Shown: in pieces, positions 1 to 64,000 of the stretch
How positions within the stretch are numbered: position 1 is the stretch's first letter
Layout: every line of letters begins with the position of its first letter
DNA from: Maribacter sp. PR1
GTDB lineage: Bacteria; Bacteroidota; Bacteroidia; Flavobacteriales; Flavobacteriaceae
DNA length: 64,000 bases
Direction of reading: 5' to 3'
NCBI RefSeq assembly: GCF_028464145.1
Contig: NZ_JAQPCG010000008.1
Coordinates: forward strand, 1 to 64,000
Position numbers and translations under genes: made by a program
The notes under the pieces: model-generated
The model's input: the letters and a program-made list of their open reading frames with translations, nothing else
Told to the model about the DNA's origin: nothing
Database searches by the model: none

Positions 1-1
1 A

Positions 2-97
2 CCGCAAGTGTATTTTGGGGGGTGGCGATTCGTTGAAAAACACGCGTTTCTCGTTATCCGACAACGATTCGGACCAAGTGTAGATTTAGTTCGATAA
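2..97 (+). CDS. possible 3' end of an unidentified gene (partial)
   Basis: One plus-strand frame stays open from the left edge for 31 codons and stops at TAA 95-97. The reading contains FGGWRFVEKHAFLVIRQRFG, a composition compatible with real protein. The fragment is too short to recognise a family, and random openness cannot be excluded. If real, it converges on the M23 peptidase gene. Bases 98-154 show nothing recognisable. Confidence 0.3.
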   Translation, partial: PQVYFGGWRFVEKHAFLVIRQRFGPSVDLVR

Positions 98-154
98 ACG
101 ACCGAGGGGTAAAAAACAGCTTACCGGAAAAAATGTGTTTTTAATCGGATATTA

Positions 155-838
155 CTACCTTATTTTCAATAACAGATTGGGGTCAATACAATTATTCCGA
201 TAGAAATCTAGCTGCTGCTTGGAACATACGCCAGGGTAATCCCCCCTACTGCCCTGCAAATCTTTTATTATTTGAAAATGAAGATGTGGCGCGTAGTTCA
301 CATTAATCTCGGGGTTGCCTAAAGTTGCTAAAACACTTTTGGCTTCAAACTTTTTTCCAATCGACAATCCTACTAGCGATTCCAAGCTCAAATGACCATA
401 AAGGGTGTAAAAGACAAAATCCTCCAACGAATGTTCCAAGATAATCGTTGGTCCATAATCCCCAACATTACTATTATTTTTAAAACTATGCACGACCCCG
501 TTGAGGGGAGTGAAGACTTCTGTTCCTTCCGTAGCCCAATAATCAATTCCTAAATGAATATTCCTAGGTTCCCCGAAATTCTGATTGAAACCAGACTTAT
601 CCTTATAAAGGTTTCTAACTTCCAAATACCCACCGTAGGCAACTTTCCCAGCCTTACTTTTTAAAATGTTATCAATATAGGACTGACAACTTTCCGGGTC
701 TGTAATATCGAAATCCTTCAATTCCGTATTATCAGCGGATAAATCTAAAGGAACATACGATTGAATGGGCAGGGTATTTTCAAGTATTGGAATTGACTGG
801 TCAGAAAAATTAGTCAGTATATGTTCAAGTGTATTCAT
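155..838 (-). CDS. M23-family (LytM-type) metallopeptidase
   Basis: The 227-residue protein carries the full zinc-peptidase signature of family M23: HxxxD at H95/D99, YGHLS around H149, and HLH at H185/H187. Members of this family cut peptide cross-links in peptidoglycan or act as regulators of such enzymes. The catalytic domain spans about residues 90-195. The first 90 residues match nothing I recognise. There is no obvious signal peptide or membrane segment at the N-terminus, which is odd for a cell-wall enzyme and suggests either a cytoplasmic role or a non-classical location. The gene stands alone, divergent from msrA. The family call is firm and the physiological role is open. Confidence 0.85.
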   Translation of the reverse strand: MNTLEHILTNFSDQSIPILENTLPIQSYVPLDLSADNTELKDFDITDPESCQSYIDNILKSKAGKVAYGGYLEVRNLYKDKSGFNQNFGEPRNIHLGIDYWATEGTEVFTPLNGVVHSFKNNSNVGDYGPTIILEHSLEDFVFYTLYGHLSLESLVGLSIGKKFEAKSVLATLGNPEINVNYAPHLHFQIIKDLQGSRGDYPGVCSKQQLDFYRNNCIDPNLLLKIR

Positions 839-941
839 TACCTAAAAATAAGGTGACATTTTCTAATCCTTAACATTTTTTAACCATTTATGGGGTAAGT
901 ACTTTGTAATTTACCTACTAATTGTGAAAAAGAAACAAAAG

Positions 942-1640
942 ATGAAACTATTTAAAATCTCCCTACTTTGCCTAACCGTGTTGATGGTTACCAGTTGTCA
1001 ATCCAAAACCAAGCAAAATAAAATTTCAGAAAACACCCCGAATACCATTGAGGAATCAAAGGATATTAAAAAATTGAGTCCTCAGGATTTAAGCAAATAT
1101 GAAACGGCGTACTTTGCCAGTGGATGTTTTTGGTGTGTAGAAGCTATTTTTGAAAGTGTGAAAGGGGTTAAAGAGGTCATTTCCGGATATGCAGGTGGTG
1201 AGGAGCAAAATCCTACTTACGAAATGGTGGGGCGCGGACAAACAACACACGCAGAAGCGGTAGAGGTCTATTATGACCCAGAAACTATTTCCTTTGTAGA
1301 ATTGGTCCAAGTATTTTTTGGATCGCACGACCCAACTACATTAAATCGTCAAGGCCCTGACCGGGGCACACAATATCGATCTATAGCCTTCTATAAAAAT
1401 GAGAGACAAAAGAAAATTATAGAAAGCTACATTCAAGCACTAAAGGATCAAGATGTATATAGTGGAGCAACGATAACCACTCAAGTAACTCCATTTACCA
1501 AGTTCTATGATGCGGAGGACTATCATCAAGACTATGAAAAGAAACATCCCAACAACTCCTATATAAGAAATGTATCCATTCCTAGATTAAATCGATTTAA
1601 AGAGAATTTTGGCGATTATCTAAAAGAGGGAGCGCATTAA
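942..1640 (+). CDS. msrA: peptide-methionine (S)-S-oxide reductase MsrA, lipoprotein
   Basis: MsrA reduces methionine-S-sulfoxide in oxidised proteins. The catalytic GCFWC motif is at residues 67-71 when counted from an upstream GTG at 924. The domain continues through GYAGGEEQNPTYE and YHQDYEKKHP, both typical of the family. The N-terminus is a lipoprotein signal ending in a VTSC lipobox, so the enzyme should sit in the envelope and repair oxidised periplasmic or outer-membrane proteins. I chose ATG 942 because it directly opens the signal peptide; GTG 924 in the same frame is an alternative. A linker of about 35 polar residues separates the lipid anchor from the catalytic domain. Confidence 0.93.
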   Translation: MKLFKISLLCLTVLMVTSCQSKTKQNKISENTPNTIEESKDIKKLSPQDLSKYETAYFASGCFWCVEAIFESVKGVKEVISGYAGGEEQNPTYEMVGRGQTTHAEAVEVYYDPETISFVELVQVFFGSHDPTTLNRQGPDRGTQYRSIAFYKNERQKKIIESYIQALKDQDVYSGATITTQVTPFTKFYDAEDYHQDYEKKHPNNSYIRNVSIPRLNRFKENFGDYLKEGAH

Positions 1641-1666
1641 GCATTTGGCTTAATTGTTATTTTAAT

Positions 1667-3510
1667 TTAGTATTTTAAAGGACGTAAACCCTTCGCCATG
1701 AAAAAATTACGTCCTTTTCTCTTTTTGGCCTGTCTCTGTATAATGGGCCTTCTTTCCTTCAATACGCCCGTACAGGAAAGCATGCAGGTCAAGAACATCC
1801 TAGGGAAGCTCCTGCTCTATAGCAAGAACGAAAGACCTGAGAAGACCTACTTGCATACGGACAAGGATTTCTATACCAACGGGGAGACCATATGGTTCAA
1901 GACCTATCTCGTGGACGGCATAGACCACAGGGCCAGTGATAAGAGCAAGGTCGTATATGTGGAACTGATAGATTCCGAAGGAAACATCCTGGAGCGAAGA
2001 AAACAGTTCGTAAGCGATCTGGGCGCAGAAGGAGAAATACAGCTGGAACAAAAACTGGCACAGGGAGAATACACCCTAAGGGCCTATACCAAATATATGC
2101 TCAACGAGGAAGAACCTGTATTCTTCGAGAAGAAAATCCCTATTTGGATGCAACAAATGACCAAGGGCGATGTCGCAGGGATTCCACAGAACAGCACTAA
2201 TTCAGGAGTAACGGACGTAGTCGACGAAAAGGAAGGGGTTTCGAAGACCAAGGTCCGATTCTTCCCCGAGGGCGGGCAGCTGGTCACCGGAATGAGCTCC
2301 AAACTGGGGCTTGAGGTCACCGATGGCCAAGGGAACGGACTGGCCTTGCAGGGAACAATCGTGGACCAGGACGGCAACGTGGCCGCGGATTTCAGAAGCG
2401 GGGAATTCGGCCTGGGCGTGGTCAACCTCAGACCACTCTCCGGAAAGACCTATTACGCACGGTTGGACGGAGAGGCAACCGATAGTGAATTTGAACTGCC
2501 CAGGGCCATGCCCGAAGGATATCTGCTCAACGTTACGGACCGGGGGGAACATATCCTGGTACAGGTGGCCACAAACCTGTCGGACGGACTGCAAGGAGCA
2601 CTTTTACTGGGCCACCTAAGGGGCGAGGTCTTCCTGAAACAGGTGGTTAACGGGTACGGGACAAAGGAACATGCAGTAAAAATATATCCGGATCAGCTTA
2701 AGGAAGGAGTGGCACAGTTCACCCTGTTCACGGCCAAGGGCGAGCCCGTGAGCGAACGGCTCTTCTTCGTGGAAAATCCCGATCAGCGCGCATCGCTTTC
2801 CATAGATACGGACAGGAAAAGCTACGGAACAAGGGACCGGGTACAAGTGGACCTGGCCCTTACAGATTCCCAGGGCAAGTCCTTGGAAGGTGAGTTCTCC
2901 ATGAGCGTGGTTTCCAAAAACGCCCTGTCCTCCGAATATTCCGGCGATATACGCAGTTGGCTCTTGCTCGACTCCGATGTGGGGGCGACCGTTCCCGATG
3001 CCGGGTATTTTTTCAGGAATGCCTCCAAGGACAGAAAACAGCTTTTGGACGCCCTGATGCTCACACACGGGTGGAGAAGGTTCAAATGGTCGCAACTTTT
3101 GGAGAAAAAGACAAGCAAGAAGCTTCGGTTCCCGCCCGAAAAGGGCATTACCATCAGCGGAAGGGCCGTTAACTATTACGATAATGAAAAATTCGGGAAA
3201 AGCCTGGCCAGCCTTACCCTGATGGGCGAGGACCTGGTCTACGACAAGGATTCCACCGACAACAACGGAAGGTTCGCCTTCGGGTCCTTTTTCTTCCAGG
3301 ACAGCGTGGACGCCATCCTGCAGGCCGAGGGTTTCGGTAAAAGACCGAAGGTCTTGGACATTTTACTGGACGCCCCCTACCCAGAAAATATGCCCGCACC
3401 CAGAAAAATACAATATCGGGAAACGCGCCACGTGGAACCCAACAACGACTACATGGCCAATGCCTACAGGCAAAAGGTGGCGGACTTTACCTTCGATCCC
3501 GACAAAGTGA
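1667..3510. repeat. 1844-bp near-identical direct repeat, copy A
   Basis: This segment is repeated at 4218-6061 with a constant offset of 2551 bases. It covers 31 bases of leader plus the first 604 codons of the gene. The only difference I found by eye is A1761 against G4312, which changes residue 22 from Asn to Asp. Shadow reading frames on both strands of the two copies also translate identically, which supports identity at silent positions. Identity stops abruptly after the shared GACAAAGTGA. The segment is visibly GC-richer than the flanking genes. Confidence 0.95.
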
Positions 3511-4202
3511 CCCTACTTGAAGAAGCGACCGTCACGGCCAAAAGACCAAATCCGAGAGATGTTAGAAACAGAATTTTAACCGAACAGATGGATGCTAAGA
3601 TGACAACTGGCCAGTTTTCAGACAGAGTTCATATGGACTCAATTCAGGGTACAGAAACACTTTCTGCTTTGGAATTACTTCGATATTCAAGATATTCTTT
3701 CAGAAGGGGAATTACTTCAGTAAATGCTGGGACAGGTGCGTTATATCTAGTAGATGGTGTAGTTGCAAGCCCAGATTTTATAAGCTCGATGAGAGCTAAT
3801 GAAATTCAATTTGTGGATATCGTCACTGGTCCAGATGCCACGTTATGGGGTGTCAGGGGTGCAGGCGGAGTTATCGCCTTCTATACCAAAAAGGGAATTT
3901 ATTTGGGGGATGAGACGAAGGATGTTCCCGGTATCATCAATACCAAAATTATTGGTTTCAACAAGGTAAGGGAATTCTATACCCCTAATTATTCAGTGGA
4001 CAGAAAAGAACATGAAAAGCCCGATTACCGCTCTACCCTGCTCTGGGAGCCCAACATAATGCTAAAAAAGGAAGGGGACAACAAACTAGAATTCTTTACC
4101 GGGGATAACCCCGGCAATTACCTGATCAAGGTAGAGGGACTGACCGTTAATGGAGTCCCGGTTAGCGAGACAATGGAATTGGAAGTGGATTCCTCTAACT
4201 AA
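1698..4202 (+). CDS. MG2 / TonB-plug domain protein, tandem copy A
   Basis: This 834-residue protein has a signal peptide (MKKLRPFLFLACLCIMGLLS). An MG2-like alpha-2-macroglobulin domain follows, with the hallmark KTYLHTDKDFYTNGETIWFK near residue 50, and then further beta-rich domains including FFPEGGQLVTG near residue 190. A TonB-dependent-receptor plug-like domain lies at about residues 615-735 (YLVDGV, EIQFVDIVTGPDATLWGVRG, GVIAFYTKK). No 22-strand receptor barrel follows, so this is not a transporter by itself. Such MG2-plug proteins are common in Bacteroidetes and their role is unknown to me. Residues 1-604 match copy B almost perfectly, whereas the plug differs. Codons 1-604 are GC-rich and the plug codons AT-rich, which points to a mosaic history. 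Confidence 0.85.
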   Translation: MKKLRPFLFLACLCIMGLLSFNTPVQESMQVKNILGKLLLYSKNERPEKTYLHTDKDFYTNGETIWFKTYLVDGIDHRASDKSKVVYVELIDSEGNILERRKQFVSDLGAEGEIQLEQKLAQGEYTLRAYTKYMLNEEEPVFFEKKIPIWMQQMTKGDVAGIPQNSTNSGVTDVVDEKEGVSKTKVRFFPEGGQLVTGMSSKLGLEVTDGQGNGLALQGTIVDQDGNVAADFRSGEFGLGVVNLRPLSGKTYYARLDGEATDSEFELPRAMPEGYLLNVTDRGEHILVQVATNLSDGLQGALLLGHLRGEVFLKQVVNGYGTKEHAVKIYPDQLKEGVAQFTLFTAKGEPVSERLFFVENPDQRASLSIDTDRKSYGTRDRVQVDLALTDSQGKSLEGEFSMSVVSKNALSSEYSGDIRSWLLLDSDVGATVPDAGYFFRNASKDRKQLLDALMLTHGWRRFKWSQLLEKKTSKKLRFPPEKGITISGRAVNYYDNEKFGKSLASLTLMGEDLVYDKDSTDNNGRFAFGSFFFQDSVDAILQAEGFGKRPKVLDILLDAPYPENMPAPRKIQYRETRHVEPNNDYMANAYRQKVADFTFDPDKVTLLEEATVTAKRPNPRDVRNRILTEQMDAKMTTGQFSDRVHMDSIQGTETLSALELLRYSRYSFRRGITSVNAGTGALYLVDGVVASPDFISSMRANEIQFVDIVTGPDATLWGVRGAGGVIAFYTKKGIYLGDETKDVPGIINTKIIGFNKVREFYTPNYSVDRKEHEKPDYRSTLLWEPNIMLKKEGDNKLEFFTGDNPGNYLIKVEGLTVNGVPVSETMELEVDSSN

Positions 4203-4217
4203 TAAATTGTAAAAAAA

Positions 4218-6061
4218 TTAGTATTTTAAAGGACGTAAACCCTTCGCCATGAAAAAATTACGTCCTTTTCTCTTTTTGGCCTGTCTCTGTATAATGGGCC
4301 TTCTTTCCTTCGATACGCCCGTACAGGAAAGCATGCAGGTCAAGAACATCCTAGGGAAGCTCCTGCTCTATAGCAAGAACGAAAGACCTGAGAAGACCTA
4401 CTTGCATACGGACAAGGATTTCTATACCAACGGGGAGACCATATGGTTCAAGACCTATCTCGTGGACGGCATAGACCACAGGGCCAGTGATAAGAGCAAG
4501 GTCGTATATGTGGAACTGATAGATTCCGAAGGAAACATCCTGGAGCGAAGAAAACAGTTCGTAAGCGATCTGGGCGCAGAAGGAGAAATACAGCTGGAAC
4601 AAAAACTGGCACAGGGAGAATACACCCTAAGGGCCTATACCAAATATATGCTCAACGAGGAAGAACCTGTATTCTTCGAGAAGAAAATCCCTATTTGGAT
4701 GCAACAAATGACCAAGGGCGATGTCGCAGGGATTCCACAGAACAGCACTAATTCAGGAGTAACGGACGTAGTCGACGAAAAGGAAGGGGTTTCGAAGACC
4801 AAGGTCCGATTCTTCCCCGAGGGCGGGCAGCTGGTCACCGGAATGAGCTCCAAACTGGGGCTTGAGGTCACCGATGGCCAAGGGAACGGACTGGCCTTGC
4901 AGGGAACAATCGTGGACCAGGACGGCAACGTGGCCGCGGATTTCAGAAGCGGGGAATTCGGCCTGGGCGTGGTCAACCTCAGACCACTCTCCGGAAAGAC
5001 CTATTACGCACGGTTGGACGGAGAGGCAACCGATAGTGAATTTGAACTGCCCAGGGCCATGCCCGAAGGATATCTGCTCAACGTTACGGACCGGGGGGAA
5101 CATATCCTGGTACAGGTGGCCACAAACCTGTCGGACGGACTGCAAGGAGCACTTTTACTGGGCCACCTAAGGGGCGAGGTCTTCCTGAAACAGGTGGTTA
5201 ACGGGTACGGGACAAAGGAACATGCAGTAAAAATATATCCGGATCAGCTTAAGGAAGGAGTGGCACAGTTCACCCTGTTCACGGCCAAGGGCGAGCCCGT
5301 GAGCGAACGGCTCTTCTTCGTGGAAAATCCCGATCAGCGCGCATCGCTTTCCATAGATACGGACAGGAAAAGCTACGGAACAAGGGACCGGGTACAAGTG
5401 GACCTGGCCCTTACAGATTCCCAGGGCAAGTCCTTGGAAGGTGAGTTCTCCATGAGCGTGGTTTCCAAAAACGCCCTGTCCTCCGAATATTCCGGCGATA
5501 TACGCAGTTGGCTCTTGCTCGACTCCGATGTGGGGGCGACCGTTCCCGATGCCGGGTATTTTTTCAGGAATGCCTCCAAGGACAGAAAACAGCTTTTGGA
5601 CGCCCTGATGCTCACACACGGGTGGAGAAGGTTCAAATGGTCGCAACTTTTGGAGAAAAAGACAAGCAAGAAGCTTCGGTTCCCGCCCGAAAAGGGCATT
5701 ACCATCAGCGGAAGGGCCGTTAACTATTACGATAATGAAAAATTCGGGAAAAGCCTGGCCAGCCTTACCCTGATGGGCGAGGACCTGGTCTACGACAAGG
5801 ATTCCACCGACAACAACGGAAGGTTCGCCTTCGGGTCCTTTTTCTTCCAGGACAGCGTGGACGCCATCCTGCAGGCCGAGGGTTTCGGTAAAAGACCGAA
5901 GGTCTTGGACATTTTACTGGACGCCCCCTACCCAGAAAATATGCCCGCACCCAGAAAAATACAATATCGGGAAACGCGCCACGTGGAACCCAACAACGAC
6001 TACATGGCCAATGCCTACAGGCAAAAGGTGGCGGACTTTACCTTCGATCCCGACAAAGTGA
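4218..6061. repeat. 1844-bp near-identical direct repeat, copy B
   Basis: This is the second copy of the segment at 1667-3510, and it starts immediately after the first gene ends. It includes the same 31-base leader ahead of the ATG, so any translation signal there is duplicated too. Only one difference was seen in 1844 bases. Both junctions are sharp: TTAG begins the identity and GACAAAGTGA ends it. Confidence 0.95.
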
Positions 6062-6762
6062 ACTTACTCGACGAGGCCAAGGTTAGAGGGAAGAAAGTGA
6101 ATATAAGTATTTTACGAAATCATGAGATTACTAGACAAACTGATTACGCGCAAATCACCTCAGGTCCATTTACCTACCGTATTCATGTAGACTCAATTCA
6201 AGGTACCGAAACACTTTCTGCTTTGGAATTACTTCGATATTCAAGATTTTCGGCTGTAAGCGGTAGAACTTCAATATACGCAAGTAACGAACCACTATAT
6301 CTTATTGATTTTATACCCGTTAGCAAAAGTACGTTAAATGGATTTAGGGCAAATGAAATTATGTTTGTGGATGTCGTTAGAGGTCCGGGTGCTTCAATAT
6401 TTGGCTCAAGGGGTGCTAATGGCATTATTGCGTTTTATACCAAACGACCAATCTTATTTGAAAATAAAATTTTTCAAAAGAAAATACCTGATATTATCGA
6501 CACCAAGATTATAGGCTTTAACAAGGTAAGGGAATTCTATGTCCCAAACTATTCTGTGGACAAAAAGGAGCACGAAAAACCGGACTACCGCTCCACGCTG
6601 TTCTGGCAACCCGATATTCAATTGAAAAAGGACAGGGCAACGAAGCTCGATTTCTTTACCGGCGATAACCCGGGCAATTACCTAATAAAGGTAGAGGGAC
6701 TGGCCGATGATGGAATCCCGGTTAACCAAACGATGGAATTGGAAGTGGGTTCTTCTAATTAA
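4249..6762 (+). CDS. MG2 / TonB-plug domain protein, tandem copy B
   Basis: This 837-residue paralogue lies 46 bases downstream of copy A in the same direction. Signal peptide, MG2-like domain and following beta domains (residues 1-604) equal copy A except Asp22. The plug region differs strongly (YLIDFI, EIMFVDVVRGPGASIFGSRG, GIIAFYTKR). A block inside it, DSIQGTETLSALELLRYSR, is retained in both, and the C-terminal 90 residues are similar but not identical (GFNKVREFY, NYSVDKKEHEKPDYRSTL, FFTGDNPGNYLIKVEGL). A barrel is again absent. The contrast between an unchanged scaffold and a changed plug suggests gene conversion of the 5' part or exchange of the plug cassette. A strong terminator follows. 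Confidence 0.85.
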   Translation: MKKLRPFLFLACLCIMGLLSFDTPVQESMQVKNILGKLLLYSKNERPEKTYLHTDKDFYTNGETIWFKTYLVDGIDHRASDKSKVVYVELIDSEGNILERRKQFVSDLGAEGEIQLEQKLAQGEYTLRAYTKYMLNEEEPVFFEKKIPIWMQQMTKGDVAGIPQNSTNSGVTDVVDEKEGVSKTKVRFFPEGGQLVTGMSSKLGLEVTDGQGNGLALQGTIVDQDGNVAADFRSGEFGLGVVNLRPLSGKTYYARLDGEATDSEFELPRAMPEGYLLNVTDRGEHILVQVATNLSDGLQGALLLGHLRGEVFLKQVVNGYGTKEHAVKIYPDQLKEGVAQFTLFTAKGEPVSERLFFVENPDQRASLSIDTDRKSYGTRDRVQVDLALTDSQGKSLEGEFSMSVVSKNALSSEYSGDIRSWLLLDSDVGATVPDAGYFFRNASKDRKQLLDALMLTHGWRRFKWSQLLEKKTSKKLRFPPEKGITISGRAVNYYDNEKFGKSLASLTLMGEDLVYDKDSTDNNGRFAFGSFFFQDSVDAILQAEGFGKRPKVLDILLDAPYPENMPAPRKIQYRETRHVEPNNDYMANAYRQKVADFTFDPDKVNLLDEAKVRGKKVNISILRNHEITRQTDYAQITSGPFTYRIHVDSIQGTETLSALELLRYSRFSAVSGRTSIYASNEPLYLIDFIPVSKSTLNGFRANEIMFVDVVRGPGASIFGSRGANGIIAFYTKRPILFENKIFQKKIPDIIDTKIIGFNKVREFYVPNYSVDKKEHEKPDYRSTLFWQPDIQLKKDRATKLDFFTGDNPGNYLIKVEGLADDGIPVNQTMELEVGSSN

Positions 6763-6786
6763 AAACCCTTAAAATTTACTATCTTC

Positions 6787-6813
6787 AAGCGTCTTTAACA
6801 AGACGCTTTTTTT
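6787..6813 (+). terminator. rho-independent terminator after the tandem plug genes
   Basis: A perfect 9-base stem (AAGCGTCTT / AAGACGCTT) with a TAAC loop is followed directly by a run of T. It closes the transcription unit of the two plug genes and separates it from the DUF1080 gene. Confidence 0.9.
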
Positions 6814-6833
6814 ATAAAACCAATTTAACAACA

Positions 6834-8213
6834 ATGACAAAACAAAAATTAAAGTTTTCCGTAGTATTTATTTGCGCCTTCCTTTTTATATGCTGCAAAC
6901 AGGAACCTACCGATGACACTCCATGGGTATCCCTTTTTGATGGGGAATCTTTAAACGGATGGACTCAAAAAGGAGGAAAGGCAAATTATACGATTCGGGA
7001 TAATAGTGTGGTAGGGAGTACAGTCCACAACACCCCAAACTCCTTTATGACCACGGACAAAATGTACGGGGATTTTATTATGGAATTGGATTATATGGTC
7101 GATTCCACCATGAATTCGGGCATACAAATCCGCAGCAACAGCTATCCACATTATATGGACGGACGAGTTCATGGCTATCAAATTGAAATAGATCCTTCGG
7201 ATAGGGCCTGGAGCGCTGGTATTTATGATGAGGCCAGAAGGGGATGGCTAAATCCTATGACCGAAAACCCCGAAGCCCAAAAGGCATTTAAACAAAACGA
7301 TTGGAATCATTATAGAGTTGAAGCCATTGGGGATACCTTAAAAACATGGATTAATGGGGTACCTGCCGCTCATCTTATCGATGATAGAACATCTGAAGGG
7401 TTTATAGCCCTGCAAGTCCATAGTATTGGGGAAGACCAACAAGAAGGAACTGAAATTATTTGGAAAAATATCAAAATATTGACCGACAGTCTTTCGAAGT
7501 ATTCCAAGGAAACTCCGGTCCCCCCAATTATAACCAAAAACGCCTTGGGTGTCGATGAAGCAAAAAACGGGTGGCAAATGCTTTGGAACGGAGAATCGAC
7601 CGAAGGATGGCGTGGAGCCCGTTTGGATGAATTCCCCGAAAAAGGCTGGGAAATAAACGATGGTATCCTTACGGTACTTTCATCAGGAGGGGAAGAGTCC
7701 GCAGCGGGAGGTGACATTGTCACCAAAGAACTCTATGGCGATTTTGAACTTAAATTGGATTTTAAAATTACAGAAGGGGCCAATAGTGGGATTAAATATT
7801 ATGTAGATACGGACCTCAACAAGGGACCAGGTTCTTCCATTGGTTTGGAATATCAGATTTTAGATGATGAACGGCATCCTGATGCCAAATTGGGCAATCA
7901 TGAAGGCAGTAGGACCGTAGCTTCGCTCTACGATCTAATAAAAGCGGACGAAGACAAACCCATCAACCCCATTGGCGAATGGAATACCGCACATATCATT
8001 TCTAAGGATGGGCATGTAGAACATTGGTTGAATGGTATGAAGGTGTTGGAGTATGAACGGGGCAGCGACGAATACAAAAAATTAGTGTCCGAAAGTAAAT
8101 ATGTAACCTGGCCAAATTTTGGAGAATCGGAAACCGGTCATATTCTATTACAGGACCATGGCGATAGAGTTTCCTTTAAAAACATAAAAATTAAACCAAT
8201 CACAAAAGAATAG
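6834..8213 (+). CDS. tandem DUF1080 (3-keto-disaccharide/glycoside hydrolase) lipoprotein
   Basis: This 459-residue lipoprotein (lipobox near Cys20/21) contains two DUF1080 jelly-roll domains, at about residues 30-215 and 245-455. Each opens with the family's WxxLFDGxSLxGW-type strand (WVSLFDGESLNGW; WQMLWNGESTEGW) and carries the GDFIMELDY/GDFELKLDF and NSGI strands. DUF1080 proteins are known as 3-keto-disaccharide hydrolases that split glycosides previously oxidised at C3. The next gene, an exported Gfo/Idh/MocA dehydrogenase starting 4 bases after this stop, could supply that oxidation or a later step, so an operon acting on a sugar is likely. The substrate cannot be read from sequence. 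Family call secure, reaction inferred from family and context. Confidence 0.88.
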   Translation: MTKQKLKFSVVFICAFLFICCKQEPTDDTPWVSLFDGESLNGWTQKGGKANYTIRDNSVVGSTVHNTPNSFMTTDKMYGDFIMELDYMVDSTMNSGIQIRSNSYPHYMDGRVHGYQIEIDPSDRAWSAGIYDEARRGWLNPMTENPEAQKAFKQNDWNHYRVEAIGDTLKTWINGVPAAHLIDDRTSEGFIALQVHSIGEDQQEGTEIIWKNIKILTDSLSKYSKETPVPPIITKNALGVDEAKNGWQMLWNGESTEGWRGARLDEFPEKGWEINDGILTVLSSGGEESAAGGDIVTKELYGDFELKLDFKITEGANSGIKYYVDTDLNKGPGSSIGLEYQILDDERHPDAKLGNHEGSRTVASLYDLIKADEDKPINPIGEWNTAHIISKDGHVEHWLNGMKVLEYERGSDEYKKLVSESKYVTWPNFGESETGHILLQDHGDRVSFKNIKIKPITKE

Positions 8214-8216
8214 GCA

Positions 8217-9545
8217 ATGACAACAAGAAGAAACTTTATAAAAAAAACAACGGCAGGTACCGCTGCAGTGACCCTAGGAGGGTTAGTATTACCTTCTTCG
8301 TCCTATGGTAATATATTGGGTGCCAATGATCAAATTAATTGTGCGGTAATAGGTGTAAGAAGCAGGGCAAAGGCACACGTAAAAGCCATAAACGAAGATC
8401 CAAATGCAAAAATTTTATACAGTTGCGATGTAGATGATGTTATCTTGGAAGAGCACAATGCTTGGTGTCAAGAAAATATTGGGTACATCCCAAAAGTTGA
8501 AAAAGACTTTAGGAAAATGTTAGAGGATAAAAAGGTGGATGCCGTTTTTATTGCCACCCCTGAACACTGGCATGCCCCAATGGCAATTTTGGCCTTACAG
8601 GCAGGAAAGCATGTTTATGTGGAAAAACCCTGTAGCCATAATCCACATGAGAATGAACTATTGGTGGCGGCACAAAAAAAATATGGTAAGAAGGTGCAGA
8701 TGGGAAATCAGCAGCGCTCGGCTTTTACCTCCATAAGCGCTATAAAGGATATTAGGGAAGGTGTAATTGGCGATGTCTATAAAGGCGAAGCCTATTATTC
8801 GAACAACCGCGGCTCTATTGGTAATGGTAAGGTGATAGAGGTGCCGAAGACATTGGATTGGGAATTATGGCAAGGACCTGCCCTAAGGGAAAAGTATAAA
8901 GACAACGTACATCCTTACAACTGGCATTGGTTCAGAAATTGGGGTACCGGTGAAATTCATAATAATGGCACCCATGAAATCGATATTTGTCGTTGGGCAC
9001 TTGGAGTGGACCTACCCAATAGCGTGACCTCCTTTGGCGGTAAATACACCTACGATGATGATTGGGAATTCGTGGACAACCAGCAGGTCACCTATACTTT
9101 TGACAATGATAAGTTTATTACTTGGACCGGTCATAGCAGAGGTGTTCTCAAGCCAAAAAGACCCGGTAGGGGTATCACCATTTATGGTAGTGAAGGCTCT
9201 ATTATGTTAGATCGGAATTTTTATCAATTGTACGACCTTCAAGGCAACCTCATAAAGGAAGAAAAAGAGGGTGGTTCCAGTGAAACGACCAACACTAGAG
9301 GGGAAGGATCACTGGATGTTAACCATGTAGGGAACTTCTTTAAAGCCATAAGAGCGGATGAAAGTCTACATGCGGATATTAAGGATGCAAGTATTTCCAC
9401 GATGCTATGTCATTTGGGAAATATGGCTCAAGATGCTGGTGAGACCCTAAAAATAGACAACTCCACTGGAAAAGTATTGAACAATGAAATGGCCATGAAT
9501 TTCTGGAAAAGAGAATATGCCCCAGGTTGGGAGCCCAAGTTATAG
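8217..9545 (+). CDS. Tat-exported Gfo/Idh/MocA family oxidoreductase
   Basis: The 442-residue protein begins TTRRNFIKKT, a twin-arginine signal, and the export region runs to about residue 33. A Rossmann fold follows (CAVIGVRSR, residues 42-50), then the family motif EKP at 136-138 and the substrate-domain run WHWFRNWGTGEIHNNGTHEID. Family members oxidise or reduce sugar hydroxyls with tightly bound NAD(P). Tat export implies folding with cofactor in the cytoplasm and activity in the periplasm. The gene starts 4 bases after the DUF1080 gene and is probably cotranscribed, fitting C3 oxidation of a glycoside. The exact substrate is unknown. Confidence 0.9.
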   Translation: MTTRRNFIKKTTAGTAAVTLGGLVLPSSSYGNILGANDQINCAVIGVRSRAKAHVKAINEDPNAKILYSCDVDDVILEEHNAWCQENIGYIPKVEKDFRKMLEDKKVDAVFIATPEHWHAPMAILALQAGKHVYVEKPCSHNPHENELLVAAQKKYGKKVQMGNQQRSAFTSISAIKDIREGVIGDVYKGEAYYSNNRGSIGNGKVIEVPKTLDWELWQGPALREKYKDNVHPYNWHWFRNWGTGEIHNNGTHEIDICRWALGVDLPNSVTSFGGKYTYDDDWEFVDNQQVTYTFDNDKFITWTGHSRGVLKPKRPGRGITIYGSEGSIMLDRNFYQLYDLQGNLIKEEKEGGSSETTNTRGEGSLDVNHVGNFFKAIRADESLHADIKDASISTMLCHLGNMAQDAGETLKIDNSTGKVLNNEMAMNFWKREYAPGWEPKL

Positions 9546-9602
9546 CAGAAATAAACTTTTTATAAAAAAGGTCATTTTTTGGATGGATTGTTTATTATAC
9601 TA

Positions 9603-9627
9603 AAATTCCTACAACGAATAGGAATTT
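9603..9627. other. perfect inverted repeat in the intergenic region
   Basis: AAATTCCTA and TAGGAATTT flank a 7-base loop between the oxidoreductase and the CBM9-like gene. No clean T run follows (CTGTATATTT), so it could be a weak terminator, an operator or a processing site. Confidence 0.5.
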
Positions 9628-9665
9628 CTGTATATTTAATTGAATAAACCCCAAATTATTGACTT

Positions 9666-10400
9666 ATGAGATGTATACTGGCCCTAATAATGGTGTTGGT
9701 GTCCTTTTCTTGTAACAGGCATGAAACGAAAAAGGACACCAACATTATTGAAGTTTCGCATACAGACGAACCACCAACCATTGATGGAGAATCCAAAGAA
9801 ACACTTTGGAAGCTCAATGAATGGCTACCACTGGACCAAAATTGGATGGGCGGCCCCTATGAACATGCTGATTTTAATGGCAGGTACAAGTTGACATGGA
9901 ACAGGGATGCGCTATATGTATTGTTAGAAATTACGGACGACACGCTTTTAGATCGAACCAAAGATCCCCTCAAACTTTATTGGAACGATGACTGCGTAGA
10001 GGTTTTTATTGATGAGGACAATTCGGGAGGGCTGCATCAGTATAACCATAATGCCTTTGCATATCATGTCGCTTTAGATGGTAATGTTGTTGATTTAGCA
10101 CCGGACAAAAATCCAAAACTTTATAATGGGCATATCACCTCCGAACACACTACAGTGGATAACTTAACCACTTGGGAGTTGGCCATACGGGTTTATGATG
10201 ACACCTATCAAGAAGGACAAAAAAACAATCCTGAGGAATTAAAACAAGAGAAAAGAATAGGTTTTGCCTTGGCCTATTGTGACAATGATCATAGTACGGA
10301 AAGGGAAAATTTTATTGGATCTGTTTTCGTTCCAGGAGAGGACAAAAATCAAGGATGGATAAATGCAGATATCTTTGGGACTTTAGTATTAAAAAAATAG
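9666..10400 (+). CDS. CBM9-like carbohydrate-binding lipoprotein
   Basis: This 244-residue protein has a lipoprotein signal with Cys16 (VSFSCN). The rest reads as a family 9-like carbohydrate-binding fold: DEPPTIDGESKETLWKL near the start, then LTWNRDALYVLLEITDD and YWNDDCVEVFIDEDNSGG, the strands typical of the CBM9-like sugar-binding group. It lies 120 bases downstream of the sugar-oxidation genes in the same direction and probably belongs to the same function, holding substrate at the cell surface or in the periplasm. It ends one base before the convergent stop of the next gene. Confidence 0.8.
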   Translation: MRCILALIMVLVSFSCNRHETKKDTNIIEVSHTDEPPTIDGESKETLWKLNEWLPLDQNWMGGPYEHADFNGRYKLTWNRDALYVLLEITDDTLLDRTKDPLKLYWNDDCVEVFIDEDNSGGLHQYNHNAFAYHVALDGNVVDLAPDKNPKLYNGHITSEHTTVDNLTTWELAIRVYDDTYQEGQKNNPEELKQEKRIGFALAYCDNDHSTERENFIGSVFVPGEDKNQGWINADIFGTLVLKK

Positions 10401-10401
10401 A

Positions 10402-11832
10402 CTACTCAACGGTTACTTCGCTAAAATCAGAAGTGATAACAATAGAGCGATTATCATTTTCGGCAATACTATGTCCCTTAAGTATTTTAGTGTTCCCATT
10501 TTTTGTCTCTTTCAATTTTAAATTTTTGGGCAAAACCATATCAGAGGCTGTTCCCTTGATATAAATATTAGTGGCTGTAGCAGGTAACTTAAAATTAAGT
10601 TCCGCGTTTTTTAAGGAGACATCCAGCTCCTCAAAATCATTGGCAATTGATAAAATTCTCAAGGGGCCAAAATCATTCTTTATAAATGCCTTTTTCAGTA
10701 ATTTATCTATGGTCACATGAGAAGAATTGGCCTGTAACTGTAAGGTGTGAACCTCGCTTAACGCTATATCTTTGGAATAGTTGGTCTTTAATTGACCATA
10801 GTTCCAGTTGCGTACGTTTACTGGCGAATACGATACGGACACTTGGGTTTCATCCCCATCTATGGTCGTAGCCCAAAGGCTTGAATGCGACAAAGTCGCA
10901 TTCAAGTTCCTAGTATTTTCAGCCAATTTAACCTCTCCATGTCTTACATTCATCTTTATCTTGGTAGACTTGGGCATCTTAATCTTGATGGTTTTTTTAA
11001 TCTTATAGTTCTTGTTTTCCCCGTCTGTAGAGAAATAAAATATACTGGGACCTTCATGCTTCTCCCTGAGCTCCATCATCTCACGTCTTGCTTCTCTTTG
11101 GGCTTCCCTGGCTTCTTGTTGTACTTCCCTGATCTCTATCCTTTGCTCTACTATTTCAGCTCTTTTTTTCTCCATTTCCTCTCTTCGTTTATCCTGGGCC
11201 TCAAGACGTTTTTCCATCTCTTTACCCCGCTTTTCCATACGTTCGGCCCATTCTTCCAATCGTTTTTGATGCTTTTCATCAAAACTCTCTTTAAATTCCT
11301 TTTGCCATTTTTTCATGTATTCCTCACCATCCTTTTGATAGGCCTTATAATCAAACTTAAAAGCTTCTGTTTGCGGTAAGGGTGGCATTTCAACTATTTC
11401 AGGAAAAGGGGCAATCTCTGGAATTTCAACCACAAAAGGAGCGATTTCGGGAATTTCAATATCCAAATCCCTAAATTCAAACTCAACATCCTGGGGTCCA
11501 AAAAGGCCAAATCTCTTTGAAGTAGATGTGATTTCAATTCTTGAGCTATTACCCAAAATTTTAATAGGGTCGCTTTCAAAGTAGTTTTCTGACTCTTCTT
11601 TTTCGGCCCCTTCCAACTCCACGGTAGCGACTATCTCTACCACATTCTTATTCCATGTTTCAAACTCAATATCCGCATAACTGGTATTGATGTCCAAAAC
11701 GGCATCCTTATCCACATTAAAGCTTTCCTTGTAGGTCTTACTTTCCTTCTGGCCAAAGACGCCGAACGTGCTGATTAAAAATCCTAAAACAATGATGAGT
11801 TGTTTAGATACTATTTTCGGTGATCTGTTCAT
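10402..11832 (-). CDS. exported DUF4097-like protein with charged coiled-coil insert
   Basis: This 476-residue protein has an N-terminal signal peptide ending in GVFGQ. It starts with a beta-rich segment (LDINTSYADIEFETWNKN, resembling DUF4097-type putative adhesins) and ends with another beta-rich segment of the same style (ATLSHSSLWAT, LQANSSHVTIDKL). Between them, at about residues 165-270, is an extremely charged helical stretch rich in E, R and K (EEWAERMEKRGKEMEKR). It is the last gene of an operon with an ECF sigma factor and a putative anti-sigma protein and overlaps the latter by 29 bases. In Flavobacteria this order usually means an envelope-stress effector or target gene. The function is not known. 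Confidence 0.65.
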   Translation of the reverse strand: MNRSPKIVSKQLIIVLGFLISTFGVFGQKESKTYKESFNVDKDAVLDINTSYADIEFETWNKNVVEIVATVELEGAEKEESENYFESDPIKILGNSSRIEITSTSKRFGLFGPQDVEFEFRDLDIEIPEIAPFVVEIPEIAPFPEIVEMPPLPQTEAFKFDYKAYQKDGEEYMKKWQKEFKESFDEKHQKRLEEWAERMEKRGKEMEKRLEAQDKRREEMEKKRAEIVEQRIEIREVQQEAREAQREARREMMELREKHEGPSIFYFSTDGENKNYKIKKTIKIKMPKSTKIKMNVRHGEVKLAENTRNLNATLSHSSLWATTIDGDETQVSVSYSPVNVRNWNYGQLKTNYSKDIALSEVHTLQLQANSSHVTIDKLLKKAFIKNDFGPLRILSIANDFEELDVSLKNAELNFKLPATATNIYIKGTASDMVLPKNLKLKETKNGNTKILKGHSIAENDNRSIVITSDFSEVTVE

Positions 11833-12391
11833 TTTTTGATGATTTTAATTGATTTAACTTCTTTTTTAACTTCTGTAATAACTGTAATCTTAATTGTAGG
11901 TTTTCTATAAGGGCCGATATTGTTTGATCATTGGGGCCCAATTCGTTCAATTCACTGTTTAGATTCTCATATTCAGAATTGAGTTCGGTCAAACGTTCCA
12001 TAAAACTGTCAACAAGCTCCTTATTCGCTGCAGATACATCCAACTTTGAAAGCTCCATATTGATATTGGCCACATAATAGTTTTCAACTTTCTTCAGATC
12101 AGGGGAAAGGTCACCAAAAGAAAATGTATTGTCTTTTTCAATAGGTCCCCCTTTATCCACTATGGTAGTAGGAATATCCTCCGTATTAAAAAATTGTAAG
12201 TAGCCAATCATTCCCAAACCTAAAAGAACCACAATTGAGGCAGCAACTTTCCAGATATTCCAAAGCGATTTTTTTTCTACTGGCAGTGCCTCATCCAGCT
12301 TGGATAGAAATCGGGCTTCATGTCCTTTCTTAAGTTCAAAACTTTGTTCCTCCCGCTCCTTTTTAAATAATTTTATAAGATCTTGTTTCAT
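11804..12391 (-). CDS. putative membrane anti-sigma factor
   Basis: The 195-residue protein has a cytoplasmic N-terminus of about 45 charged residues. A single membrane helix (IWKVAASIVVLLGLGMIGYL, about residues 45-65) is followed by an extracytoplasmic part that ends in a leucine-rich helix (ENLQLRLQLLQKLKKKLNQL). This one-helix topology, directly downstream of an ECF sigma gene, is that of an anti-sigma factor. No zinc-binding ZAS motif is evident. The assignment therefore rests on topology and position. Its end overlaps the next gene by 29 bases, suggesting translational coupling. Confidence 0.65.
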   Translation of the reverse strand: MKQDLIKLFKKEREEQSFELKKGHEARFLSKLDEALPVEKKSLWNIWKVAASIVVLLGLGMIGYLQFFNTEDIPTTIVDKGGPIEKDNTFSFGDLSPDLKKVENYYVANINMELSKLDVSAANKELVDSFMERLTELNSEYENLNSELNELGPNDQTISALIENLQLRLQLLQKLKKKLNQLKSSKNEQITENSI

Positions 12392-12451
12392 CTGCTATTT
12401 TTTTGTTTTTTTGGTCAAACACCATTCACCACCGACCGTTTTTATTGTATT

Positions 12452-13003
12452 TTAAGAATTGTTGCGCCTCATTTCATATTTTTTCGATTGCAACAATTCC
12501 TTCAATTGTCCTTTTCCCCTTAATAATCGTGTTCTACATGCCGTTTCGGTTATATCCAATACCTGAGATATCTCCTTATGGTCAAAACCTTCCACTAAAT
12601 ACATCATAACTACATATTTATATTTTTCGGATAACTTCACAATGGCCTCTTTAACATCGTCCATCCCAATTCCTTCCTCAATGGTCCAGTCATCATGCTC
12701 TACGGGACTCATATAACTCTCGTCCAAGGCTATAGTCTGTTCCTTTTTGGATTTTAAAAAATCTATGCATTTATTCACCACTATTCGCTTTAGCCAAGCA
12801 CCAAAAGTTACTTCCCCCTTAAACTGATGTATTTTCTGAAAGGCCTTTACAAAGGCCTCTTGCAATACATCTTCCGCGTCGTCGGCATTCTTCAAAAAAC
12901 GCATGGCGACACAGTACATTCCGTCACAATACTGCCGGTACAGTTTTAGCTGTGCGGAACGGTCATTTGCCTTACATTTTTCTACAATGTCTAATTGAAA
13001 CAT
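12452..13003 (-). CDS. ECF-type RNA polymerase sigma-70 factor
   Basis: The 183-residue protein shows sigma region 2 (MRFLKNADDAEDVLQEAFVK, with the conserved DAEDVLQEAF core) and region 4 (KYVVMMYLVEGFDHKEISQV and the recognition helix ETACRTRLLRGKGQL). The length is normal for the family. It heads a three-gene minus-strand operon with a putative anti-sigma factor and an exported coiled-coil protein, so it probably drives an envelope-related regulon including its own operon. The divergent aldose epimerase starts about 107 bases away. Confidence 0.93.
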   Translation of the reverse strand: MFQLDIVEKCKANDRSAQLKLYRQYCDGMYCVAMRFLKNADDAEDVLQEAFVKAFQKIHQFKGEVTFGAWLKRIVVNKCIDFLKSKKEQTIALDESYMSPVEHDDWTIEEGIGMDDVKEAIVKLSEKYKYVVMMYLVEGFDHKEISQVLDITETACRTRLLRGKGQLKELLQSKKYEMRRNNS

Positions 13004-13110
13004 TGGTCGGTTTGGTGTTTGTTCTTAGTTGTTGTTATTTTAAAGACGAAAGAAAAAAAGTGATGTTGCAAAAAACTTTTATTTTTACGAATCTTTTTTA
13101 AATTTTTCGC

Positions 13111-14019
13111 TTGAAACAAGTTACGATTTCCAATAAATTTATAACGCTAATGGTCTTGGACTACGGTGCAACCATTCAAAAATTATTGGTAAAGGGTAAG
13201 GATGGCAACTATACCAATACGGTTGTTGGTTATAATCATCCCAGCAGGTATAGGCTGGATGAAAATTGTCTAGGTGCTTGTGTAGGAAGGTATGCCGGCC
13301 GTATTTCCAATGGCATTTTTGAATTGGATCGTGAGAAATTCCTTTTATACCAAGAGGAAGGTGTTCACTTACATGGGGGCAAGGAGGGTTTTCATCAAAA
13401 ATACTGGAATATTGAAGAAGTGTCCTACTCGGACCATCCAATGATAAAGTTATCCTACCGGAGCAAACATTTGGAAGAAGGATACCCTGGAAATTTAACC
13501 GTTAACGTTACCTACAAGCTAGTGGGTAATGCCCTGCAAATTATACATGAAGCGGTTACGGACAGAAGCACTGTGGTAAATTTAACCAACCATTCCTATT
13601 TTAAGTTGGACGATAGCCCCTACATAGACGAATGCGAGTTACAGCTCAATTGCCCCTATTATTTGGAAACCGAAGAAAACCTACTTCCCACAGGTAATAT
13701 TGTACCGGTTAGAAAAACTAGCTATGATTTTTTGTTGCCAAGGGAAATAGGCGTGCAACGATTAGACACGCCGTATGTGAAAGATATAGGAAATGAAAAA
13801 GTAGCTGAACTACACTCCAATAAGTCCGGAATTTCTATGAAGGTGTATACGAACCAACCTTCAGTTGTTGTATACACTCCTTTGGATTTTCCAGGAATTT
13901 GTTTTGAAACACAAAACTATCCAGATGCACCCAACCAACCCGACTTTCCCAATAGCGTTTTAAAACCTGGTGAAACCTATAACAACATTACCATCTTTAA
14001 GTTTGATTTACTACCTTAG
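13111..14019 (+). CDS. galM: aldose 1-epimerase (GalM family)
   Basis: The enzyme interconverts alpha and beta anomers of free sugars. The 302-residue chain shows the family signatures: YGATIQKLLV near the N-terminus, NTVVGYNHPSRY, ENCLGACVGRYAGRISNG, the acid/base region LTNHSYF, and FPGICFETQNYPDAPNQPDF near the C-terminus, which holds the catalytic Glu. The start is TTG 13111. Starting at ATG 13150 would remove the first beta strand that belongs to the fold, so I prefer TTG. The gene is followed at 32 bases by the DUF2911 gene in the same direction. Confidence 0.92.
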   Translation: MKQVTISNKFITLMVLDYGATIQKLLVKGKDGNYTNTVVGYNHPSRYRLDENCLGACVGRYAGRISNGIFELDREKFLLYQEEGVHLHGGKEGFHQKYWNIEEVSYSDHPMIKLSYRSKHLEEGYPGNLTVNVTYKLVGNALQIIHEAVTDRSTVVNLTNHSYFKLDDSPYIDECELQLNCPYYLETEENLLPTGNIVPVRKTSYDFLLPREIGVQRLDTPYVKDIGNEKVAELHSNKSGISMKVYTNQPSVVVYTPLDFPGICFETQNYPDAPNQPDFPNSVLKPGETYNNITIFKFDLLP

Positions 14020-14051
14020 AATTACCAAATCTATTAAGCTACAAAGTACCC

Positions 14052-14612
14052 ATGAAATTTTTGAAAAGACTGGTAATCGCTTTATTGGTATTGTTCGGCT
14101 TATTTTATTATGTAGGCTTGCCCTATCTAAGAAATCAAACTAAAAAATACAGCCCGGAGCGGACGAGTACCTTTACCTTGAAAGGTGCCGAACTTGCTGT
14201 ACACTACTCCAGTCCATCGAAAAAAGGCAGGGATATTTTCGGAGACCTGGTCCCATTTAACCAGGTTTGGAGAACAGGAGCAAATGAGCCCACCACCTTT
14301 ACAACAAGTGAAGCCATAAAAATCATCGACAAACCGCTATCTGCAGGAACGTACTCACTTTGGACCATTCCGAACAAAGATAGTTGGAAGGTCATCTTTA
14401 ATAAGGAAGTCCCAAATTGGGGTGTGACTTTTTTTGGTAATGGAACCCAAACAACAAGAGATGCTAGTGAAGATATAGTTAATGTGGAGGTACCCTCAAG
14501 AAAGGCCATGGAACCCATTGAAGAATTCACTATAGACTTTTCCAAAAATGAGCAGTTATATCTAAGTCTTTCATGGGATGATACCATAATAAACATACCT
14601 ATAAGCAAATAA
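14052..14612 (+). CDS. DUF2911 family protein
   Basis: This 186-residue protein has an N-terminal membrane anchor or signal (LVIALLVLFGLFYYVGLPYL). The characteristic DUF2911 core follows: VHYSSPSKKGRDIFGDLVPF, VWRTGANEPTTFTTSEAI, AGTYSLWTIPN and WGVTFFGNG. The family is widespread in Bacteroidetes and has no established function. The position between galM and meaB gives no clear clue. Confidence 0.85.
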   Translation: MKFLKRLVIALLVLFGLFYYVGLPYLRNQTKKYSPERTSTFTLKGAELAVHYSSPSKKGRDIFGDLVPFNQVWRTGANEPTTFTTSEAIKIIDKPLSAGTYSLWTIPNKDSWKVIFNKEVPNWGVTFFGNGTQTTRDASEDIVNVEVPSRKAMEPIEEFTIDFSKNEQLYLSLSWDDTIINIPISK

Positions 14613-14634
14613 GCAATATCCTAACAGTACTACC

Positions 14635-15651
14635 ATTAAATCTAAAGAAAACAGCTCTGAAAAGAAGAATGACTCAGACTTTATTGAAAGTTTGACCAAA
14701 GGAGTACTGTCCAATAATACCTCTATCCTGGGCAAAGCAATTACCTTGGTAGAAAGCGAAAGAAGAGAGCATCAAAAACTGGCGAATACACTTCTTGAAA
14801 AATGTATAACCCATAGAGCCGATTCAATAAGAATTGGAGTTACTGGAGTTCCAGGTGTTGGAAAAAGTACGTTTATCGAAGCCTTTGGGAAGTTGTTTAT
14901 TAATGATGGAAAAAAATTGGCTGTACTTACCGTAGATCCATCTAGTAGTATGACCAAAGGGAGTATTCTGGGCGACAAAACCAGAATGGAAGCGTTGTCC
15001 AAAAACCCGAATGCTTTTATTAGGCCCTCGGCTTCTGGGGGTTCCTTAGGAGGCGTTGCCCGTAAAACCCAAGAGACAATTATTCTATTGGAAGCCGCTG
15101 GATATGATACTATAATCATTGAAACTGTGGGAGTTGGTCAAAGTGAAACGGCCGTAAGGGAAATGGTAGACTTCTTTCTATTATTAAAACTTCCGGGAGC
15201 CGGAGATGAACTTCAAGGTATAAAAAGAGGGGTTATGGAAATGGCAGATGCCATTGCTATAAACAAGGCCGACGGGGATAATATTAAATCGGCCGAATTA
15301 GCTGCAACCGAATTTAAAAGAGCTTTACACCTTTTTGCGCCAAAAGCAAGTGGTTGGACTCCTGAGGTATTCACTTGCTCTGCCCTCAAAAACAAAGGTT
15401 TAAAAGAAATTTTAAGTTGCATAAAAAACTATGTAGCTCAAAACAGGGAAAGCGGTTTTTTTGAGCGAGCCAGACAACATCAAAATAAAAATTGGTTTAA
15501 ACGTCATTTAGAAAACTCCTTACTAAAGGACTTTCATGAAAATCCAGAAATTTCCAATTCACTTGAGCAATTGGAAAACCAGGTCGTGAAAGGAGAGATT
15601 ACTCCATTTATGGCTGCCGAGAGATTACTAAAAACCTATAGGGATATTTAG
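14635..15651 (+). CDS. meaB: MeaB-type GTPase, methylmalonyl-CoA mutase chaperone
   Basis: MeaB/ArgK-type G proteins protect and reload the B12-dependent methylmalonyl-CoA mutase. The sequence has a Walker A motif (GVPGVGKST), a TVDPSS segment, ETVGVGQSE and NKADGDN. The only usual start codon in frame is TTG 14692, but in-frame upstream codons give DFIESLTKGVLS, and MeaB homologues normally have residues ahead of the GVLS segment. The frame is open back to 14605 with no ATG, GTG or CTG. ATT 14635 is the best upstream candidate and is the start given here; TTG 14692 is the conservative alternative. A local sequence error removing an ATG is also possible. Confidence 0.9.
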   Translation: MKSKENSSEKKNDSDFIESLTKGVLSNNTSILGKAITLVESERREHQKLANTLLEKCITHRADSIRIGVTGVPGVGKSTFIEAFGKLFINDGKKLAVLTVDPSSSMTKGSILGDKTRMEALSKNPNAFIRPSASGGSLGGVARKTQETIILLEAAGYDTIIIETVGVGQSETAVREMVDFFLLLKLPGAGDELQGIKRGVMEMADAIAINKADGDNIKSAELAATEFKRALHLFAPKASGWTPEVFTCSALKNKGLKEILSCIKNYVAQNRESGFFERARQHQNKNWFKRHLENSLLKDFHENPEISNSLEQLENQVVKGEITPFMAAERLLKTYRDI

Positions 15652-15690
15652 GGTTGAAAATCCTTTCTGTCTTTTTTAAGGATAAAAACA

Positions 15691-15698
15691 TAACTTTG
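15691..15698 (+). promoter_or_regulatory. Bacteroidetes -7 promoter element upstream of the GT2 gene
   Basis: TAACTTTG fits the TAnnTTTG consensus of the primary Bacteroidetes sigma factor and lies 25 bases before the ATG. A well-placed TTG -33 element is not seen. Confidence 0.45.
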
Positions 15699-15722
15699 CC
15701 CACGTAATCCAAAATCGACTTA

Positions 15723-16682
15723 ATGGATATTGTTACTCCTTCCCTACTCTCCGTAGTAGTGCCTCTCTATAATGAGGAAGATAATGCCGTTCTGTTAACG
15801 GAAAAAATCCATGAAAGTCTTGTTGGCTATGATTATCAAATCATTTATATCGACGATTTTTCTGCGGATAATACCAAAAAGGTAGTGAAGGCGATGGATG
15901 ACCCCAAGGTTCATCTTATCGAACTAAAAAAGAATTACGGTCAAAGTTTGGCACTCGCAGCGGGCATAGATTATGCGGAAGGAGAATTCATTATTACCAT
16001 GGATGGGGATTTACAAAATGACCCTAGCGACATCCCTCAAATGTTATCCTTTGCTATTGAAGAGGAGTACGACTTGGTAACCGGAATACGGCAAAAGCGC
16101 CAGGATTCATTGGTAAAAAAAATACCCTCTAAAATCGCCAATTATTTGGTTAGGAGAGTAACGAAACTGGATATAAAGGATAATGGTTGTGCTCTAAAAG
16201 TTTTTACAAAGGATATTGCCAAAGACCTAAATCTATATGGTGAAATGCATCGGTTTATAACGCTTTTGGCCCATTTGGAAGGCGCTCAAATCAAACAGGT
16301 GCCCGTAAAACATCATGCCCGTCATGCCGGTGTCTCCAAGTACGGTCTGGAACGTGTATTCAAGGTCGTCGCGGATATGATGCTTTTACTCTTTATCAGG
16401 AAATATTTTCAAAGGCCGATTCACCTTTTCGGAATCTTTGGTTTTCTCTTAATCATTTTGGGTGTGCTGATCAACGTCTACTTGTTAATTGTTAAGTTCG
16501 GATTGGGAGAGGATATTGGAAACAGACCCTTGCTAACTTTTGGTCTGATGTTTATTTTAGGGGGCATACAACTGTTCACCATAGGAATTGTAATGGAGCT
16601 TTTAATTAGGACCTATTATGAATCACAAAAAAAGAGACCTTATCGAATTAAAAAAGTAAGTATAGGTGGCAAATCCTCGTAA
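15723..16682 (+). CDS. GT2 glycosyltransferase, polyisoprenyl-phosphate sugar transferase type
   Basis: The 319-residue protein has an N-terminal GT-A domain (VVVPLYNEEDN, YIDDFSADNT, MDGDLQNDPSDIP) and two C-terminal membrane helices at about residues 235-260 and 270-295. This arrangement is typical of DPM1/GtrB/ArnC-like enzymes that load a sugar onto undecaprenyl phosphate on the inner leaflet. The next gene overlaps it by 17 bases and encodes a flippase-like membrane protein, a pairing often seen for lipid-linked sugar handling. Sugar and acceptor are not determined. Confidence 0.88.
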   Translation: MDIVTPSLLSVVVPLYNEEDNAVLLTEKIHESLVGYDYQIIYIDDFSADNTKKVVKAMDDPKVHLIELKKNYGQSLALAAGIDYAEGEFIITMDGDLQNDPSDIPQMLSFAIEEEYDLVTGIRQKRQDSLVKKIPSKIANYLVRRVTKLDIKDNGCALKVFTKDIAKDLNLYGEMHRFITLLAHLEGAQIKQVPVKHHARHAGVSKYGLERVFKVVADMMLLLFIRKYFQRPIHLFGIFGFLLIILGVLINVYLLIVKFGLGEDIGNRPLLTFGLMFILGGIQLFTIGIVMELLIRTYYESQKKRPYRIKKVSIGGKSS

Positions 16683-17544
16683 GACCTTAACCACCATCCT
16701 TAAGTTGGTGATAAGTGCATTGCTTATCTACTTTATTTTCACCAAAATTGATTTTTCGGAGATAATGGGTACGCTAAAAAAAAGTAATCCCCTTTATCTG
16801 ATTTTCGCCTTATTATTTTTTCTTATTTCTAAAATAATTGCCTCCTATAGACTTAATGGTTATTTTCATCAGTTAAAAATTCCGCTGACCCAAAAAAGTA
16901 ATTTGAAGCTATATTTACTCGGCATGTTCTATAACCTTTTTTTACCAGGAGGAATAGGCGGAGATGCCTATAAAGGGTATTTAATCAAGAAGAATTTTCA
17001 AGTACAGACCAAGCGCGTAGTCAGTGTATTGGTCCTGGATAGGTTAAGTGGGCTTTTACTTCTCTTTGTCTATGCTTGTGGTTTAATTGTAGTTTTAGGA
17101 AACAGCCTTTTGGCTCCTTATAAATATCTGTTTATTATCGCCATTCCTTTAGCGATAGGGGTATACTTTTTGTTGAACAAGAAATTCTTTTCCTATGTGC
17201 TGCCTGTGTTTTGGAGTTCCTTAGGACATTCTTCCCTAGTGCAGCTTGCACAACTCGTAAGTGTTTTTTTTATAATGCAAGCCTTGGGTATTCATGCAAA
17301 CATATTGGCCTATTTGGTAGTCTTCCTTATATCCTCCATTGTATCCGTAATACCTTTAACCATTGGTGGACTTGGTAGCAGGGAAATAACATTTTTCTAT
17401 GGTGCCGAGTTTTTAAATCTAGATGAAAGTACTTCGGTAGGTATTAGTGTGGTGTTCTTTTTAATAACCGCTTTTATCTCTTTGATAGGAATACGTTATC
17501 ATTTCAAGAAGATAAAGTTAGAGACCACCTCTAAATCCATATAA
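16666..17544 (+). CDS. LPG-synthase-TM / flippase-like membrane protein (UPF0104)
   Basis: This 292-residue polytopic protein has about eight hydrophobic segments. It carries the family features NLFLPGGIGGDAYKGYL near residue 90 and VIPLTIGGLGSREITFFYG near residue 230. The family includes putative lipid-linked sugar flippases and lysylphosphatidylglycerol synthase membrane domains; no soluble transferase domain is attached here. It starts at GTG 16666, inside the end of the GT2 gene, so the two are translationally linked and probably act on the same lipid-linked sugar. Confidence 0.82.
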   Translation: MANPRKTLTTILKLVISALLIYFIFTKIDFSEIMGTLKKSNPLYLIFALLFFLISKIIASYRLNGYFHQLKIPLTQKSNLKLYLLGMFYNLFLPGGIGGDAYKGYLIKKNFQVQTKRVVSVLVLDRLSGLLLLFVYACGLIVVLGNSLLAPYKYLFIIAIPLAIGVYFLLNKKFFSYVLPVFWSSLGHSSLVQLAQLVSVFFIMQALGIHANILAYLVVFLISSIVSVIPLTIGGLGSREITFFYGAEFLNLDESTSVGISVVFFLITAFISLIGIRYHFKKIKLETTSKSI

Positions 17545-17572
17545 AACAGAACTTCTACTTCAGAAATAGGGA

Positions 17573-18325
17573 TCACCTATTCATCCAACTTTTAAAATCT
17601 GTAGTCTTCGGCCTGCTAACGATAAATTCTTGGTCGCGTGAATTGGTAATGGAAAGTTTCACCCTGTGGTTAAAATAAGAATCTATTTTTTCAATGGAAT
17701 TTTTGGCTACGATTTGCCCACGATTTATTCTGAAAAATTTATTTGGGTCCAAAGAATCGAACAGTTCGTCTATAGTTTCATTGATAATAAAACGTTTACC
17801 CAAAGTTACACCAAACGTAACGCTGTCCTCCGAATAGCAATACAAAAGCTCCGATACTTTGACTTGAAGGAATCCACTCCCCTCTTTGACCAATATACCC
17901 TCTCGTTTAGGAGTTATTTGAAAACTACAGAGAAGTTGTTTTAGAATGGATGGGTCGATGGAATTCGGTTTATTGGATTTTTTAAATTTATCCAGTGCCT
18001 TCTTCAAATCATCATGCTGTATTGGTTTTAGTAAATAATCCACGCTATTCACCTTAAATGCCTGTATGGCATATTGATCAAAGGCTGTTGTGAAAATAAT
18101 CGGCGCTTCGACATCCATTTTCTGAAAAATCTCAAAACTCAAGCCATCGGCCAGCTGTATGTCCATAAACACCAAATCTGGTAAAGCATTATCTTGAAAC
18201 CACCTTACGCTATCTTCCACTGTATCGATTATTGCCAAAAGTTCGTATTCAAAATCACATACCTTTAGCATACGCTGCAATTGATTTGCCGCTCTGGTTT
18301 CATCTTCAATAATCAGTATTTTCAT
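17573..18325 (-). CDS. LytTR-family response regulator
   Basis: The 250-residue regulator has a receiver domain with acidic pocket IIEDE, phosphoacceptor Asp55 (DLVFMDIQLADG) and the conserved TTAFDQYAIQAF. A C-terminal LytTR DNA-binding domain covers about residues 145-250 (FFRINRGQIVAKNSIEKI). It starts 20 bases inside the end of the kinase gene, indicating translational coupling. Regulators of this type bind pairs of direct repeats about two helical turns apart, and such a pair exists upstream of this operon at 20821-20851. Confidence 0.93.
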   Translation of the reverse strand: MKILIIEDETRAANQLQRMLKVCDFEYELLAIIDTVEDSVRWFQDNALPDLVFMDIQLADGLSFEIFQKMDVEAPIIFTTAFDQYAIQAFKVNSVDYLLKPIQHDDLKKALDKFKKSNKPNSIDPSILKQLLCSFQITPKREGILVKEGSGFLQVKVSELLYCYSEDSVTFGVTLGKRFIINETIDELFDSLDPNKFFRINRGQIVAKNSIEKIDSYFNHRVKLSITNSRDQEFIVSRPKTTDFKSWMNR

Positions 18326-19385
18326 CGCTTATTTTTTCATTTGACATTTTTACCAATGGAAGGAAAACCATAAATCGATTTCCGTCATTATTGATCTCAA
18401 GTGATTCACTGGAAATTAACGCATACCTTTTTTCGATGTTCGCAAGTCCAACCTTTGTTGATGGAAGTTGTGTGGATTTTGGTTCAATTTTGTTGTCCAC
18501 CATCAATTTGTTTTCTTTTACCGATACGTTTATTAGTAAAGGTTTCGCTTTGGATATGACATTATGCTTAATCGCATTTTCCAGCAATAATTGTAGGCTC
18601 ATAGGTACAATCATGAAATCTAGCGAAGTTTCAGGAATATCCCAATTTACTATTAGATTTGTACCAAAACGTTCGGATTGTATATGAATATAGGCTTTGG
18701 CGAACTTTAGCTCCTCCCGAAGTGAAATTAGATTTGCGTTCCCTGCTTCCAATAAAAAACGGTAGATATCCGATAATTTGTCCACGAAATCCTTGGCATC
18801 CTCCTTTGAATTTTGATCAATGATATCGCGTAAGGTATTCAGGGTATTGAAGAAAAAATGCGGTTGCGCCTGGTTCCGCAATGCGTCAAGTTGGGCCTGT
18901 ACGATTGCTTGTTTTGATTTTTCCTCTTGCCTTATGGATTTTTTAAGCCTTATGTTGTAATAAATAGCTTCATAAATCGCCATGGTCATAATGGTGATAA
19001 AAATAATAGGCAGAAGCATTTTAATTCTAGACACCCTATCGCCGTAATTAAAACCGGGTATTAAGGATAATAAAGTACCACCTACAAAATCCACTAGTAC
19101 GACCGTACAGGTTATGGCTATGAAAAACAATATAATACGCTTAGCATCATCACGGAATGCAGGGTATTTTCTTCGTAAATAAATCATTATCCCCCTATTG
19201 ATTACCCAATCGATGGTTGTGAAGAAAAGTGCCACAACCCAACTAATAATCGCTTCGGTGAGAGAAACCATCGCAAACGTATTACTGAAAAGATATGTTG
19301 TAACTACACTTAGAATAAAAATACCAACAACAGAAAACCAAAAGTCGTTAAATCCTAAATATTGAATACGTTTCTCTTTGTTCAT
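18306..19385 (-). CDS. LytS-type membrane sensor histidine kinase
   Basis: The 359-residue protein has four N-terminal membrane helices (residues about 13-145) and a His_kinase domain with the phosphoacceptor motif QAQPHFFFNTLNTL (His176). An ATPase region follows with LLENAIKHNV and GLANIEKRY. The short final part is typical for the LytS/YehU class. No separate extracellular sensor domain is visible, so the stimulus is probably sensed within the membrane or through the two membrane proteins encoded upstream. It pairs with the LytTR regulator. Confidence 0.92.
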   Translation of the reverse strand: MNKEKRIQYLGFNDFWFSVVGIFILSVVTTYLFSNTFAMVSLTEAIISWVVALFFTTIDWVINRGIMIYLRRKYPAFRDDAKRIILFFIAITCTVVLVDFVGGTLLSLIPGFNYGDRVSRIKMLLPIIFITIMTMAIYEAIYYNIRLKKSIRQEEKSKQAIVQAQLDALRNQAQPHFFFNTLNTLRDIIDQNSKEDAKDFVDKLSDIYRFLLEAGNANLISLREELKFAKAYIHIQSERFGTNLIVNWDIPETSLDFMIVPMSLQLLLENAIKHNVISKAKPLLINVSVKENKLMVDNKIEPKSTQLPSTKVGLANIEKRYALISSESLEINNDGNRFMVFLPLVKMSNEKISDENTDY

Positions 19386-19400
19386 CTACCTTTTGTTCGA

Positions 19401-20330
19401 TTATTGGCCCAGTAGTGCCATACCTTGTTTCGCTTGATAGAATGTTAACCCTATCCATGAAGCGTAGGTCAAAGCGAATAAAGTTACAACGATAATCTGT
19501 TTACGATTGGAGAACCTCCATTTTTTCGATAACCAAATGGCGAAGAACGGAATAACCTGAATACCGTGCAATCCATAAAAATGAGCTATGCGGAGGTCTC
19601 CACCAATAGTGCTCCAGTTGACCAATGGGAGCCCCTCTCCCCCATCTGAGACACCAATATTATGACCCATTTGTGCTATCATTTGACCTCCCACCCAGCT
19701 ACCAAAAAATACAACCAGCCAGCCCATTAATATGGCCCATTGTACCGATTTTGTGGTCTTTAATTTTAAACGTACCGTATCTATAATAAATAAGACCATC
19801 GTTAATACGTTAATACCAACAAAGACACCCATTAACATAAATAGTATAGCATCAAAATTAGTAGCGATATTATAATGACTTTGTACGCCCCTAGAACCTT
19901 GGTATAGGATGATGAGAAACTCCAATAACAAGGACCACATAGTTATATGGTTGATAAGATTCTTTTTCCTTTTGGAGTATGGATATTTGGAAATCAAATA
20001 CCCCACGGTTAGTAAGTAGATTGATATGGAAATAGAAAATTTTAATGGCTTTAACCAAACGCTAACTCCCATTAAGGTTCTTTCGTCAATGAACAGACCA
20101 ATTAAGCATCCTATCCCCAATATTGCGATTACCATGGCTACCCAGAATAATATCGGACTTTCTTTTTTAACTTTCGTTAATAGTTTTCCGATGGTTTTTT
20201 GAAAGTTTCCCCAAAGCTTTAATTCGCTGTTTGATGAGTGATTGTTTTCAATTAATGTTTGTGTATAAGAGTTCATATTATTTTCATTTAAATTATTTGC
20301 TGTTAATCCAGAAAGGTTTTCGTAATTCAT
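19401..20330 (-). CDS. polytopic membrane protein of unknown function in LytS/LytTR operon
   Basis: The protein is about 309 residues from ATG 20330, with roughly seven hydrophobic helices after a polar N-terminal stretch of about 55 residues. I recognise no domain. ATG 20330 overlaps the TGA stop of the upstream gene as ATGA (20330-20327), a coupling arrangement that decides the start. A longer frame back to 20411 is less likely. It lies 15 bases before the kinase gene, so it is a candidate partner or input for the kinase. Function unknown. Confidence 0.7.
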   Translation of the reverse strand: MNYENLSGLTANNLNENNMNSYTQTLIENNHSSNSELKLWGNFQKTIGKLLTKVKKESPILFWVAMVIAILGIGCLIGLFIDERTLMGVSVWLKPLKFSISISIYLLTVGYLISKYPYSKRKKNLINHITMWSLLLEFLIILYQGSRGVQSHYNIATNFDAILFMLMGVFVGINVLTMVLFIIDTVRLKLKTTKSVQWAILMGWLVVFFGSWVGGQMIAQMGHNIGVSDGGEGLPLVNWSTIGGDLRIAHFYGLHGIQVIPFFAIWLSKKWRFSNRKQIIVVTLFALTYASWIGLTFYQAKQGMALLGQ

Positions 20331-20749
20331 CCAATTTTGTTTTTTATGGTTTTGAGGGTCATGAACAAAAGAAAACCTAAGGGCCCAAACATAAAGGTGA
20401 AAAAAAGACAAGGTGCCATAAGCGCCTTATGAATACCTAGTTCCTTGTTTTTGCTTACCATCCACATACCTACTAGAAGATCAAATGCGAGATAATGAAT
20501 CCAACCAGCCAGAACTGCATTTTCCTTAGTAAACAACTCCTTAACAGATGCAAGACTTCCAAAGTCCATAAGTCCATTATCCATCATCGATTGAATGATG
20601 TAAAAAATATAAATTGCAGAGAGCACTATAGGGATTACCTTGAAATCGATCAAGTATCTGGTCAATTTCCACTTCGGCAAGAATATCATCAATAGCCACA
20701 TGGGCATAACGATGAAGTTTGCGAACGAGAACATAGTAGTTGGTGTCAT
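20327..20749 (-). CDS. ABA4-like (DUF4281) membrane protein
   Basis: From ATG 20749 the protein is about 140 residues with four membrane helices. The sequence FSFANFIVMPMWLLMIFLPK at the start and the run WIHYLAFDLLVGMWMV followed by LFFTFMFGPLGFLLF match the ABA4-like family, named for a plant neoxanthin-synthesis protein; the bacterial role is unsettled. The frame reaches back to 20794, but 20749 begins where family similarity begins. It is the first gene of the operon with the membrane protein, LytS kinase and LytTR regulator. Confidence 0.8.
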   Translation of the reverse strand: MTPTTMFSFANFIVMPMWLLMIFLPKWKLTRYLIDFKVIPIVLSAIYIFYIIQSMMDNGLMDFGSLASVKELFTKENAVLAGWIHYLAFDLLVGMWMVSKNKELGIHKALMAPCLFFTFMFGPLGFLLFMTLKTIKNKIG

Positions 20750-20820
20750 TTTAAAGTTTTTTAGAATATAATGATGTCCCAAAAATGTGGACAAACCATC
20801 ACTTTAAAAATGACTTTATG

Positions 20821-20851
20821 TTGAATCGTCGCTTAAGCATATTGAATCGTC
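20821..20851. promoter_or_regulatory. candidate LytTR binding site: two direct repeats 21 bases apart
   Basis: TTGAATCGTC occurs at 20821-20830 and again at 20842-20851, a start-to-start spacing of 21 bases or two helical turns. LytTR regulators typically bind direct repeats with this geometry. The site is 72 bases upstream of ATG 20749, the first gene of the operon that encodes a LytTR regulator. Autoregulation is inferred, not shown. Confidence 0.55.
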
Positions 20852-20867
20852 AAGATAGATTCAATAT
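20839..20867. repeat. perfect 10-base inverted repeat overlapping the direct repeats
   Basis: ATATTGAATC and GATTCAATAT are separated by 9 bases. Together with the direct repeats this gives three TTGAATC half-sites within about 45 bases, two in one orientation and one reversed. No T run follows, so an operator is more likely than a terminator. Confidence 0.6.
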
Positions 20868-20921
20868 GTATTCTTGTAGTAGTAATATTTAGTAATTTGT
20901 GGGATGGTTATTAAACCCCAA

Positions 20922-22583
20922 TCACTGTTTTAAATGCACCAAGTGCATTTTATTGACAACTTTATATCTAGTATTGGGGTTGAGAAATTTTCCCTGTAAC
21001 CTCGTTATTCTAAATTGGTCCACGGTGTACTGTTGATCCCAGTCCAAAGGAGATTCCCTTATTTTTTCCAATTCTTCAGCATTGACATAGACCCAAACAT
21101 CTTTCTTGTTCCTAATCGCTGTCATGTTACTGATTTGCACTGGATACTTATTATAAAAATCAAGGGCCCAAGTATATTGTTCTCCAATCTTGTAAATTTT
21201 TTCTACTGGAACATTGTTCTGTTTCACCAATTTAGACATATTGGAGCCACCCTGATATTTGAGTAGATTGGGATAGAAATGAAGATTCAATACTGCGTTT
21301 AAAAGAAGTGAGGTACAAACGGAAACCGTAATCAAACGTATATAGCTATTCTCGGATTTTAAAGTGAAATAAACAATGACTAGACTTGCGAGAATCAATA
21401 AAAGTGGGATAAACACACCATCGAACTTAAAAACAAAAAAACAGATTAAAACAGACGATACAAATACTAAGGACAAAATAAAATATTGGGCACCCATCAA
21501 ATACTTGGTCGTCTTTTTCTTTTCAAACCGATATAGATCATACATATAGGAAGCCGTAAGTACGGAAAATAATGGAATAGTAACGTTTAGGTAATGAGGA
21601 AGTTTAAACTGTGCAAAGCTTATAAGAACAAAGACCAAGGTAATTCCTCCTAAGGTCAGAAACTCATATTTTGGATTGTAAGTAAACTTTAATTTTATGA
21701 AGGTTTTTGCTTTACACCAAAATGCCGTCAAGGCTAAAATGGTCCAAGGAAGAAAGACCCACAAAAAAGTATGAAAAAAGAAAAAATAATCGCTGCTGTT
21801 CTTACCGATACCCTCCCCGCTCATACGTTCAAAGCTCTGTTCCCAAAAAATAAAAAAGATACCACTACGATTGTCCCGACCTCGAATTATTTTTTCAGGA
21901 TGCATATCAAACTGTAAGTAATACGCATATAACATCGGTGCGATAGTGAATGCGAATACCGTTAAGGCCAAAATTACTTTCCAGCTTATAAACCGTTTCC
22001 ATTTTCTGGTATACGCCAAATGACATAATAAAGGTAATCCTATAACCACCAATGCAATCTGACCCTTAGTAGAAAAAGCCATGCCAGCCCCAAATGCTCC
22101 CAACAGTATCGCGACCACACTGCCCTTTTCAATATACCTTGCCAATTGCCAAATTGCGAAAATGGTAAACCCTGTCAACACAGCATCGGTACGCACATCG
22201 ATTGCACCTAAAACAATGGTTTGAGCAGTCATGAAGATTAAAGCCGCTAATTTACCAGTATGCTGATTATACAAAAGCTTTCCAAGCCCAAAACAACTAT
22301 AGGCCCCCAAAAGTGTTGCCAAAATTCCTGGAATGCGGTATGCCCAATCGTGAATCCCAAAAATTTTATAAGAAAGGGCAGCGAGCCAATAATGCATATG
22401 TGGTTTGTCTAAATACTCATTAGGACCCTTAAATAAATTGATGAAATCATTTTCATTGACCATGCGCATGGCCATCACGGCAAACTGAGCAGAATCGTTT
22501 TCAAATAGCGTCACGAAAGTACCGGCGATATACACCAAAACTATGAGAACCACTAAAAACCAATACCTTAGGTTGGATATCAT
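20922..22583 (-). CDS. ArnT-like glycosyltransferase, GT39/GT83 membrane type
   Basis: From ATG 22583 the protein has about 553 residues with many membrane helices. It carries the loop-1 acidic residues expected of GT-C enzymes (FENDSAQFAVMAMRM) and the family-typical DKPHMHYWLAALSYKIFG. Enzymes of this class move a sugar from a polyprenyl phosphate to lipid A, protein or another acceptor on the outer face of the inner membrane. ATG 22583 overlaps the TGA of the PAP2 gene as ATGA. The frame extends to 22724, but that part runs antiparallel to nothing functional and lacks membrane character, so I discard it. Confidence 0.88.
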   Translation of the reverse strand: MISNLRYWFLVVLIVLVYIAGTFVTLFENDSAQFAVMAMRMVNENDFINLFKGPNEYLDKPHMHYWLAALSYKIFGIHDWAYRIPGILATLLGAYSCFGLGKLLYNQHTGKLAALIFMTAQTIVLGAIDVRTDAVLTGFTIFAIWQLARYIEKGSVVAILLGAFGAGMAFSTKGQIALVVIGLPLLCHLAYTRKWKRFISWKVILALTVFAFTIAPMLYAYYLQFDMHPEKIIRGRDNRSGIFFIFWEQSFERMSGEGIGKNSSDYFFFFHTFLWVFLPWTILALTAFWCKAKTFIKLKFTYNPKYEFLTLGGITLVFVLISFAQFKLPHYLNVTIPLFSVLTASYMYDLYRFEKKKTTKYLMGAQYFILSLVFVSSVLICFFVFKFDGVFIPLLLILASLVIVYFTLKSENSYIRLITVSVCTSLLLNAVLNLHFYPNLLKYQGGSNMSKLVKQNNVPVEKIYKIGEQYTWALDFYNKYPVQISNMTAIRNKKDVWVYVNAEELEKIRESPLDWDQQYTVDQFRITRLQGKFLNPNTRYKVVNKMHLVHLKQ

Positions 22584-23149
22584 ACCGAGAATTTCCGAAG
22601 TGCAAATATATACAACTTTGCAAATAACCATCCTAAAAATGCTCCGATCAGCGAGCCGGACAGTACATCCAAGGGAAAATGAACCCCAATATAAATTCGG
22701 CTGTATGCCACCAAAAGGGCCCAAAAAACAAGTGCTAAACCTATTAACCTAATTTGGGAGCGCAACATTAATCCAAAGAAAATGGCCAATGCAAATGAAT
22801 TTGAAGCATGTGCCGAATAGTAACCAAACTTTCCTCCACAATAGCTCTTTACCAATCGCATAAGCGGACTCACTTCTGGATCATGGCAGGGTCTTAGTCT
22901 AGCGACCCCATATTTAAAGAAATTACTAAGTTGGTCCGAAACTGTAATTAAAATGACAACAGTTAAAACCAATAAAATTGTCTTTTTTAAGCCGAGTTTT
23001 TGAAAAGTAAGAATCAATAAGAAAAGATACATGGGAATGGCACTAAACTTATTGGAAACAAATTGCCAAAAAGTATCCCAAGAGGAGGTGCCCAATCCAT
23101 TTAAGTAAAGAAAAACCTCTTTGTCTATTTGAACCAACTCCTCCAGCAT
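22580..23149 (-). CDS. PAP2-family membrane phosphatase
   Basis: The 189-residue protein has the three PAP2 phosphatase motifs: KYGVARLRP, then YSAHASNSFA (a variant of the usual PSGH motif), and SRIYIGVHFPLDVLSG with the catalytic His/Asp. Five or six membrane helices are visible. Such enzymes dephosphorylate undecaprenyl pyrophosphate, lipid A or phosphatidate. Overlap with the ArnT-like transferase gene by ATGA suggests a shared role in lipid-linked sugar recycling or lipid A modification. Confidence 0.92.
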   Translation of the reverse strand: MLEELVQIDKEVFLYLNGLGTSSWDTFWQFVSNKFSAIPMYLFLLILTFQKLGLKKTILLVLTVVILITVSDQLSNFFKYGVARLRPCHDPEVSPLMRLVKSYCGGKFGYYSAHASNSFALAIFFGLMLRSQIRLIGLALVFWALLVAYSRIYIGVHFPLDVLSGSLIGAFLGWLFAKLYIFALRKFSV

Positions 23150-23156
23150 CCCCTAT

Positions 23157-23384
23157 CTAATCCTCATATCTGGATACTTCCCTGTCATAGAATGCCGTTG
23201 CGGCCTCAATAAGATTCTCGGCCTCGGATTCCAATTCCTTTTCATCCTCTTTTGAGAATTCCTCCAGCCATTCCACCTCATCGTCTTCAAGGTTAATTAC
23301 GAACCTTGGATACTCCGTATGAATTACAAAAATAGCCGAAGGGTAATCCGTGTTATCGCCTAATAAAAACTTGGGTAATTCCAT
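23157..23384 (-). CDS. small acidic conserved-type protein, unknown
   Basis: This 75-residue, strongly acidic protein (many E and D, for example EDDEVEWLEEFSKEDEKELE) has a hydrophobic N-terminal half with strands (YPSAIFVIHTEYPRFVINLE). It has no signal peptide or membrane helix. It lies 7 bases upstream of the PAP2 gene, so it is probably translated from the same mRNA. I recognise no domain. Its coding character is supported by tight spacing and sensible composition. Confidence 0.7.
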   Translation of the reverse strand: MELPKFLLGDNTDYPSAIFVIHTEYPRFVINLEDDEVEWLEEFSKEDEKELESEAENLIEAATAFYDREVSRYED

Positions 23385-23429
23385 CTTTAATATTTTAGTC
23401 TAAAGTACTTCCGTTTGCAAGAATGGAAG

Positions 23430-24800
23430 TTAGGGTTTAAGTATAAGTTTCTGAGTCAAGTAATTAAATCGAATATACAACATAATAGCAGATGCCGTTA
23501 GTCCAGTTAAAAGCCCTATCCATATTCCTGTACTTTCCATTGTTGTATATAAACCCAAGTAATAAGAAATGGGAAAGCCTATCAACCAATAGGCCACAAA
23601 GGTAATAAATGTGGGAATCTTAACGTCTTGCAAACCTCTTAATGCTCCTAAAACAACTACTTGAACGCCATCGGAAATCTGGAAAAAGGCAGCCACCAAT
23701 AAAAGTTGAGATGCCAGGGAAATTACAGCTGTGTTGTCAGCGAAATTAAGTACGTCGTCCACATCTAAATACAAGGTCGGAAACCAGTTACGACCCAACA
23801 CAAAAAGAATTGCAAAAGCGACCTCTAATATCAGCGTAAGAAAAAATATGGATTGTGCCAATCTGCGTAGTTCCGCAAAATTTTTAAGTCCTTTTTGATT
23901 ACCAACCCTTATCATTGCGGCAACACCCAACCCGATTCCGAACATATACGTCATACTACTAAGATTCAAGGCAATCTGATTGGCGGCTTGGGGATTCTTT
24001 CCCAAAACACCACTCAACCAAATAGCAGCCGTGAATATGGCTACCTCAAAAAACATTTGCAAAGCAGAGGGAAAACCTAGCGAAATTATTTTTTTGATCA
24101 CTCTTTTTTCTATCGTCTTAAAATTGAAACCCGTGACATAATCATGGAATTTTTTCTTGTTCTTTAGAAGCATCCATAAATAGAATACCATGACCACCCT
24201 TGCAATCAGCGTACCCAAGGCCGCACCTACTATACCCAGTTTGGGAAATCCGAAGGAACCAAAAATCAGTAGATAATTAAGCGTTATGTTAACCACATTG
24301 GCAATGACCGTGGCATACATAGGATATCTTGTTTGGGACAACCCTTCCGAAAACTGCTTAAATGCTTGAAAAACGATAAGGGGAACCAATGAAAAAGCTA
24401 CAAGGTCCAAGTACGGTAGAGCTAGCTCCACAACTTCTTGGGGCTGTTTCATCAAATGCATGATGGGTTTTGCCAAGAGAATAAGTCCAAACAAGGAGAA
24501 ACCCAAAATGGTACAGAGCACCAAGCCGTGTTTTAGGGCACTCTTGGCATTTTCTTTATTCCCTGCCCCATCCGCCTCCGCGACCAAAGGGGTTATAGCG
24601 GTAGAAAAACCAATACCTAATGACATCGCTATAAAAACAAAACTGTTTCCCAGGGAAACGGCCGCCAACTCAGCTGTTCCCAGTTGACCTACCATAATGT
24701 TGTCCGCGAACTGTACAAAGGTATGTCCCAGCATACCCAGAATTACAGGGACCGATAACTTTATGTTGTATGCAAATTCTTTTGTATACTTAGAAAACAC
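23430..24800 (-). CDS. MATE-family multidrug/Na+ antiporter
   Basis: The 456-residue protein has twelve hydrophobic helices in two halves, the usual MATE length and layout. Early motifs include LSVPVILGMLGHTFVQFADN and the strand LGTAELAAVSLGNSFVFIA, characteristic of the NorM/DinF type. It exports cationic or other hydrophobic compounds in exchange for Na+ or H+. It is on the minus strand with a TATCTTTG-like element (24827-24820) ahead of the start. Confidence 0.93.
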   Translation of the reverse strand: MFSKYTKEFAYNIKLSVPVILGMLGHTFVQFADNIMVGQLGTAELAAVSLGNSFVFIAMSLGIGFSTAITPLVAEADGAGNKENAKSALKHGLVLCTILGFSLFGLILLAKPIMHLMKQPQEVVELALPYLDLVAFSLVPLIVFQAFKQFSEGLSQTRYPMYATVIANVVNITLNYLLIFGSFGFPKLGIVGAALGTLIARVVMVFYLWMLLKNKKKFHDYVTGFNFKTIEKRVIKKIISLGFPSALQMFFEVAIFTAAIWLSGVLGKNPQAANQIALNLSSMTYMFGIGLGVAAMIRVGNQKGLKNFAELRRLAQSIFFLTLILEVAFAILFVLGRNWFPTLYLDVDDVLNFADNTAVISLASQLLLVAAFFQISDGVQVVVLGALRGLQDVKIPTFITFVAYWLIGFPISYYLGLYTTMESTGIWIGLLTGLTASAIMLYIRFNYLTQKLILKP

Positions 24801-24819
24801 CTATTAAAATTTAGAAGGC

Positions 24820-24827
24820 CAAAGATA
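24820..24827 (-). promoter_or_regulatory. -7 promoter element upstream of the MATE gene
   Basis: On the minus strand this reads TATCTTTG, an exact fit to TAnnTTTG, 20 bases before the ATG. A -33 TTG at the usual distance is not evident. Confidence 0.45.
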
Positions 24828-24858
24828 CTTGTATAAAAACGATTTTTCCGAGGTAGCA

Positions 24859-25635
24859 CTAATCCATTTTTTTGGCTTTCTCCCAATAAGTCTCCATTTC
24901 CTTCAAGCTCATATCCTTAAGGGATTTACCCTTTTTGGCAGCTTCCCCCTCCAAAAATTGAAATCTTTTAGAGAATTTTTTATTGGTGCGTTCCAATGCG
25001 TTTTCCGGATTGACACCCAAAAATCTGGCATAGTTTATCAAGGAAAAAAGTACATCGCCAAACTCTGATTCAATCTCGTCTTTGTTCCCAAGGTTTACTT
25101 CTTCCTGCAGTTCGCCCAATTCTTCCTGAAGTTTTTCAAAAACCTGATGCGGCTCTTCCCAATCAAATCCTACACCGGCCACCTTATCTTGAATCCTATT
25201 GGCTTTTACCAAGGCTGGCAAACTCCTTGGAACGCCCTGTAGAACACTATTTTTTCCTTCTTTAAGCTTTATTTTCTCCCAGTTTTGTTTTACTTCTTCA
25301 TCATTTTGTACGGAGATATCTCCATAAATATGAGGATGCCTATTTACCAATTTTTCACAGATTCCGTTGGCTACATCCCCAATATCAAAACGATTGCTTT
25401 CCGAACCGATTTTGGCATAAAAAATAATGTGAAGTAACAAATCTCCCAACTCACCCTTTACTTCATCCAAATTATTGTCCAAAATGGCATCACCTAATTC
25501 ATAGGTTTCTTCAATGGTTAAATGCCTTAGACTTTCCATGGTCTGTTTTTTATCCCACGGGCATTGTTCACGTAACTCATCCATAATGGTAAGCAGGCGA
25601 TCAAATGCCTCTAATTTCTCTTCCCTGGTATTCAT
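24859..25635 (-). CDS. mazG: nucleoside triphosphate pyrophosphohydrolase MazG
   Basis: MazG hydrolyses (d)NTPs to monophosphates and pyrophosphate. Two MazG domains are visible: the first with CPWDKKQTMESLRHLTIEE then LGDAILDNNLDEVKGELGDL, the second with LGELQEEVNLGNKDEIESEF and GDVLFSLINYARFL, both with the metal-binding EExxE and ExxD arrangement. I start at ATG 25635; the frame also offers a GTG 15 bases upstream at 25650. A -7-like TAGATTTG (25665-25658) lies just upstream. The length of about 258 residues is normal. Confidence 0.93.
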   Translation of the reverse strand: MNTREEKLEAFDRLLTIMDELREQCPWDKKQTMESLRHLTIEETYELGDAILDNNLDEVKGELGDLLLHIIFYAKIGSESNRFDIGDVANGICEKLVNRHPHIYGDISVQNDEEVKQNWEKIKLKEGKNSVLQGVPRSLPALVKANRIQDKVAGVGFDWEEPHQVFEKLQEELGELQEEVNLGNKDEIESEFGDVLFSLINYARFLGVNPENALERTNKKFSKRFQFLEGEAAKKGKSLKDMSLKEMETYWEKAKKMD

Positions 25636-25750
25636 TTCAATCGTTTTCACAAAAGTACAAATCTATGATTATAGGGATGTTGTAATATTTAGTACCTTAG
25701 AAAAATTTGATACTACTCAAGACTTTAATTAAACATATCTTAAAAAACAC

Positions 25751-26581
25751 ATGAAAAGAAGAGATTTTTTAGTTCGTTCATCATTGTTAACAGCTGGTAC
25801 AGCACTTCTACCTTCCTATGGTTTCGCCATGGAAACGGAACAAAAATTTGGGGTCCAGCTCTATAGTTTTAGAGACCAAATGGCGAAGGACCCATTAGGG
25901 ACACTTGAAGCAATTGCTTCTATTGGTTTGAAAGAAATTGAGTCTGCCAAAAGTAGTAAAGGGCATTATTATGGGCTCACCCCAAAGAGTATGAAGCAGG
26001 CCTGCGAAGACCTCGGAATGAAATTAGTCAGCGGACATGTTCACTTAGACCAGGATTTTGAAAAGACGATGGAAGAGGCTGCAGCTTCAGGACAGGACTA
26101 TTTAATTTGTTCCTCAATGCCTTCCAATGGGCAAACCGTAGATAATTATAAAAAAGTTGCAGAGGAGTTTAATAAAGCTGGGGAGGCCTGCGAAAAACTG
26201 GGTATTCATTTCGGCTATCATAATCATGAGTACGAATTTGAATCAGATCAAGGACAAGTACTTTACGATATCCTAATGGACAATACAGAACCTGACCTTG
26301 TGCATATGGAACTGGATTTGGGGTGGGTCATTGTCGCTGGTAAGGATCCTCTGGATTATTTTAAAAGATATCCCGGTCGCTTTCCTTTGTGGCACCTTAA
26401 GGATATGAATATGGCCGAAAAAGAAAGTACTGAATTCGGCAAAGGTGGATTGGATATTAAAGCCATGATGAACAACCAAGAAGCCTCTGGAGTAAAACAT
26501 ATTTTAATTGAACAGGAGGAGTATGCAAGTACACCTTTGGAAAGTATGAAGCACAACATGGAATTCCTAAAGCAACTATAA
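25751..26581 (+). CDS. Tat-exported sugar phosphate isomerase/epimerase-like TIM barrel
   Basis: The 276-residue protein starts KRRDFLVRSS, a twin-arginine signal. An AP-endonuclease-2/xylose-isomerase-like TIM barrel follows, with FGVQLYSFRD at the start, GYHNHEYEF in the middle, MELDLGWVIVAGKDP and WHLKDM with metal-binding His/Asp/Glu. Its export implies a periplasmic sugar or sugar-derivative substrate. The next gene begins at the base after its stop, so the two are surely cotranscribed. Reaction not determined; many relatives are 3-keto-sugar or sugar-acid epimerases or isomerases. Confidence 0.87.
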   Translation: MKRRDFLVRSSLLTAGTALLPSYGFAMETEQKFGVQLYSFRDQMAKDPLGTLEAIASIGLKEIESAKSSKGHYYGLTPKSMKQACEDLGMKLVSGHVHLDQDFEKTMEEAAASGQDYLICSSMPSNGQTVDNYKKVAEEFNKAGEACEKLGIHFGYHNHEYEFESDQGQVLYDILMDNTEPDLVHMELDLGWVIVAGKDPLDYFKRYPGRFPLWHLKDMNMAEKESTEFGKGGLDIKAMMNNQEASGVKHILIEQEEYASTPLESMKHNMEFLKQL

Positions 26582-28234
26582 ATGCGGAAGTATTACATCT
26601 CCATCCTAACCCTTTCGTTGATAAGCATCCTATCCTGTAATAATCAAGAAAACACCCCTTATGATATTCTTATAAGAAACGGTCAAATCTTGGATGGTTC
26701 GGGTGAAAAATCATTCGTTGGTGATATCGCTATAAATGCCGATACTATTGCTGCCATAGGTGAGTTAGGTCGGGCTCAAGGAAAACAAGAAATCGACGCT
26801 ACCGATCTTTCCGTTTCCCCAGGATTTATAAACATGTTGAGTTGGGCCAATGTGGCCTTAATTGAGGATGGGCGATCACAGGGGGATATACGACAAGGAG
26901 TTACTTTAGAGGTACTTGGCGAGGGATCTTCCATGGGGCCCCTTAATGGAAACATGAAAAAAGAAATGAAAGAAGGTCAAGGTGATATCAAATACGATAT
27001 TCCATGGACCTCTTTGGGTGAGTATTTAACACATTTAGAAACTAAAGGAATATCCACCAACGTGGCCTCTTTCGTGGGCAATGCAACACTGCGCGAGTAT
27101 GCCATTGGAATTGAAAAGAGACCCCCTACCGAAGCGGAGATGGATACCATGAAAAATCTACTTCGCCAAGGAATGGAAGAAGGTGCTATGGGGCTATCAA
27201 CCTCATTGATATATGTTCCCAGCGGCCATGCCCAAACCGATGAAATCATTGAATTGGCCAAAATTGTTTCTGAATACAATGGAATGTACATTTCCCATAT
27301 CAGGGACGAAGAAGGGGGACTTTTGGAAGCGGTGGATGAATTGATTACCATATCGCGTGAAGCAAAGCTCCCTGCGGAAATTTATCATTTTAAAGCTTCT
27401 GGAAATGCAAATTGGCATTTATTGGACAGCGCCATTACAATCGTAAACAATGCTCGAGAAAATGGTTTAAATATTACTACGGATATGTACATGTACAATG
27501 CCAGTTCCACAGGACTGAATGTAGTGTTACCGGCTTGGGCCAAAGAAGGTGGGCATAAATCCACCATTACCTTGATGGAGAACCCGGCAACCCGAAAAAG
27601 AATGATGGATGAAATTGATTTTCATGTGCCACCCGAAAATATTTTGTTGGTAGGGTTTAGAAATAAGGAGCTGCGTAATCTCATCGGCAAGACCCTGGCA
27701 GAGGTGGCTGAAGAAAGACTAAAATCAGCTAATGAGACTTTGGTCGACCTCATCTATGAAGATGATAGTAGAATACAGGTCGTGTACTTTTCTATGTCCA
27801 AGGAAAACATCAAGAAAAAATTAAAACTTCCCTATATGAGTATTTGTTCCGATGCTGGTTCTTATAGCACAGAAGGCGTCTTTCTAGAACAAAGTACGCA
27901 CCCAAGGGCTTATGGTTCTTTTGCTAGACTCTTGGGTCATTTCGTGCGCGAGGAAAAAGTTATATCATTAGAGGAAGCTATTTACAAATTAACTACCCTC
28001 CCGGCCACCAATTTAAAATTGAAAAAAAGAGGTGCTTTAAAACAGGGATACTTTGCAGATGTGTTAATTTTTGACCCTAAAACCATAACGGCCAATGCAA
28101 CTTTTGAGAAACCGCACCAATACGCGACCGGAATGAAGCATGTTTTTGTAAATGGCGGTCATGTTCTAAATGATGGAGAGCATACAGGTACCTTTTCAGG
28201 TAGGTTCGTAAAGGGTCCGGGTGCGACGGATTAA
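26582..28234 (+). CDS. D-aminoacylase / N-acyl-D-amino-acid deacylase-like amidohydrolase, lipoprotein
   Basis: The 550-residue lipoprotein (lipobox ISILSC, about Cys19) belongs to the amidohydrolase superfamily. It shows an N-terminal beta segment (YDILIRNGQILDGSGEKSF), the D-aminoacylase-type GLSTSLIYVPSGHAQTDEII, YISHIRDEEGGL with metal-ligand His, a later SDAGSYSTEGV (metal Asp) and the C-terminal return GALKQGYFADVLIFDP. The usual HxH after the first strand appears altered: the text reads SPGFINMLSWANVAL where D/H-containing motifs are expected, so metal ligation may differ. Cotranscribed with the TIM-barrel gene and followed by an SMP-30 gene. Confidence 0.85.
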   Translation: MRKYYISILTLSLISILSCNNQENTPYDILIRNGQILDGSGEKSFVGDIAINADTIAAIGELGRAQGKQEIDATDLSVSPGFINMLSWANVALIEDGRSQGDIRQGVTLEVLGEGSSMGPLNGNMKKEMKEGQGDIKYDIPWTSLGEYLTHLETKGISTNVASFVGNATLREYAIGIEKRPPTEAEMDTMKNLLRQGMEEGAMGLSTSLIYVPSGHAQTDEIIELAKIVSEYNGMYISHIRDEEGGLLEAVDELITISREAKLPAEIYHFKASGNANWHLLDSAITIVNNARENGLNITTDMYMYNASSTGLNVVLPAWAKEGGHKSTITLMENPATRKRMMDEIDFHVPPENILLVGFRNKELRNLIGKTLAEVAEERLKSANETLVDLIYEDDSRIQVVYFSMSKENIKKKLKLPYMSICSDAGSYSTEGVFLEQSTHPRAYGSFARLLGHFVREEKVISLEEAIYKLTTLPATNLKLKKRGALKQGYFADVLIFDPKTITANATFEKPHQYATGMKHVFVNGGHVLNDGEHTGTFSGRFVKGPGATD

Positions 28235-28269
28235 ACTTTAAAACAAATACTATAATTATTTACTTAACA

Positions 28270-29154
28270 ATGAAATCCATAAATACATTTTTAGCTTTAC
28301 TTCTTTTGAACTCCTTTATTACCGCTCAAGACATTGTCAAAGAGGGTGAATCACTATCCTTGGTATCTGATTCATTTGAGTTTACGGAAGGTCCGGCAGT
28401 CGATAAGGAGGGAAATATTTTTTTTACCGATCAACCCAATGACCGCATCGTTAAATGGGACGCAAAGACCAATACTGTTTCAGATTGGATGCACCCCAGT
28501 GGAAGGTCCAACGGGCTCTATTTTGACCACCAAGGAAATTTGATATCCTGTGCCGATGAAAAAAACCAATTATGGAAAATTGATTCAGATAAGAACGTTA
28601 CGGTACTCGTAGACAAATTTGAAGGAAAATTTCTAGGCGGACCCAATGATGTATGGGTAGACCCACAAGGAGGAATATACATAACCGACCCCCTTTACAA
28701 AAGAGATTGGTGGAAAAATCGAACACCAGAGGTAGAGAAAAGACGTGTTTACTATTTGGCTCCTGGGAGCAATTCACTGACCATTGTTGCCGAAGACTTG
28801 GTTATGCCCAATGGTATTGTAGGCTCCAAGAATGGCAAAAAGTTATTTATCGCCGATCCGGGTGATAAAAAAACATATGTTTATAAAATAAATAAAGACG
28901 GAAGCCTTACAGATCGTAAACTTTTTTGTGAAATGGGGTCAGATGGTATGACCCTGGACAATAAAGGCAACCTTTACCTAACTGGAAATGGAGTTACCGT
29001 ATTTAATAAATCAGGAAAAAAAATAAAACATATAAAGATTCCAAAGGGATGGACAGCCAACGTAACTCTTGGCGGCCCTGATAGGGACATTCTATTCATA
29101 ACCGCTTTAGATGCGGTATATACCCTACAAATGAAGGTTAAAGGAATAAACTAA
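28270..29154 (+). CDS. SMP-30/gluconolactonase-family protein, exported
   Basis: The 294-residue protein has a signal peptide (FLALLLLNSFITAQ) and a six-bladed beta-propeller of the SMP-30 type. FTEGPAVDKEGNIFFTDQPN is the first metal-site blade, followed by SNGLYFDHQGNLISC, GPNDVWVDPQGGIYITDP and MPNGIVGSKNGKKLFIADPG. Family members are Ca/Zn-dependent lactonases, often opening sugar lactones made by periplasmic dehydrogenases. It lies 35 bases after the amidohydrolase gene and fits a periplasmic sugar-oxidation route. Confidence 0.9.
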   Translation: MKSINTFLALLLLNSFITAQDIVKEGESLSLVSDSFEFTEGPAVDKEGNIFFTDQPNDRIVKWDAKTNTVSDWMHPSGRSNGLYFDHQGNLISCADEKNQLWKIDSDKNVTVLVDKFEGKFLGGPNDVWVDPQGGIYITDPLYKRDWWKNRTPEVEKRRVYYLAPGSNSLTIVAEDLVMPNGIVGSKNGKKLFIADPGDKKTYVYKINKDGSLTDRKLFCEMGSDGMTLDNKGNLYLTGNGVTVFNKSGKKIKHIKIPKGWTANVTLGGPDRDILFITALDAVYTLQMKVKGIN

Positions 29155-29172
29155 TCAATTAAAAATCTTATC

Positions 29173-29631
29173 ATGGCCTGGAAAAACCTGTTTGACAAAA
29201 AAGAATCCGAGGAAACCATTGAACGTATACAAAAGCTTACTCCGGAGAAACAGCCTAACTGGGGTAAAATGAATGTATCCCAAATGTTGGCCCATTGCAA
29301 TGTTGCCTATGAAACCATCTATACCGATAAGCATCCAAAACCAAAGGGGTTTAAAAAATTTCTGGTAAAATTATTGGCAAAAAACGCGGTTGTTGGTCCA
29401 AAACCTTACAAAAAAAATGGTCCGACCTCACCTATCTTTAAAATAAGTGATGCACGGGATTTTGAAAACGAAAAAAATAAGCTAATTGGTCATATTAGAA
29501 AAACCCAAGAATTGGGAGCGAATCATTTTGAAGGCAAGGATTCCTATGCTTTTGGACCACTGAACAAATCTGAATGGAACACCCTTTTCTCCAAACATCT
29601 AGACCATCATTTGCAACAGTTTGGGGTATGA
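29173..29631 (+). CDS. DUF1569 (DinB-like) protein
   Basis: This 152-residue soluble protein has the features of DUF1569, a four-helix-bundle DinB-like family: WGKMNVSQMLAHCNVAYE near residue 36 (metal-ligand-type His) and SKHLDHHLQQFGV at the end. It lacks a signal peptide. It follows SMP-30 at 18 bases and is probably in the same transcript. Family function unsettled; thiol- or metal-dependent chemistry is typical of DinB relatives. Confidence 0.82.
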   Translation: MAWKNLFDKKESEETIERIQKLTPEKQPNWGKMNVSQMLAHCNVAYETIYTDKHPKPKGFKKFLVKLLAKNAVVGPKPYKKNGPTSPIFKISDARDFENEKNKLIGHIRKTQELGANHFEGKDSYAFGPLNKSEWNTLFSKHLDHHLQQFGV

Positions 29632-29638
29632 TTATGAA

Positions 29639-30103
29639 TTATTGTTTTTCATAAACGTAACTTAAAACCCCTGGAAGGCTTTCTCCCTTGGTTTCTGTAA
29701 GTACGGTCCCGTTCAAGGCAAGATTCGTGAAATTTACGTCGTTCAGATTCAGTTGATTATTTTGAAATATATAATTACCTGAGTAGGTAAAAGAAGCAGC
29801 ACATTGTACAGCATAAAAATCTCCGGTAACCGGTGTTATATTTAAATCCGTCAAGGTTAGATTCCAAGTATTATTCTCGTTAATAGTTAAGACTCCATTT
29901 AGGCACGGTAACTCGTCCACCATGTTTGTCGATGATGTTCCGTCTTCATTTGGGTCTAGAGGGATACTTATATTCACTTGAGTGAGATTCCAAGTTCCTA
30001 CCACCAAGGAATTGTCCACTGTAACAGTTTCACCATCATCCGAAGAACACGAAAAAATTATAATAACAAGACTTATGGAAAAAAGGGATTTTAAGAATTT
30101 CAT
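29639..30103 (-). CDS. lipocalin-like lipoprotein
   Basis: This 154-residue lipoprotein (IIFSCSSDDGE, lipobox Cys19) reads like the small lipocalin-like proteins that are common in Bacteroidetes (VVGTWNLTQVNI at the first strand, NNTWNLTLTDLNI, YSGNYIFQNNQLNLND). A binding role at the cell surface is possible but not shown. It is convergent with the DUF1569 gene (7 bases apart). Confidence 0.7.
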   Translation of the reverse strand: MKFLKSLFSISLVIIIFSCSSDDGETVTVDNSLVVGTWNLTQVNISIPLDPNEDGTSSTNMVDELPCLNGVLTINENNTWNLTLTDLNITPVTGDFYAVQCAASFTYSGNYIFQNNQLNLNDVNFTNLALNGTVLTETKGESLPGVLSYVYEKQ

Positions 30104-30182
30104 AGCTGACTTTTAGGTAATATTAAAAAAATTGAACAAATAAAAAGTCTTAAAATCTAATTTAACATCTTCACGAAATGTC

Positions 30183-32381
30183 TTACTTGACCAAATCGAA
30201 CATTCTTGTATACTTAATTATAAAACTGTTATTAAGTGGATCCCCGTCACGTAAATTATAATTATATACCAAAAATAATCCCGTATTGGCGCGCTCCAAC
30301 CAACCAAACCTAATATTAGCTGCCCATAATTTATCGGACGTATTATGCTGTATCAATCCTTGAATATAAACATTAGGTTTAAAAGAATAGGACAGTTGGG
30401 TCCGAAGGATATTTGCCGTAAAATCTCCAAAGGGCAATTGAAAGTTATTGTATTGAAAGGTAACCTCCGAATTAAACCGATCACCTATTCGATAGGCAGC
30501 CGATATGCTCTCAACAAATCTAGTTCCTCCAAAAGAACCCCCAATAACAGATCTTAAATTTACTGAAAATGGTTTGCTTCTATTCGTGAAAAATACAATT
30601 TGTGATTCTACATGGTCGTAACTTCCAGGTTGTACAATTACGTTATCCCCACGCGAAATATCAAAGGGAAAAACAACGCCTTCTTTGGTTACATTTACTC
30701 CGGTATGGAGTTCGGTCCCGCTTTTCCACTCAAAATGATTATCCAAATGAAGAAAACTTGTTTCTAAAAATCCATCAAAATTCCAATACCCCCGATAGGA
30801 TATATGTGGCCGGTATTCCAAAATCTTAGAATTGGGGTTCTTCGGTCGTAAATGATACAGGACGAGCCCTTCTGGCTTTTTGAACGCTGAACGTAGTAAA
30901 AAACCCACTTCTGGATTAAAGCCTTGGCCAACCTCTGTATAAGCAGCCCTTAATTCCCAATTGTTCCAGTTGTAATCTCCTTGGATTTTATAAGAATTCG
31001 AATTAATGGTATCATTTGGATCCGAAGTATGCGCAAAAAATCCAGAAATGCGCGCTTTACTGCCCAATCCTAGTTTTCCATCCAAAGCAAGAGTTCGGTT
31101 AAAATCATCAGATTGAAGTCCTTCCTTATTGATGATTGCAGCCCCCAAAGCTGTTCTCCCCTTGAACTCATGGTTAACCCTGGCTACGGTAAAATTATTG
31201 GCCTCTATACCCACATCAGATACTTCCTCGGTCCACATACTCAAAAGTCCTACGTTCGTCCTATTAAGTTTGCCAGATAGTCTTGCTCCCCCTATAATGG
31301 GAACAATATTACCATTTTCACCTATGCCAATGCGCCTACTAAAGAACAAATCTACTTCCCCAGGACTTCCCACACTGAACAAACCTGCATTCTCCAAAAA
31401 GAAAGGACGTTTTTCGGGAAAAAATAGATTAAAACGGTCCAAGTTTACTTGTTGATCATCCACTTCTACCTGGGCAAAATCCGTGTTGTAGGTCAAATCT
31501 AGGGTTAGACTTGGCGTCACACTGTATTTGACATCTCCGCCTGCATCGAACTTATAGTTGGATTTTGGGTCGATTACAGTATTATCCTTGGACACACTTC
31601 CCAAAACATATGGAATTACCTTCAGATTTCCAGGACTTCGCAAATCCAACCCTGTCAAGTTTCCGGCAAGGGACAATCTTTTAAGGTCCAGGCCAAGTGG
31701 AATTGGAGACCAATAGGCTATTTCGTTCGATTTTCTTATGTTTCTTCTAAAATTGATACCCCAATCCTTACCAGACTGAAAACGAAGCGTCCTCAGGGGA
31801 ATTGCGAATTCAGCGCTCCAACCATAATCCCCAACACTTGCCTTTACTTCCCAAGAACCGTCCCAATTCAAATTAAAACCGCCTATAGTGCCCCCTTGTT
31901 GTCTGTTTGCGTTAAAATTTCCTTGTCCTTCATTGTCCACTTGTGCATCATACTCAACTCCTAAAGAATTTGTACCGAACACAAAACCATTCTGGCCATC
32001 CTTATACGTGTCTAAAATAAATAAAAAAGCATCCGTATTGTCCAAATCGGCGTCCCTTCTAGCGTCCGAGACCACTAAATTATTCGGTTGGGAATCATAG
32101 CATACAACAGATACAAAAAAGGTCTCCGCAGTGTAAGCAATTCTTATTTCCGTTTTTTCCGATGCCGGAATACCAAAATTAGGTTGTGTCTGTGTTAAGT
32201 TTCCAATAGGTTCTATGGACTGCCAAACCTCATCATTTATTACAAGGCCATCTATTAAAGGTTCTTCTTCGATGGAAACGGCCAAGGCCGTAGGCCTGAC
32301 AACATCTATATTTTGAGAATACAGGAGATTTAAATTAAGAAATAAAGAAAAGAGCGGAAGAATCTTAACGAATTTGGTCAT
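30183..32381 (-). CDS. DUF5916 outer-membrane protein with N-terminal CBM9-like domain
   Basis: From ATG 32381 the protein is about 732 residues with a signal peptide. Residues about 30-210 form a CBM9-like sugar-binding fold (PLIDGLVINDEVWQSIEPI, SDARRDADLDNTDAFLFIL). The rest is the DUF5916 beta-barrel with alternating strands (FFPEKRPFFLENAGLFSVG, the family signature). DUF5916 proteins are abundant in Bacteroidetes, probably outer-membrane, with no proven substrate. The upstream in-frame ATG at 32411 would add ten residues ahead of the signal peptide; I prefer 32381. Neighbours are a lipocalin-like gene and an aquaporin. Confidence 0.87.
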   Translation of the reverse strand: MTKFVKILPLFSLFLNLNLLYSQNIDVVRPTALAVSIEEEPLIDGLVINDEVWQSIEPIGNLTQTQPNFGIPASEKTEIRIAYTAETFFVSVVCYDSQPNNLVVSDARRDADLDNTDAFLFILDTYKDGQNGFVFGTNSLGVEYDAQVDNEGQGNFNANRQQGGTIGGFNLNWDGSWEVKASVGDYGWSAEFAIPLRTLRFQSGKDWGINFRRNIRKSNEIAYWSPIPLGLDLKRLSLAGNLTGLDLRSPGNLKVIPYVLGSVSKDNTVIDPKSNYKFDAGGDVKYSVTPSLTLDLTYNTDFAQVEVDDQQVNLDRFNLFFPEKRPFFLENAGLFSVGSPGEVDLFFSRRIGIGENGNIVPIIGGARLSGKLNRTNVGLLSMWTEEVSDVGIEANNFTVARVNHEFKGRTALGAAIINKEGLQSDDFNRTLALDGKLGLGSKARISGFFAHTSDPNDTINSNSYKIQGDYNWNNWELRAAYTEVGQGFNPEVGFLLRSAFKKPEGLVLYHLRPKNPNSKILEYRPHISYRGYWNFDGFLETSFLHLDNHFEWKSGTELHTGVNVTKEGVVFPFDISRGDNVIVQPGSYDHVESQIVFFTNRSKPFSVNLRSVIGGSFGGTRFVESISAAYRIGDRFNSEVTFQYNNFQLPFGDFTANILRTQLSYSFKPNVYIQGLIQHNTSDKLWAANIRFGWLERANTGLFLVYNYNLRDGDPLNNSFIIKYTRMFDLVK

Positions 32382-32578
32382 GGTTGGCGGTTGGTCGATA
32401 AGGATGAACATACCAATATACTACATTTTGTACTGTGATAAATCCTTAATTCAAATAATCAATAATTGGTATTATGAAGCATAATTGGAATAGAATTCAC
32501 CGTTACCAAAGGAAAAATTGTAGTAACCTGAAAATCCATCTATTTTTTTTATCTTTTACAACTTAAATTAGATAACCA

Positions 32579-33301
32579 ATGACCGCATATATTTTTGAAT
32601 TCATAGGCACAGGTATGCTCATTCTTATAGGGAATGGGGTCGTAGCCAATTTAGTATTAAAAGGAACTAAAGGTGCGGATAGTGGTTGGGTAGGTATATC
32701 CCTTGCCTGGGGAATAGCAGTGTTCATTGGGGTGTTTATCTCTGCAGATGTAAGTGGCGCCCATATAAACCCGGCCGTAACCATTGGTTTGGCCACAGCA
32801 GGAAAATTCTCTTGGTCCATGGTTCCCGGTTATATAATTGCACAAATTTTAGGAGCCATGATGGGAAATTTTCTCGTCTGGTTAACCTACAAAAAGCAAT
32901 ATGAACACACCGAGGATGAAGATGCAATACTCGCCACCTTTAGTACTGCACCGGCAATTAGAAGTTTAGGTTGGAACCTAGTTACGGAAATAATTGGAAC
33001 CTTTGCTTTGGTTTTCGGTGTATTTTATATCGCTGGAGGTGCTTTGGCCAACGAACCTATTTCTTTAGGTTCCTTGGACGCTCTTCCTGTCGCACTTTTA
33101 GTCATGGGGATAGGGTTTGGTCTCGGTGGTCCTACGGGTTACGCGATTAATCCGGCTCGGGATTTGGGCCCGAGGATAATGCATGCTATTTTGCCACTAA
33201 AGAATAAAGGTAAAAGTGATTGGGCCTATGCTTTAGTACCTATAGTTGGACCAATAATTGGAGCTGTTTTGGCTGCTCTTGCTTTTATCTTACTCAATTA
33301 A
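32579..33301 (+). CDS. aquaporin / glycerol facilitator (MIP family)
   Basis: This 240-residue channel has six membrane helices and both NPA boxes: SGAHINPAVTIGLA in the first half and GYAINPARDLGPR in the second. The Asp after the second NPA box (NPARD) is typical of glycerol facilitators of the GlpF type, so glycerol or polyol uptake is more likely than plain water. It is followed 12 bases later by an esterase gene, but no glycerol kinase is in the window. Confidence 0.92.
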   Translation: MTAYIFEFIGTGMLILIGNGVVANLVLKGTKGADSGWVGISLAWGIAVFIGVFISADVSGAHINPAVTIGLATAGKFSWSMVPGYIIAQILGAMMGNFLVWLTYKKQYEHTEDEDAILATFSTAPAIRSLGWNLVTEIIGTFALVFGVFYIAGGALANEPISLGSLDALPVALLVMGIGFGLGGPTGYAINPARDLGPRIMHAILPLKNKGKSDWAYALVPIVGPIIGAVLAALAFILLN

Positions 33302-33313
33302 ACTTCGCGTATT

Positions 33314-34180
33314 ATGAGAACAATTTTCTTAGGTTTATTTTTTTGTACGACCTCTATAATTTTCGCTCAAAAAATTATTGAATTACCCTTTAATACAAAT
33401 GATAATGTCCAATGGAAAGGAGGTGAAAAGGCATACTATTCGAATATTTGGCAAACCGATGTAGTTACCAATGTTTCTATCCCAACCATGGAAGTTTTTA
33501 GGCCTAACGAACCCAATGGCACAAGTGTAATCATTGCTCCCGGGGGAGGATTATATGCACTAAGTATTAAAAGTGAAGGTAACGATGTTGCAAAATGGCT
33601 CGCTGAAAAAGGAATAACGGCATTTGTACTTAAGTATAGACTGGTACCCACAGCAGAAGATGGTGTTAAAGAAATATCCGAAGAGGGAACAAGCAATCCT
33701 CAAAAAATTATGCAACGAGTCGAACCTGTTCTTCCACTTTCAATAGAAGACGGACTAGCTGCGATTAGGTATGTTCGAGCGAATGCATCAGAATATAACA
33801 TTAACCCTCAAAAAATTGGATTTATGGGCTTTTCGGCAGGTGGTGCGGTTACTATGGGTGTTGTTTATAATTACAATGAGGACAATAGACCGAATTTCAT
33901 AGTTCCGGTTTATCCTTGGACAACGGCTTTACCGGTTCAAAGTGCTCCCGAGGATGCTCCCCCCATGTTGGTTATCTGCGCCACGGACGACCCTCTAGGG
34001 CTTGCCGCCGGTAGTGTTGAATTGTATTCCTCATGGTTAAAGAGAAACAAAAACGCTGGTCTACATATGTATTCTAAAGGAGGTCACGGATTTGGAATGA
34101 AAAAACAAGATTTACCTTCGGACGATTGGATTCAACGATTTTATGATTGGTCGGAATTAGAAATCAATTCCCAAAAATAG
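33314..34180 (+). CDS. exported alpha/beta-hydrolase, BD-FAE/acetyl-xylan-esterase type
   Basis: The 288-residue enzyme has a signal peptide (GLFFCTTSIIFAQ). The oxyanion region IIAPGGGLYALS, the nucleophile elbow GFSAGGA, the acid near CATDDP and the base in GGHGFGM form a Ser-Asp-His esterase. Relatives remove acetyl or feruloyl groups from plant or algal polysaccharides, which suits the GH20 and CBM neighbours. A sugar-ester substrate is inferred. It is followed, 61 bases on, by an SGNH hydrolase. Confidence 0.88.
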   Translation: MRTIFLGLFFCTTSIIFAQKIIELPFNTNDNVQWKGGEKAYYSNIWQTDVVTNVSIPTMEVFRPNEPNGTSVIIAPGGGLYALSIKSEGNDVAKWLAEKGITAFVLKYRLVPTAEDGVKEISEEGTSNPQKIMQRVEPVLPLSIEDGLAAIRYVRANASEYNINPQKIGFMGFSAGGAVTMGVVYNYNEDNRPNFIVPVYPWTTALPVQSAPEDAPPMLVICATDDPLGLAAGSVELYSSWLKRNKNAGLHMYSKGGHGFGMKKQDLPSDDWIQRFYDWSELEINSQK

Positions 34181-34241
34181 AAACCCGAATGAATTTGATT
34201 CCACCAAATGCTTAACTTTAAACCCTACAAAAAATTCCAAA

Positions 34242-34910
34242 TTGAAACATATATTGAAGTTACTCCCAATTTGTATTATTTTCCTCGGAACAATTTCGTG
34301 CCTTCATGCCCAAAACAGTGAACGTTTTGCCAATGAAGTAAATGAACTTTCCAAAAGGAACGATTCGCTGTGGAATAAAAAAAGGGAGACCATAATTTTT
34401 ACAGGCAGCTCCAGTATTCGAAAATGGGATAATCTTCAAGAATCTTTTCCGGATCATCAAGTCTTAAATAGCGGTTTTGGTGGTTCCGAAGCTACTGATT
34501 TACTCTATTATTTGGATACTTTGGTTATAAAATATAATCCTACCAAAGTTTTTATTTATGAGGGTGACAACGATATTTCTGCAAAGAAAAAACCTAATGA
34601 AATAATAGAAACCACTGAGGCGATAGTAGAAAAAATTAGAAGAAGGAATTCCAATGTAAAAATTGTATTGATTTCCGCCAAACCAAGTATTAGTAGGTGG
34701 AAATTGAGAAGAAAATATAAAAGACTCAACCGGAAGTTCAAAAGAATGACAAAAAAAGATGAGTCACTACTTTTTGTAGATGTCTGGCATCCCATGTTAA
34801 ACAAAAGAAAACTAATGAAAGATCTCTTTGTTTCAGATGGTTTACATATGAATGCCAAAGGATACGATATATGGTATAATACCATGCAACATCTTGTAAA
34901 TAACCCCTAA
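34242..34910 (+). CDS. exported SGNH/GDSL-family hydrolase
   Basis: The 222-residue protein begins at TTG 34242, which opens a signal peptide ending in TISCLHAQ. Block I is IIFTGSSSIRKW (nucleophile Ser in GSSS), the middle has YEGDNDISA, and block V is SDGLHMNAKGY with catalytic Asp/His. It is a likely esterase or acyl hydrolase on carbohydrates, secreted to the periplasm. No upstream ATG is available in this frame, which supports the TTG start. It precedes the GH20 gene by 9 bases and is probably cotranscribed with it. Confidence 0.86.
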   Translation: MKHILKLLPICIIFLGTISCLHAQNSERFANEVNELSKRNDSLWNKKRETIIFTGSSSIRKWDNLQESFPDHQVLNSGFGGSEATDLLYYLDTLVIKYNPTKVFIYEGDNDISAKKKPNEIIETTEAIVEKIRRRNSNVKIVLISAKPSISRWKLRRKYKRLNRKFKRMTKKDESLLFVDVWHPMLNKRKLMKDLFVSDGLHMNAKGYDIWYNTMQHLVNNP

Positions 34911-34919
34911 AATTTAAAA

Positions 34920-36533
34920 ATGATAAAAACTGTTTTAATCAGATGTATTTTCTTTTTATCCATTGGAATATTGGTTTTGGCATGCCAAGAAAACCAAAAG
35001 CCAAGGATACCTATGCCTGTTACCAACTTGTCCGATATTAGTTTAATTCCTAAACCTACAAAGACCATAGCAACGAATTCGGCTTTTGCATTAGATCAAT
35101 TCACCGCAATATATACTTCGAAAAGTGCCACTGGTTTTGACAAAGTAGGAAAATTTTTAGCGGAAAAACTAAAAGCGAAAATCAATTTGGATATTCCGGT
35201 AAATCAAGAAACTACAAATACAATTGACCGTGTCATTTATATTAACCAATCAGACAGTATAGTGTTGGAAACCCCTGAGGCCTACCAACTTTATATTAAC
35301 CAAGATTCAATTATTTTGAATGCCAACACTGCTGAGGGTGCGTTTAGGGGCATCCAAACCCTTAGACAGCTCGTTCCGGATGTAAGCACTGATACATTGG
35401 CCGAGCAAAAAATATGGCCCGTACCGTCGGGAAAGATTATAGACAGTCCCAATTTTGGTTATAGAGGGGCAATGTTAGATGTGGCAAGACATTTCTTTAG
35501 TGTAGAAGATGTAAAAAAATATATAGACCTTCTATCCTACTATAAAATTAATATGCTGCATCTACATTTATCTGATGACCAAGGCTGGCGCATAGAAATA
35601 AAGTCTTGGCCAAAACTCACTGAAATTGGTGGCAGTACGGAGGTCGGCGGAGAATCCGGTGGATTCTATACCCAGGAAGATTATAAGGAAATAGTAAGAT
35701 ATGCCCAGGAAAGATACATGACGGTCATTCCTGAAATCGACATGCCCGGACATACGAACTCGGCATCCGCCTCTTACCCCTTTTTAAATGGTAATGGAAA
35801 AACGCCTGAATTGTATGAAGGCATGCGCGTTGGTTTTAGCACTTTCGACACCAGGAAGGATACGGTTTATTCATTTATTGATGATGTAGTTAGAGAAATT
35901 TCCGAAATGACCCCGGGGCCCTATTTCCATATGGGCGGTGATGAAAGCCATGTTACCAAAAAGAACGATTATATCTATTTTGTAAACAGAGTGGAGAAAA
36001 TAGTGCAAAAGCATGGTAAAAGAATGATAGGTTGGGACGAAATTGCCAATGCAGATATTGACTCGAATGCAATAGCACAATGGTGGGCAAGTGAAGAGAA
36101 TGCGAAAAAGGCCGTTGAAAAGAACATGAAAGTCATTGTTTCCCCTGCAAAAAAAGCTTATTTGGATATGCAATATGATACGCTTACCAAATTGGGACTT
36201 CATTGGGCCGGATATATTCCGGTAGATACCGCATACCAATGGACTCCTGAAGAATATGGCATACCCATGGAGAACATTTTGGGTACGGAGGCCCCATTAT
36301 GGTCGGAAACCATAACGAATATAGAAGAATTGGAATATTTGGCGTTTCCTAGGGTAATTGGATATTCGGAGTTGGCCTGGAGTATTCCAGAAAACCGGAA
36401 TTGGGAAGATTACAAAGTGCGGTTGGGAGACCAAGCCCCATTTTTGGAACGAATGAACGTAAACTATTATCCGTCTAAATTGATAGACTGGAAAAAAAGC
36501 AAGTTCACTTATGAAACCATTGAGAAAGACTAG
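34920..36533 (+). CDS. GH20 beta-N-acetylhexosaminidase lipoprotein
   Basis: The 537-residue lipoprotein (lipobox VLACQ, Cys22) has an N-terminal GH20b domain (residues about 40-155) and a GH20 TIM barrel. Substrate-binding HLSDDQGWRIEIKSWP and the catalytic pair Asp341-Glu342 in HMGGDES are intact. It removes terminal GlcNAc or GalNAc from glycans or chitin fragments. It is preceded by esterase and SGNH genes in the same direction, forming an exported glycan-degradation unit. Length is normal. A bidirectional terminator follows. Confidence 0.96.
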   Translation: MIKTVLIRCIFFLSIGILVLACQENQKPRIPMPVTNLSDISLIPKPTKTIATNSAFALDQFTAIYTSKSATGFDKVGKFLAEKLKAKINLDIPVNQETTNTIDRVIYINQSDSIVLETPEAYQLYINQDSIILNANTAEGAFRGIQTLRQLVPDVSTDTLAEQKIWPVPSGKIIDSPNFGYRGAMLDVARHFFSVEDVKKYIDLLSYYKINMLHLHLSDDQGWRIEIKSWPKLTEIGGSTEVGGESGGFYTQEDYKEIVRYAQERYMTVIPEIDMPGHTNSASASYPFLNGNGKTPELYEGMRVGFSTFDTRKDTVYSFIDDVVREISEMTPGPYFHMGGDESHVTKKNDYIYFVNRVEKIVQKHGKRMIGWDEIANADIDSNAIAQWWASEENAKKAVEKNMKVIVSPAKKAYLDMQYDTLTKLGLHWAGYIPVDTAYQWTPEEYGIPMENILGTEAPLWSETITNIEELEYLAFPRVIGYSELAWSIPENRNWEDYKVRLGDQAPFLERMNVNYYPSKLIDWKKSKFTYETIEKD

Positions 36534-36563
36534 ATAAACAAATCAGAACCCCGTCTAACATAA

Positions 36564-36588
36564 AAAAGGCCCGTAATAAGGGCCTTTT
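36564..36588. terminator. bidirectional terminator between GH20 and the amidohydrolase
   Basis: AAAAGGCCC and GGGCCTTTT form a perfect 9-base stem with a 7-base loop, with A-rich and T-rich flanks on both sides. It serves both convergent genes. Confidence 0.92.
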
Positions 36589-36589
36589 C

Positions 36590-39500
36590 TTATTTATCTA
36601 TTCCCGGTAAATTTACAGGTCCCTTATTATTCCATTCAAAAGATTTCGCTGGTTTTTGATTTGGCCATTCCTCGTCCAAAGTATTTGCTTCATATACCTT
36701 TCCATTCTTTATGACGTGGGATATGGTATTGGTATTTCTTAAATCCTCTAAGGGATTCTTATCCAGTATAACCAAGTCAGCCAATTTACCCGGCTCCAAA
36801 CTTCCTAAGTCACCATCAAGTCCAATTGCCTCGGCACCAATTATAGTGGCAACTTTCAATGCATCCATAGGTTTCATACCCCCACTTGCCACAGACCAAA
36901 GTTCCCAATGAAAACCCAATCCTTGTAGCTGACCATGACTACCTATCCCAGCCAGTCCTCCTGCTTCAACAAGGGATTTCATAAACTCGGCATGTTTTTT
37001 AAAAATATGCTCCTCATCCATAAACCAACCTGGCCTCCTCCTGCTCTTACTTGCGAGTTCTTTATAAGGTGTAAAATATTGTAACTTCTCATCGCCCCAA
37101 ACATCTTCCCTAGCATAATAATAGTTTTCTGCCCAAGGTCCACCATATGAAACTAATAATGTTGGCGTAACTGCCATTTTGGATTCTGCAATCGTTTTAA
37201 CCACATCTTCATAAATAGGATATATTGGAAGAGAATGTTCATGCCCAGGATATCCATCCAATAATTGGGTCATATTCAATTTGAAGTCCAAGCCTCCTTC
37301 TGTGGTAGGCATTAATTTTAATTCCTTACAAGCCTCGATAACCCATTGGCGCTGTTGCCGGTTACCCACTAAATACATCTTTATGCTTTTAGTGTCAAAA
37401 TAATCACTGTATTGCTTCAGTACTTCCTTGGTATGCTCCAAGCTTTCCAATTGATAACCCCAATAACCCAGGCCTGGACCTGTACTATAAATTCTAGGAC
37501 CATCGATCATACCGGCATCGACCATATCAGCATAGGTAAGCACATCTGTGGTTCCCGTTTGCGGATCCCTAGTTGTGGTTACCCCATATGCTAAATTGGC
37601 AGCGTACATCCAAACTTGTTGCTTATGTATTCCCCAAGCCGGTCTTAAATGGGCATGGGTATCCACAAATCCGGGAAGTATGGTCTTACCGGTCACATCT
37701 ATTTCCTTGGTTCCTTTAGGGACCGAAAAACTTCCCGATGGACCAACAGATTTTATTCTATTATTTTCGACTAGTATGTCTCCTTTCTCAAGAATTTCAT
37801 CATTCTTCATAGAAATAATACGTGCTCCTTTCAACAACAAGGTTCCCTTCGGAAGGTCTTTCTGATAACTAACGTTTATTTTGTATTCATCCGCCTTAAA
37901 TTCTGGAATATCTTCTTTTTTATCCTTACTCTTTACGGAATCAATTTTCTTCTCTTCTGACTTTTCCTCCTTTACCGTAGCTAGGCTATCCGCATATTTT
38001 TTTCCTTTGGCTAGGTTATAGACAAAATGACTTGCCCCTAAGGACCAGTGCACATTTTTACTGGAATAGGACCAATAGGGAAATTCTCCACCTATTTGCG
38101 TAAGTTTCATAGCAGGAAATGCTGCTTTTTCAACCTTAGCTACAGAAACTATTGGTGTTTTGCCATATCTAGGAATAGTGGCGACATAAATGTCATTGTT
38201 GATTTTAGCTAAGGCCGATTTACCGTCCGGAGAAATACGGATTTCATCTGGTTTTGAAGATTTATCCTTATCATCGGCTTCTACCGAATTCGGTAAAACG
38301 GAATGATCATCAAAAATATCTTGAGAACCATAGGTTACAATTCCTTTTAATTTAAGGTGTTCTTTTTCATCCGTACCATCCCATCGAATGGATACTAACC
38401 CATTTTTCGAATCGGTTAAGTAGATTCTATCATCAACTTTGGTAAAGTGGGGTACAGTTCTATCCTTTGACTTGTCTATAAATTGAATCTCTCCACCCTC
38501 AGTAGGTATCCATACCAAATCCTCCATATTTCTACTCGAAAATAGCCCTAGTAAATCTTGAAACGACTGTGCAGTGCCCCTGTGAAAAACAATGCGGTCT
38601 GAATTAAAGGACCATGCAGGATAGGTATAAATTCCAGGTACCGCAGTGAGTTTCTTTATTCTTGCTCTTCCATTCAGATTTACGGAATATAAATGCCCTC
38701 CATTTTTCTCCCAAGTGGTAAATACTAAATTGTTACCGTCGGGTGACCAAGCAGGTTGTGCTTCTATAAAATCATTTTCGGTCACCCTTTTGGGCGTACC
38801 GTTAGGGAAATCCATAACATATAAACGGTTAAGCGCTGTAAATGCCAATTTACTGCCATCTGGAGAAGGCTTTGCATCCCTAATTTGGGTCGCGAGTGCT
38901 TCTTGATTATCCTCAATGGGGTATTTAAAGGATAACCGAGGTCCCATATCCAAGGCTACATCGACCGTAAAAGGGATTTCCTTGGCAGTATTGTCATCAA
39001 TGGAAATGGCATAGATTTTTCCACCATAGGAGGCTATAAGTTGTTTGCTGTCCGGAGTAAACGACATGCCAGGCAATACACCTAAGGGAGCAATGGATTC
39101 CTGCTCATCCCGTTGAACCGGATAGGCCAACCAGCGCTCATCCCCTGTTTTTAAGTTTTGTAATATCAAGCCTGTTTCCGTTTCATAACGTGTACCATAA
39201 ACCATCCATTTACCATCAGGTGAGATTGTGGGCGTAAAGGCGGAACCATATTTAGAAGTAATTACTGCCATTTCACCATCTTCCATATCATATGTACCAA
39301 TTTGATACTGTGGTAATTGAGCATTGTAGTTCCAAGCACTTCGCCTTTGGGAAAAATATATGGTTTTACCATCTGGACTGATTGCCGGGTCAATGAGCTT
39401 TATATTTTCGGGCTCACTTACTAATTGACTCCCAGAACCACCATCCTTATGATATATGTGCGGCTTAATATTCCTTCTACCTTTTACCCCAATAATATAG

Positions 39501-39943
39501 TCGCCATCGGGCGTCCACTCGGCAGAGAAAAAATTGTGTTTCTTTTCCTCGGTTATCTGTTTCTCCTCCATAGATTTCAATTCCATAGTCCAAATATTGT
39601 CCGAACCGCTTTTGTCCGAAATGTATACCAAACTTTTTCCATCGGGGCTATACCTAGGATGCACGTCATATTGTATACCTTTCGTAATTCTTGTAGCTTT
39701 TCCACCGGATAATGGCAAGGAGTAAATATCTCCCATGTGATCAAACATTATAGTCTTACCATCCGGACTCACATCCAAGGACATCCAAGTCCCTGTATCA
39801 GTAGAAAATGAAATTTTTCTTTCTGGCTCTAAAGGAAGTTCTTTGGTGGCTTGTTTTGTAGTATCCTTTGGCTCTTGCGCTATAAGTAACATGTTAAAAG
39901 CTATACACGCTAATGCGGTGAACAGGTGAAGGTTTTTTTTCAT
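36590..39943 (-). CDS. large exported amidohydrolase with TolB/PD40 beta-propeller repeats
   Basis: The 1117-residue protein has a signal peptide (LFTALACIAFNMLLIAQ). A long run of PD40/TolB-like blades follows (many SPDGKxxxF and SxDGxxI units over residues 45-640). A charged linker (KEEKSEEKKIDSVKSKDKKE) leads into a C-terminal amidohydrolase domain (about residues 700-1090) with metal motif DTHAHLRP and PGKLADLVILDKNP. Such fusions occur in Bacteroidetes and are thought to degrade peptides or other envelope-exposed substrates; the substrate is unknown. Confidence 0.88.
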   Translation of the reverse strand: MKKNLHLFTALACIAFNMLLIAQEPKDTTKQATKELPLEPERKISFSTDTGTWMSLDVSPDGKTIMFDHMGDIYSLPLSGGKATRITKGIQYDVHPRYSPDGKSLVYISDKSGSDNIWTMELKSMEEKQITEEKKHNFFSAEWTPDGDYIIGVKGRRNIKPHIYHKDGGSGSQLVSEPENIKLIDPAISPDGKTIYFSQRRSAWNYNAQLPQYQIGTYDMEDGEMAVITSKYGSAFTPTISPDGKWMVYGTRYETETGLILQNLKTGDERWLAYPVQRDEQESIAPLGVLPGMSFTPDSKQLIASYGGKIYAISIDDNTAKEIPFTVDVALDMGPRLSFKYPIEDNQEALATQIRDAKPSPDGSKLAFTALNRLYVMDFPNGTPKRVTENDFIEAQPAWSPDGNNLVFTTWEKNGGHLYSVNLNGRARIKKLTAVPGIYTYPAWSFNSDRIVFHRGTAQSFQDLLGLFSSRNMEDLVWIPTEGGEIQFIDKSKDRTVPHFTKVDDRIYLTDSKNGLVSIRWDGTDEKEHLKLKGIVTYGSQDIFDDHSVLPNSVEADDKDKSSKPDEIRISPDGKSALAKINNDIYVATIPRYGKTPIVSVAKVEKAAFPAMKLTQIGGEFPYWSYSSKNVHWSLGASHFVYNLAKGKKYADSLATVKEEKSEEKKIDSVKSKDKKEDIPEFKADEYKINVSYQKDLPKGTLLLKGARIISMKNDEILEKGDILVENNRIKSVGPSGSFSVPKGTKEIDVTGKTILPGFVDTHAHLRPAWGIHKQQVWMYAANLAYGVTTTRDPQTGTTDVLTYADMVDAGMIDGPRIYSTGPGLGYWGYQLESLEHTKEVLKQYSDYFDTKSIKMYLVGNRQQRQWVIEACKELKLMPTTEGGLDFKLNMTQLLDGYPGHEHSLPIYPIYEDVVKTIAESKMAVTPTLLVSYGGPWAENYYYAREDVWGDEKLQYFTPYKELASKSRRRPGWFMDEEHIFKKHAEFMKSLVEAGGLAGIGSHGQLQGLGFHWELWSVASGGMKPMDALKVATIIGAEAIGLDGDLGSLEPGKLADLVILDKNPLEDLRNTNTISHVIKNGKVYEANTLDEEWPNQKPAKSFEWNNKGPVNLPGIDK

Positions 39944-39995
39944 TTCTTGTTTCGTTGAATTTTACTAAAAATACAGAATACACTAATCATATCGC

Positions 39996-40028
39996 ATAAA
40001 AAAGCCCCGATTTTAAATTCGGGGCTTT
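39996..40028 (-). terminator. terminator after the DUF5606 gene
   Basis: AAAGCCCCGA and TCGGGGCTTT form a perfect 10-base stem with an 8-base loop. On the minus strand the stem is followed by TTTTTTAT, so it stops transcripts from the DUF5606 gene just before the amidohydrolase gene. Confidence 0.88.
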
Positions 40029-40053
40029 ACTTTATTATATAATGATTTAAAGT

Positions 40054-40494
40054 CTATTGATTTTCTTCTTCCTTATTATCCTCGACTTGGGCCTCTTCCT
40101 TGGTAAAATTGGCCAATTCTTTTTCAACTAAAATATTATACCATTGGATTATTTTTTTGATATCACTTGCATACACCCTGTCTTCATCATAATTGGGTAA
40201 GACTTCGAAGAAATACTCCTCTAACTTTATCTTTTCGTCCTTATGACTTACAGCTGTTTTTTGTCCGTTTTCCTTATCCTGAATCTTTAGAAATACTTCC
40301 CTCAGAGGTAGCTCTTCTTCTAAGGTATAAATAGCGATTTCAGAAAGTACGCTCACATTACTCCTTAGTCCAACACTAATTTTTTTTCCATCCAAAAGTG
40401 ATTCTGCAACAAAACCAGTTCTAGTCTGAGTAATTAATTTGTACAAACCAGGTTTTCCTGCAACTGATAATATTTTTTCCAACCCCATACGCAT
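40054..40494 (-). CDS. DUF5606 family protein
   Basis: This 146-residue soluble protein starts MRMGLEKILSVAGKPGLYKL, the family's conserved opening, with a beta-strand core (GFVAESLLDGKKISVG) and a helical DYDED-like second half. The C-terminus is very acidic. It lies 54 bases downstream of the peptide deformylase gene, an arrangement I recall from other Flavobacteriia. No function is established. Confidence 0.82.
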   Translation of the reverse strand: MRMGLEKILSVAGKPGLYKLITQTRTGFVAESLLDGKKISVGLRSNVSVLSEIAIYTLEEELPLREVFLKIQDKENGQKTAVSHKDEKIKLEEYFFEVLPNYDEDRVYASDIKKIIQWYNILVEKELANFTKEEAQVEDNKEEENQ

Positions 40495-40547
40495 TTTTTT
40501 ATTTAAGTGGGCAAAGATGCCACTTTTCTAATGATTAACGAATTTCT

Positions 40548-41138
40548 TTATCTTCCTTTTTTTTGATTTGGAAAACGCATTCTATAGTCCACATTTATTT
40601 TTCCTTTAGAGATATTGGATAATCTGCCCTTTAAAAGCCTTTTTTTCAAAGTAGATAGTTTATCCGTAAATAGAATCCCTTCTATATGATCATATTCATG
40701 CTGAATTACTCTTGCCAATAAACCATCGAATGTTTTTACCTGCTTATTAAAATCTTCATCGAAATAGGTGATTCTAATCGTATCCTTCCTGTTCACATCT
40801 TCCCTTATATCGGGGATACTTAGACAACCTTCATTAAACGGCCATTCCTCACCACTTTCTTCCTCTATAGTGGCATTTATAAAAACTTGTTTGAAACCAT
40901 CCAATTGCTTTTGTTCTTCCTCGGACAAATCCTCGTCATCCGAAAATGGTGTAGTATCTACTATGAATATTCGAATGGGCAGACCAATTTGGGGCGCGGC
41001 CAGTCCAACGCCACTGGCATTATACATGGTCTCCCACATATTCGAAATAAGACTCTTTAAATCAGGATAGTCTTTATTGATCTCTGCTGCCACTTTTCTT
41101 AAAACTGGATCACCGTAGGCTATAATTGGAAATGTCAT
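40548..41138 (-). CDS. def: peptide deformylase
   Basis: The 196-residue enzyme removes the N-formyl group from new proteins. All three motifs are present: GVGLAAPQIG (residues 43-52), EGCLSIP (metal ligand Cys105) and QHEYDH (His147, catalytic Glu148, His151). An insertion rich in Asp/Glu (residues 66-80) sits between motifs I and II, typical of Bacteroidetes forms. The usual Flavobacterial neighbour ruvX is upstream but separated here by a DUF1919 gene. Confidence 0.97.
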   Translation of the reverse strand: MTFPIIAYGDPVLRKVAAEINKDYPDLKSLISNMWETMYNASGVGLAAPQIGLPIRIFIVDTTPFSDDEDLSEEEQKQLDGFKQVFINATIEEESGEEWPFNEGCLSIPDIREDVNRKDTIRITYFDEDFNKQVKTFDGLLARVIQHEYDHIEGILFTDKLSTLKKRLLKGRLSNISKGKINVDYRMRFPNQKKGR

Positions 41139-41147
41139 AACTATAAT

Positions 41148-41828
41148 TTATACTTTAAATCTTGTTCTAACAACCCTTCCTGTATTTAACCATGCTACCA
41201 GGTCCATATACAAAAAAGTAAGTTTATATAATTTTTTCCCGTTCTGCAATTGGGTACTATTCTTTTCGGGGTTTCGCACAACAATATGCTGGTGTGCATT
41301 TAGTCCTTCTATTTTATTAATTCCAAAAGAAACCTTATTCTTAAAAGGCAATTCATGAAATTCCCTTATTATATCTTCCGTTGCTCCTCGCCTATCACAA
41401 ATGGAAAAATAAAAACGGTCATAATCCATGTTCTTTTTTAACCTGTTAACTCTTCTATTCCATTTTTCAGTTGCCTCCGATTCATCCTCATAATGCTGAA
41501 AATGAATTTCAATATCATCTAGCATTCCGATAGGATATACCTCCTTTACATTAATTTCATATTTGGTTTTCTCCACAAATTTTAGTTCTTGGTCGAGGTA
41601 ATATTCAAAATTTTTCAAAAGTTTTATATAACATGGCCCACATAAAAACAAGCCTATAAATGGAGAGTTGTACGGTAAATCAAACCACTTGTAAAGTTGC
41701 CCTCCCCAACAATTCTTACTTACTATTACAAAGTCTGTGGTATTTAAATTACGCCTTTCTCTTTTTTTGAAATAGGAATTCAAATATTGCCTAAACTTTC
41801 TTCTTATCAATATTTCCGATTCTTCCAT
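41148..41828 (-). CDS. DUF1919-family protein (putative exopolysaccharide-related)
   Basis: The 226-residue protein matches DUF1919: VSKNCWGGQLYKWFDLPYNS near residue 37, CGPCYIKLLKNFEYYL, then PIGMLDDIEIHFQHYE. The family is linked to exopolysaccharide clusters in various bacteria, often with glycosyltransferases, and lacks a proven activity. It has no membrane helices or signal. It lies between ruvX (4 bases) and def (9 bases) in the same direction, so it is embedded in a housekeeping operon. Confidence 0.78.
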   Translation of the reverse strand: MEESEILIRRKFRQYLNSYFKKRERRNLNTTDFVIVSKNCWGGQLYKWFDLPYNSPFIGLFLCGPCYIKLLKNFEYYLDQELKFVEKTKYEINVKEVYPIGMLDDIEIHFQHYEDESEATEKWNRRVNRLKKNMDYDRFYFSICDRRGATEDIIREFHELPFKNKVSFGINKIEGLNAHQHIVVRNPEKNSTQLQNGKKLYKLTFLYMDLVAWLNTGRVVRTRFKV

Positions 41829-41832
41829 ACAA

Positions 41833-42249
41833 TTACATTTTATGGGTCTCCATATAGGATTGCAAAATTATGGTAGCGCTGATTTCATCAACCAAGGCTT
41901 TATTTCTGCGTTGCGCCTTTTTCAGGCCACCATCCAGCATACTCTGAAATGCCATTTTGGATGTAAACCGTTCATCTTGTCTTGCAATGGGCATATCGGG
42001 AAAGTTCTTATTGATTTCTTCTAAAAAAGGAATTATCAAAACCTCTGATTCCGAGGGTTGATTATTCATTTGTTTAGGTTCTCCCACAACCAAAATATCC
42101 ACATTTTCATCCGTCAAATATTGCGTCAAAAAAGGAATTATCTCATTAGTAGCAACGGTAGTAAGCCCTGAAGCAATTAGTTTTAGCTCGTCGGTTACCG
42201 CAATTCCTGTTCTCTTTAGACCATAATCCAGTGCAAGTATTCGTCCCAA
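41833..42249 (-). CDS. ruvX: putative Holliday-junction resolvase / pre-16S rRNA nuclease RuvX (YqgF)
   Basis: The 138-residue protein has the YqgF RNase-H-like fold: LALDYGLKRTGIAVTD at the start (metal Asp), VVGEPKQMNNQPSE in the middle, and ARQDERFTSKMA plus VDEISATIILQSYM at the end. It acts in rRNA maturation or recombination. It is the first gene of a minus-strand operon (ruvX, DUF1919, def, DUF5606). A minus-strand TATTTTTG (42270-42263) lies upstream and could serve as the -7 element. Confidence 0.93.
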   Translation of the reverse strand: MGRILALDYGLKRTGIAVTDELKLIASGLTTVATNEIIPFLTQYLTDENVDILVVGEPKQMNNQPSESEVLIIPFLEEINKNFPDMPIARQDERFTSKMAFQSMLDGGLKKAQRRNKALVDEISATIILQSYMETHKM

Positions 42250-42324
42250 ATTTAATTTTTGGCAAAAATAAAGGATAATTTGTTATATGAAGATTAACAG
42301 ATAGCTAATTCCTGTAGTTCAACT

Positions 42325-42332
42325 TATATTTG
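42325..42332 (+). promoter_or_regulatory. -7 promoter element upstream of dapD
   Basis: TATATTTG is an exact TAnnTTTG match 12-18 bases before the possible dapD starts (ATG 42344 or 42350). A TTG -33 element at the usual spacing was not found. Confidence 0.4.
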
Positions 42333-42349
42333 AGCAAATTTTGATGAAA

Positions 42350-43165
42350 ATGACAGAATTACGAAACACGATAGAAAAAGCTTGGGAAAATAGGGACCTC
42401 TTAAAAGATTCTGGTACACAAAACACAATTAGGGAAGTTATTAATCTTATTGATTTAGGAAAACTTCGTTGTGCAGAACCTAATGGTGATGATTGGCAGA
42501 TAAACGAATGGGTCAAAAAAGCTGTAGTTCTTTACTTTCCAATCCAAAAAATGGAAACTTTGGAAGCAGGTATTTTCGAATATCACGATAAAATGCCCCT
42601 AAAGAAAGGTTATAAGGAAAAAGGAATTCGTGTAGTGCCCAACGCCGTTGCCAGGCATGGAGCCTATATCTCCCCTGGTACGATATTAATGCCAAGTTAT
42701 GTTAATATTGGTGCATACGTAGACGAGGGTACCATGGTAGATACATGGGCTACTGTTGGTAGCTGTGCACAAATAGGTAAAAATGTTCACCTTAGCGGAG
42801 GTGTTGGTATTGGAGGGGTTCTGGAACCGTTACAAGCAGCACCCGTAATTATCGAAGACAATGCCTTCATAGGATCTAGATGTATTGTTGTTGAAGGGGT
42901 TAGGGTTGGTAAAGAAGCTGTTTTGGGAGCCAATGTAGTTTTAACGGGATCGACTAAAATAATTGACGTTACGGGAGAAAAACCCATAGAAAGAAAAGGA
43001 TTGGTTCCACCTAGATCGGTGGTAATACCTGGTAGTTATACTAAAAGATTTAACGCCGGTGAATATCAGGTTCCATGTGCACTTATCATTGGAGAACGAA
43101 AGGAAAGTACCAATAAAAAAACTTCCCTGAATGATGCTCTAAGGGAATATAATGTAGCAGTTTAG
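42350..43165 (+). CDS. dapD: 2,3,4,5-tetrahydropyridine-2,6-dicarboxylate N-succinyltransferase DapD
   Basis: DapD performs the acylation step in the succinylase branch of lysine and meso-diaminopimelate synthesis. The protein is about 271 residues from ATG 42350 (ATG 42344 and TTG 42341 are in frame). It has an N-terminal helical domain (TELRNTIEKAWENRD) and a left-handed beta-helix built of hexapeptide repeats from about residue 100 (PGTILMPSYVNIGAYVDEGT, GGVGIGGVLEPLQA). A -7 element is just upstream. The gene is transcribed alone. Confidence 0.96.
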   Translation: MTELRNTIEKAWENRDLLKDSGTQNTIREVINLIDLGKLRCAEPNGDDWQINEWVKKAVVLYFPIQKMETLEAGIFEYHDKMPLKKGYKEKGIRVVPNAVARHGAYISPGTILMPSYVNIGAYVDEGTMVDTWATVGSCAQIGKNVHLSGGVGIGGVLEPLQAAPVIIEDNAFIGSRCIVVEGVRVGKEAVLGANVVLTGSTKIIDVTGEKPIERKGLVPPRSVVIPGSYTKRFNAGEYQVPCALIIGERKESTNKKTSLNDALREYNVAV

Positions 43166-43318
43166 GTCATTGTTTAGGACTATTTTTTATTTCAAATATT
43201 ATTTTAATTGGATAGGGAAGTTTCTAATATTTTGACGCAACCTCGTAAGGTTTTAAGCATCTCAAAACAAAATCAAGGTATCTTATAGATTGTAAGAAAT
43301 TTATTATTTATTACAATT

Positions 43319-43346
43319 TTTGCCCCATTTTTATGTTATATCTTTG
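43319..43346 (+). promoter_or_regulatory. Bacteroidetes-type promoter of the GT2 gene
   Basis: A TTG at 43319-43321 and TATCTTTG at 43339-43346 are separated by 17 bases, close to the TTG-N19-TAnnTTTG layout used by the Bacteroidetes primary sigma factor. It lies 38 bases before ATG 43384. The rest of the gap from 43166 is AT-rich; it also holds a small AACCTCGTAAGGTT hairpin and nothing else I can name. Confidence 0.7.
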
Positions 43347-43383
43347 TTAGCCCAATGCTAACTACCCTACTTATTTGGTTTTT

Positions 43384-44178
43384 ATGACAGCACAAAAAGA
43401 AAAAATTACTGCGCTTATCATTACTTTTAATGAAATTGGATATATCGAAAAATGCATAGATTCCATTTCTTTTGTTGATGAAATTGTTGTGGTAGATTCA
43501 TTCAGTACAGATGGTACCTTTGAATATCTTCTAAGTCATCCAAAAGTTAAGGTCATTCAAAATCCATTCGAAAACTTTACCGCACAAAAATCCTTTGCGC
43601 TTAAACAGGCTTCAAATGATTGGATTTTATTCGTAGACGCCGATGAAGTTGTACCTATTGCGTTAAAAAATGAAATTCTTGAAACCGTTGAAGAACCAAA
43701 TGATATTGCTGCCTACTGGTTCTACAGACAGTTTATGTTCAAGAATGAAAAATTGCAGTTTAGTGGATGGCAAACAGATAAAAACTACCGGCTTTTTAGA
43801 AAGAGTAAAGCGAAATTCTCAGATCGGAAAATAGTACATGAAACCTTGGAGGTGAATGGTACTTCTGGTGTTTTAAATGAAAAGCTGGTGCATTACTGCT
43901 ATAAAAACTATGAAGACTATAAGTCTAAAATGTTAAAATATGGTAGGTTAAAGGCGATTGAATGCTTCTACAAAGAAAGGAAATTCAATTATCTATTGAT
44001 GTATTTAAAAACTAGTTGGAAATTCTTCAATCATTACTTCTTAAGGTTAGGGTTTTTGGACGGTAAAAAAGGATTTACAATTTGTTACCTGAACGCATTG
44101 GGAGTTCTTGAGCGGTTCAAGGAACTTAAGGGATTGGAGCAAAAAAATGAACTCGCCTATTATTTGGTAATGCCATAA
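43384..44178 (+). CDS. GT2 glycosyltransferase, WaaE/KdtX-like
   Basis: This protein, about 264 residues from ATG 43384, is a single GT-A domain: ITALIITFNEIGYIEKCIDS, the VDSFSTDGT segment, and ILFVDADEVVP with the DxD metal site. It resembles lipopolysaccharide-core glucosyltransferases of the WaaE type. A TTG-N17-TATCTTTG promoter lies just upstream. The end overlaps the convergent GT2 gene by 19 bases. Confidence 0.88.
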   Translation: MTAQKEKITALIITFNEIGYIEKCIDSISFVDEIVVVDSFSTDGTFEYLLSHPKVKVIQNPFENFTAQKSFALKQASNDWILFVDADEVVPIALKNEILETVEEPNDIAAYWFYRQFMFKNEKLQFSGWQTDKNYRLFRKSKAKFSDRKIVHETLEVNGTSGVLNEKLVHYCYKNYEDYKSKMLKYGRLKAIECFYKERKFNYLLMYLKTSWKFFNHYFLRLGFLDGKKGFTICYLNALGVLERFKELKGLEQKNELAYYLVMP

Positions 44179-44990
44179 AAAGTCCAAACACTTTTTTCTT
44201 TCTTTGTTTTTTTCCTTATACCCATATTTTTAGCAATGGACTCGGGCGTCTTATAACCTCTTTTATGGTCTAGATGCACACAGACTGCACTGTACCTTAA
44301 TTGCTTTGATTTTAGTCCGAAGTTAAATAAACGCTCGCCAAGTTCTCGGTCTTGTCCCCCATATTGCATACGCTCGTCAAAGCCATTTACATTTAATATA
44401 TCATTTTTCCAACCGGAAGAGTTATGTCCGTTCCAACTTGCATTGGTAGGTGTTACCCAATTCAGAATTTTAGAAATAAAACCGTGGGCCGTCAATTTAT
44501 TGTTCTTAAAGGTCTTTGGAATACCTTTTTCCTTTAGCCAATTGATATTAAAACAGTGCTGTTTTTCAATGTCCTCCAAGGATATTAATTTAGAGATATT
44601 CATCGGCAGCATATAATAACCCCCAGAAATAAAAAACCCTTTTTCTTTGTTGATATAGTGTACGTGAACAAAATCTTCCCTAGGAATGCAATCTCCATCG
44701 GTCATAATAATATAATCGGCACTACAGGCCACCACGGCCTTATTTAGAATTCTGGATTTTTGAAATCCATCATCCTCCTGCCAAACATGAACTATGGGAT
44801 AAAACACCTCATTGGCCATTTGGCCTATTAATTCCTTGGTGGAACTTTTAGAACCATCATCGGCAATTACGACCTCAAAATTTTTGAAAGTCTGTTGATT
44901 AAAACCCCAAAGCACTTTCCTTAACCATTCTTCGGCATTATAGGTGCTTATGATTACACTAATTTTTGGTTCCTCCAATGTATCGGTCAT
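44160..44990 (-). CDS. GT2 glycosyltransferase with galactosyltransferase-like C-terminal motif
   Basis: The 276-residue protein has a GT-A fold: ISVIISTYNAEEWLRKVLWG, VVIADDGSKSSTKEL and MTDGDCIPREDFV (DxD). The C-terminal half has NVNGFDERMQYGGQDRELGE, a motif shared with GT7/GT27-type and chondroitin-type transferases that contributes the catalytic acid. It probably adds a sugar to a cell-surface glycan. It converges with the WaaE-like gene and shares its last 19 bases. Confidence 0.88.
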   Translation of the reverse strand: MTDTLEEPKISVIISTYNAEEWLRKVLWGFNQQTFKNFEVVIADDGSKSSTKELIGQMANEVFYPIVHVWQEDDGFQKSRILNKAVVACSADYIIMTDGDCIPREDFVHVHYINKEKGFFISGGYYMLPMNISKLISLEDIEKQHCFNINWLKEKGIPKTFKNNKLTAHGFISKILNWVTPTNASWNGHNSSGWKNDILNVNGFDERMQYGGQDRELGERLFNFGLKSKQLRYSAVCVHLDHKRGYKTPESIAKNMGIRKKTKKEKSVWTFYGITK

Positions 44991-45093
44991 AGTTTGGCAA
45001 AAATATGAAAGTCTTCCTGTATCTTTGGATATTTTACAACGGTAATATCAATAATAACGTCAAAAACTCAAACAAAATTAATTTCCATTTAAA

Positions 45094-45918
45094 ATGAAGG
45101 TAAAAGAAATTCCAATATCTATTTACCATACCTTAAAGCTTTTAATAAAACCAACTTCGTCCATAAAATCTATTAAGGCCAATAAAATACCCGTTATCGT
45201 TTCCCTTACCTCAATACCTTCTAGAATAGGTATTTTACATATTGTAATTAGGAGCCTTTTAAATCAAAGTGTTAGTCCCTTAAAAATAGTTTTATGGTTG
45301 CATGAAGATTTAAAGGAAAACCTTCCAATTAGACTTTCAAAGTTAATTGACCCGATATTTGAAATTCAATATTCCGAACTTACCTGTTCTCATCGGAAAT
45401 TGGTGCTTACACTGGAAAAGTATCCAGAACATACTATTATTACTTGCGATGATGATGTAATTTACCATCAAGACTGGTTAGAATTGTTATACAAAGAACA
45501 TAAAAAATACCCAGATTGCATTATAGCAAATCAAGTTCGATATATTCAATATAATAAACAAGGTAATTTATTACCTTACAAGCAATGGGTTAGGAATAAG
45601 AATGAGAAAATCGACCCAAGGACTGTATTGCCTATTGGGGTTGCCGGAGTGTTATACCCAAATAACAGCCTTTCCAAAAAAGTTTTGAATCAAGAATTAT
45701 TTTTAAAGTTGACACCCTCGGCAGATGATCTTTGGTTCAAAGCAATATCACTTTTAGAAGGAACACGGTCCAAACTATCAGAATCGCAACCCAAAAAACC
45801 AATTCCAATTCTCAATTCCCAAAAGGAATCCCTTAAGCGAAAAAATGTAGATGAAGACAAAAATCGCACGCAATGGTTGGCAGTAACAGATTATTTTAAA
45901 ATAAATATCAATGAATAA
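45094..45918 (+). CDS. putative GT-A glycosyltransferase
   Basis: This 274-residue soluble protein opens with IPVIVSLTSIPSRIGILHIV and has QSVSPLKIVLWLHED and IITCDDDVIYHQDWLELLY, the strand-plus-DDD arrangement of GT-A transferases. Then come IIANQVRYIQYN and PIGVAGVLYP. It resembles the short glycosyltransferases encoded near surface-polysaccharide genes. Donor and acceptor unknown. The next gene overlaps its end by 8 bases. Confidence 0.78.
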   Translation: MKVKEIPISIYHTLKLLIKPTSSIKSIKANKIPVIVSLTSIPSRIGILHIVIRSLLNQSVSPLKIVLWLHEDLKENLPIRLSKLIDPIFEIQYSELTCSHRKLVLTLEKYPEHTIITCDDDVIYHQDWLELLYKEHKKYPDCIIANQVRYIQYNKQGNLLPYKQWVRNKNEKIDPRTVLPIGVAGVLYPNNSLSKKVLNQELFLKLTPSADDLWFKAISLLEGTRSKLSESQPKKPIPILNSQKESLKRKNVDEDKNRTQWLAVTDYFKININE

Positions 45919-46483
45919 AAATGTTACGGACGAAATAAAAAAAGCCGTTGAAATACTTCAAAATGGTGGACTTATACTCTACCCAACGGATACGGTTTGG
46001 GGAATTGGCTGTGATGCAACGAATGCCGAAGCCGTTAAAAAAGTCTATGACCTAAAAAAAAGACAGGATTCAAAAGCTTTAATTTGTCTTGTTTCCAATG
46101 ACGCCATGTTGGAAAGGTATATTGAGGAAGTACCAGATATAGCCTATGATATCATGGACCTCGCTACCAAACCAACGACCATAATTTATGATAATCCCAA
46201 AGGTGTCGCCAAAAATTTGATAGCAAATGACAATACATTGGCCATAAGGGTGGCCTCGGATAAATTTTGCCAATATCTTATTGGAAAATTTAAAAAGCCC
46301 ATTGTTTCCACTTCCGCCAACATTGCAGGTAACAAGACTCCTCCTAATTTTGAAGAAATTGACAAGGCCATTTTAACAGGTGTAGACTATGTGGTAAATT
46401 TGAAACCTGAAAATAAAAATTCTGTTCCATCTTCTATAATTAAATTAGGTATCGATGGACTAGTAAAGGTGATTAGGGAATAA
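45911..46483 (+). CDS. L-threonylcarbamoyladenylate synthase (Sua5/YrdC/TsaC)
   Basis: The 190-residue protein makes threonylcarbamoyl-AMP for t6A37 modification of tRNAs decoding ANN codons. Motifs: [18 protein letters not shown] at residues about 18-35, [13 protein letters not shown], and [17 protein letters not shown]. It is the short TsaC-type form without the Sua5 C-terminal domain. Position upstream of the CCA-adding enzyme gives a tRNA-maturation pair. Confidence 0.94.
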
Positions 46484-46499
46484 TGCAGTTGAATGTCCA

Positions 46500-47918
46500 A
46501 TGAACTATAAAGAGGCGCTAAGCAAAACTATATTTGAAATTATCGGTCGGTCCGCTGACGAAATTAATATGAACACTTATGTTATAGGTGGATATGTACG
46601 AGATTACTTCCTACAAAGAGGATCAGCCAAGGATATAGATATCGTTGCTGTTGGCAGCGGAATTGACTTGGCAAGAAAAGTTGCCGAGAAATTACCCGGA
46701 AAGCCAAAAATCTCCGTTTTTAAAAATTTTGGTACGGCCATGGTAAAGCACGGAGAAATGGAACTTGAGTTCGTTGGGGCACGGAAGGAAAGTTATCACA
46801 GGGATAGTAGAAAACCGGTTGTTGAAGATGGAACTTTGGAGGAGGACCAAAACCGAAGGGATTTTACCATTAATGCCCTAGCATTTTCCTTAAATAAAAA
46901 TAATTTCGGATCACTTTTAGATCCTTTCAATGGATTACAAGACTTGGAAAACAAGTTGATCAGAACTCCACTTGATCCAGATATTACCTACTCAGATGAT
47001 CCACTAAGAATGATGAGGGCCTTACGATTTGCGACCCAATTAAATTTTACCATTCAACCCGAATCCTTGAGTGCCATCACAAAAAACAAGGAAAGAATAA
47101 AAATTATTTCAAAGGAAAGAATTGTTGATGAACTTCATAAAATAATGCTTTGCCAAAAGCCTTCAAAAGGGTTTTCCTTACTTAACAAAACAGGACTTTT
47201 AAAAATAATAATTCCAGAATTAACCGATTTACAAGGAATTGAAGAAATTGAAGGACAGCGTCACAAAGATAATTTTTGGCATACATTGGAGGTGGTCGAT
47301 AATATTTCTTTAGCGACAGATGACCTATGGTTACGTTGGGCGGCACTACTACATGATATTGGTAAGGCCCCTACCAAACGTTTCCATAAAAAAATAGGTT
47401 GGACATTTCATGGTCATGAATTTGTTGGCTCTAAAATGGTGTATAAGCTTTTTAAGAGGTTGCGAATGCCTCTTAACGACAAAATGAAGCTTGTCCAAAA
47501 ATTGGTGCTTTTGAGTTCCCGCCCCATTATTCTTGCTGAAGAACACGTTACAGATTCTGCTGTTAGACGATTGGTTTTTGATGCGGGTGATGATGTTGAG
47601 AATCTAATGACTTTATGCGAGGCGGACATCACCACAAAGAATCCTAAAAAACAGCGTCGTTATAAAAATAATTTCAAACTTGTTCGTGAAAAAATCGAAG
47701 AGGTAGAAGAGCGAGATCGAATTCGAAATTTCCAGCCACCGGTTTCAGGTGAAGAAATTATGCAAACCTTTGGTTTAAAACCTTCAAAAGAAATTGGAAT
47801 AATAAAGGATGCCATAAAAGAAGCTATTTTAGAAGGGGAAATACCTAATGAATATGAGGCGGCAAAGGAATTTATGCTAAAAAAAGGACAGGCAATGGGT
47901 TTATCCTTATCCCAGTAA
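46500..47918 (+). CDS. cca: CCA tRNA nucleotidyltransferase with HD domain
   Basis: The 472-residue enzyme builds or repairs the 3' CCA of tRNAs, or a poly(A)-polymerase-type relative does. Class II nucleotidyltransferase head: [20 protein letters not shown] (GG and DxD), [13 protein letters not shown] and [19 protein letters not shown]-terminal HD phosphohydrolase domain follows with [13 protein letters not shown]. The upstream gene makes t6A precursor. Confidence 0.94.
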
Positions 47919-48034
47919 ATTGATATTTTCCAGCACCCATAACAAAAACTTCTTGCTATGTTTTTTTGTCTTGAATCAAATCACTTAATAGGCAATCACT
48001 GGGCATTTCAACCGAATAATTATTAAAAGAGTAT

Positions 48035-48042
48035 TAATTTTG
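48035..48042 (+). promoter_or_regulatory. -7 promoter element upstream of heme A synthase
   Basis: TAATTTTG matches TAnnTTTG 18 bases before ATG 48060. The 140-base gap upstream holds no other recognised feature and no good -33 TTG. Confidence 0.4.
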
Positions 48043-48059
48043 CCCGTATATCCTAGTAT

Positions 48060-49094
48060 ATGAAACTTACTTTTAGAAAACTGTCCAAATTGACTTTAGT
48101 ACTGGTTTATTTGGTTATTGTTGCGGGTGCTGTGGTACGTATGACGGGTAGTGGTATGGGATGTCCGGATTGGCCAAAATGTTTTGGCTATTATATACCT
48201 CCTACTGAAGATTCTGAACTGCAATGGCAACCTGAACATGACTATAAAAAAGGCCAGGTAATCATTGTTGATGAGACCTTGCAGGTTGCAGCTAATAATT
48301 TCACTTCAGATACTGAATTTAATTTAGAAAACTGGGAACTATATACCAAACACGACTATGCCTATTTCAATGCTTGGCATACTTGGATAGAATACATCAA
48401 TAGGCTCTTTGGAGCCCTTGCTGGATTGGCTACACTTATTTTGGCATTTAGCTCCTTTAAGTATTGGAAAAAACAAAAAAGAGTTACTATTTTATCTTGG
48501 CTTGTAGTCTTTGGCATGGGTTTTCAAGCTTGGCTTGGTGCCACTGTGGTCTATTCCGTTTTGGAACCCGTGAAAATTACATTGCACATGTTGATGGCAC
48601 TATTGATCGTAGCCATGTTATTGTATTTAATATATAGGGTTAACGAGGAGGACAAAAGAATACGTTTTGACAAAACCACATTGGTATTCGCCATTTTTGC
48701 TTTAGTTCTTACTGTCGTCCAAATAATATTGGGTACCCAGGTAAGACAGTTCGTAGATCATCAAATTGAAATGTTGGGAGAAAACGCAAAAAACAGTTGG
48801 CTAGATGACCCTTCGCTCTCCTTTTATATTCATCGTAGCTTTTCGCTTTTGGTAATCTTAATTAATGGTTTTTTAGCTTTCAGAATTTTTAAATTCGACC
48901 TTGGTCATATAAAAATAGTCTGGATTCTTTTTCTTCTATTGGTCGAGGCTTTCTCCGGTATGGCCATGTATTATTTAGATTTTCCATTTGCTAGCCAGCC
49001 ATTACATCTTGTAATAGCTTCTATTTTATTCGGGGTGCAATTCTATTTGGTTTTAGATGCATTAAAGCCTAAAATTAGTCCTAAAACTTTGTAA
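48060..49094 (+). CDS. ctaA: heme A synthase (COX15/CtaA family)
   Basis: The 344-residue membrane enzyme oxidises heme O to heme A for cytochrome-c oxidase. Eight helices, the N-terminal signature VAGAVVRMTGSGMGCPDWPKC, and heme-ligand histidines in HTWIEYINRLFG and IHRSFSLLVILI are present. An extra hydrophilic loop of about 60 residues after helix 1 (residues 40-100) is larger than in alpha-proteobacterial forms and common in Bacteroidetes. Confidence 0.95.
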   Translation: MKLTFRKLSKLTLVLVYLVIVAGAVVRMTGSGMGCPDWPKCFGYYIPPTEDSELQWQPEHDYKKGQVIIVDETLQVAANNFTSDTEFNLENWELYTKHDYAYFNAWHTWIEYINRLFGALAGLATLILAFSSFKYWKKQKRVTILSWLVVFGMGFQAWLGATVVYSVLEPVKITLHMLMALLIVAMLLYLIYRVNEEDKRIRFDKTTLVFAIFALVLTVVQIILGTQVRQFVDHQIEMLGENAKNSWLDDPSLSFYIHRSFSLLVILINGFLAFRIFKFDLGHIKIVWILFLLLVEAFSGMAMYYLDFPFASQPLHLVIASILFGVQFYLVLDALKPKISPKTL

Positions 49095-49099
49095 CTTTG
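49092..49099 (+). promoter_or_regulatory. -7 promoter element overlapping the ctaA stop
   Basis: TAACTTTG contains the stop codon of the heme A synthase gene (TAA 49092-49094) and lies 22 bases before the next ATG at 49121. It may give the next gene its own start. Confidence 0.4.
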
Positions 49100-49120
49100 C
49101 CTTCCGACAAAAACTAAGGC

Positions 49121-49618
49121 ATGGTCTATAAAATCAGAATAATATTAGATGCTGAAGAAGATATCTTCAGGGATTTGGAGGTTGAAGCCCATAATTCCTT
49201 AGAGGAATTTCATAATGCTATTACCCAGGCATTTGGTTTTTTAGGCAATGAAATGGCATCTTTTTATACCTGCGACGAAAATTGGAAGCAAGATGAGGAA
49301 ATTGCCTTGTTCGATATGAGCGAAACAGGTTCTGACGTTCGGTTAATGAACGAAACTTTTTTGGAGGATGTAATTTCTGAAGATAGTCCCAAGATGATTT
49401 ACGTTTATGACTTTTTAAACATGTGGACTTTCTTTGTAGAATTGGCCGATATTGTAGAAAAAGAAGATGGAAGAGCCTACCCCAATGTACTTTTTAGTTT
49501 CGGTGAACTCCCAGAATCGCCACCAGAAAGAAAATTTGAATCGGAAAACAGTGCATTTGATTTTGACGATACCTTTGAAAATTATGATGATTTAGACTTT
49601 GACGAAAACTGGAATTAA
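49121..49618 (+). CDS. pRiA4b ORF-3-like protein
   Basis: This 165-residue acidic protein (VYKIRIILDAEEDIFRDLEV then NSLEEFHNAITQAFGF) fits the plasmid pRiA4b ORF-3 family, in which FYTCDENW and DxYDF-like motifs recur (YVYDFLNMWTF). Some related proteins accompany transposons, but nothing mobile is near here. The extended C-terminus is rich in Asp/Glu. Function unknown. Confidence 0.8.
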   Translation: MVYKIRIILDAEEDIFRDLEVEAHNSLEEFHNAITQAFGFLGNEMASFYTCDENWKQDEEIALFDMSETGSDVRLMNETFLEDVISEDSPKMIYVYDFLNMWTFFVELADIVEKEDGRAYPNVLFSFGELPESPPERKFESENSAFDFDDTFENYDDLDFDENWN

Positions 49619-49659
49619 GCCCATCATCAATAAATTTTACGTAACACCCAAGAATACCT

Positions 49660-50718
49660 ATGATCAACTTATATGCTACCCAGATTGAACATATTTCCAT
49701 CCACAGAGTTGGAAACAAAAATAAAGCAGAAGGTATATTTCTATCTACGGAGCCATTTGCCCTCAATGACGAGACAACCGGACTACTTAAAGAATACTTT
49801 TTTAAGCCCTTTAGGGAAAAAGAGGAAAACTATTATAAGTTGTCCAATGAGGTAGATGTTGAATTCAACGAACTGTACAAATTGGTAAGTGAGGTATTTA
49901 CTGACCCATCCAATTCGCACATGGCCTCAAAAAAAATAGCAACACATTTGTTTGAGCAATCCAACCACCCACATATTAAAAGCGGAGAGGTATACGTGAC
50001 CTATCTAACGGGTGTGCAGTTGAACAATGAAAAAGTGGATGCTATTGGTATTTTTAAAAGCGAGCTAAAACATGATTTCTTGCAGTTTCAAGAAAACGGT
50101 GCGAACTTGGATATCATAGTTCAGCAAGGAATTAATATAAACAAACTGGATAAGGGTTGTTTGATATTTAATGTAAACAAGGAGGAAGGATATAAAGTAC
50201 TTTCGGTGGACAGCAATAAGTACGATACTAAATATTGGCTTGAAAATTTCTTAAGTGTTGATCCTTTGTCCGATGATAATTTTAAAACTAAAAACTACTT
50301 AAAATTCTGTCAGAACTTCGCCAAGGATGTAGTCCTACCCGCTGAAGATAAGCAACAGGAGGTTCTTTTCATGAATAGGGCCGTTAATCATTTTGCCAAA
50401 AATGATGCCTTTGAAGAGACCAACTTTCTCAATGAGGTCATGGAAAATCCAGAGCTCATCCCCGAATTTAAACACTATAAGGTGGAAAAAGGACCCAAGT
50501 ATAGTATTGAGGACGTATCTAACTTTGATATTGCCAATAAAGCGGTTTCCGATGCTAGAAAGAAAATAAAGAACGTTATTAACCTGGATACCAATATTCA
50601 GATTAAAATGGACTTTATTAATCCTGAATCAGCAGAAAAATTTGTTGAAAAAGGTTGGGACGAGGAAAGACAGATGTACTATTACCTCGTTTATTTTAAC
50701 AAGGAGCAGAAGAGCTAG
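49660..50718 (+). CDS. nucleoid-associated protein (NdpA/YejK family)
   Basis: The 352-residue protein begins INLYATQIEHISIHRVGNK and has SGEVYVTYLTGVQLNNEKVD and KSELKHDFLQF, features of the 37-kDa nucleoid-associated family that binds DNA. The downstream half is helical. Convergent with the next gene: both stops are read from the shared palindrome CTAG (50715-50718). Confidence 0.88.
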   Translation: MINLYATQIEHISIHRVGNKNKAEGIFLSTEPFALNDETTGLLKEYFFKPFREKEENYYKLSNEVDVEFNELYKLVSEVFTDPSNSHMASKKIATHLFEQSNHPHIKSGEVYVTYLTGVQLNNEKVDAIGIFKSELKHDFLQFQENGANLDIIVQQGININKLDKGCLIFNVNKEEGYKVLSVDSNKYDTKYWLENFLSVDPLSDDNFKTKNYLKFCQNFAKDVVLPAEDKQQEVLFMNRAVNHFAKNDAFEETNFLNEVMENPELIPEFKHYKVEKGPKYSIEDVSNFDIANKAVSDARKKIKNVINLDTNIQIKMDFINPESAEKFVEKGWDEERQMYYYLVYFNKEQKS

Positions 50719-51794
50719 ATTTTTATATTCTGCTCAATAATCTGCTTCATACTAACATCCTCGTAATTCCTTCGGACAAAGTTTAGCGCTAAGTCCAATA
50801 CTTCCCCCATGGTCTTGCATTTGGCAAAATTGGAATCGGAAGTCAGTGCTTCAATCTGCTCTTTTATCAGGTCTATGTTCTCCTTGGTAGAGATATTGTC
50901 CTTCTTGCATATCGCCCTAAGTTTCTTAATTCGATTTCCCGAGCTCAAAATACGTTTTGCCACCATGGACCTTTCCTCCAATTTATACTGGTCTACGGAA
51001 TCTCTCAACAATTTTTTTCTCACCATCTCCACCATTTGAAAATTCTCTTTAAAAAATTGGGGTCTATAAACTTTTAACTTTCCTTCAAAACATTGCTGGT
51101 CAAAATCTATTGCACGTATTTTATAAACCACATGGTCAAAATCATGGGTTGGAACAATAACATAATTATAACTTCGCATGTCCCCCAATAACCTGATCAT
51201 ACAACGCTCATTAAATTTTACAAACTCTTTGGCCAGTTGTGCCTTTTCCGGTTCCGAACAGTTAGGCAACATCGTCTTAATAAACTCATCACCCGGTATT
51301 CCGGCAATATGTTCCTCGATTAAAGTATCCTTATAGACCAAAAAATTCAGATTATACGGTGACAGCATATGCTCAAGTTCCAATCCATAAATTCTTGATG
51401 CATCCGTTCGCTTTATATAGAAATAGGTGAAGTTGTCGTTCAGTATATTTCTAATCTTAATTCTAAAAGGTTTTGAGTTGCCAAACGTACAGAAATCCAC
51501 GGCATCCACGTTCAAATATTGATGAATGTTATTACTGCCATCCGAATGTAAAATAGAATAGACTTTCTTCAAACTATCATCTATTTCCTTTCTATCGAAT
51601 TCGGAATAATATACACGTATCCAAAGGGTATCTTCATCATTGTTATCGTAAACCACTACCGATCCGGAAAATCGAAGTAAATCATCATAGAAAATAGGGA
51701 TTTCACTCTTCCTATTATAGTGTTTTAGGTAACCGTCCAGTTCCTTACTTACAGGATAAGCCGGTTTTTTCTTTGACATTAATCGTTCTTCCAT
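50715..51794 (-). CDS. unknown soluble protein, about 359 residues
   Basis: From ATG 51794 the protein has about 359 residues, no signal peptide and no membrane helix. It combines an N-terminal alpha/beta part (SGSVVVYDNNDEDTLWIRVY) with a middle segment (YVIVPTHDFDHVVYKIRAID, followed by FDQQ) that could be a kinase-like or NTPase core. The C-terminus is helical (IDLIKEQIEALTS). The frame continues upstream to 51833; I prefer 51794 because it opens MEERLMSKKK. I recognise no family. The 170-base gap to the giant adhesin gene shows no clear promoter or terminator. Confidence 0.72.
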   Translation of the reverse strand: MEERLMSKKKPAYPVSKELDGYLKHYNRKSEIPIFYDDLLRFSGSVVVYDNNDEDTLWIRVYYSEFDRKEIDDSLKKVYSILHSDGSNNIHQYLNVDAVDFCTFGNSKPFRIKIRNILNDNFTYFYIKRTDASRIYGLELEHMLSPYNLNFLVYKDTLIEEHIAGIPGDEFIKTMLPNCSEPEKAQLAKEFVKFNERCMIRLLGDMRSYNYVIVPTHDFDHVVYKIRAIDFDQQCFEGKLKVYRPQFFKENFQMVEMVRKKLLRDSVDQYKLEERSMVAKRILSSGNRIKKLRAICKKDNISTKENIDLIKEQIEALTSDSNFAKCKTMGEVLDLALNFVRRNYEDVSMKQIIEQNIKI

Positions 51795-52003
51795 AGCATT
51801 ACATTTCGATTTAAAGATACAATAAACTGGCATTAACGATCGTAAACTGTACGTCGATAAAGTACTGATTTTATAGGGTTTTGCAAATCCTTAACAACAT
51901 TTTACCCTTATGATACCACTGATATATATGAATTGGCAACAATACATTGTTCATAGTTCCTCAAAGTACTTTTTTAGTGGTTGTAAATACGATTTTAGCG
52001 ATA

Positions 52004-55000
52004 ATGAAAAAAATATTCTTTCTCATAGTTTTGTTCCTAGGTGTTTTTGGTAATGCCCAATTAAGTGATTTGCATTATTTGCCGCCTTTAAAACAAGGAC
52101 AGAATAATGCCGGAATAAGAGAGCAAGCTATTTATCTATCCACTCCTGAACCTACTACATTTACGGTAAATGCCTATAGGGGAATCAACCCTGTACCTGT
52201 AGCTACCTTTAATATTTCAAATAACAGTCCGGCAACTTGGACTTTGGCCAATGGTGACAACAATATTACCTTGGTTAACAATACCAACACGGGTATTGTT
52301 TTGACTAATAGTGGCTTACGTTTTGAATCCCCTAGTGGAAATCGTTTTTATGTAAACTATCGTGGAAATTCATCTGCCCAGGCTGCTTCATTAACGGCTA
52401 AAGGGAGGCAAGCAATAGGCACTCGTTTCAAATGGGGTGGTGTACCAAACTTAGGAGGTAGACACCCTTCAAAATCCAACACCTTGGGTATTATGGCTAC
52501 AGAAGACAACACGACTGTTACTGTATTTGGCTATGACCCCAATTGTACTTTTCGTATAGGAAATAATGCCAATGCCATTACCGCAGATACATACACAATA
52601 ACCTTAAATGCCAACGAATCTTTTGTATTTGAAAACTATGTTGGAAATGTGAATCCACCCTCATTGGCACAACAACAAGGCTGGCTAGGTGCTTCAATAG
52701 AATCGGACAAAAATATTGTTATTAGTAACGGTTCAATCAACTTTGGCCGCCAAGTGAATAATAGTAACAGGGATGCTGGTATTGACCAGCCCGTACCTGA
52801 AAATCGTCTTGGAAAGGACTATGTATTTGTGCGGGGTAACGGTAACACCAATGGGTGGACTGAGTTTCCTTTAATCATCGCTACAGAGGACAATACTCAA
52901 ATTTTCGTCAACGGAAATGCGACACCCTTGGCTACATTGAATAATGGAGATTTTTTTGAAATTCCGAGCAGTTATTTTTCATCCAATTCAGTGGGTGCAA
53001 ATATGTTTGTACAGACCTCCAAAAACGTCTATGCCTACCAATGTATGGCGGGAGCCAGTCAGGTATACACACAAGGTTTGAACTTCGTGGCACCTGTCAA
53101 CTGTTTGCTACCTGACGTTATGGACAACATACCGAATATTAGGGACATGGCGGGACAGACCGTTACAGGAGGCATGACCATTATAGCAGCCGTAAATACG
53201 CCTGACGTGAATATTCAGGTTACCGATGGCAATGGACCTGTTACCTTACCTACATCCAACCCGGTGGCTGGATCATCGGAATGGAAAACCTTCTACATTC
53301 CCAATTTGAACGGGGATGTGAGCGTACAATCTACGGGTCCCATGGCCATCGGATTTTTTGGTTTTAATGGTGCCAGGGGCGTTGCCGGTTATTTTTCAGG
53401 ATTTGATACCGTTCCTGAGGTAACGCTTGAAATTAGAGGCGGTACCGGCTGTTTCGTGGGGTCGGAAATTTATGAAGCGACAGGTAATTTTGATGCCTAT
53501 CAGTGGTATGAGGACGGCCAACCCATACCTGGGGCCAACGGACCCAGTTATGCACCGTCAGGAGCTGGCGATTTTTTTGTAAGGGGTACCAAAGGGCCTT
53601 GTACGTATGATAGTAATACCATCCAGGCTCTCTATTGCGATCCGGACGTGGTTCTTACCAAATCCGTGGACAATGATGAAATCATGGAAGGGGAAACGGC
53701 CACTTTTACCGTTAGGGTAAAAAATAATGGCATAGGACCTTTAACCAACCTTCAAATTACCGATAATATTCCAGCCGGACTGACATTGGAAAATGCCTTT
53801 ACCATCCATGGAAACTGGAGTGGAAACACCTGGAACATTGGCACTTTGGACGGTGGAGACGTTGCACAATTAGAACTTACTGTTCGTGCCGATGAAATTG
53901 ATACTCTGCCCCTATTGGGCTTGATCAATACCGTTACCAATACCCAGGACCAAACGGATACGAATATAACTCAGGACAACCCCACCGCACTAATTACGGT
54001 ACACAATGATTCCGATAATGACGGTGTTCGAGACATCACCGATTTGGATGATGACAACGACGGTATTTACGATGAGGACGAATGTGATACGCTCGCATTC
54101 AACATCGCTAATGGCAACGGCCATACCAGTCCTTTGATTAGTGTGGACAATTATTTGGTAGTGGATGTTTTCAGTGTTGACAATTCCTTTAACCTAAACG
54201 TTAATGGAAATGATGTGGCCGGTGAAATTCAATTCCAACTTGGAGCGGCAGGTAATTTTGCTCGTTTTATGGATGGAACGACCTACGGAGAGTCTGGAAA
54301 CCCAAGTATTTGGACGGTTAATGGCTCCAATGGCAACCCAACGATTAGGGTTATTATTGACCAATCCGGGCAATTTCAGATTTTTGGGGCCAGAAGTTCC
54401 AATGCACCTTTAGAACCCATGGTACTGGACACACCTCCTACCCCCATTTCTTGGAATCCTTCGGGCAACAATACGTTTACCATTGGGCAACAGGTCGTAG
54501 GGCCAACCAATATGCGAGGCGTACTTTTAACCGCCGGGTGTGATACCGACAATGATGGTATTCCTGATCATTTGGATTTGGATAGTGACGGTGACGGCTG
54601 TAGTGACGCGAATGAATTTTATAAGGAGGGCAATGCCGATGGTGGTGACGGCGGCGAATATGGAACAGGTGTTCCAGCGGTAGATCCCGCTGATGGTACG
54701 GTAAATGCGGCATCCTATGTTCAGGTATTCGCTCCAGAAATTTTGCTGGGCAATACTTCAGAAAACTTGGGCGGTGCTTCTTTGACAGGACAATCCATCA
54801 ATCTTGGGCAATCGTTCCAATACGTACTCCGTTTTCAAAATACGGGCGATGACGATGCCACTAACTATTCCATACGAAATATACTTCCTGCTAATGTTGC
54901 CTTGGATGGTATCAATACTTCTGATGCTCCCGGGGTCACCCCCAATCATGATCCGGTGACCAATGAAATTGTATTTCAGGTGCCCGATAATCTAGTGGAA

Positions 55001-58000
55001 GTGGGAGACCCGGAATACACTATTCGAATTATGGTGACACTTTCGGGTAATTGTTCTGATTTTGTGAATGCCTGCTCGGGTACCTTAATCAATGAAGCCT
55101 TTTCTACCTACCAAGGGGTTTTGAATCCCGCAACTTTTACGGACGAGGGTGGAGCCAATTCAACCTCTCCTTGCGAAGTACCCCCTGGAGTGGCAACTAA
55201 CGACATTTTAAGTGATTTGGCAAATTGTAACGTTGCCAGAACCGTTCAGCTGTGTGGTGATTTTGCCATTTTAACCGCAGGTACTGGGTTCACGACCTAC
55301 ACATGGGCAATCGATGTCAATGGAAACGGACAGATAGATGCCGGGGAAACCGCAATCAATGACGGTGATCCGGACAATAATCCCGGGACCCTTTTGGTAA
55401 CTGATATAGGAAACTACATCGTTGAAAAATCCGGTGCTTCAGGATGTGTGGACTTGGTAGAAATAATTACCGTTGAACGTTTTGGGACTACCCAGACCAA
55501 CCCCATAATAGACTATTTCAATATGGTCAACGCGGATCCAAATCCCGATAATGATATTCAAGGGGAAATCGTGACCTGTTCCATTGATGGGGACTTACTA
55601 CCTAAAATATTCTTATGTGGAGAAAATGACGAGGCTACCCTTCAATTGGGAATATCGGATGCTCAAAGCATTGTTTGGCAAAAATTAGATGAAGGCAGTT
55701 GTTCTTCTACAGGTGACGATTGCGCCAACAAGAACGGAACCTGTACTTGGACGAATATGACTGTACAGGACAACTATACCATTACAGATAGCGGCGAGTA
55801 TCGTGTGGTCATCAATTATTTGAACGGGTGTTTTAGCCGTTTCTATTTCAATGTGTTCAAAAACACCTTGGATGTTGATTTCACTTCAGAGGATATATTA
55901 TGTAGTACTCCAGGAAACATTCGTATCACCAATGTTGGGTCTGGATATGGTTTTCAATTGGTAGATGCTTCGGATGATTCCGTAGTTGTTCCATTTTCTG
56001 CTAACAACGGACCTAGTTTTGATATAACCAACAGCGGGTCTTACTATGTGGAAGTTACCCAGCTAGATCCTACAAGTGGTAACCCTATGGATGGTGCCTG
56101 TATATTCACAACGGAAGACATTGGTATATTGGAACGCGACTTTCAGGTAAACATTACACCTATCGCTGCGGAATGCGGTGAACCTGGTGCCATTGATATC
56201 CAAGCTTTGAACGTTCTACCGAATTATAGTTATGAACTTCGTTTGGACGATGGTAGCAACGGCGGCTTGGGAACTTTCATAGACAGTCAGTTGATTTCTC
56301 CCGATAACACCTATATATTTACCAGCGTAAATGCAGGTAATTATATCGTTATTACCACTACCGAAGATGGTTGTACGGACACCCAGAACATCACGGTACC
56401 GAAAATACCAGAACTTTCGTTGACCGCTGTCGTTACGGATAACATTACCTGTAACCCTGGTGTAATTACGCTTACCCCAAACGGTGGTCAACCCAGTCCC
56501 GACTATTTTATGGCCATATGGAGCAAGGATGGTACAGATCTGTACCCAAGTCCGCCAAATATGCTGAATATTCTAGTGACGGACCTTTATACGGCCAACA
56601 ACTTTACTTTTTCGGATGCATCGGATGCGGGGATTTATGAATTCATCGTATTTGATGACAGCGGCTGTTATGCCATTTCCAATTCGGTAGAAATCGAATT
56701 TTTGGGCACTCCGTCCCTATCGGCGTCCCATACGGATATCATTTGTTCGGATTCGTCAACTTCCACCTTGACCGTTTCGGCCACAGGAGGAACAGCACCC
56801 TATCAATACAGTTTAGATGGCGTAACCTTCCAAACACAAAATACATTTGTTAACCTATCAGCCGGCTTCTATACTATTTCGGTCATGGACTCAAGCGGCA
56901 CCCCAACGTCTAGGTGTATTGAAACCTTGGAATATGAAATCGACCAGTCTTTTCGTTTGACCGCCTCTGCGGCCATTGTGGAGGATGCTTCATGTAACCC
57001 AAGCGGTGCCTTGGTAAAGATTTTAAACGCCAGTGGTGGGGAGGCACCTTATGAATATAGTTTCGATGGCGGCAGCAATTTTGGGGCACTGAACGAGCGG
57101 AACCTATTGCCGGGAACCTATCAACTGGTCGTACGTGACAATTTGGGTTGTAGCTATGACATGGACCTAACGGTACCAGCTCCGGCCGCGGATCCCAACC
57201 TATCCTACACGGTGGATTATGACTGTGATGGATTGGGAACGATAACGATAATTACATCGAACACGACCGATTTTGACTATACCTACACCCAAAACGGAAC
57301 TTTGAACACCCCGGCGGATAGCAATGTTTTTGCTAGTGTAGCGGCGGGTACACAGACCGTTACCGTTGATTATTCAAGCAGTAGTACACCCGATCAGACG
57401 ACCTTGTTCTTTGAAAACTTCGGGGCAGGGCCTAGCACCCAGATCGGTGAAATTGGTCCGGATTATTGCTTTGAACCTCAAAACGGTTCCTTGACCCCTT
57501 GTAACCGCGGACCGGCAGGAATATTGGTAAACGGTGAATATACGGTTACAAATTTTGTGACCAATCCTTTGACTACTTTGACAAGTCCTCAAGATCAAAC
57601 AGGTTTGACCGATGGTCGCTTCTTGGCCATTGACATCTCTACCTTCTCCGATACGGGTAGCCCCGTACTGAATTCCATTCTTTGGGCAAAAAGGGATGTA
57701 GAAGTATTGCCCAATGAGGAAATTACCTTGAATTTCTGGGCCTACAACCTCATGAACTTGGGTGGCGTGGGAAACAACCCAGAGGTATTGATAGAGATAT
57801 TGGACAATAGCGGTACCGTCATCCATAGCGAAGTAGTTCCGGAAATTCCAAAAAACACCAACGATACGGATTGGCACGAACGTACCATTACCTTTAACCC
57901 AGGCGCCAATACCGATATTGATATCGTCTTCAGGAACAACGTGAACAGCAATGATGGCAACGACCTGATTTTAGACGACATTACAGCTTTCCAAGTACCT

Positions 58001-61000
58001 TCCGTTTGCCCGACTAGTCAAGATTTGACCGTAGTTGTGGAGGCCAACCAAGCCTTTGACGCCCTGTTATTGGCTACTACCGATCCTACCTGTAACGGTT
58101 CGGCGGATGGATTCATACGTTTTGAAGTATACAACTTTACCAGCGGAATAGGTTTCGAATATTCATTTGACGGTACCAACTGGACCAGTTCCTTAACGTC
58201 TCCAGTGATTACGGCTGCTAATTTAGCCGATGGCAACTATACGGTTCAAGTGCGAAAATTGGACGATACGGCCTGCGCCGTTTCCTTCCCGATTACTATG
58301 ACGGAACCATCGGCCATTGTACCTGCTTTAAACCAAATTTCGGATTATACCTGTTTTAATACAGGGGCAACGTTGGAAGCTTCGGCATCGGGTGGAAACT
58401 CAAGTTACCAGTACCAATTGGAGAACACCGCAGGAACAGTGATAGCTCCTTATCAAACCAATACACAATTTACGAATGTGCCAGATGGCGATTATCTGGT
58501 TCGGGTTCGGGATACGAATGCCTGCGAAGTGTTATTGCCAGTGACAAGTGCAGTAACGGTAACCCCTCCTGCGGCCATCGTGTTTACAACCATGCCAACA
58601 GCTTGCTATTCCGGTACTAACGACGGTTCTATTTTAGTGGATGTTACGGCAGGTAATGGGGATTATGAATTTAAGATAAATGGTGGTCCATGGATTACAC
58701 CAACGCCCGCATCGGTAACTTCCTATACCTTCTCCGGACTTTCTGCGGGTAGTTATGACATTGAGGTGCGTGACCAATTGGGTTGCCCAACGACTCCCAA
58801 CACCCAAACAGTGGTCATCAGTCCGCAATTAGAGCTTGATGTGGATATCACACCACTTAGTGCATGTGGCGACGGATTGATTACAGCCAATGCCACAGGT
58901 GGAAACGGTACGCTATTATATGCCATCGTACCGGCAAATACCAGTCCGGCAGGATTGTACAGTGTTGTGAACACGCTAACGGTTACGGAGGCCATGGCCA
59001 TTGCAAACCCAGCAGGGTATGACGTATACGTTCAGGACAACAATGGTGCTCCGGCCATATGTACGGCAGTTCGGGAAGATATCATTTTCACCCCGGTTGC
59101 TTCAATATCGGTTACTGCCGTTCCAACAGATCCAGAATGTTTCAATGGATTGGGAGCGATAGATATAAACATAACGGGTGGTACTGGTCCTTACACCTAT
59201 ACCTTAATGGACCTAACACCTGCTGATGGAATCGACTATGGCAGAAACAGTTCTAACATTTCTGCACTTTCATTAAACTACAGTGGCATTGGAACGGGTG
59301 ATTATCAGGTCACTATTAATGACACCAATGGTTGTACAGCAACCTCATCCATCCAAACTATAAACAATGCCGTGGAAATTACCGCAGATATTATACCGAT
59401 ATTACCCGCGGCCTGTAATGACCCCGATCCATTGGAATATGGATTTGAGTTTGACAATGTGGTTACGCCAACCGGTACGGTGGAATACAGTGCCGATGGT
59501 GGAACTTCATGGCAGGCTTCCAACGAATTGCGAGGTTATGCTTCCGGTACGGAGGTTTTCCCTTCCATTAGGGTTACCCTGGCAAGTGGAACAGTTTGTC
59601 AAATGGATTTTGACCGTTATATTATTCCATTCCCGCTAGATGATCTGGATATTACCTTGTCCGCCGTTATCGTGGGATGTAACGACTTACAGGTAACCGT
59701 TGAGGGCAGCGAAGGAAATCCAATTCCTGGTTATGAATATACCTATACGGATGACCCGGCAAACTTCAATACATTTGCGGCCAATCCGGCCGTATGGACG
59801 GCACCCTTACCTAGTGGTACCGCCCATACCTTTGCAAACATCGACCCAGTAACACCACAATACCCCGGAGTACCTTTACTGGTTCCTGGTAGGACCTATG
59901 TGTTCTACGTACGGGACGGGGCAGGTTGTATCAGGCAAAGTAACGTGAACGTAAATGAGATACCAGGTATTGGTTTGCCCATTGATATCACTACGGACAT
60001 ACAACCCAGTTGTGATAGTGCCGCAAATGGCAGCATCATTTTTAACTTGAATCCAACGACATCCTATCCAAACATGCGATGGGAAATATTTGAACTCGGT
60101 AATACTACACCTATTGAAACCAGTGGTGGTATCGTACCTTATAACAACAGTATAACCACGACCGTACCACTTGCCGAAGGTGAATATTATATCGATGTCA
60201 TCCAAGTGGACGCAAGCAATGTGGACGCCTGTAGGGGCGCGAGTGAGAACGCTTACGTGCCGGAATTGGCACCGTTGTCAGCGACAGCTACGGCCACTAG
60301 GGATATTTCTTGTAATTTACCAGGGCTCATTTCGATTACCGGAATTACCGGAGGCGGTGGGGCTCCCTACTCCTACGATATTACCGGTCCGGCTGGATTT
60401 ACGGCCTTGACGGGTACATTGGACAATCCAGTGGAAATTCCTGTGAATTCCCCAGCAGGGAATTACACGGTAACCTTATTTGACCAATACGGCTGTTCCT
60501 TTGTGATCAATACGGTTACTTTAAGTTTGACGCCCAACCCAACACTTAGTGTTACCCAAGACAACTGCGTTTCGCCAATTACGGTGAACGCCGTTGGAAC
60601 TTCAGCTGCTGGTAACCTTCGCTATGCGATGGTGCCCAATGGCAGTCCGGCCCCCACGACCTTTGAAAATAACGGAGGTGTGTTTACCAATGTAATACCA
60701 GGAGCGTATGACGTTTATGTTATGGACGGAAACGGATGTAGCAATGTAGAAAGCAATTTTATTGTAAATCCGATTTTATCGGCGGATACTACCTTGACTA
60801 AATTATTGGATTGTACCGCTTCGCCGGATGCTATTATAGGTATCGACATATTGGCGGGATCTGGCAGCTATGAATATAGTATCAGTAACACTTCCGGTGC
60901 TCCAGCAGTACCTCAAGGTCTGGTTCCAGGAACTACCTTTGATTATCAAGCGCCTATGCCAGGGGACTATACAATTACCATTTACGATACGACCACGCCT

Positions 61001-64000
61001 AATAGCGCGAGCTGTAATAGAACCTTTACCATCAATGTTCCTAACAGGGTCGTACCGGTCATCAATCCGTCGATCATTGCGAACGATGTAAGTTGTTTTG
61101 GTGCCAATGATGGTAGCATTACCATTAGTACCACAAATGGCGCTGCAGCTCCCTACAATTTTGAGATTACTACAATAGACGGTGCCGCTATTAGTATACT
61201 ACCATCGAGTACAACTGGCAATTCGGCAACTTTCACAGGGTTGTCTCCTGCCACGGCGGGAGGCTATGTGGTTACCGTAACAGGTAATCCAGCTACTAAC
61301 AACTGTTCCGTGGATAGTGTGGTCATTCCAATTGGAGAACCTGCAACCATCAACGTACCGGCACCAACCATAATGGAATTCAGTTGTACCAGCGGCAATT
61401 CGGCAGATAACGCTTCCATTACAATAGCCGGTGTTACGGGAGGAAGTTCCAATTATGTGCGGTATGAATTCATTGAGGAGGACGACCCAAATACGGTTGC
61501 CGTTGAGGCCCCAATAACGGTTCAGTCCGGAACAAGCCCTTCCTATATTGAAACCGATATTGCCGGAGGTGTGTATACAATCAATGTATATGATGATCAA
61601 GGATGTGTAGGAACTAGTACGGCTACCATAGCACCGTTCGATTTGATGGGCGCACCGACCGTTCATGTGGACAGTCCTATTAGTTGTACGAATGCCGGAG
61701 AGGACATTTCCATAGATATCATTAGCAGCTTGACAAGCTTTGCGACCGACCCAGCCAACTATCAATTCAGGCAGTTGCCTTCCAGTGCCTATCAGGCAGG
61801 TAATACATTCCTTGATTTGGCCGCGGGCAACTATACGTTTAGTATACTAAATGTGAATACAGGCTGTGAGGTTACGGTGTCCCAAATCGTAGAAGAACCG
61901 AACACCTTTGACATTACTATCGCCAATATAAGCAATGTGGTTTGCTTTGGAGATGATGGAAGCATAGACCTCAACGTGGCCGATGCCACGTACACGGGAG
62001 ATTACAGTTGGGAAATTTTCAATACGGATGGAAGCCCAACAACTAGAACGGACGATGCAGGTTTCCTTACCGGTTCCGGTACCGTTGCCAATATTCCGGC
62101 AGCGGCAGGCAACTATATCGTACGGGTAACACAAGTGGCATTTCCAGAATGTTTCCAGGAAAGATCATTTACGATCAATTCGCCAACTGCGCCGATAACA
62201 TTGAATCCGATTATCCTGACCGATGTAGGTTGTTCCAACGATCAAGGTGCCGCGGCCATAACGCCTGCGGGCGGACAAGGTCCGTATACCATAACGCTTA
62301 CTCCTGCTTTGGGTACTTCGGTGTCCCAGAACAACGTATTTAGTCATGTTTTCCAAGGACTGAGCGCAGGAAATTACACGGTCACTGTGACCGATGCATT
62401 GGGTTGTAGCCAGCTAACTGGTACCAATAGCTTTAGTCTGGTAGTACCTGATCCAATAACCGGTAGCACAGCTAGTACGGCCTTAGTATGTGAAGGCGAC
62501 ACAAATGCCTCGATTACGGTAACCTTGAGTCCAAGAAACGTAACGACCAATTATCGTTATGTACTAAACAAGTATACCGATGCGGCGAGAACTACCTTGT
62601 TGAGTACTTCGGTTTCGCAAACGAATCCAACGTTCAACAATTTGGGCGCTGGTTTCTATAGTGTATTGGTAACCGATGATATGGGATGTAACGCTACCTT
62701 TGATGAGGACATCATTGAACCTACGGACGTAGAGGCACTATTGGTCACAAACCAGCAAATGACCTGCCAGAACGGTGCAGAACTTTTATTGGTGGCTTCG
62801 GGCGGTACGGCTCCTTATCAGTGGAGTATCGATGGTGTTTCGTTCAATCCAATGAACGAGACAGTTACTACAAGTACACATTTATTCACCAATGTAACCG
62901 CAGGAAATTATCGGTACTACATAATGGACAGTAACAGTTGTGTATCTATAGTTTCCAACTTGGTAGGTGTGGAAGATGTACCAGCGTTAACGATAGATAT
63001 TGACCCAACCGCAGCATTTGTCAACTGTAGCGGTGAGGCTACCGCATTGATTATGGCCGATGCTGAAGGCGGATTAGGAAATTATCAATTTGCCCTTTTC
63101 AGGGACGCAGCCACCACCGATGAGGTTCGACCTAACCAAAACAACGGTACTTTTGTCGACCTTCCCATGGGAACGTATTATGTAAGGGTACAAAGCGGGG
63201 ATTGTGAAACAGTTTCCCAAGCAATACAAATCGATGAACCCACTCCCATGGTGGTGACTCCTGACATAACGGATATTAGTTGTGCAAATGCAAATGATGG
63301 GGCCATTAGTTTGAGTGTTCAAGGAGGCACTGGGAATTATCAATTCGCCATTTCACCCAACCTGAACCAATTTGACGACCAAGGCACTTTTGATGAGTTG
63401 GAAGAAGGTACCTATACGGTGATAGTACAGGATGATAACGGATGTTTTGAAGTCATCGAATTTGAATTAATAGCACCAGAACCCTTGGAAATGGATGCTA
63501 CCAGTACGCCAGAAATATGTGCTGGTGATGAAGATGGTACAATTTCAATTACGGTAAATGGAGGAACGGCCCCTTATAGTACGGCCTTAAATTCCAATGA
63601 AGAAGCAGATTTCGTACAAGATCGCTCGCTTTTTCAATTTCTGCCAGGAGGTACATATATTGTTTTTGTTAAGGATGCTAATGGATGTACAACAAACCAG
63701 ACCATAACTGTTGAAAACGGTGCCAACCTCAACGCCAGTGCAGAAGTCATTTATGAATGTTCTGGAGATATTCCAGATAACAGAATAGCCCTTGTATTAG
63801 AAGACCCAAGTGTTGCAGGGGATGTATTGTATGCATTGGACTCTAGCAATGCCAACGATTATAGGTTAGAACCTGACTTTACCAATATGACCCCTGGTTC
63901 TCATTATGTGAATATCATACATGCCAACGGGTGTACAAATACGATTGAGTTTGAGGTACAGAATTTTGAGCCATTGGAATTAATCTTGGAGCAAAATAAC
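52004..64000 (+). CDS. giant secreted SprB-like adhesin (3' end beyond window)
   Basis: One frame runs 3999 codons from ATG 52004 to the window end; I translated it by eye without meeting a stop. Signal peptide: MKKIFFLIVLFLGVFGNAQ. Layout by residue: an IgGFc-binding-like region (about 20-470), an Ig-like segment (to about 545), DUF11 (546-665), TSP3 calcium-type repeats (670-695), an unnamed beta domain, a second TSP3 run (about 847-875), a second DUF11 (about 915-1020), Ig/PKD-like domains, then about 25 SprB-type repeats of 70-90 residues. Each repeat has a Cys near its start (CxGxxxGxI-like) and usually another in a DxxGC motif. A non-repeat domain interrupts them at about 1790-2005. Type IX secretion and a gliding-type C-terminus are expected but not visible. 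Confidence 0.9.
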   Translation, partial: MKKIFFLIVLFLGVFGNAQLSDLHYLPPLKQGQNNAGIREQAIYLSTPEPTTFTVNAYRGINPVPVATFNISNNSPATWTLANGDNNITLVNNTNTGIVLTNSGLRFESPSGNRFYVNYRGNSSAQAASLTAKGRQAIGTRFKWGGVPNLGGRHPSKSNTLGIMATEDNTTVTVFGYDPNCTFRIGNNANAITADTYTITLNANESFVFENYVGNVNPPSLAQQQGWLGASIESDKNIVISNGSINFGRQVNNSNRDAGIDQPVPENRLGKDYVFVRGNGNTNGWTEFPLIIATEDNTQIFVNGNATPLATLNNGDFFEIPSSYFSSNSVGANMFVQTSKNVYAYQCMAGASQVYTQGLNFVAPVNCLLPDVMDNIPNIRDMAGQTVTGGMTIIAAVNTPDVNIQVTDGNGPVTLPTSNPVAGSSEWKTFYIPNLNGDVSVQSTGPMAIGFFGFNGARGVAGYFSGFDTVPEVTLEIRGGTGCFVGSEIYEATGNFDAYQWYEDGQPIPGANGPSYAPSGAGDFFVRGTKGPCTYDSNTIQALYCDPDVVLTKSVDNDEIMEGETATFTVRVKNNGIGPLTNLQITDNIPAGLTLENAFTIHGNWSGNTWNIGTLDGGDVAQLELTVRADEIDTLPLLGLINTVTNTQDQTDTNITQDNPTALITVHNDSDNDGVRDITDLDDDNDGIYDEDECDTLAFNIANGNGHTSPLISVDNYLVVDVFSVDNSFNLNVNGNDVAGEIQFQLGAAGNFARFMDGTTYGESGNPSIWTVNGSNGNPTIRVIIDQSGQFQIFGARSSNAPLEPMVLDTPPTPISWNPSGNNTFTIGQQVVGPTNMRGVLLTAGCDTDNDGIPDHLDLDSDGDGCSDANEFYKEGNADGGDGGEYGTGVPAVDPADGTVNAASYVQVFAPEILLGNTSENLGGASLTGQSINLGQSFQYVLRFQNTGDDDATNYSIRNILPANVALDGINTSDAPGVTPNHDPVTNEIVFQVPDNLVEVGDPEYTIRIMVTLSGNCSDFVNACSGTLINEAFSTYQGVLNPATFTDEGGANSTSPCEVPPGVATNDILSDLANCNVARTVQLCGDFAILTAGTGFTTYTWAIDVNGNGQIDAGETAINDGDPDNNPGTLLVTDIGNYIVEKSGASGCVDLVEIITVERFGTTQTNPIIDYFNMVNADPNPDNDIQGEIVTCSIDGDLLPKIFLCGENDEATLQLGISDAQSIVWQKLDEGSCSSTGDDCANKNGTCTWTNMTVQDNYTITDSGEYRVVINYLNGCFSRFYFNVFKNTLDVDFTSEDILCSTPGNIRITNVGSGYGFQLVDASDDSVVVPFSANNGPSFDITNSGSYYVEVTQLDPTSGNPMDGACIFTTEDIGILERDFQVNITPIAAECGEPGAIDIQALNVLPNYSYELRLDDGSNGGLGTFIDSQLISPDNTYIFTSVNAGNYIVITTTEDGCTDTQNITVPKIPELSLTAVVTDNITCNPGVITLTPNGGQPSPDYFMAIWSKDGTDLYPSPPNMLNILVTDLYTANNFTFSDASDAGIYEFIVFDDSGCYAISNSVEIEFLGTPSLSASHTDIICSDSSTSTLTVSATGGTAPYQYSLDGVTFQTQNTFVNLSAGFYTISVMDSSGTPTSRCIETLEYEIDQSFRLTASAAIVEDASCNPSGALVKILNASGGEAPYEYSFDGGSNFGALNERNLLPGTYQLVVRDNLGCSYDMDLTVPAPAADPNLSYTVDYDCDGLGTITIITSNTTDFDYTYTQNGTLNTPADSNVFASVAAGTQTVTVDYSSSSTPDQTTLFFENFGAGPSTQIGEIGPDYCFEPQNGSLTPCNRGPAGILVNGEYTVTNFVTNPLTTLTSPQDQTGLTDGRFLAIDISTFSDTGSPVLNSILWAKRDVEVLPNEEITLNFWAYNLMNLGGVGNNPEVLIEILDNSGTVIHSEVVPEIPKNTNDTDWHERTITFNPGANTDIDIVFRNNVNSNDGNDLILDDITAFQVPSVCPTSQDLTVVVEANQAFDALLLATTDPTCNGSADGFIRFEVYNFTSGIGFEYSFDGTNWTSSLTSPVITAANLADGNYTVQVRKLDDTACAVSFPITMTEPSAIVPALNQISDYTCFNTGATLEASASGGNSSYQYQLENTAGTVIAPYQTNTQFTNVPDGDYLVRVRDTNACEVLLPVTSAVTVTPPAAIVFTTMPTACYSGTNDGSILVDVTAGNGDYEFKINGGPWITPTPASVTSYTFSGLSAGSYDIEVRDQLGCPTTPNTQTVVISPQLELDVDITPLSACGDGLITANATGGNGTLLYAIVPANTSPAGLYSVVNTLTVTEAMAIANPAGYDVYVQDNNGAPAICTAVREDIIFTPVASISVTAVPTDPECFNGLGAIDINITGGTGPYTYTLMDLTPADGIDYGRNSSNISALSLNYSGIGTGDYQVTINDTNGCTATSSIQTINNAVEITADIIPILPAACNDPDPLEYGFEFDNVVTPTGTVEYSADGGTSWQASNELRGYASGTEVFPSIRVTLASGTVCQMDFDRYIIPFPLDDLDITLSAVIVGCNDLQVTVEGSEGNPIPGYEYTYTDDPANFNTFAANPAVWTAPLPSGTAHTFANIDPVTPQYPGVPLLVPGRTYVFYVRDGAGCIRQSNVNVNEIPGIGLPIDITTDIQPSCDSAANGSIIFNLNPTTSYPNMRWEIFELGNTTPIETSGGIVPYNNSITTTVPLAEGEYYIDVIQVDASNVDACRGASENAYVPELAPLSATATATRDISCNLPGLISITGITGGGGAPYSYDITGPAGFTALTGTLDNPVEIPVNSPAGNYTVTLFDQYGCSFVINTVTLSLTPNPTLSVTQDNCVSPITVNAVGTSAAGNLRYAMVPNGSPAPTTFENNGGVFTNVIPGAYDVYVMDGNGCSNVESNFIVNPILSADTTLTKLLDCTASPDAIIGIDILAGSGSYEYSISNTSGAPAVPQGLVPGTTFDYQAPMPGDYTITIYDTTTPNSASCNRTFTINVPNRVVPVINPSIIANDVSCFGANDGSITISTTNGAAAPYNFEITTIDGAAISILPSSTTGNSATFTGLSPATAGGYVVTVTGNPATNNCSVDSVVIPIGEPATINVPAPTIMEFSCTSGNSADNASITIAGVTGGSSNYVRYEFIEEDDPNTVAVEAPITVQSGTSPSYIETDIAGGVYTINVYDDQGCVGTSTATIAPFDLMGAPTVHVDSPISCTNAGEDISIDIISSLTSFATDPANYQFRQLPSSAYQAGNTFLDLAAGNYTFSILNVNTGCEVTVSQIVEEPNTFDITIANISNVVCFGDDGSIDLNVADATYTGDYSWEIFNTDGSPTTRTDDAGFLTGSGTVANIPAAAGNYIVRVTQVAFPECFQERSFTINSPTAPITLNPIILTDVGCSNDQGAAAITPAGGQGPYTITLTPALGTSVSQNNVFSHVFQGLSAGNYTVTVTDALGCSQLTGTNSFSLVVPDPITGSTASTALVCEGDTNASITVTLSPRNVTTNYRYVLNKYTDAARTTLLSTSVSQTNPTFNNLGAGFYSVLVTDDMGCNATFDEDIIEPTDVEALLVTNQQMTCQNGAELLLVASGGTAPYQWSIDGVSFNPMNETVTTSTHLFTNVTAGNYRYYIMDSNSCVSIVSNLVGVEDVPALTIDIDPTAAFVNCSGEATALIMADAEGGLGNYQFALFRDAATTDEVRPNQNNGTFVDLPMGTYYVRVQSGDCETVSQAIQIDEPTPMVVTPDITDISCANANDGAISLSVQGGTGNYQFAISPNLNQFDDQGTFDELEEGTYTVIVQDDNGCFEVIEFELIAPEPLEMDATSTPEICAGDEDGTISITVNGGTAPYSTALNSNEEADFVQDRSLFQFLPGGTYIVFVKDANGCTTNQTITVENGANLNASAEVIYECSGDIPDNRIALVLEDPSVAGDVLYALDSSNANDYRLEPDFTNMTPGSHYVNIIHANGCTNTIEFEVQNFEPLELILEQNN
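56430..64000 (+). repeat. array of about 25 SprB-type repeats within the giant adhesin
   Basis: Each unit encodes a strand set opening with xxCxGxxDGxIxIxxxGG and a Tyr-rich centre (PYxYSxDG), ending DxxGC followed by an acidic proline linker. Units are diverged at the protein level, unlike recent tandem copies. The interval 57375-58020 is not repeat but a separate domain. The last unit is cut by the window end. Confidence 0.82.

What the first reader, a model, noticed from the sequence alone, without database searches (positions are those of the whole stretch)
1667..6061. Tandem genes with a 1844-bp identical first part
Two adjacent genes share 31 bases of leader and 604 codons with a single difference (A1761/G4312), then switch abruptly to diverged plug-domain sequence. 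If both parts had aged equally after duplication, the first part should carry many silent changes. Recent gene conversion of the 5' part, or swapping of the 3' plug cassette onto a fixed scaffold, explains this best. The outcome is an unchanged exported MG2-type body carrying two alternative plug domains.
Basis: partly seen in the sequence, partly recalled or inferred. Interest (0 to 1): 0.8.

Follow-up and report, generated by a model that had tools for sequence, protein, structure and literature searches.

The report
Twin genes with swappable plug ends
A marine bacterium carries two side-by-side copies of a probably exported protein whose first three quarters are virtually identical while the last quarter, a fast-changing plug-like part, differs, apparently because DNA exchange between relatives has reshuffled this gene.

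Summary
The 604 shared codons have 0 silent differences; the other 230 aligned codons have 98.5. Relatives G007 and G002 have one copy between the same neighbours.

The new part: the gene is a mosaic exchanged between species. Against G007, 39 neighbouring genes have a median silent difference of 0.72 (minimum 0.36); copy 1 has 0.255 and its plug core (3675-4088) only 0.053. Copy 2's plug core sits at the ordinary species distance (0.70); outside this genome its best match found is 61%. Trees of body, plug and C-terminal end disagree. Amino-acid change peaks in the plug in most related pairs examined.

Best reading: two plug alleles in tandem on one recently homogenised body, in a barrel-less MG2-plus-plug protein. 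Not general: 9 of 10 other tandem pairs lack the pattern, and in the tenth (G003) the plug differs mainly by amino-acid change. Biochemical role unknown; structure prediction failed.

The parts
1667..1697 (+). leader shared by both copies (copy 1)
   Evidence: identical to 4218-4248; nearly identical in G007 and G002
1698..4202 (+). copy 1 (p1), 834-aa MG2 + plug protein
   Evidence: ORF; MG2 residues 50-131, plug residues 669-725
1698..3510 (+). shared body of copy 1 (604 codons plus one base)
   Evidence: one difference to 4249-6061; silent difference to G007 0.229
3511..4199 (+). unshared 3' part of copy 1: linker, plug, C-terminal end
   Evidence: 62% protein identity to copy 2 over 230 codons
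3675..4088 (+). plug-core tract (residues 660-797) with few silent differences to G007; limits chosen by eye
   Evidence: 5.0 of 94.5 silent sites differ; longest run of unchanged codons 80, reached in 0 of 20000 shuffles
3678..3797 (+). hypervariable plug segment, residues 661-700
   Evidence: high nonsynonymous difference in several pairs
4203..4217 (+). junction between copy 1 and the second leader
   Evidence: looks like post-stop sequence joined to the leader at a short imperfect match (read by eye)
4218..4248 (+). leader (copy 2)
4249..6762 (+). copy 2 (p2), 837-aa MG2 + plug protein
4249..6061 (+). shared body of copy 2
6062..6759 (+). unshared 3' part of copy 2
   Evidence: plug-core silent difference 0.692 to p1 and 0.698 to G007; best match outside this genome among 36 genus genomes 61%
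6763..6971 (+). spacer and first 46 codons of the next gene, closer to G007 than average
   Evidence: 0.222 in the first 46 codons, 0.312 in the first 60; spacer alignment

Best explanation
These are two plug alleles of one locus standing in tandem, with one recently homogenised body. The locus encodes an MG2-plus-plug protein without a barrel, probably exported. Shown: the body is virtually identical in both copies; body and plug core are far closer to another species than the neighbouring genes are; the plug is usually the part with most amino-acid change among relatives. Inferred: copy 2's plug is the resident allele (ordinary species distance) and copy 1's plug was traded by homologous recombination with conserved body and C-terminal sequence as arms; the tandem formed by unequal crossing over at a short match between post-stop sequence and leader, either between two alleles that already shared the body, or by insertion followed by conversion of the body. 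The cell thus keeps two plug faces on one scaffold. What the plug face contacts (a separate barrel, a ligand, a phage or a bacteriocin) is not known.
For: Silent differences 0/404.7 against 98.5/154.7. Single copy between the same neighbours in G007 and G002; in pieces or with broken frame in G013 and L036. Silent divergence to G007: copy 1 0.255 and copy 2 0.351, against 39 other genes with median 0.722 and minimum 0.359; to G002: 0.538 and 0.582, against 33 others with minimum 0.592. Blocks p1/G007 0.229, 0.721, 0.053, 0.735; in the last block p1/p2 0.318 and G007/G002 0.25. Body tree pairs p1 with p2 (1.000), plug tree pairs p1 with G007 (0.954), C-end tree (37 codons) pairs p1 with p2 (0.908). 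In G003's own tandem pair residues 661-700 have nonsynonymous 0.33 and silent 0.43, against 0.02 and 0.23 in the body.
Against: No second strain of this species was available, so the allelic polymorphism is not seen directly. No donor of copy 2's plug was found. Of 10 tandem pairs in 9 other genomes only G003's has a conserved body with a divergent plug, and there the silent difference of the plug segment is only slightly raised (0.30 against about 0.23), so it is not a cassette swap of the kind seen here; in G094 (two pairs), G053 and G067 the plug is better conserved than every body segment. Low-divergence patches also occur in other genes of the window, so exchange is not unique to this gene. 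The p1/p2 silent-run test in the 3' part is weak (p 0.026). For p1/G007 the highest amino-acid change lies in the C-terminal window, not in the plug.
Confidence: 0.62

Rival explanations
1. Old tandem paralogues in this lineage whose 5' parts were recently homogenised by gene conversion inside the genome; no import is needed for the pair, and relatives with one copy lost theirs.
For: The plug distance p1/p2 is old (0.692); a near-identical patch at 3648-3697 and a C-terminal end closer than background (0.318) could be earlier conversions between the two.
Against: If the pair predates the splits, separate losses in G007, G002 and G013 are needed; it does not by itself explain why copy 1's plug core is 0.053 from another species.
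Confidence: 0.25
2. A very recent tandem duplication in which copy 2 then received a foreign 3' part.
For: One difference in 1844 bp; the junction can be read as a simple duplication joint.
Against: Needs two very recent events; copy 2's plug groups with copy 1 and G007 (1.000) at ordinary species distance, so it need not be foreign.
Confidence: 0.08
3. Assembly artefact: two alleles, or a collapsed repeat, written as a tandem.
For: Draft of 23 contigs; no reads; the exact stretch 1762-3510 (1749 bp) is longer than a short read; the contig end shares 147 bp with contig C6.
Against: The junction 4203-4217 is expected only where a copy is followed by another leader; the A/G difference separates the two bodies close to unique sequence.
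Confidence: 0.05

Closest known systems
Plug domain of SusC/RagA TonB-dependent transporters
   Same: A profile of 11 homologues matches RagA/SusC plugs (best E 7.4e-8); 10 of the 11 hit the Pfam Plug model at E 0.01 or better.
   Different: No barrel in the protein (834-837 aa); the plug lies near the C-terminus, behind an MG2 body.
Neisseria HmbR haemoglobin receptor variation (PMC3068627, abstract seen)
   Same: An outer-membrane receptor diversified by horizontal exchange plus mutation, with a minority of codons under diversifying selection.
   Different: There the variable regions are loops of the receptor, among strains of one species; here a plug-like domain varies and two versions stand in tandem.
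DNA-inversion control of surface proteins in Bacteroides (PMC4747536, listing with start of abstract)
   Same: Variation of cell-surface proteins, in the same phylum.
   Different: No inverted repeat of 30 bp or more was found in window 1-12000; here a direct tandem and homologous exchange.

Membership tests
TonB-dependent transporter (SusC/RagA) | plug domain | tested here: met
   profile match, 10 of 11 homologues; singly these two proteins stay below the Pfam cut-off
TonB-dependent transporter (SusC/RagA) | 22-strand outer-membrane barrel after the plug (feature recalled) | tested here: not met
   about 110 residues follow the plug match and no barrel model was hit; the SusC model matches only about positions 143-206 of 981, far below its cut-off
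Alpha-2-macroglobulin-like proteins | MG2 domain | tested here: met
   residues 50-131, above the Pfam cut-off in both
Alpha-2-macroglobulin-like proteins | the other A2M domains, such as bait and thioester regions (recalled) | tested here: not met
   no further A2M model in either protein at E 0.1
Tandem paralogues under gene conversion | a block of near identity between otherwise diverged tandem copies | tested here: met
Tandem paralogues under gene conversion | the identity arises inside the genome rather than by import | tested here: inconclusive
   exchange between species is supported; the intragenomic step cannot be separated without strains
Invertible shufflon | inverted repeats | tested here: not met
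   0 inverted pairs (minimum 30 bp, seed 14) in 1-12000
Invertible shufflon | neighbouring recombinase | not tested
   the window was not scanned for recombinases

The most novel reading that the evidence does not exclude
MG2-plug proteins are separable recognition modules: a fixed scaffold presents a hypervariable plug face, to a barrel encoded elsewhere or to an outside attacker, and the bacteria diversify it by trading plug cassettes between species and keeping two faces in tandem. The plug would then be the diversified part, as variable loops are in known surface antigens.
Probability: 0.2. Interest if true: 0.75.

Novelty: new variant of a known kind. Interest (0 to 1): 0.52.

Why it matters
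Plug domains are known as the gates inside outer-membrane transporters. Here a plug belongs to a barrel-less protein, is its fastest-changing part in most related pairs examined, and was traded between species. That points to a recognition role, gives a defined locus in which to measure exchange between species in a marine genus, and names a segment (residues 661-700) to test for a binding partner. The literature searches made here listed no paper holding both the MG2-domain and the plug or TonB terms.

Tried and rejected
Rejected: equal ageing of both parts; general silent-site constraint as the cause of low divergence (in alignment columns 561-600 copy 1 is 0.043 from G007 but 0.993 from G002); plug replacement as a rule for tandem pairs.

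Led nowhere: AlphaFold model of copy 2 with four sequences (mean pLDDT 37), so no fold search was run. Literature: none of 12 listed papers held 'MG2 domain'; two searches listed none; one search listed two and twelve papers, of which I opened one abstract (PMC3068627); one search listed ten papers, none with Maribacter, so it says nothing about that genus; PMC12578637 was searched for 'plug', 'macroglobulin' and 'MG2': 0 occurrences. All this covers only the held open-licence library. The genome-contig scan gave 2 loci. No other strain of the species was held.

Rows dropped: one search used 44 chosen ORFs; four ORFs of 150 aa or more (20327-20794, 22580-23149, 57374-57877, 61199-61765) were left out, and 942-1640 was given a later start than. 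The window control used 38 genes; the ORF at 12452-13003 was not in it. In one search the distant third ORF of G262 and the non-adjacent pair of G260 were not counted; single-copy stretches of G410, G412, G256, G154, G367 and G361 were not used further. Family searches scored only the top candidates per genome (7, 2), so tandem arrays are under-counted. G013 was left out of codon comparisons of this gene. Block limits and the segment 661-700 were chosen after seeing the data. The sliding windows started at residues 21-781 and so leave out both ends of the protein.

Full report
OBSERVATION. Two adjacent genes, 1698-4202 (834 aa) and 4249-6762 (837 aa), read in the same direction. Bases 1667-3510 and 4218-6061 are identical except for A1761/G4312, and the break at 3511/6062 is abrupt. 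The 604 shared codons have 0.0 silent differences in 404.7 sites; the other 230 aligned codons have 98.5 in 154.7. The two parts cannot have the same age. The held assembly shows no third close copy.

WHAT THE PROTEIN IS. The shared body carries an MG2 domain (residues 50-131). The unshared part carries a TonB plug-like domain: below the Pfam cut-off for each protein alone (23.0 and 18.4 against 23.9 bits), but a profile of 11 homologues matches the plugs of RagA and SusC in solved structures (best 7.4e-8), and 10 of 11 members hit the Plug model. About 110 residues follow, so there is no room for a barrel. A hydrophobic N-terminus suggests export (read by eye, not tested). No NCBIfam model reaches its cut-off.

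THE LOCUS IN RELATIVES. The genus is Maribacter: the two loci found in named genomes bear that name, and a 12.8-kb stretch of G017, which the tool places in the same genus as the window, is contained in one of them. 14 of 36 genus genomes, this one included, have a homologue at E 1e-60 or better; among the listed places only this genome and G003 have two copies side by side. G007 and G002 have one copy between the same neighbours, a methionine sulfoxide reductase gene and a gene with a 3-keto-disaccharide hydrolase domain; L036 (broken frame) and G013 (in pieces) have the same neighbours; in G019 and G005 one copy lies a few genes away.

EXCHANGE BETWEEN SPECIES. Of 42 other window ORFs compared with G007, 39 gave a value: median silent difference 0.722, lowest 0.359. 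Copy 1 gives 0.255 and copy 2 0.351. For G002, 33 others: median 0.793, lowest 0.592; the copies give 0.538 and 0.582. Inside copy 1 the difference from G007 changes in blocks: residues 1-604 0.229; 605-659 0.721; 660-797 0.053 (5.0 of 94.5 sites); 798-834 0.735 (limits chosen by eye). In the 3' part the longest run of unchanged codons is 80 of 197, reached in 0 of 20000 shuffles. As a control, of 1057 sixty-codon windows in 38 other genes 5 fall below 0.1 (four in 19401-20411, one in 20922-22724) and 13 below 0.25; copy 1 has windows of 0.0. Exchange thus occurs elsewhere in the window too, but this gene is the extreme. The direction of exchange is unknown.

WHICH PLUG IS THE RESIDENT. In the plug core copy 2 differs from G007 by 0.698 and from copy 1 by 0.692, about the ordinary distance between these two species. 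No genome searched holds a close copy of copy 2's plug: best outside this genome 61% in the 36 genus genomes and 48% in the 397 family genomes. In the plug tree it groups with copy 1 and G007 (1.000), which are sisters (0.954); in the body tree the two copies are sisters (1.000); in the tree of the last 37 codons they are sisters again (0.908) and G007 pairs with G002 (0.758). The simplest inference is that copy 2's plug is resident, copy 1's plug was traded recently, and the bodies were homogenised last.

HOW THE TANDEM AROSE. The 15 bases after copy 1 resemble the post-stop sequence of the relatives, joined to the leader at a short imperfect match (by eye). This fits unequal crossing over. 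Whether it took place between two alleles that already shared the body, or was followed by conversion of the body, cannot be told without other strains.

THE PLUG AS VARIABLE PART. In sliding 40-codon windows starting at residues 21-781, the highest nonsynonymous difference starts between 611 and 671 in 7 of 8 pairs; G009/G023 peaks at 551. With fixed windows over the whole protein, 9 pairs were listed (p1/p2 not among them): the highest value is in 641-680 or 681-720 in 6 of 9, one of them tied with window 1-40; p1/G007 peaks at 801, G023/G002b and G023/G017 at 561. The pairs overlap and are not independent. In G003's tandem pair residues 661-700 have nonsynonymous 0.33 and silent 0.43, against 0.02 and 0.23 in the body (Fisher p 2e-10); the contrast is weaker in G019/G005 (p 0.005) and G005b/G019b (p 0.003) and not significant in G017/G002b (p 0.12). 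No segment has a ratio above 1, so relaxed constraint is not excluded and positive selection is not shown.

RESULTS AGAINST GENERALITY. Of 10 tandem pairs in 9 other genomes only G003's has a well-conserved body with a divergent plug, and its silent difference in the plug is only slightly raised. G416 and G262 have lower plug identity on already diverged bodies; G251 and G110 show no clear contrast; G223 is diverged throughout; in G094 (two pairs), G053 and G067 the plug is better conserved than every body segment.

LIMITS. One genome per species, no reads, no usable structure (mean pLDDT 37), and family searches that scored only the best few candidates per genome. The contact made by the plug face is unknown.

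VERDICT. That recombination diversifies surface proteins is known; the new element is a barrel-less MG2-plug protein whose plug is the traded, variable part, caught with two versions on one body.

Noticed in passing
window 19401-20411 and the start of the gene at 20922-22724 (minus strand): Another patch of very low silent divergence to G007 (0.049-0.077 in sixty-codon windows), in a gene without a Pfam match and at the start of a PMT_2 gene; possibly a further exchange tract.
   Followed up: partly
window 1-147: The contig start also occurs, in reverse orientation, at the end of contig C6 (99%, 147 bp); C6 holds the next-best homologue at 39444-41678.
   Followed up: no
L036 6001-8536: The homologue in Maribacter halichondriae Hal144 has a broken frame near the linker before the plug.
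   Followed up: no
L039 5748-8279 (G013): The homologue at the same place in G013 (81% complete) is found in three pieces with stops inside.
   Followed up: no
L081, L084, L085 (G094, G053, G067): Tandem arrays in other genera in which the plug is better conserved than the body, with members of 1206-1340 aa.
   Followed up: partly
window 9666-10400, 30183-32411 and 41148-41828: ORFs for which no match (E 1e-30, 60% of length) was found in the fetched neighbouring stretches of G007, G002 or G013: a CBM9 gene, a DUF5916 gene and one ORF not scanned for domains.
   Followed up: no
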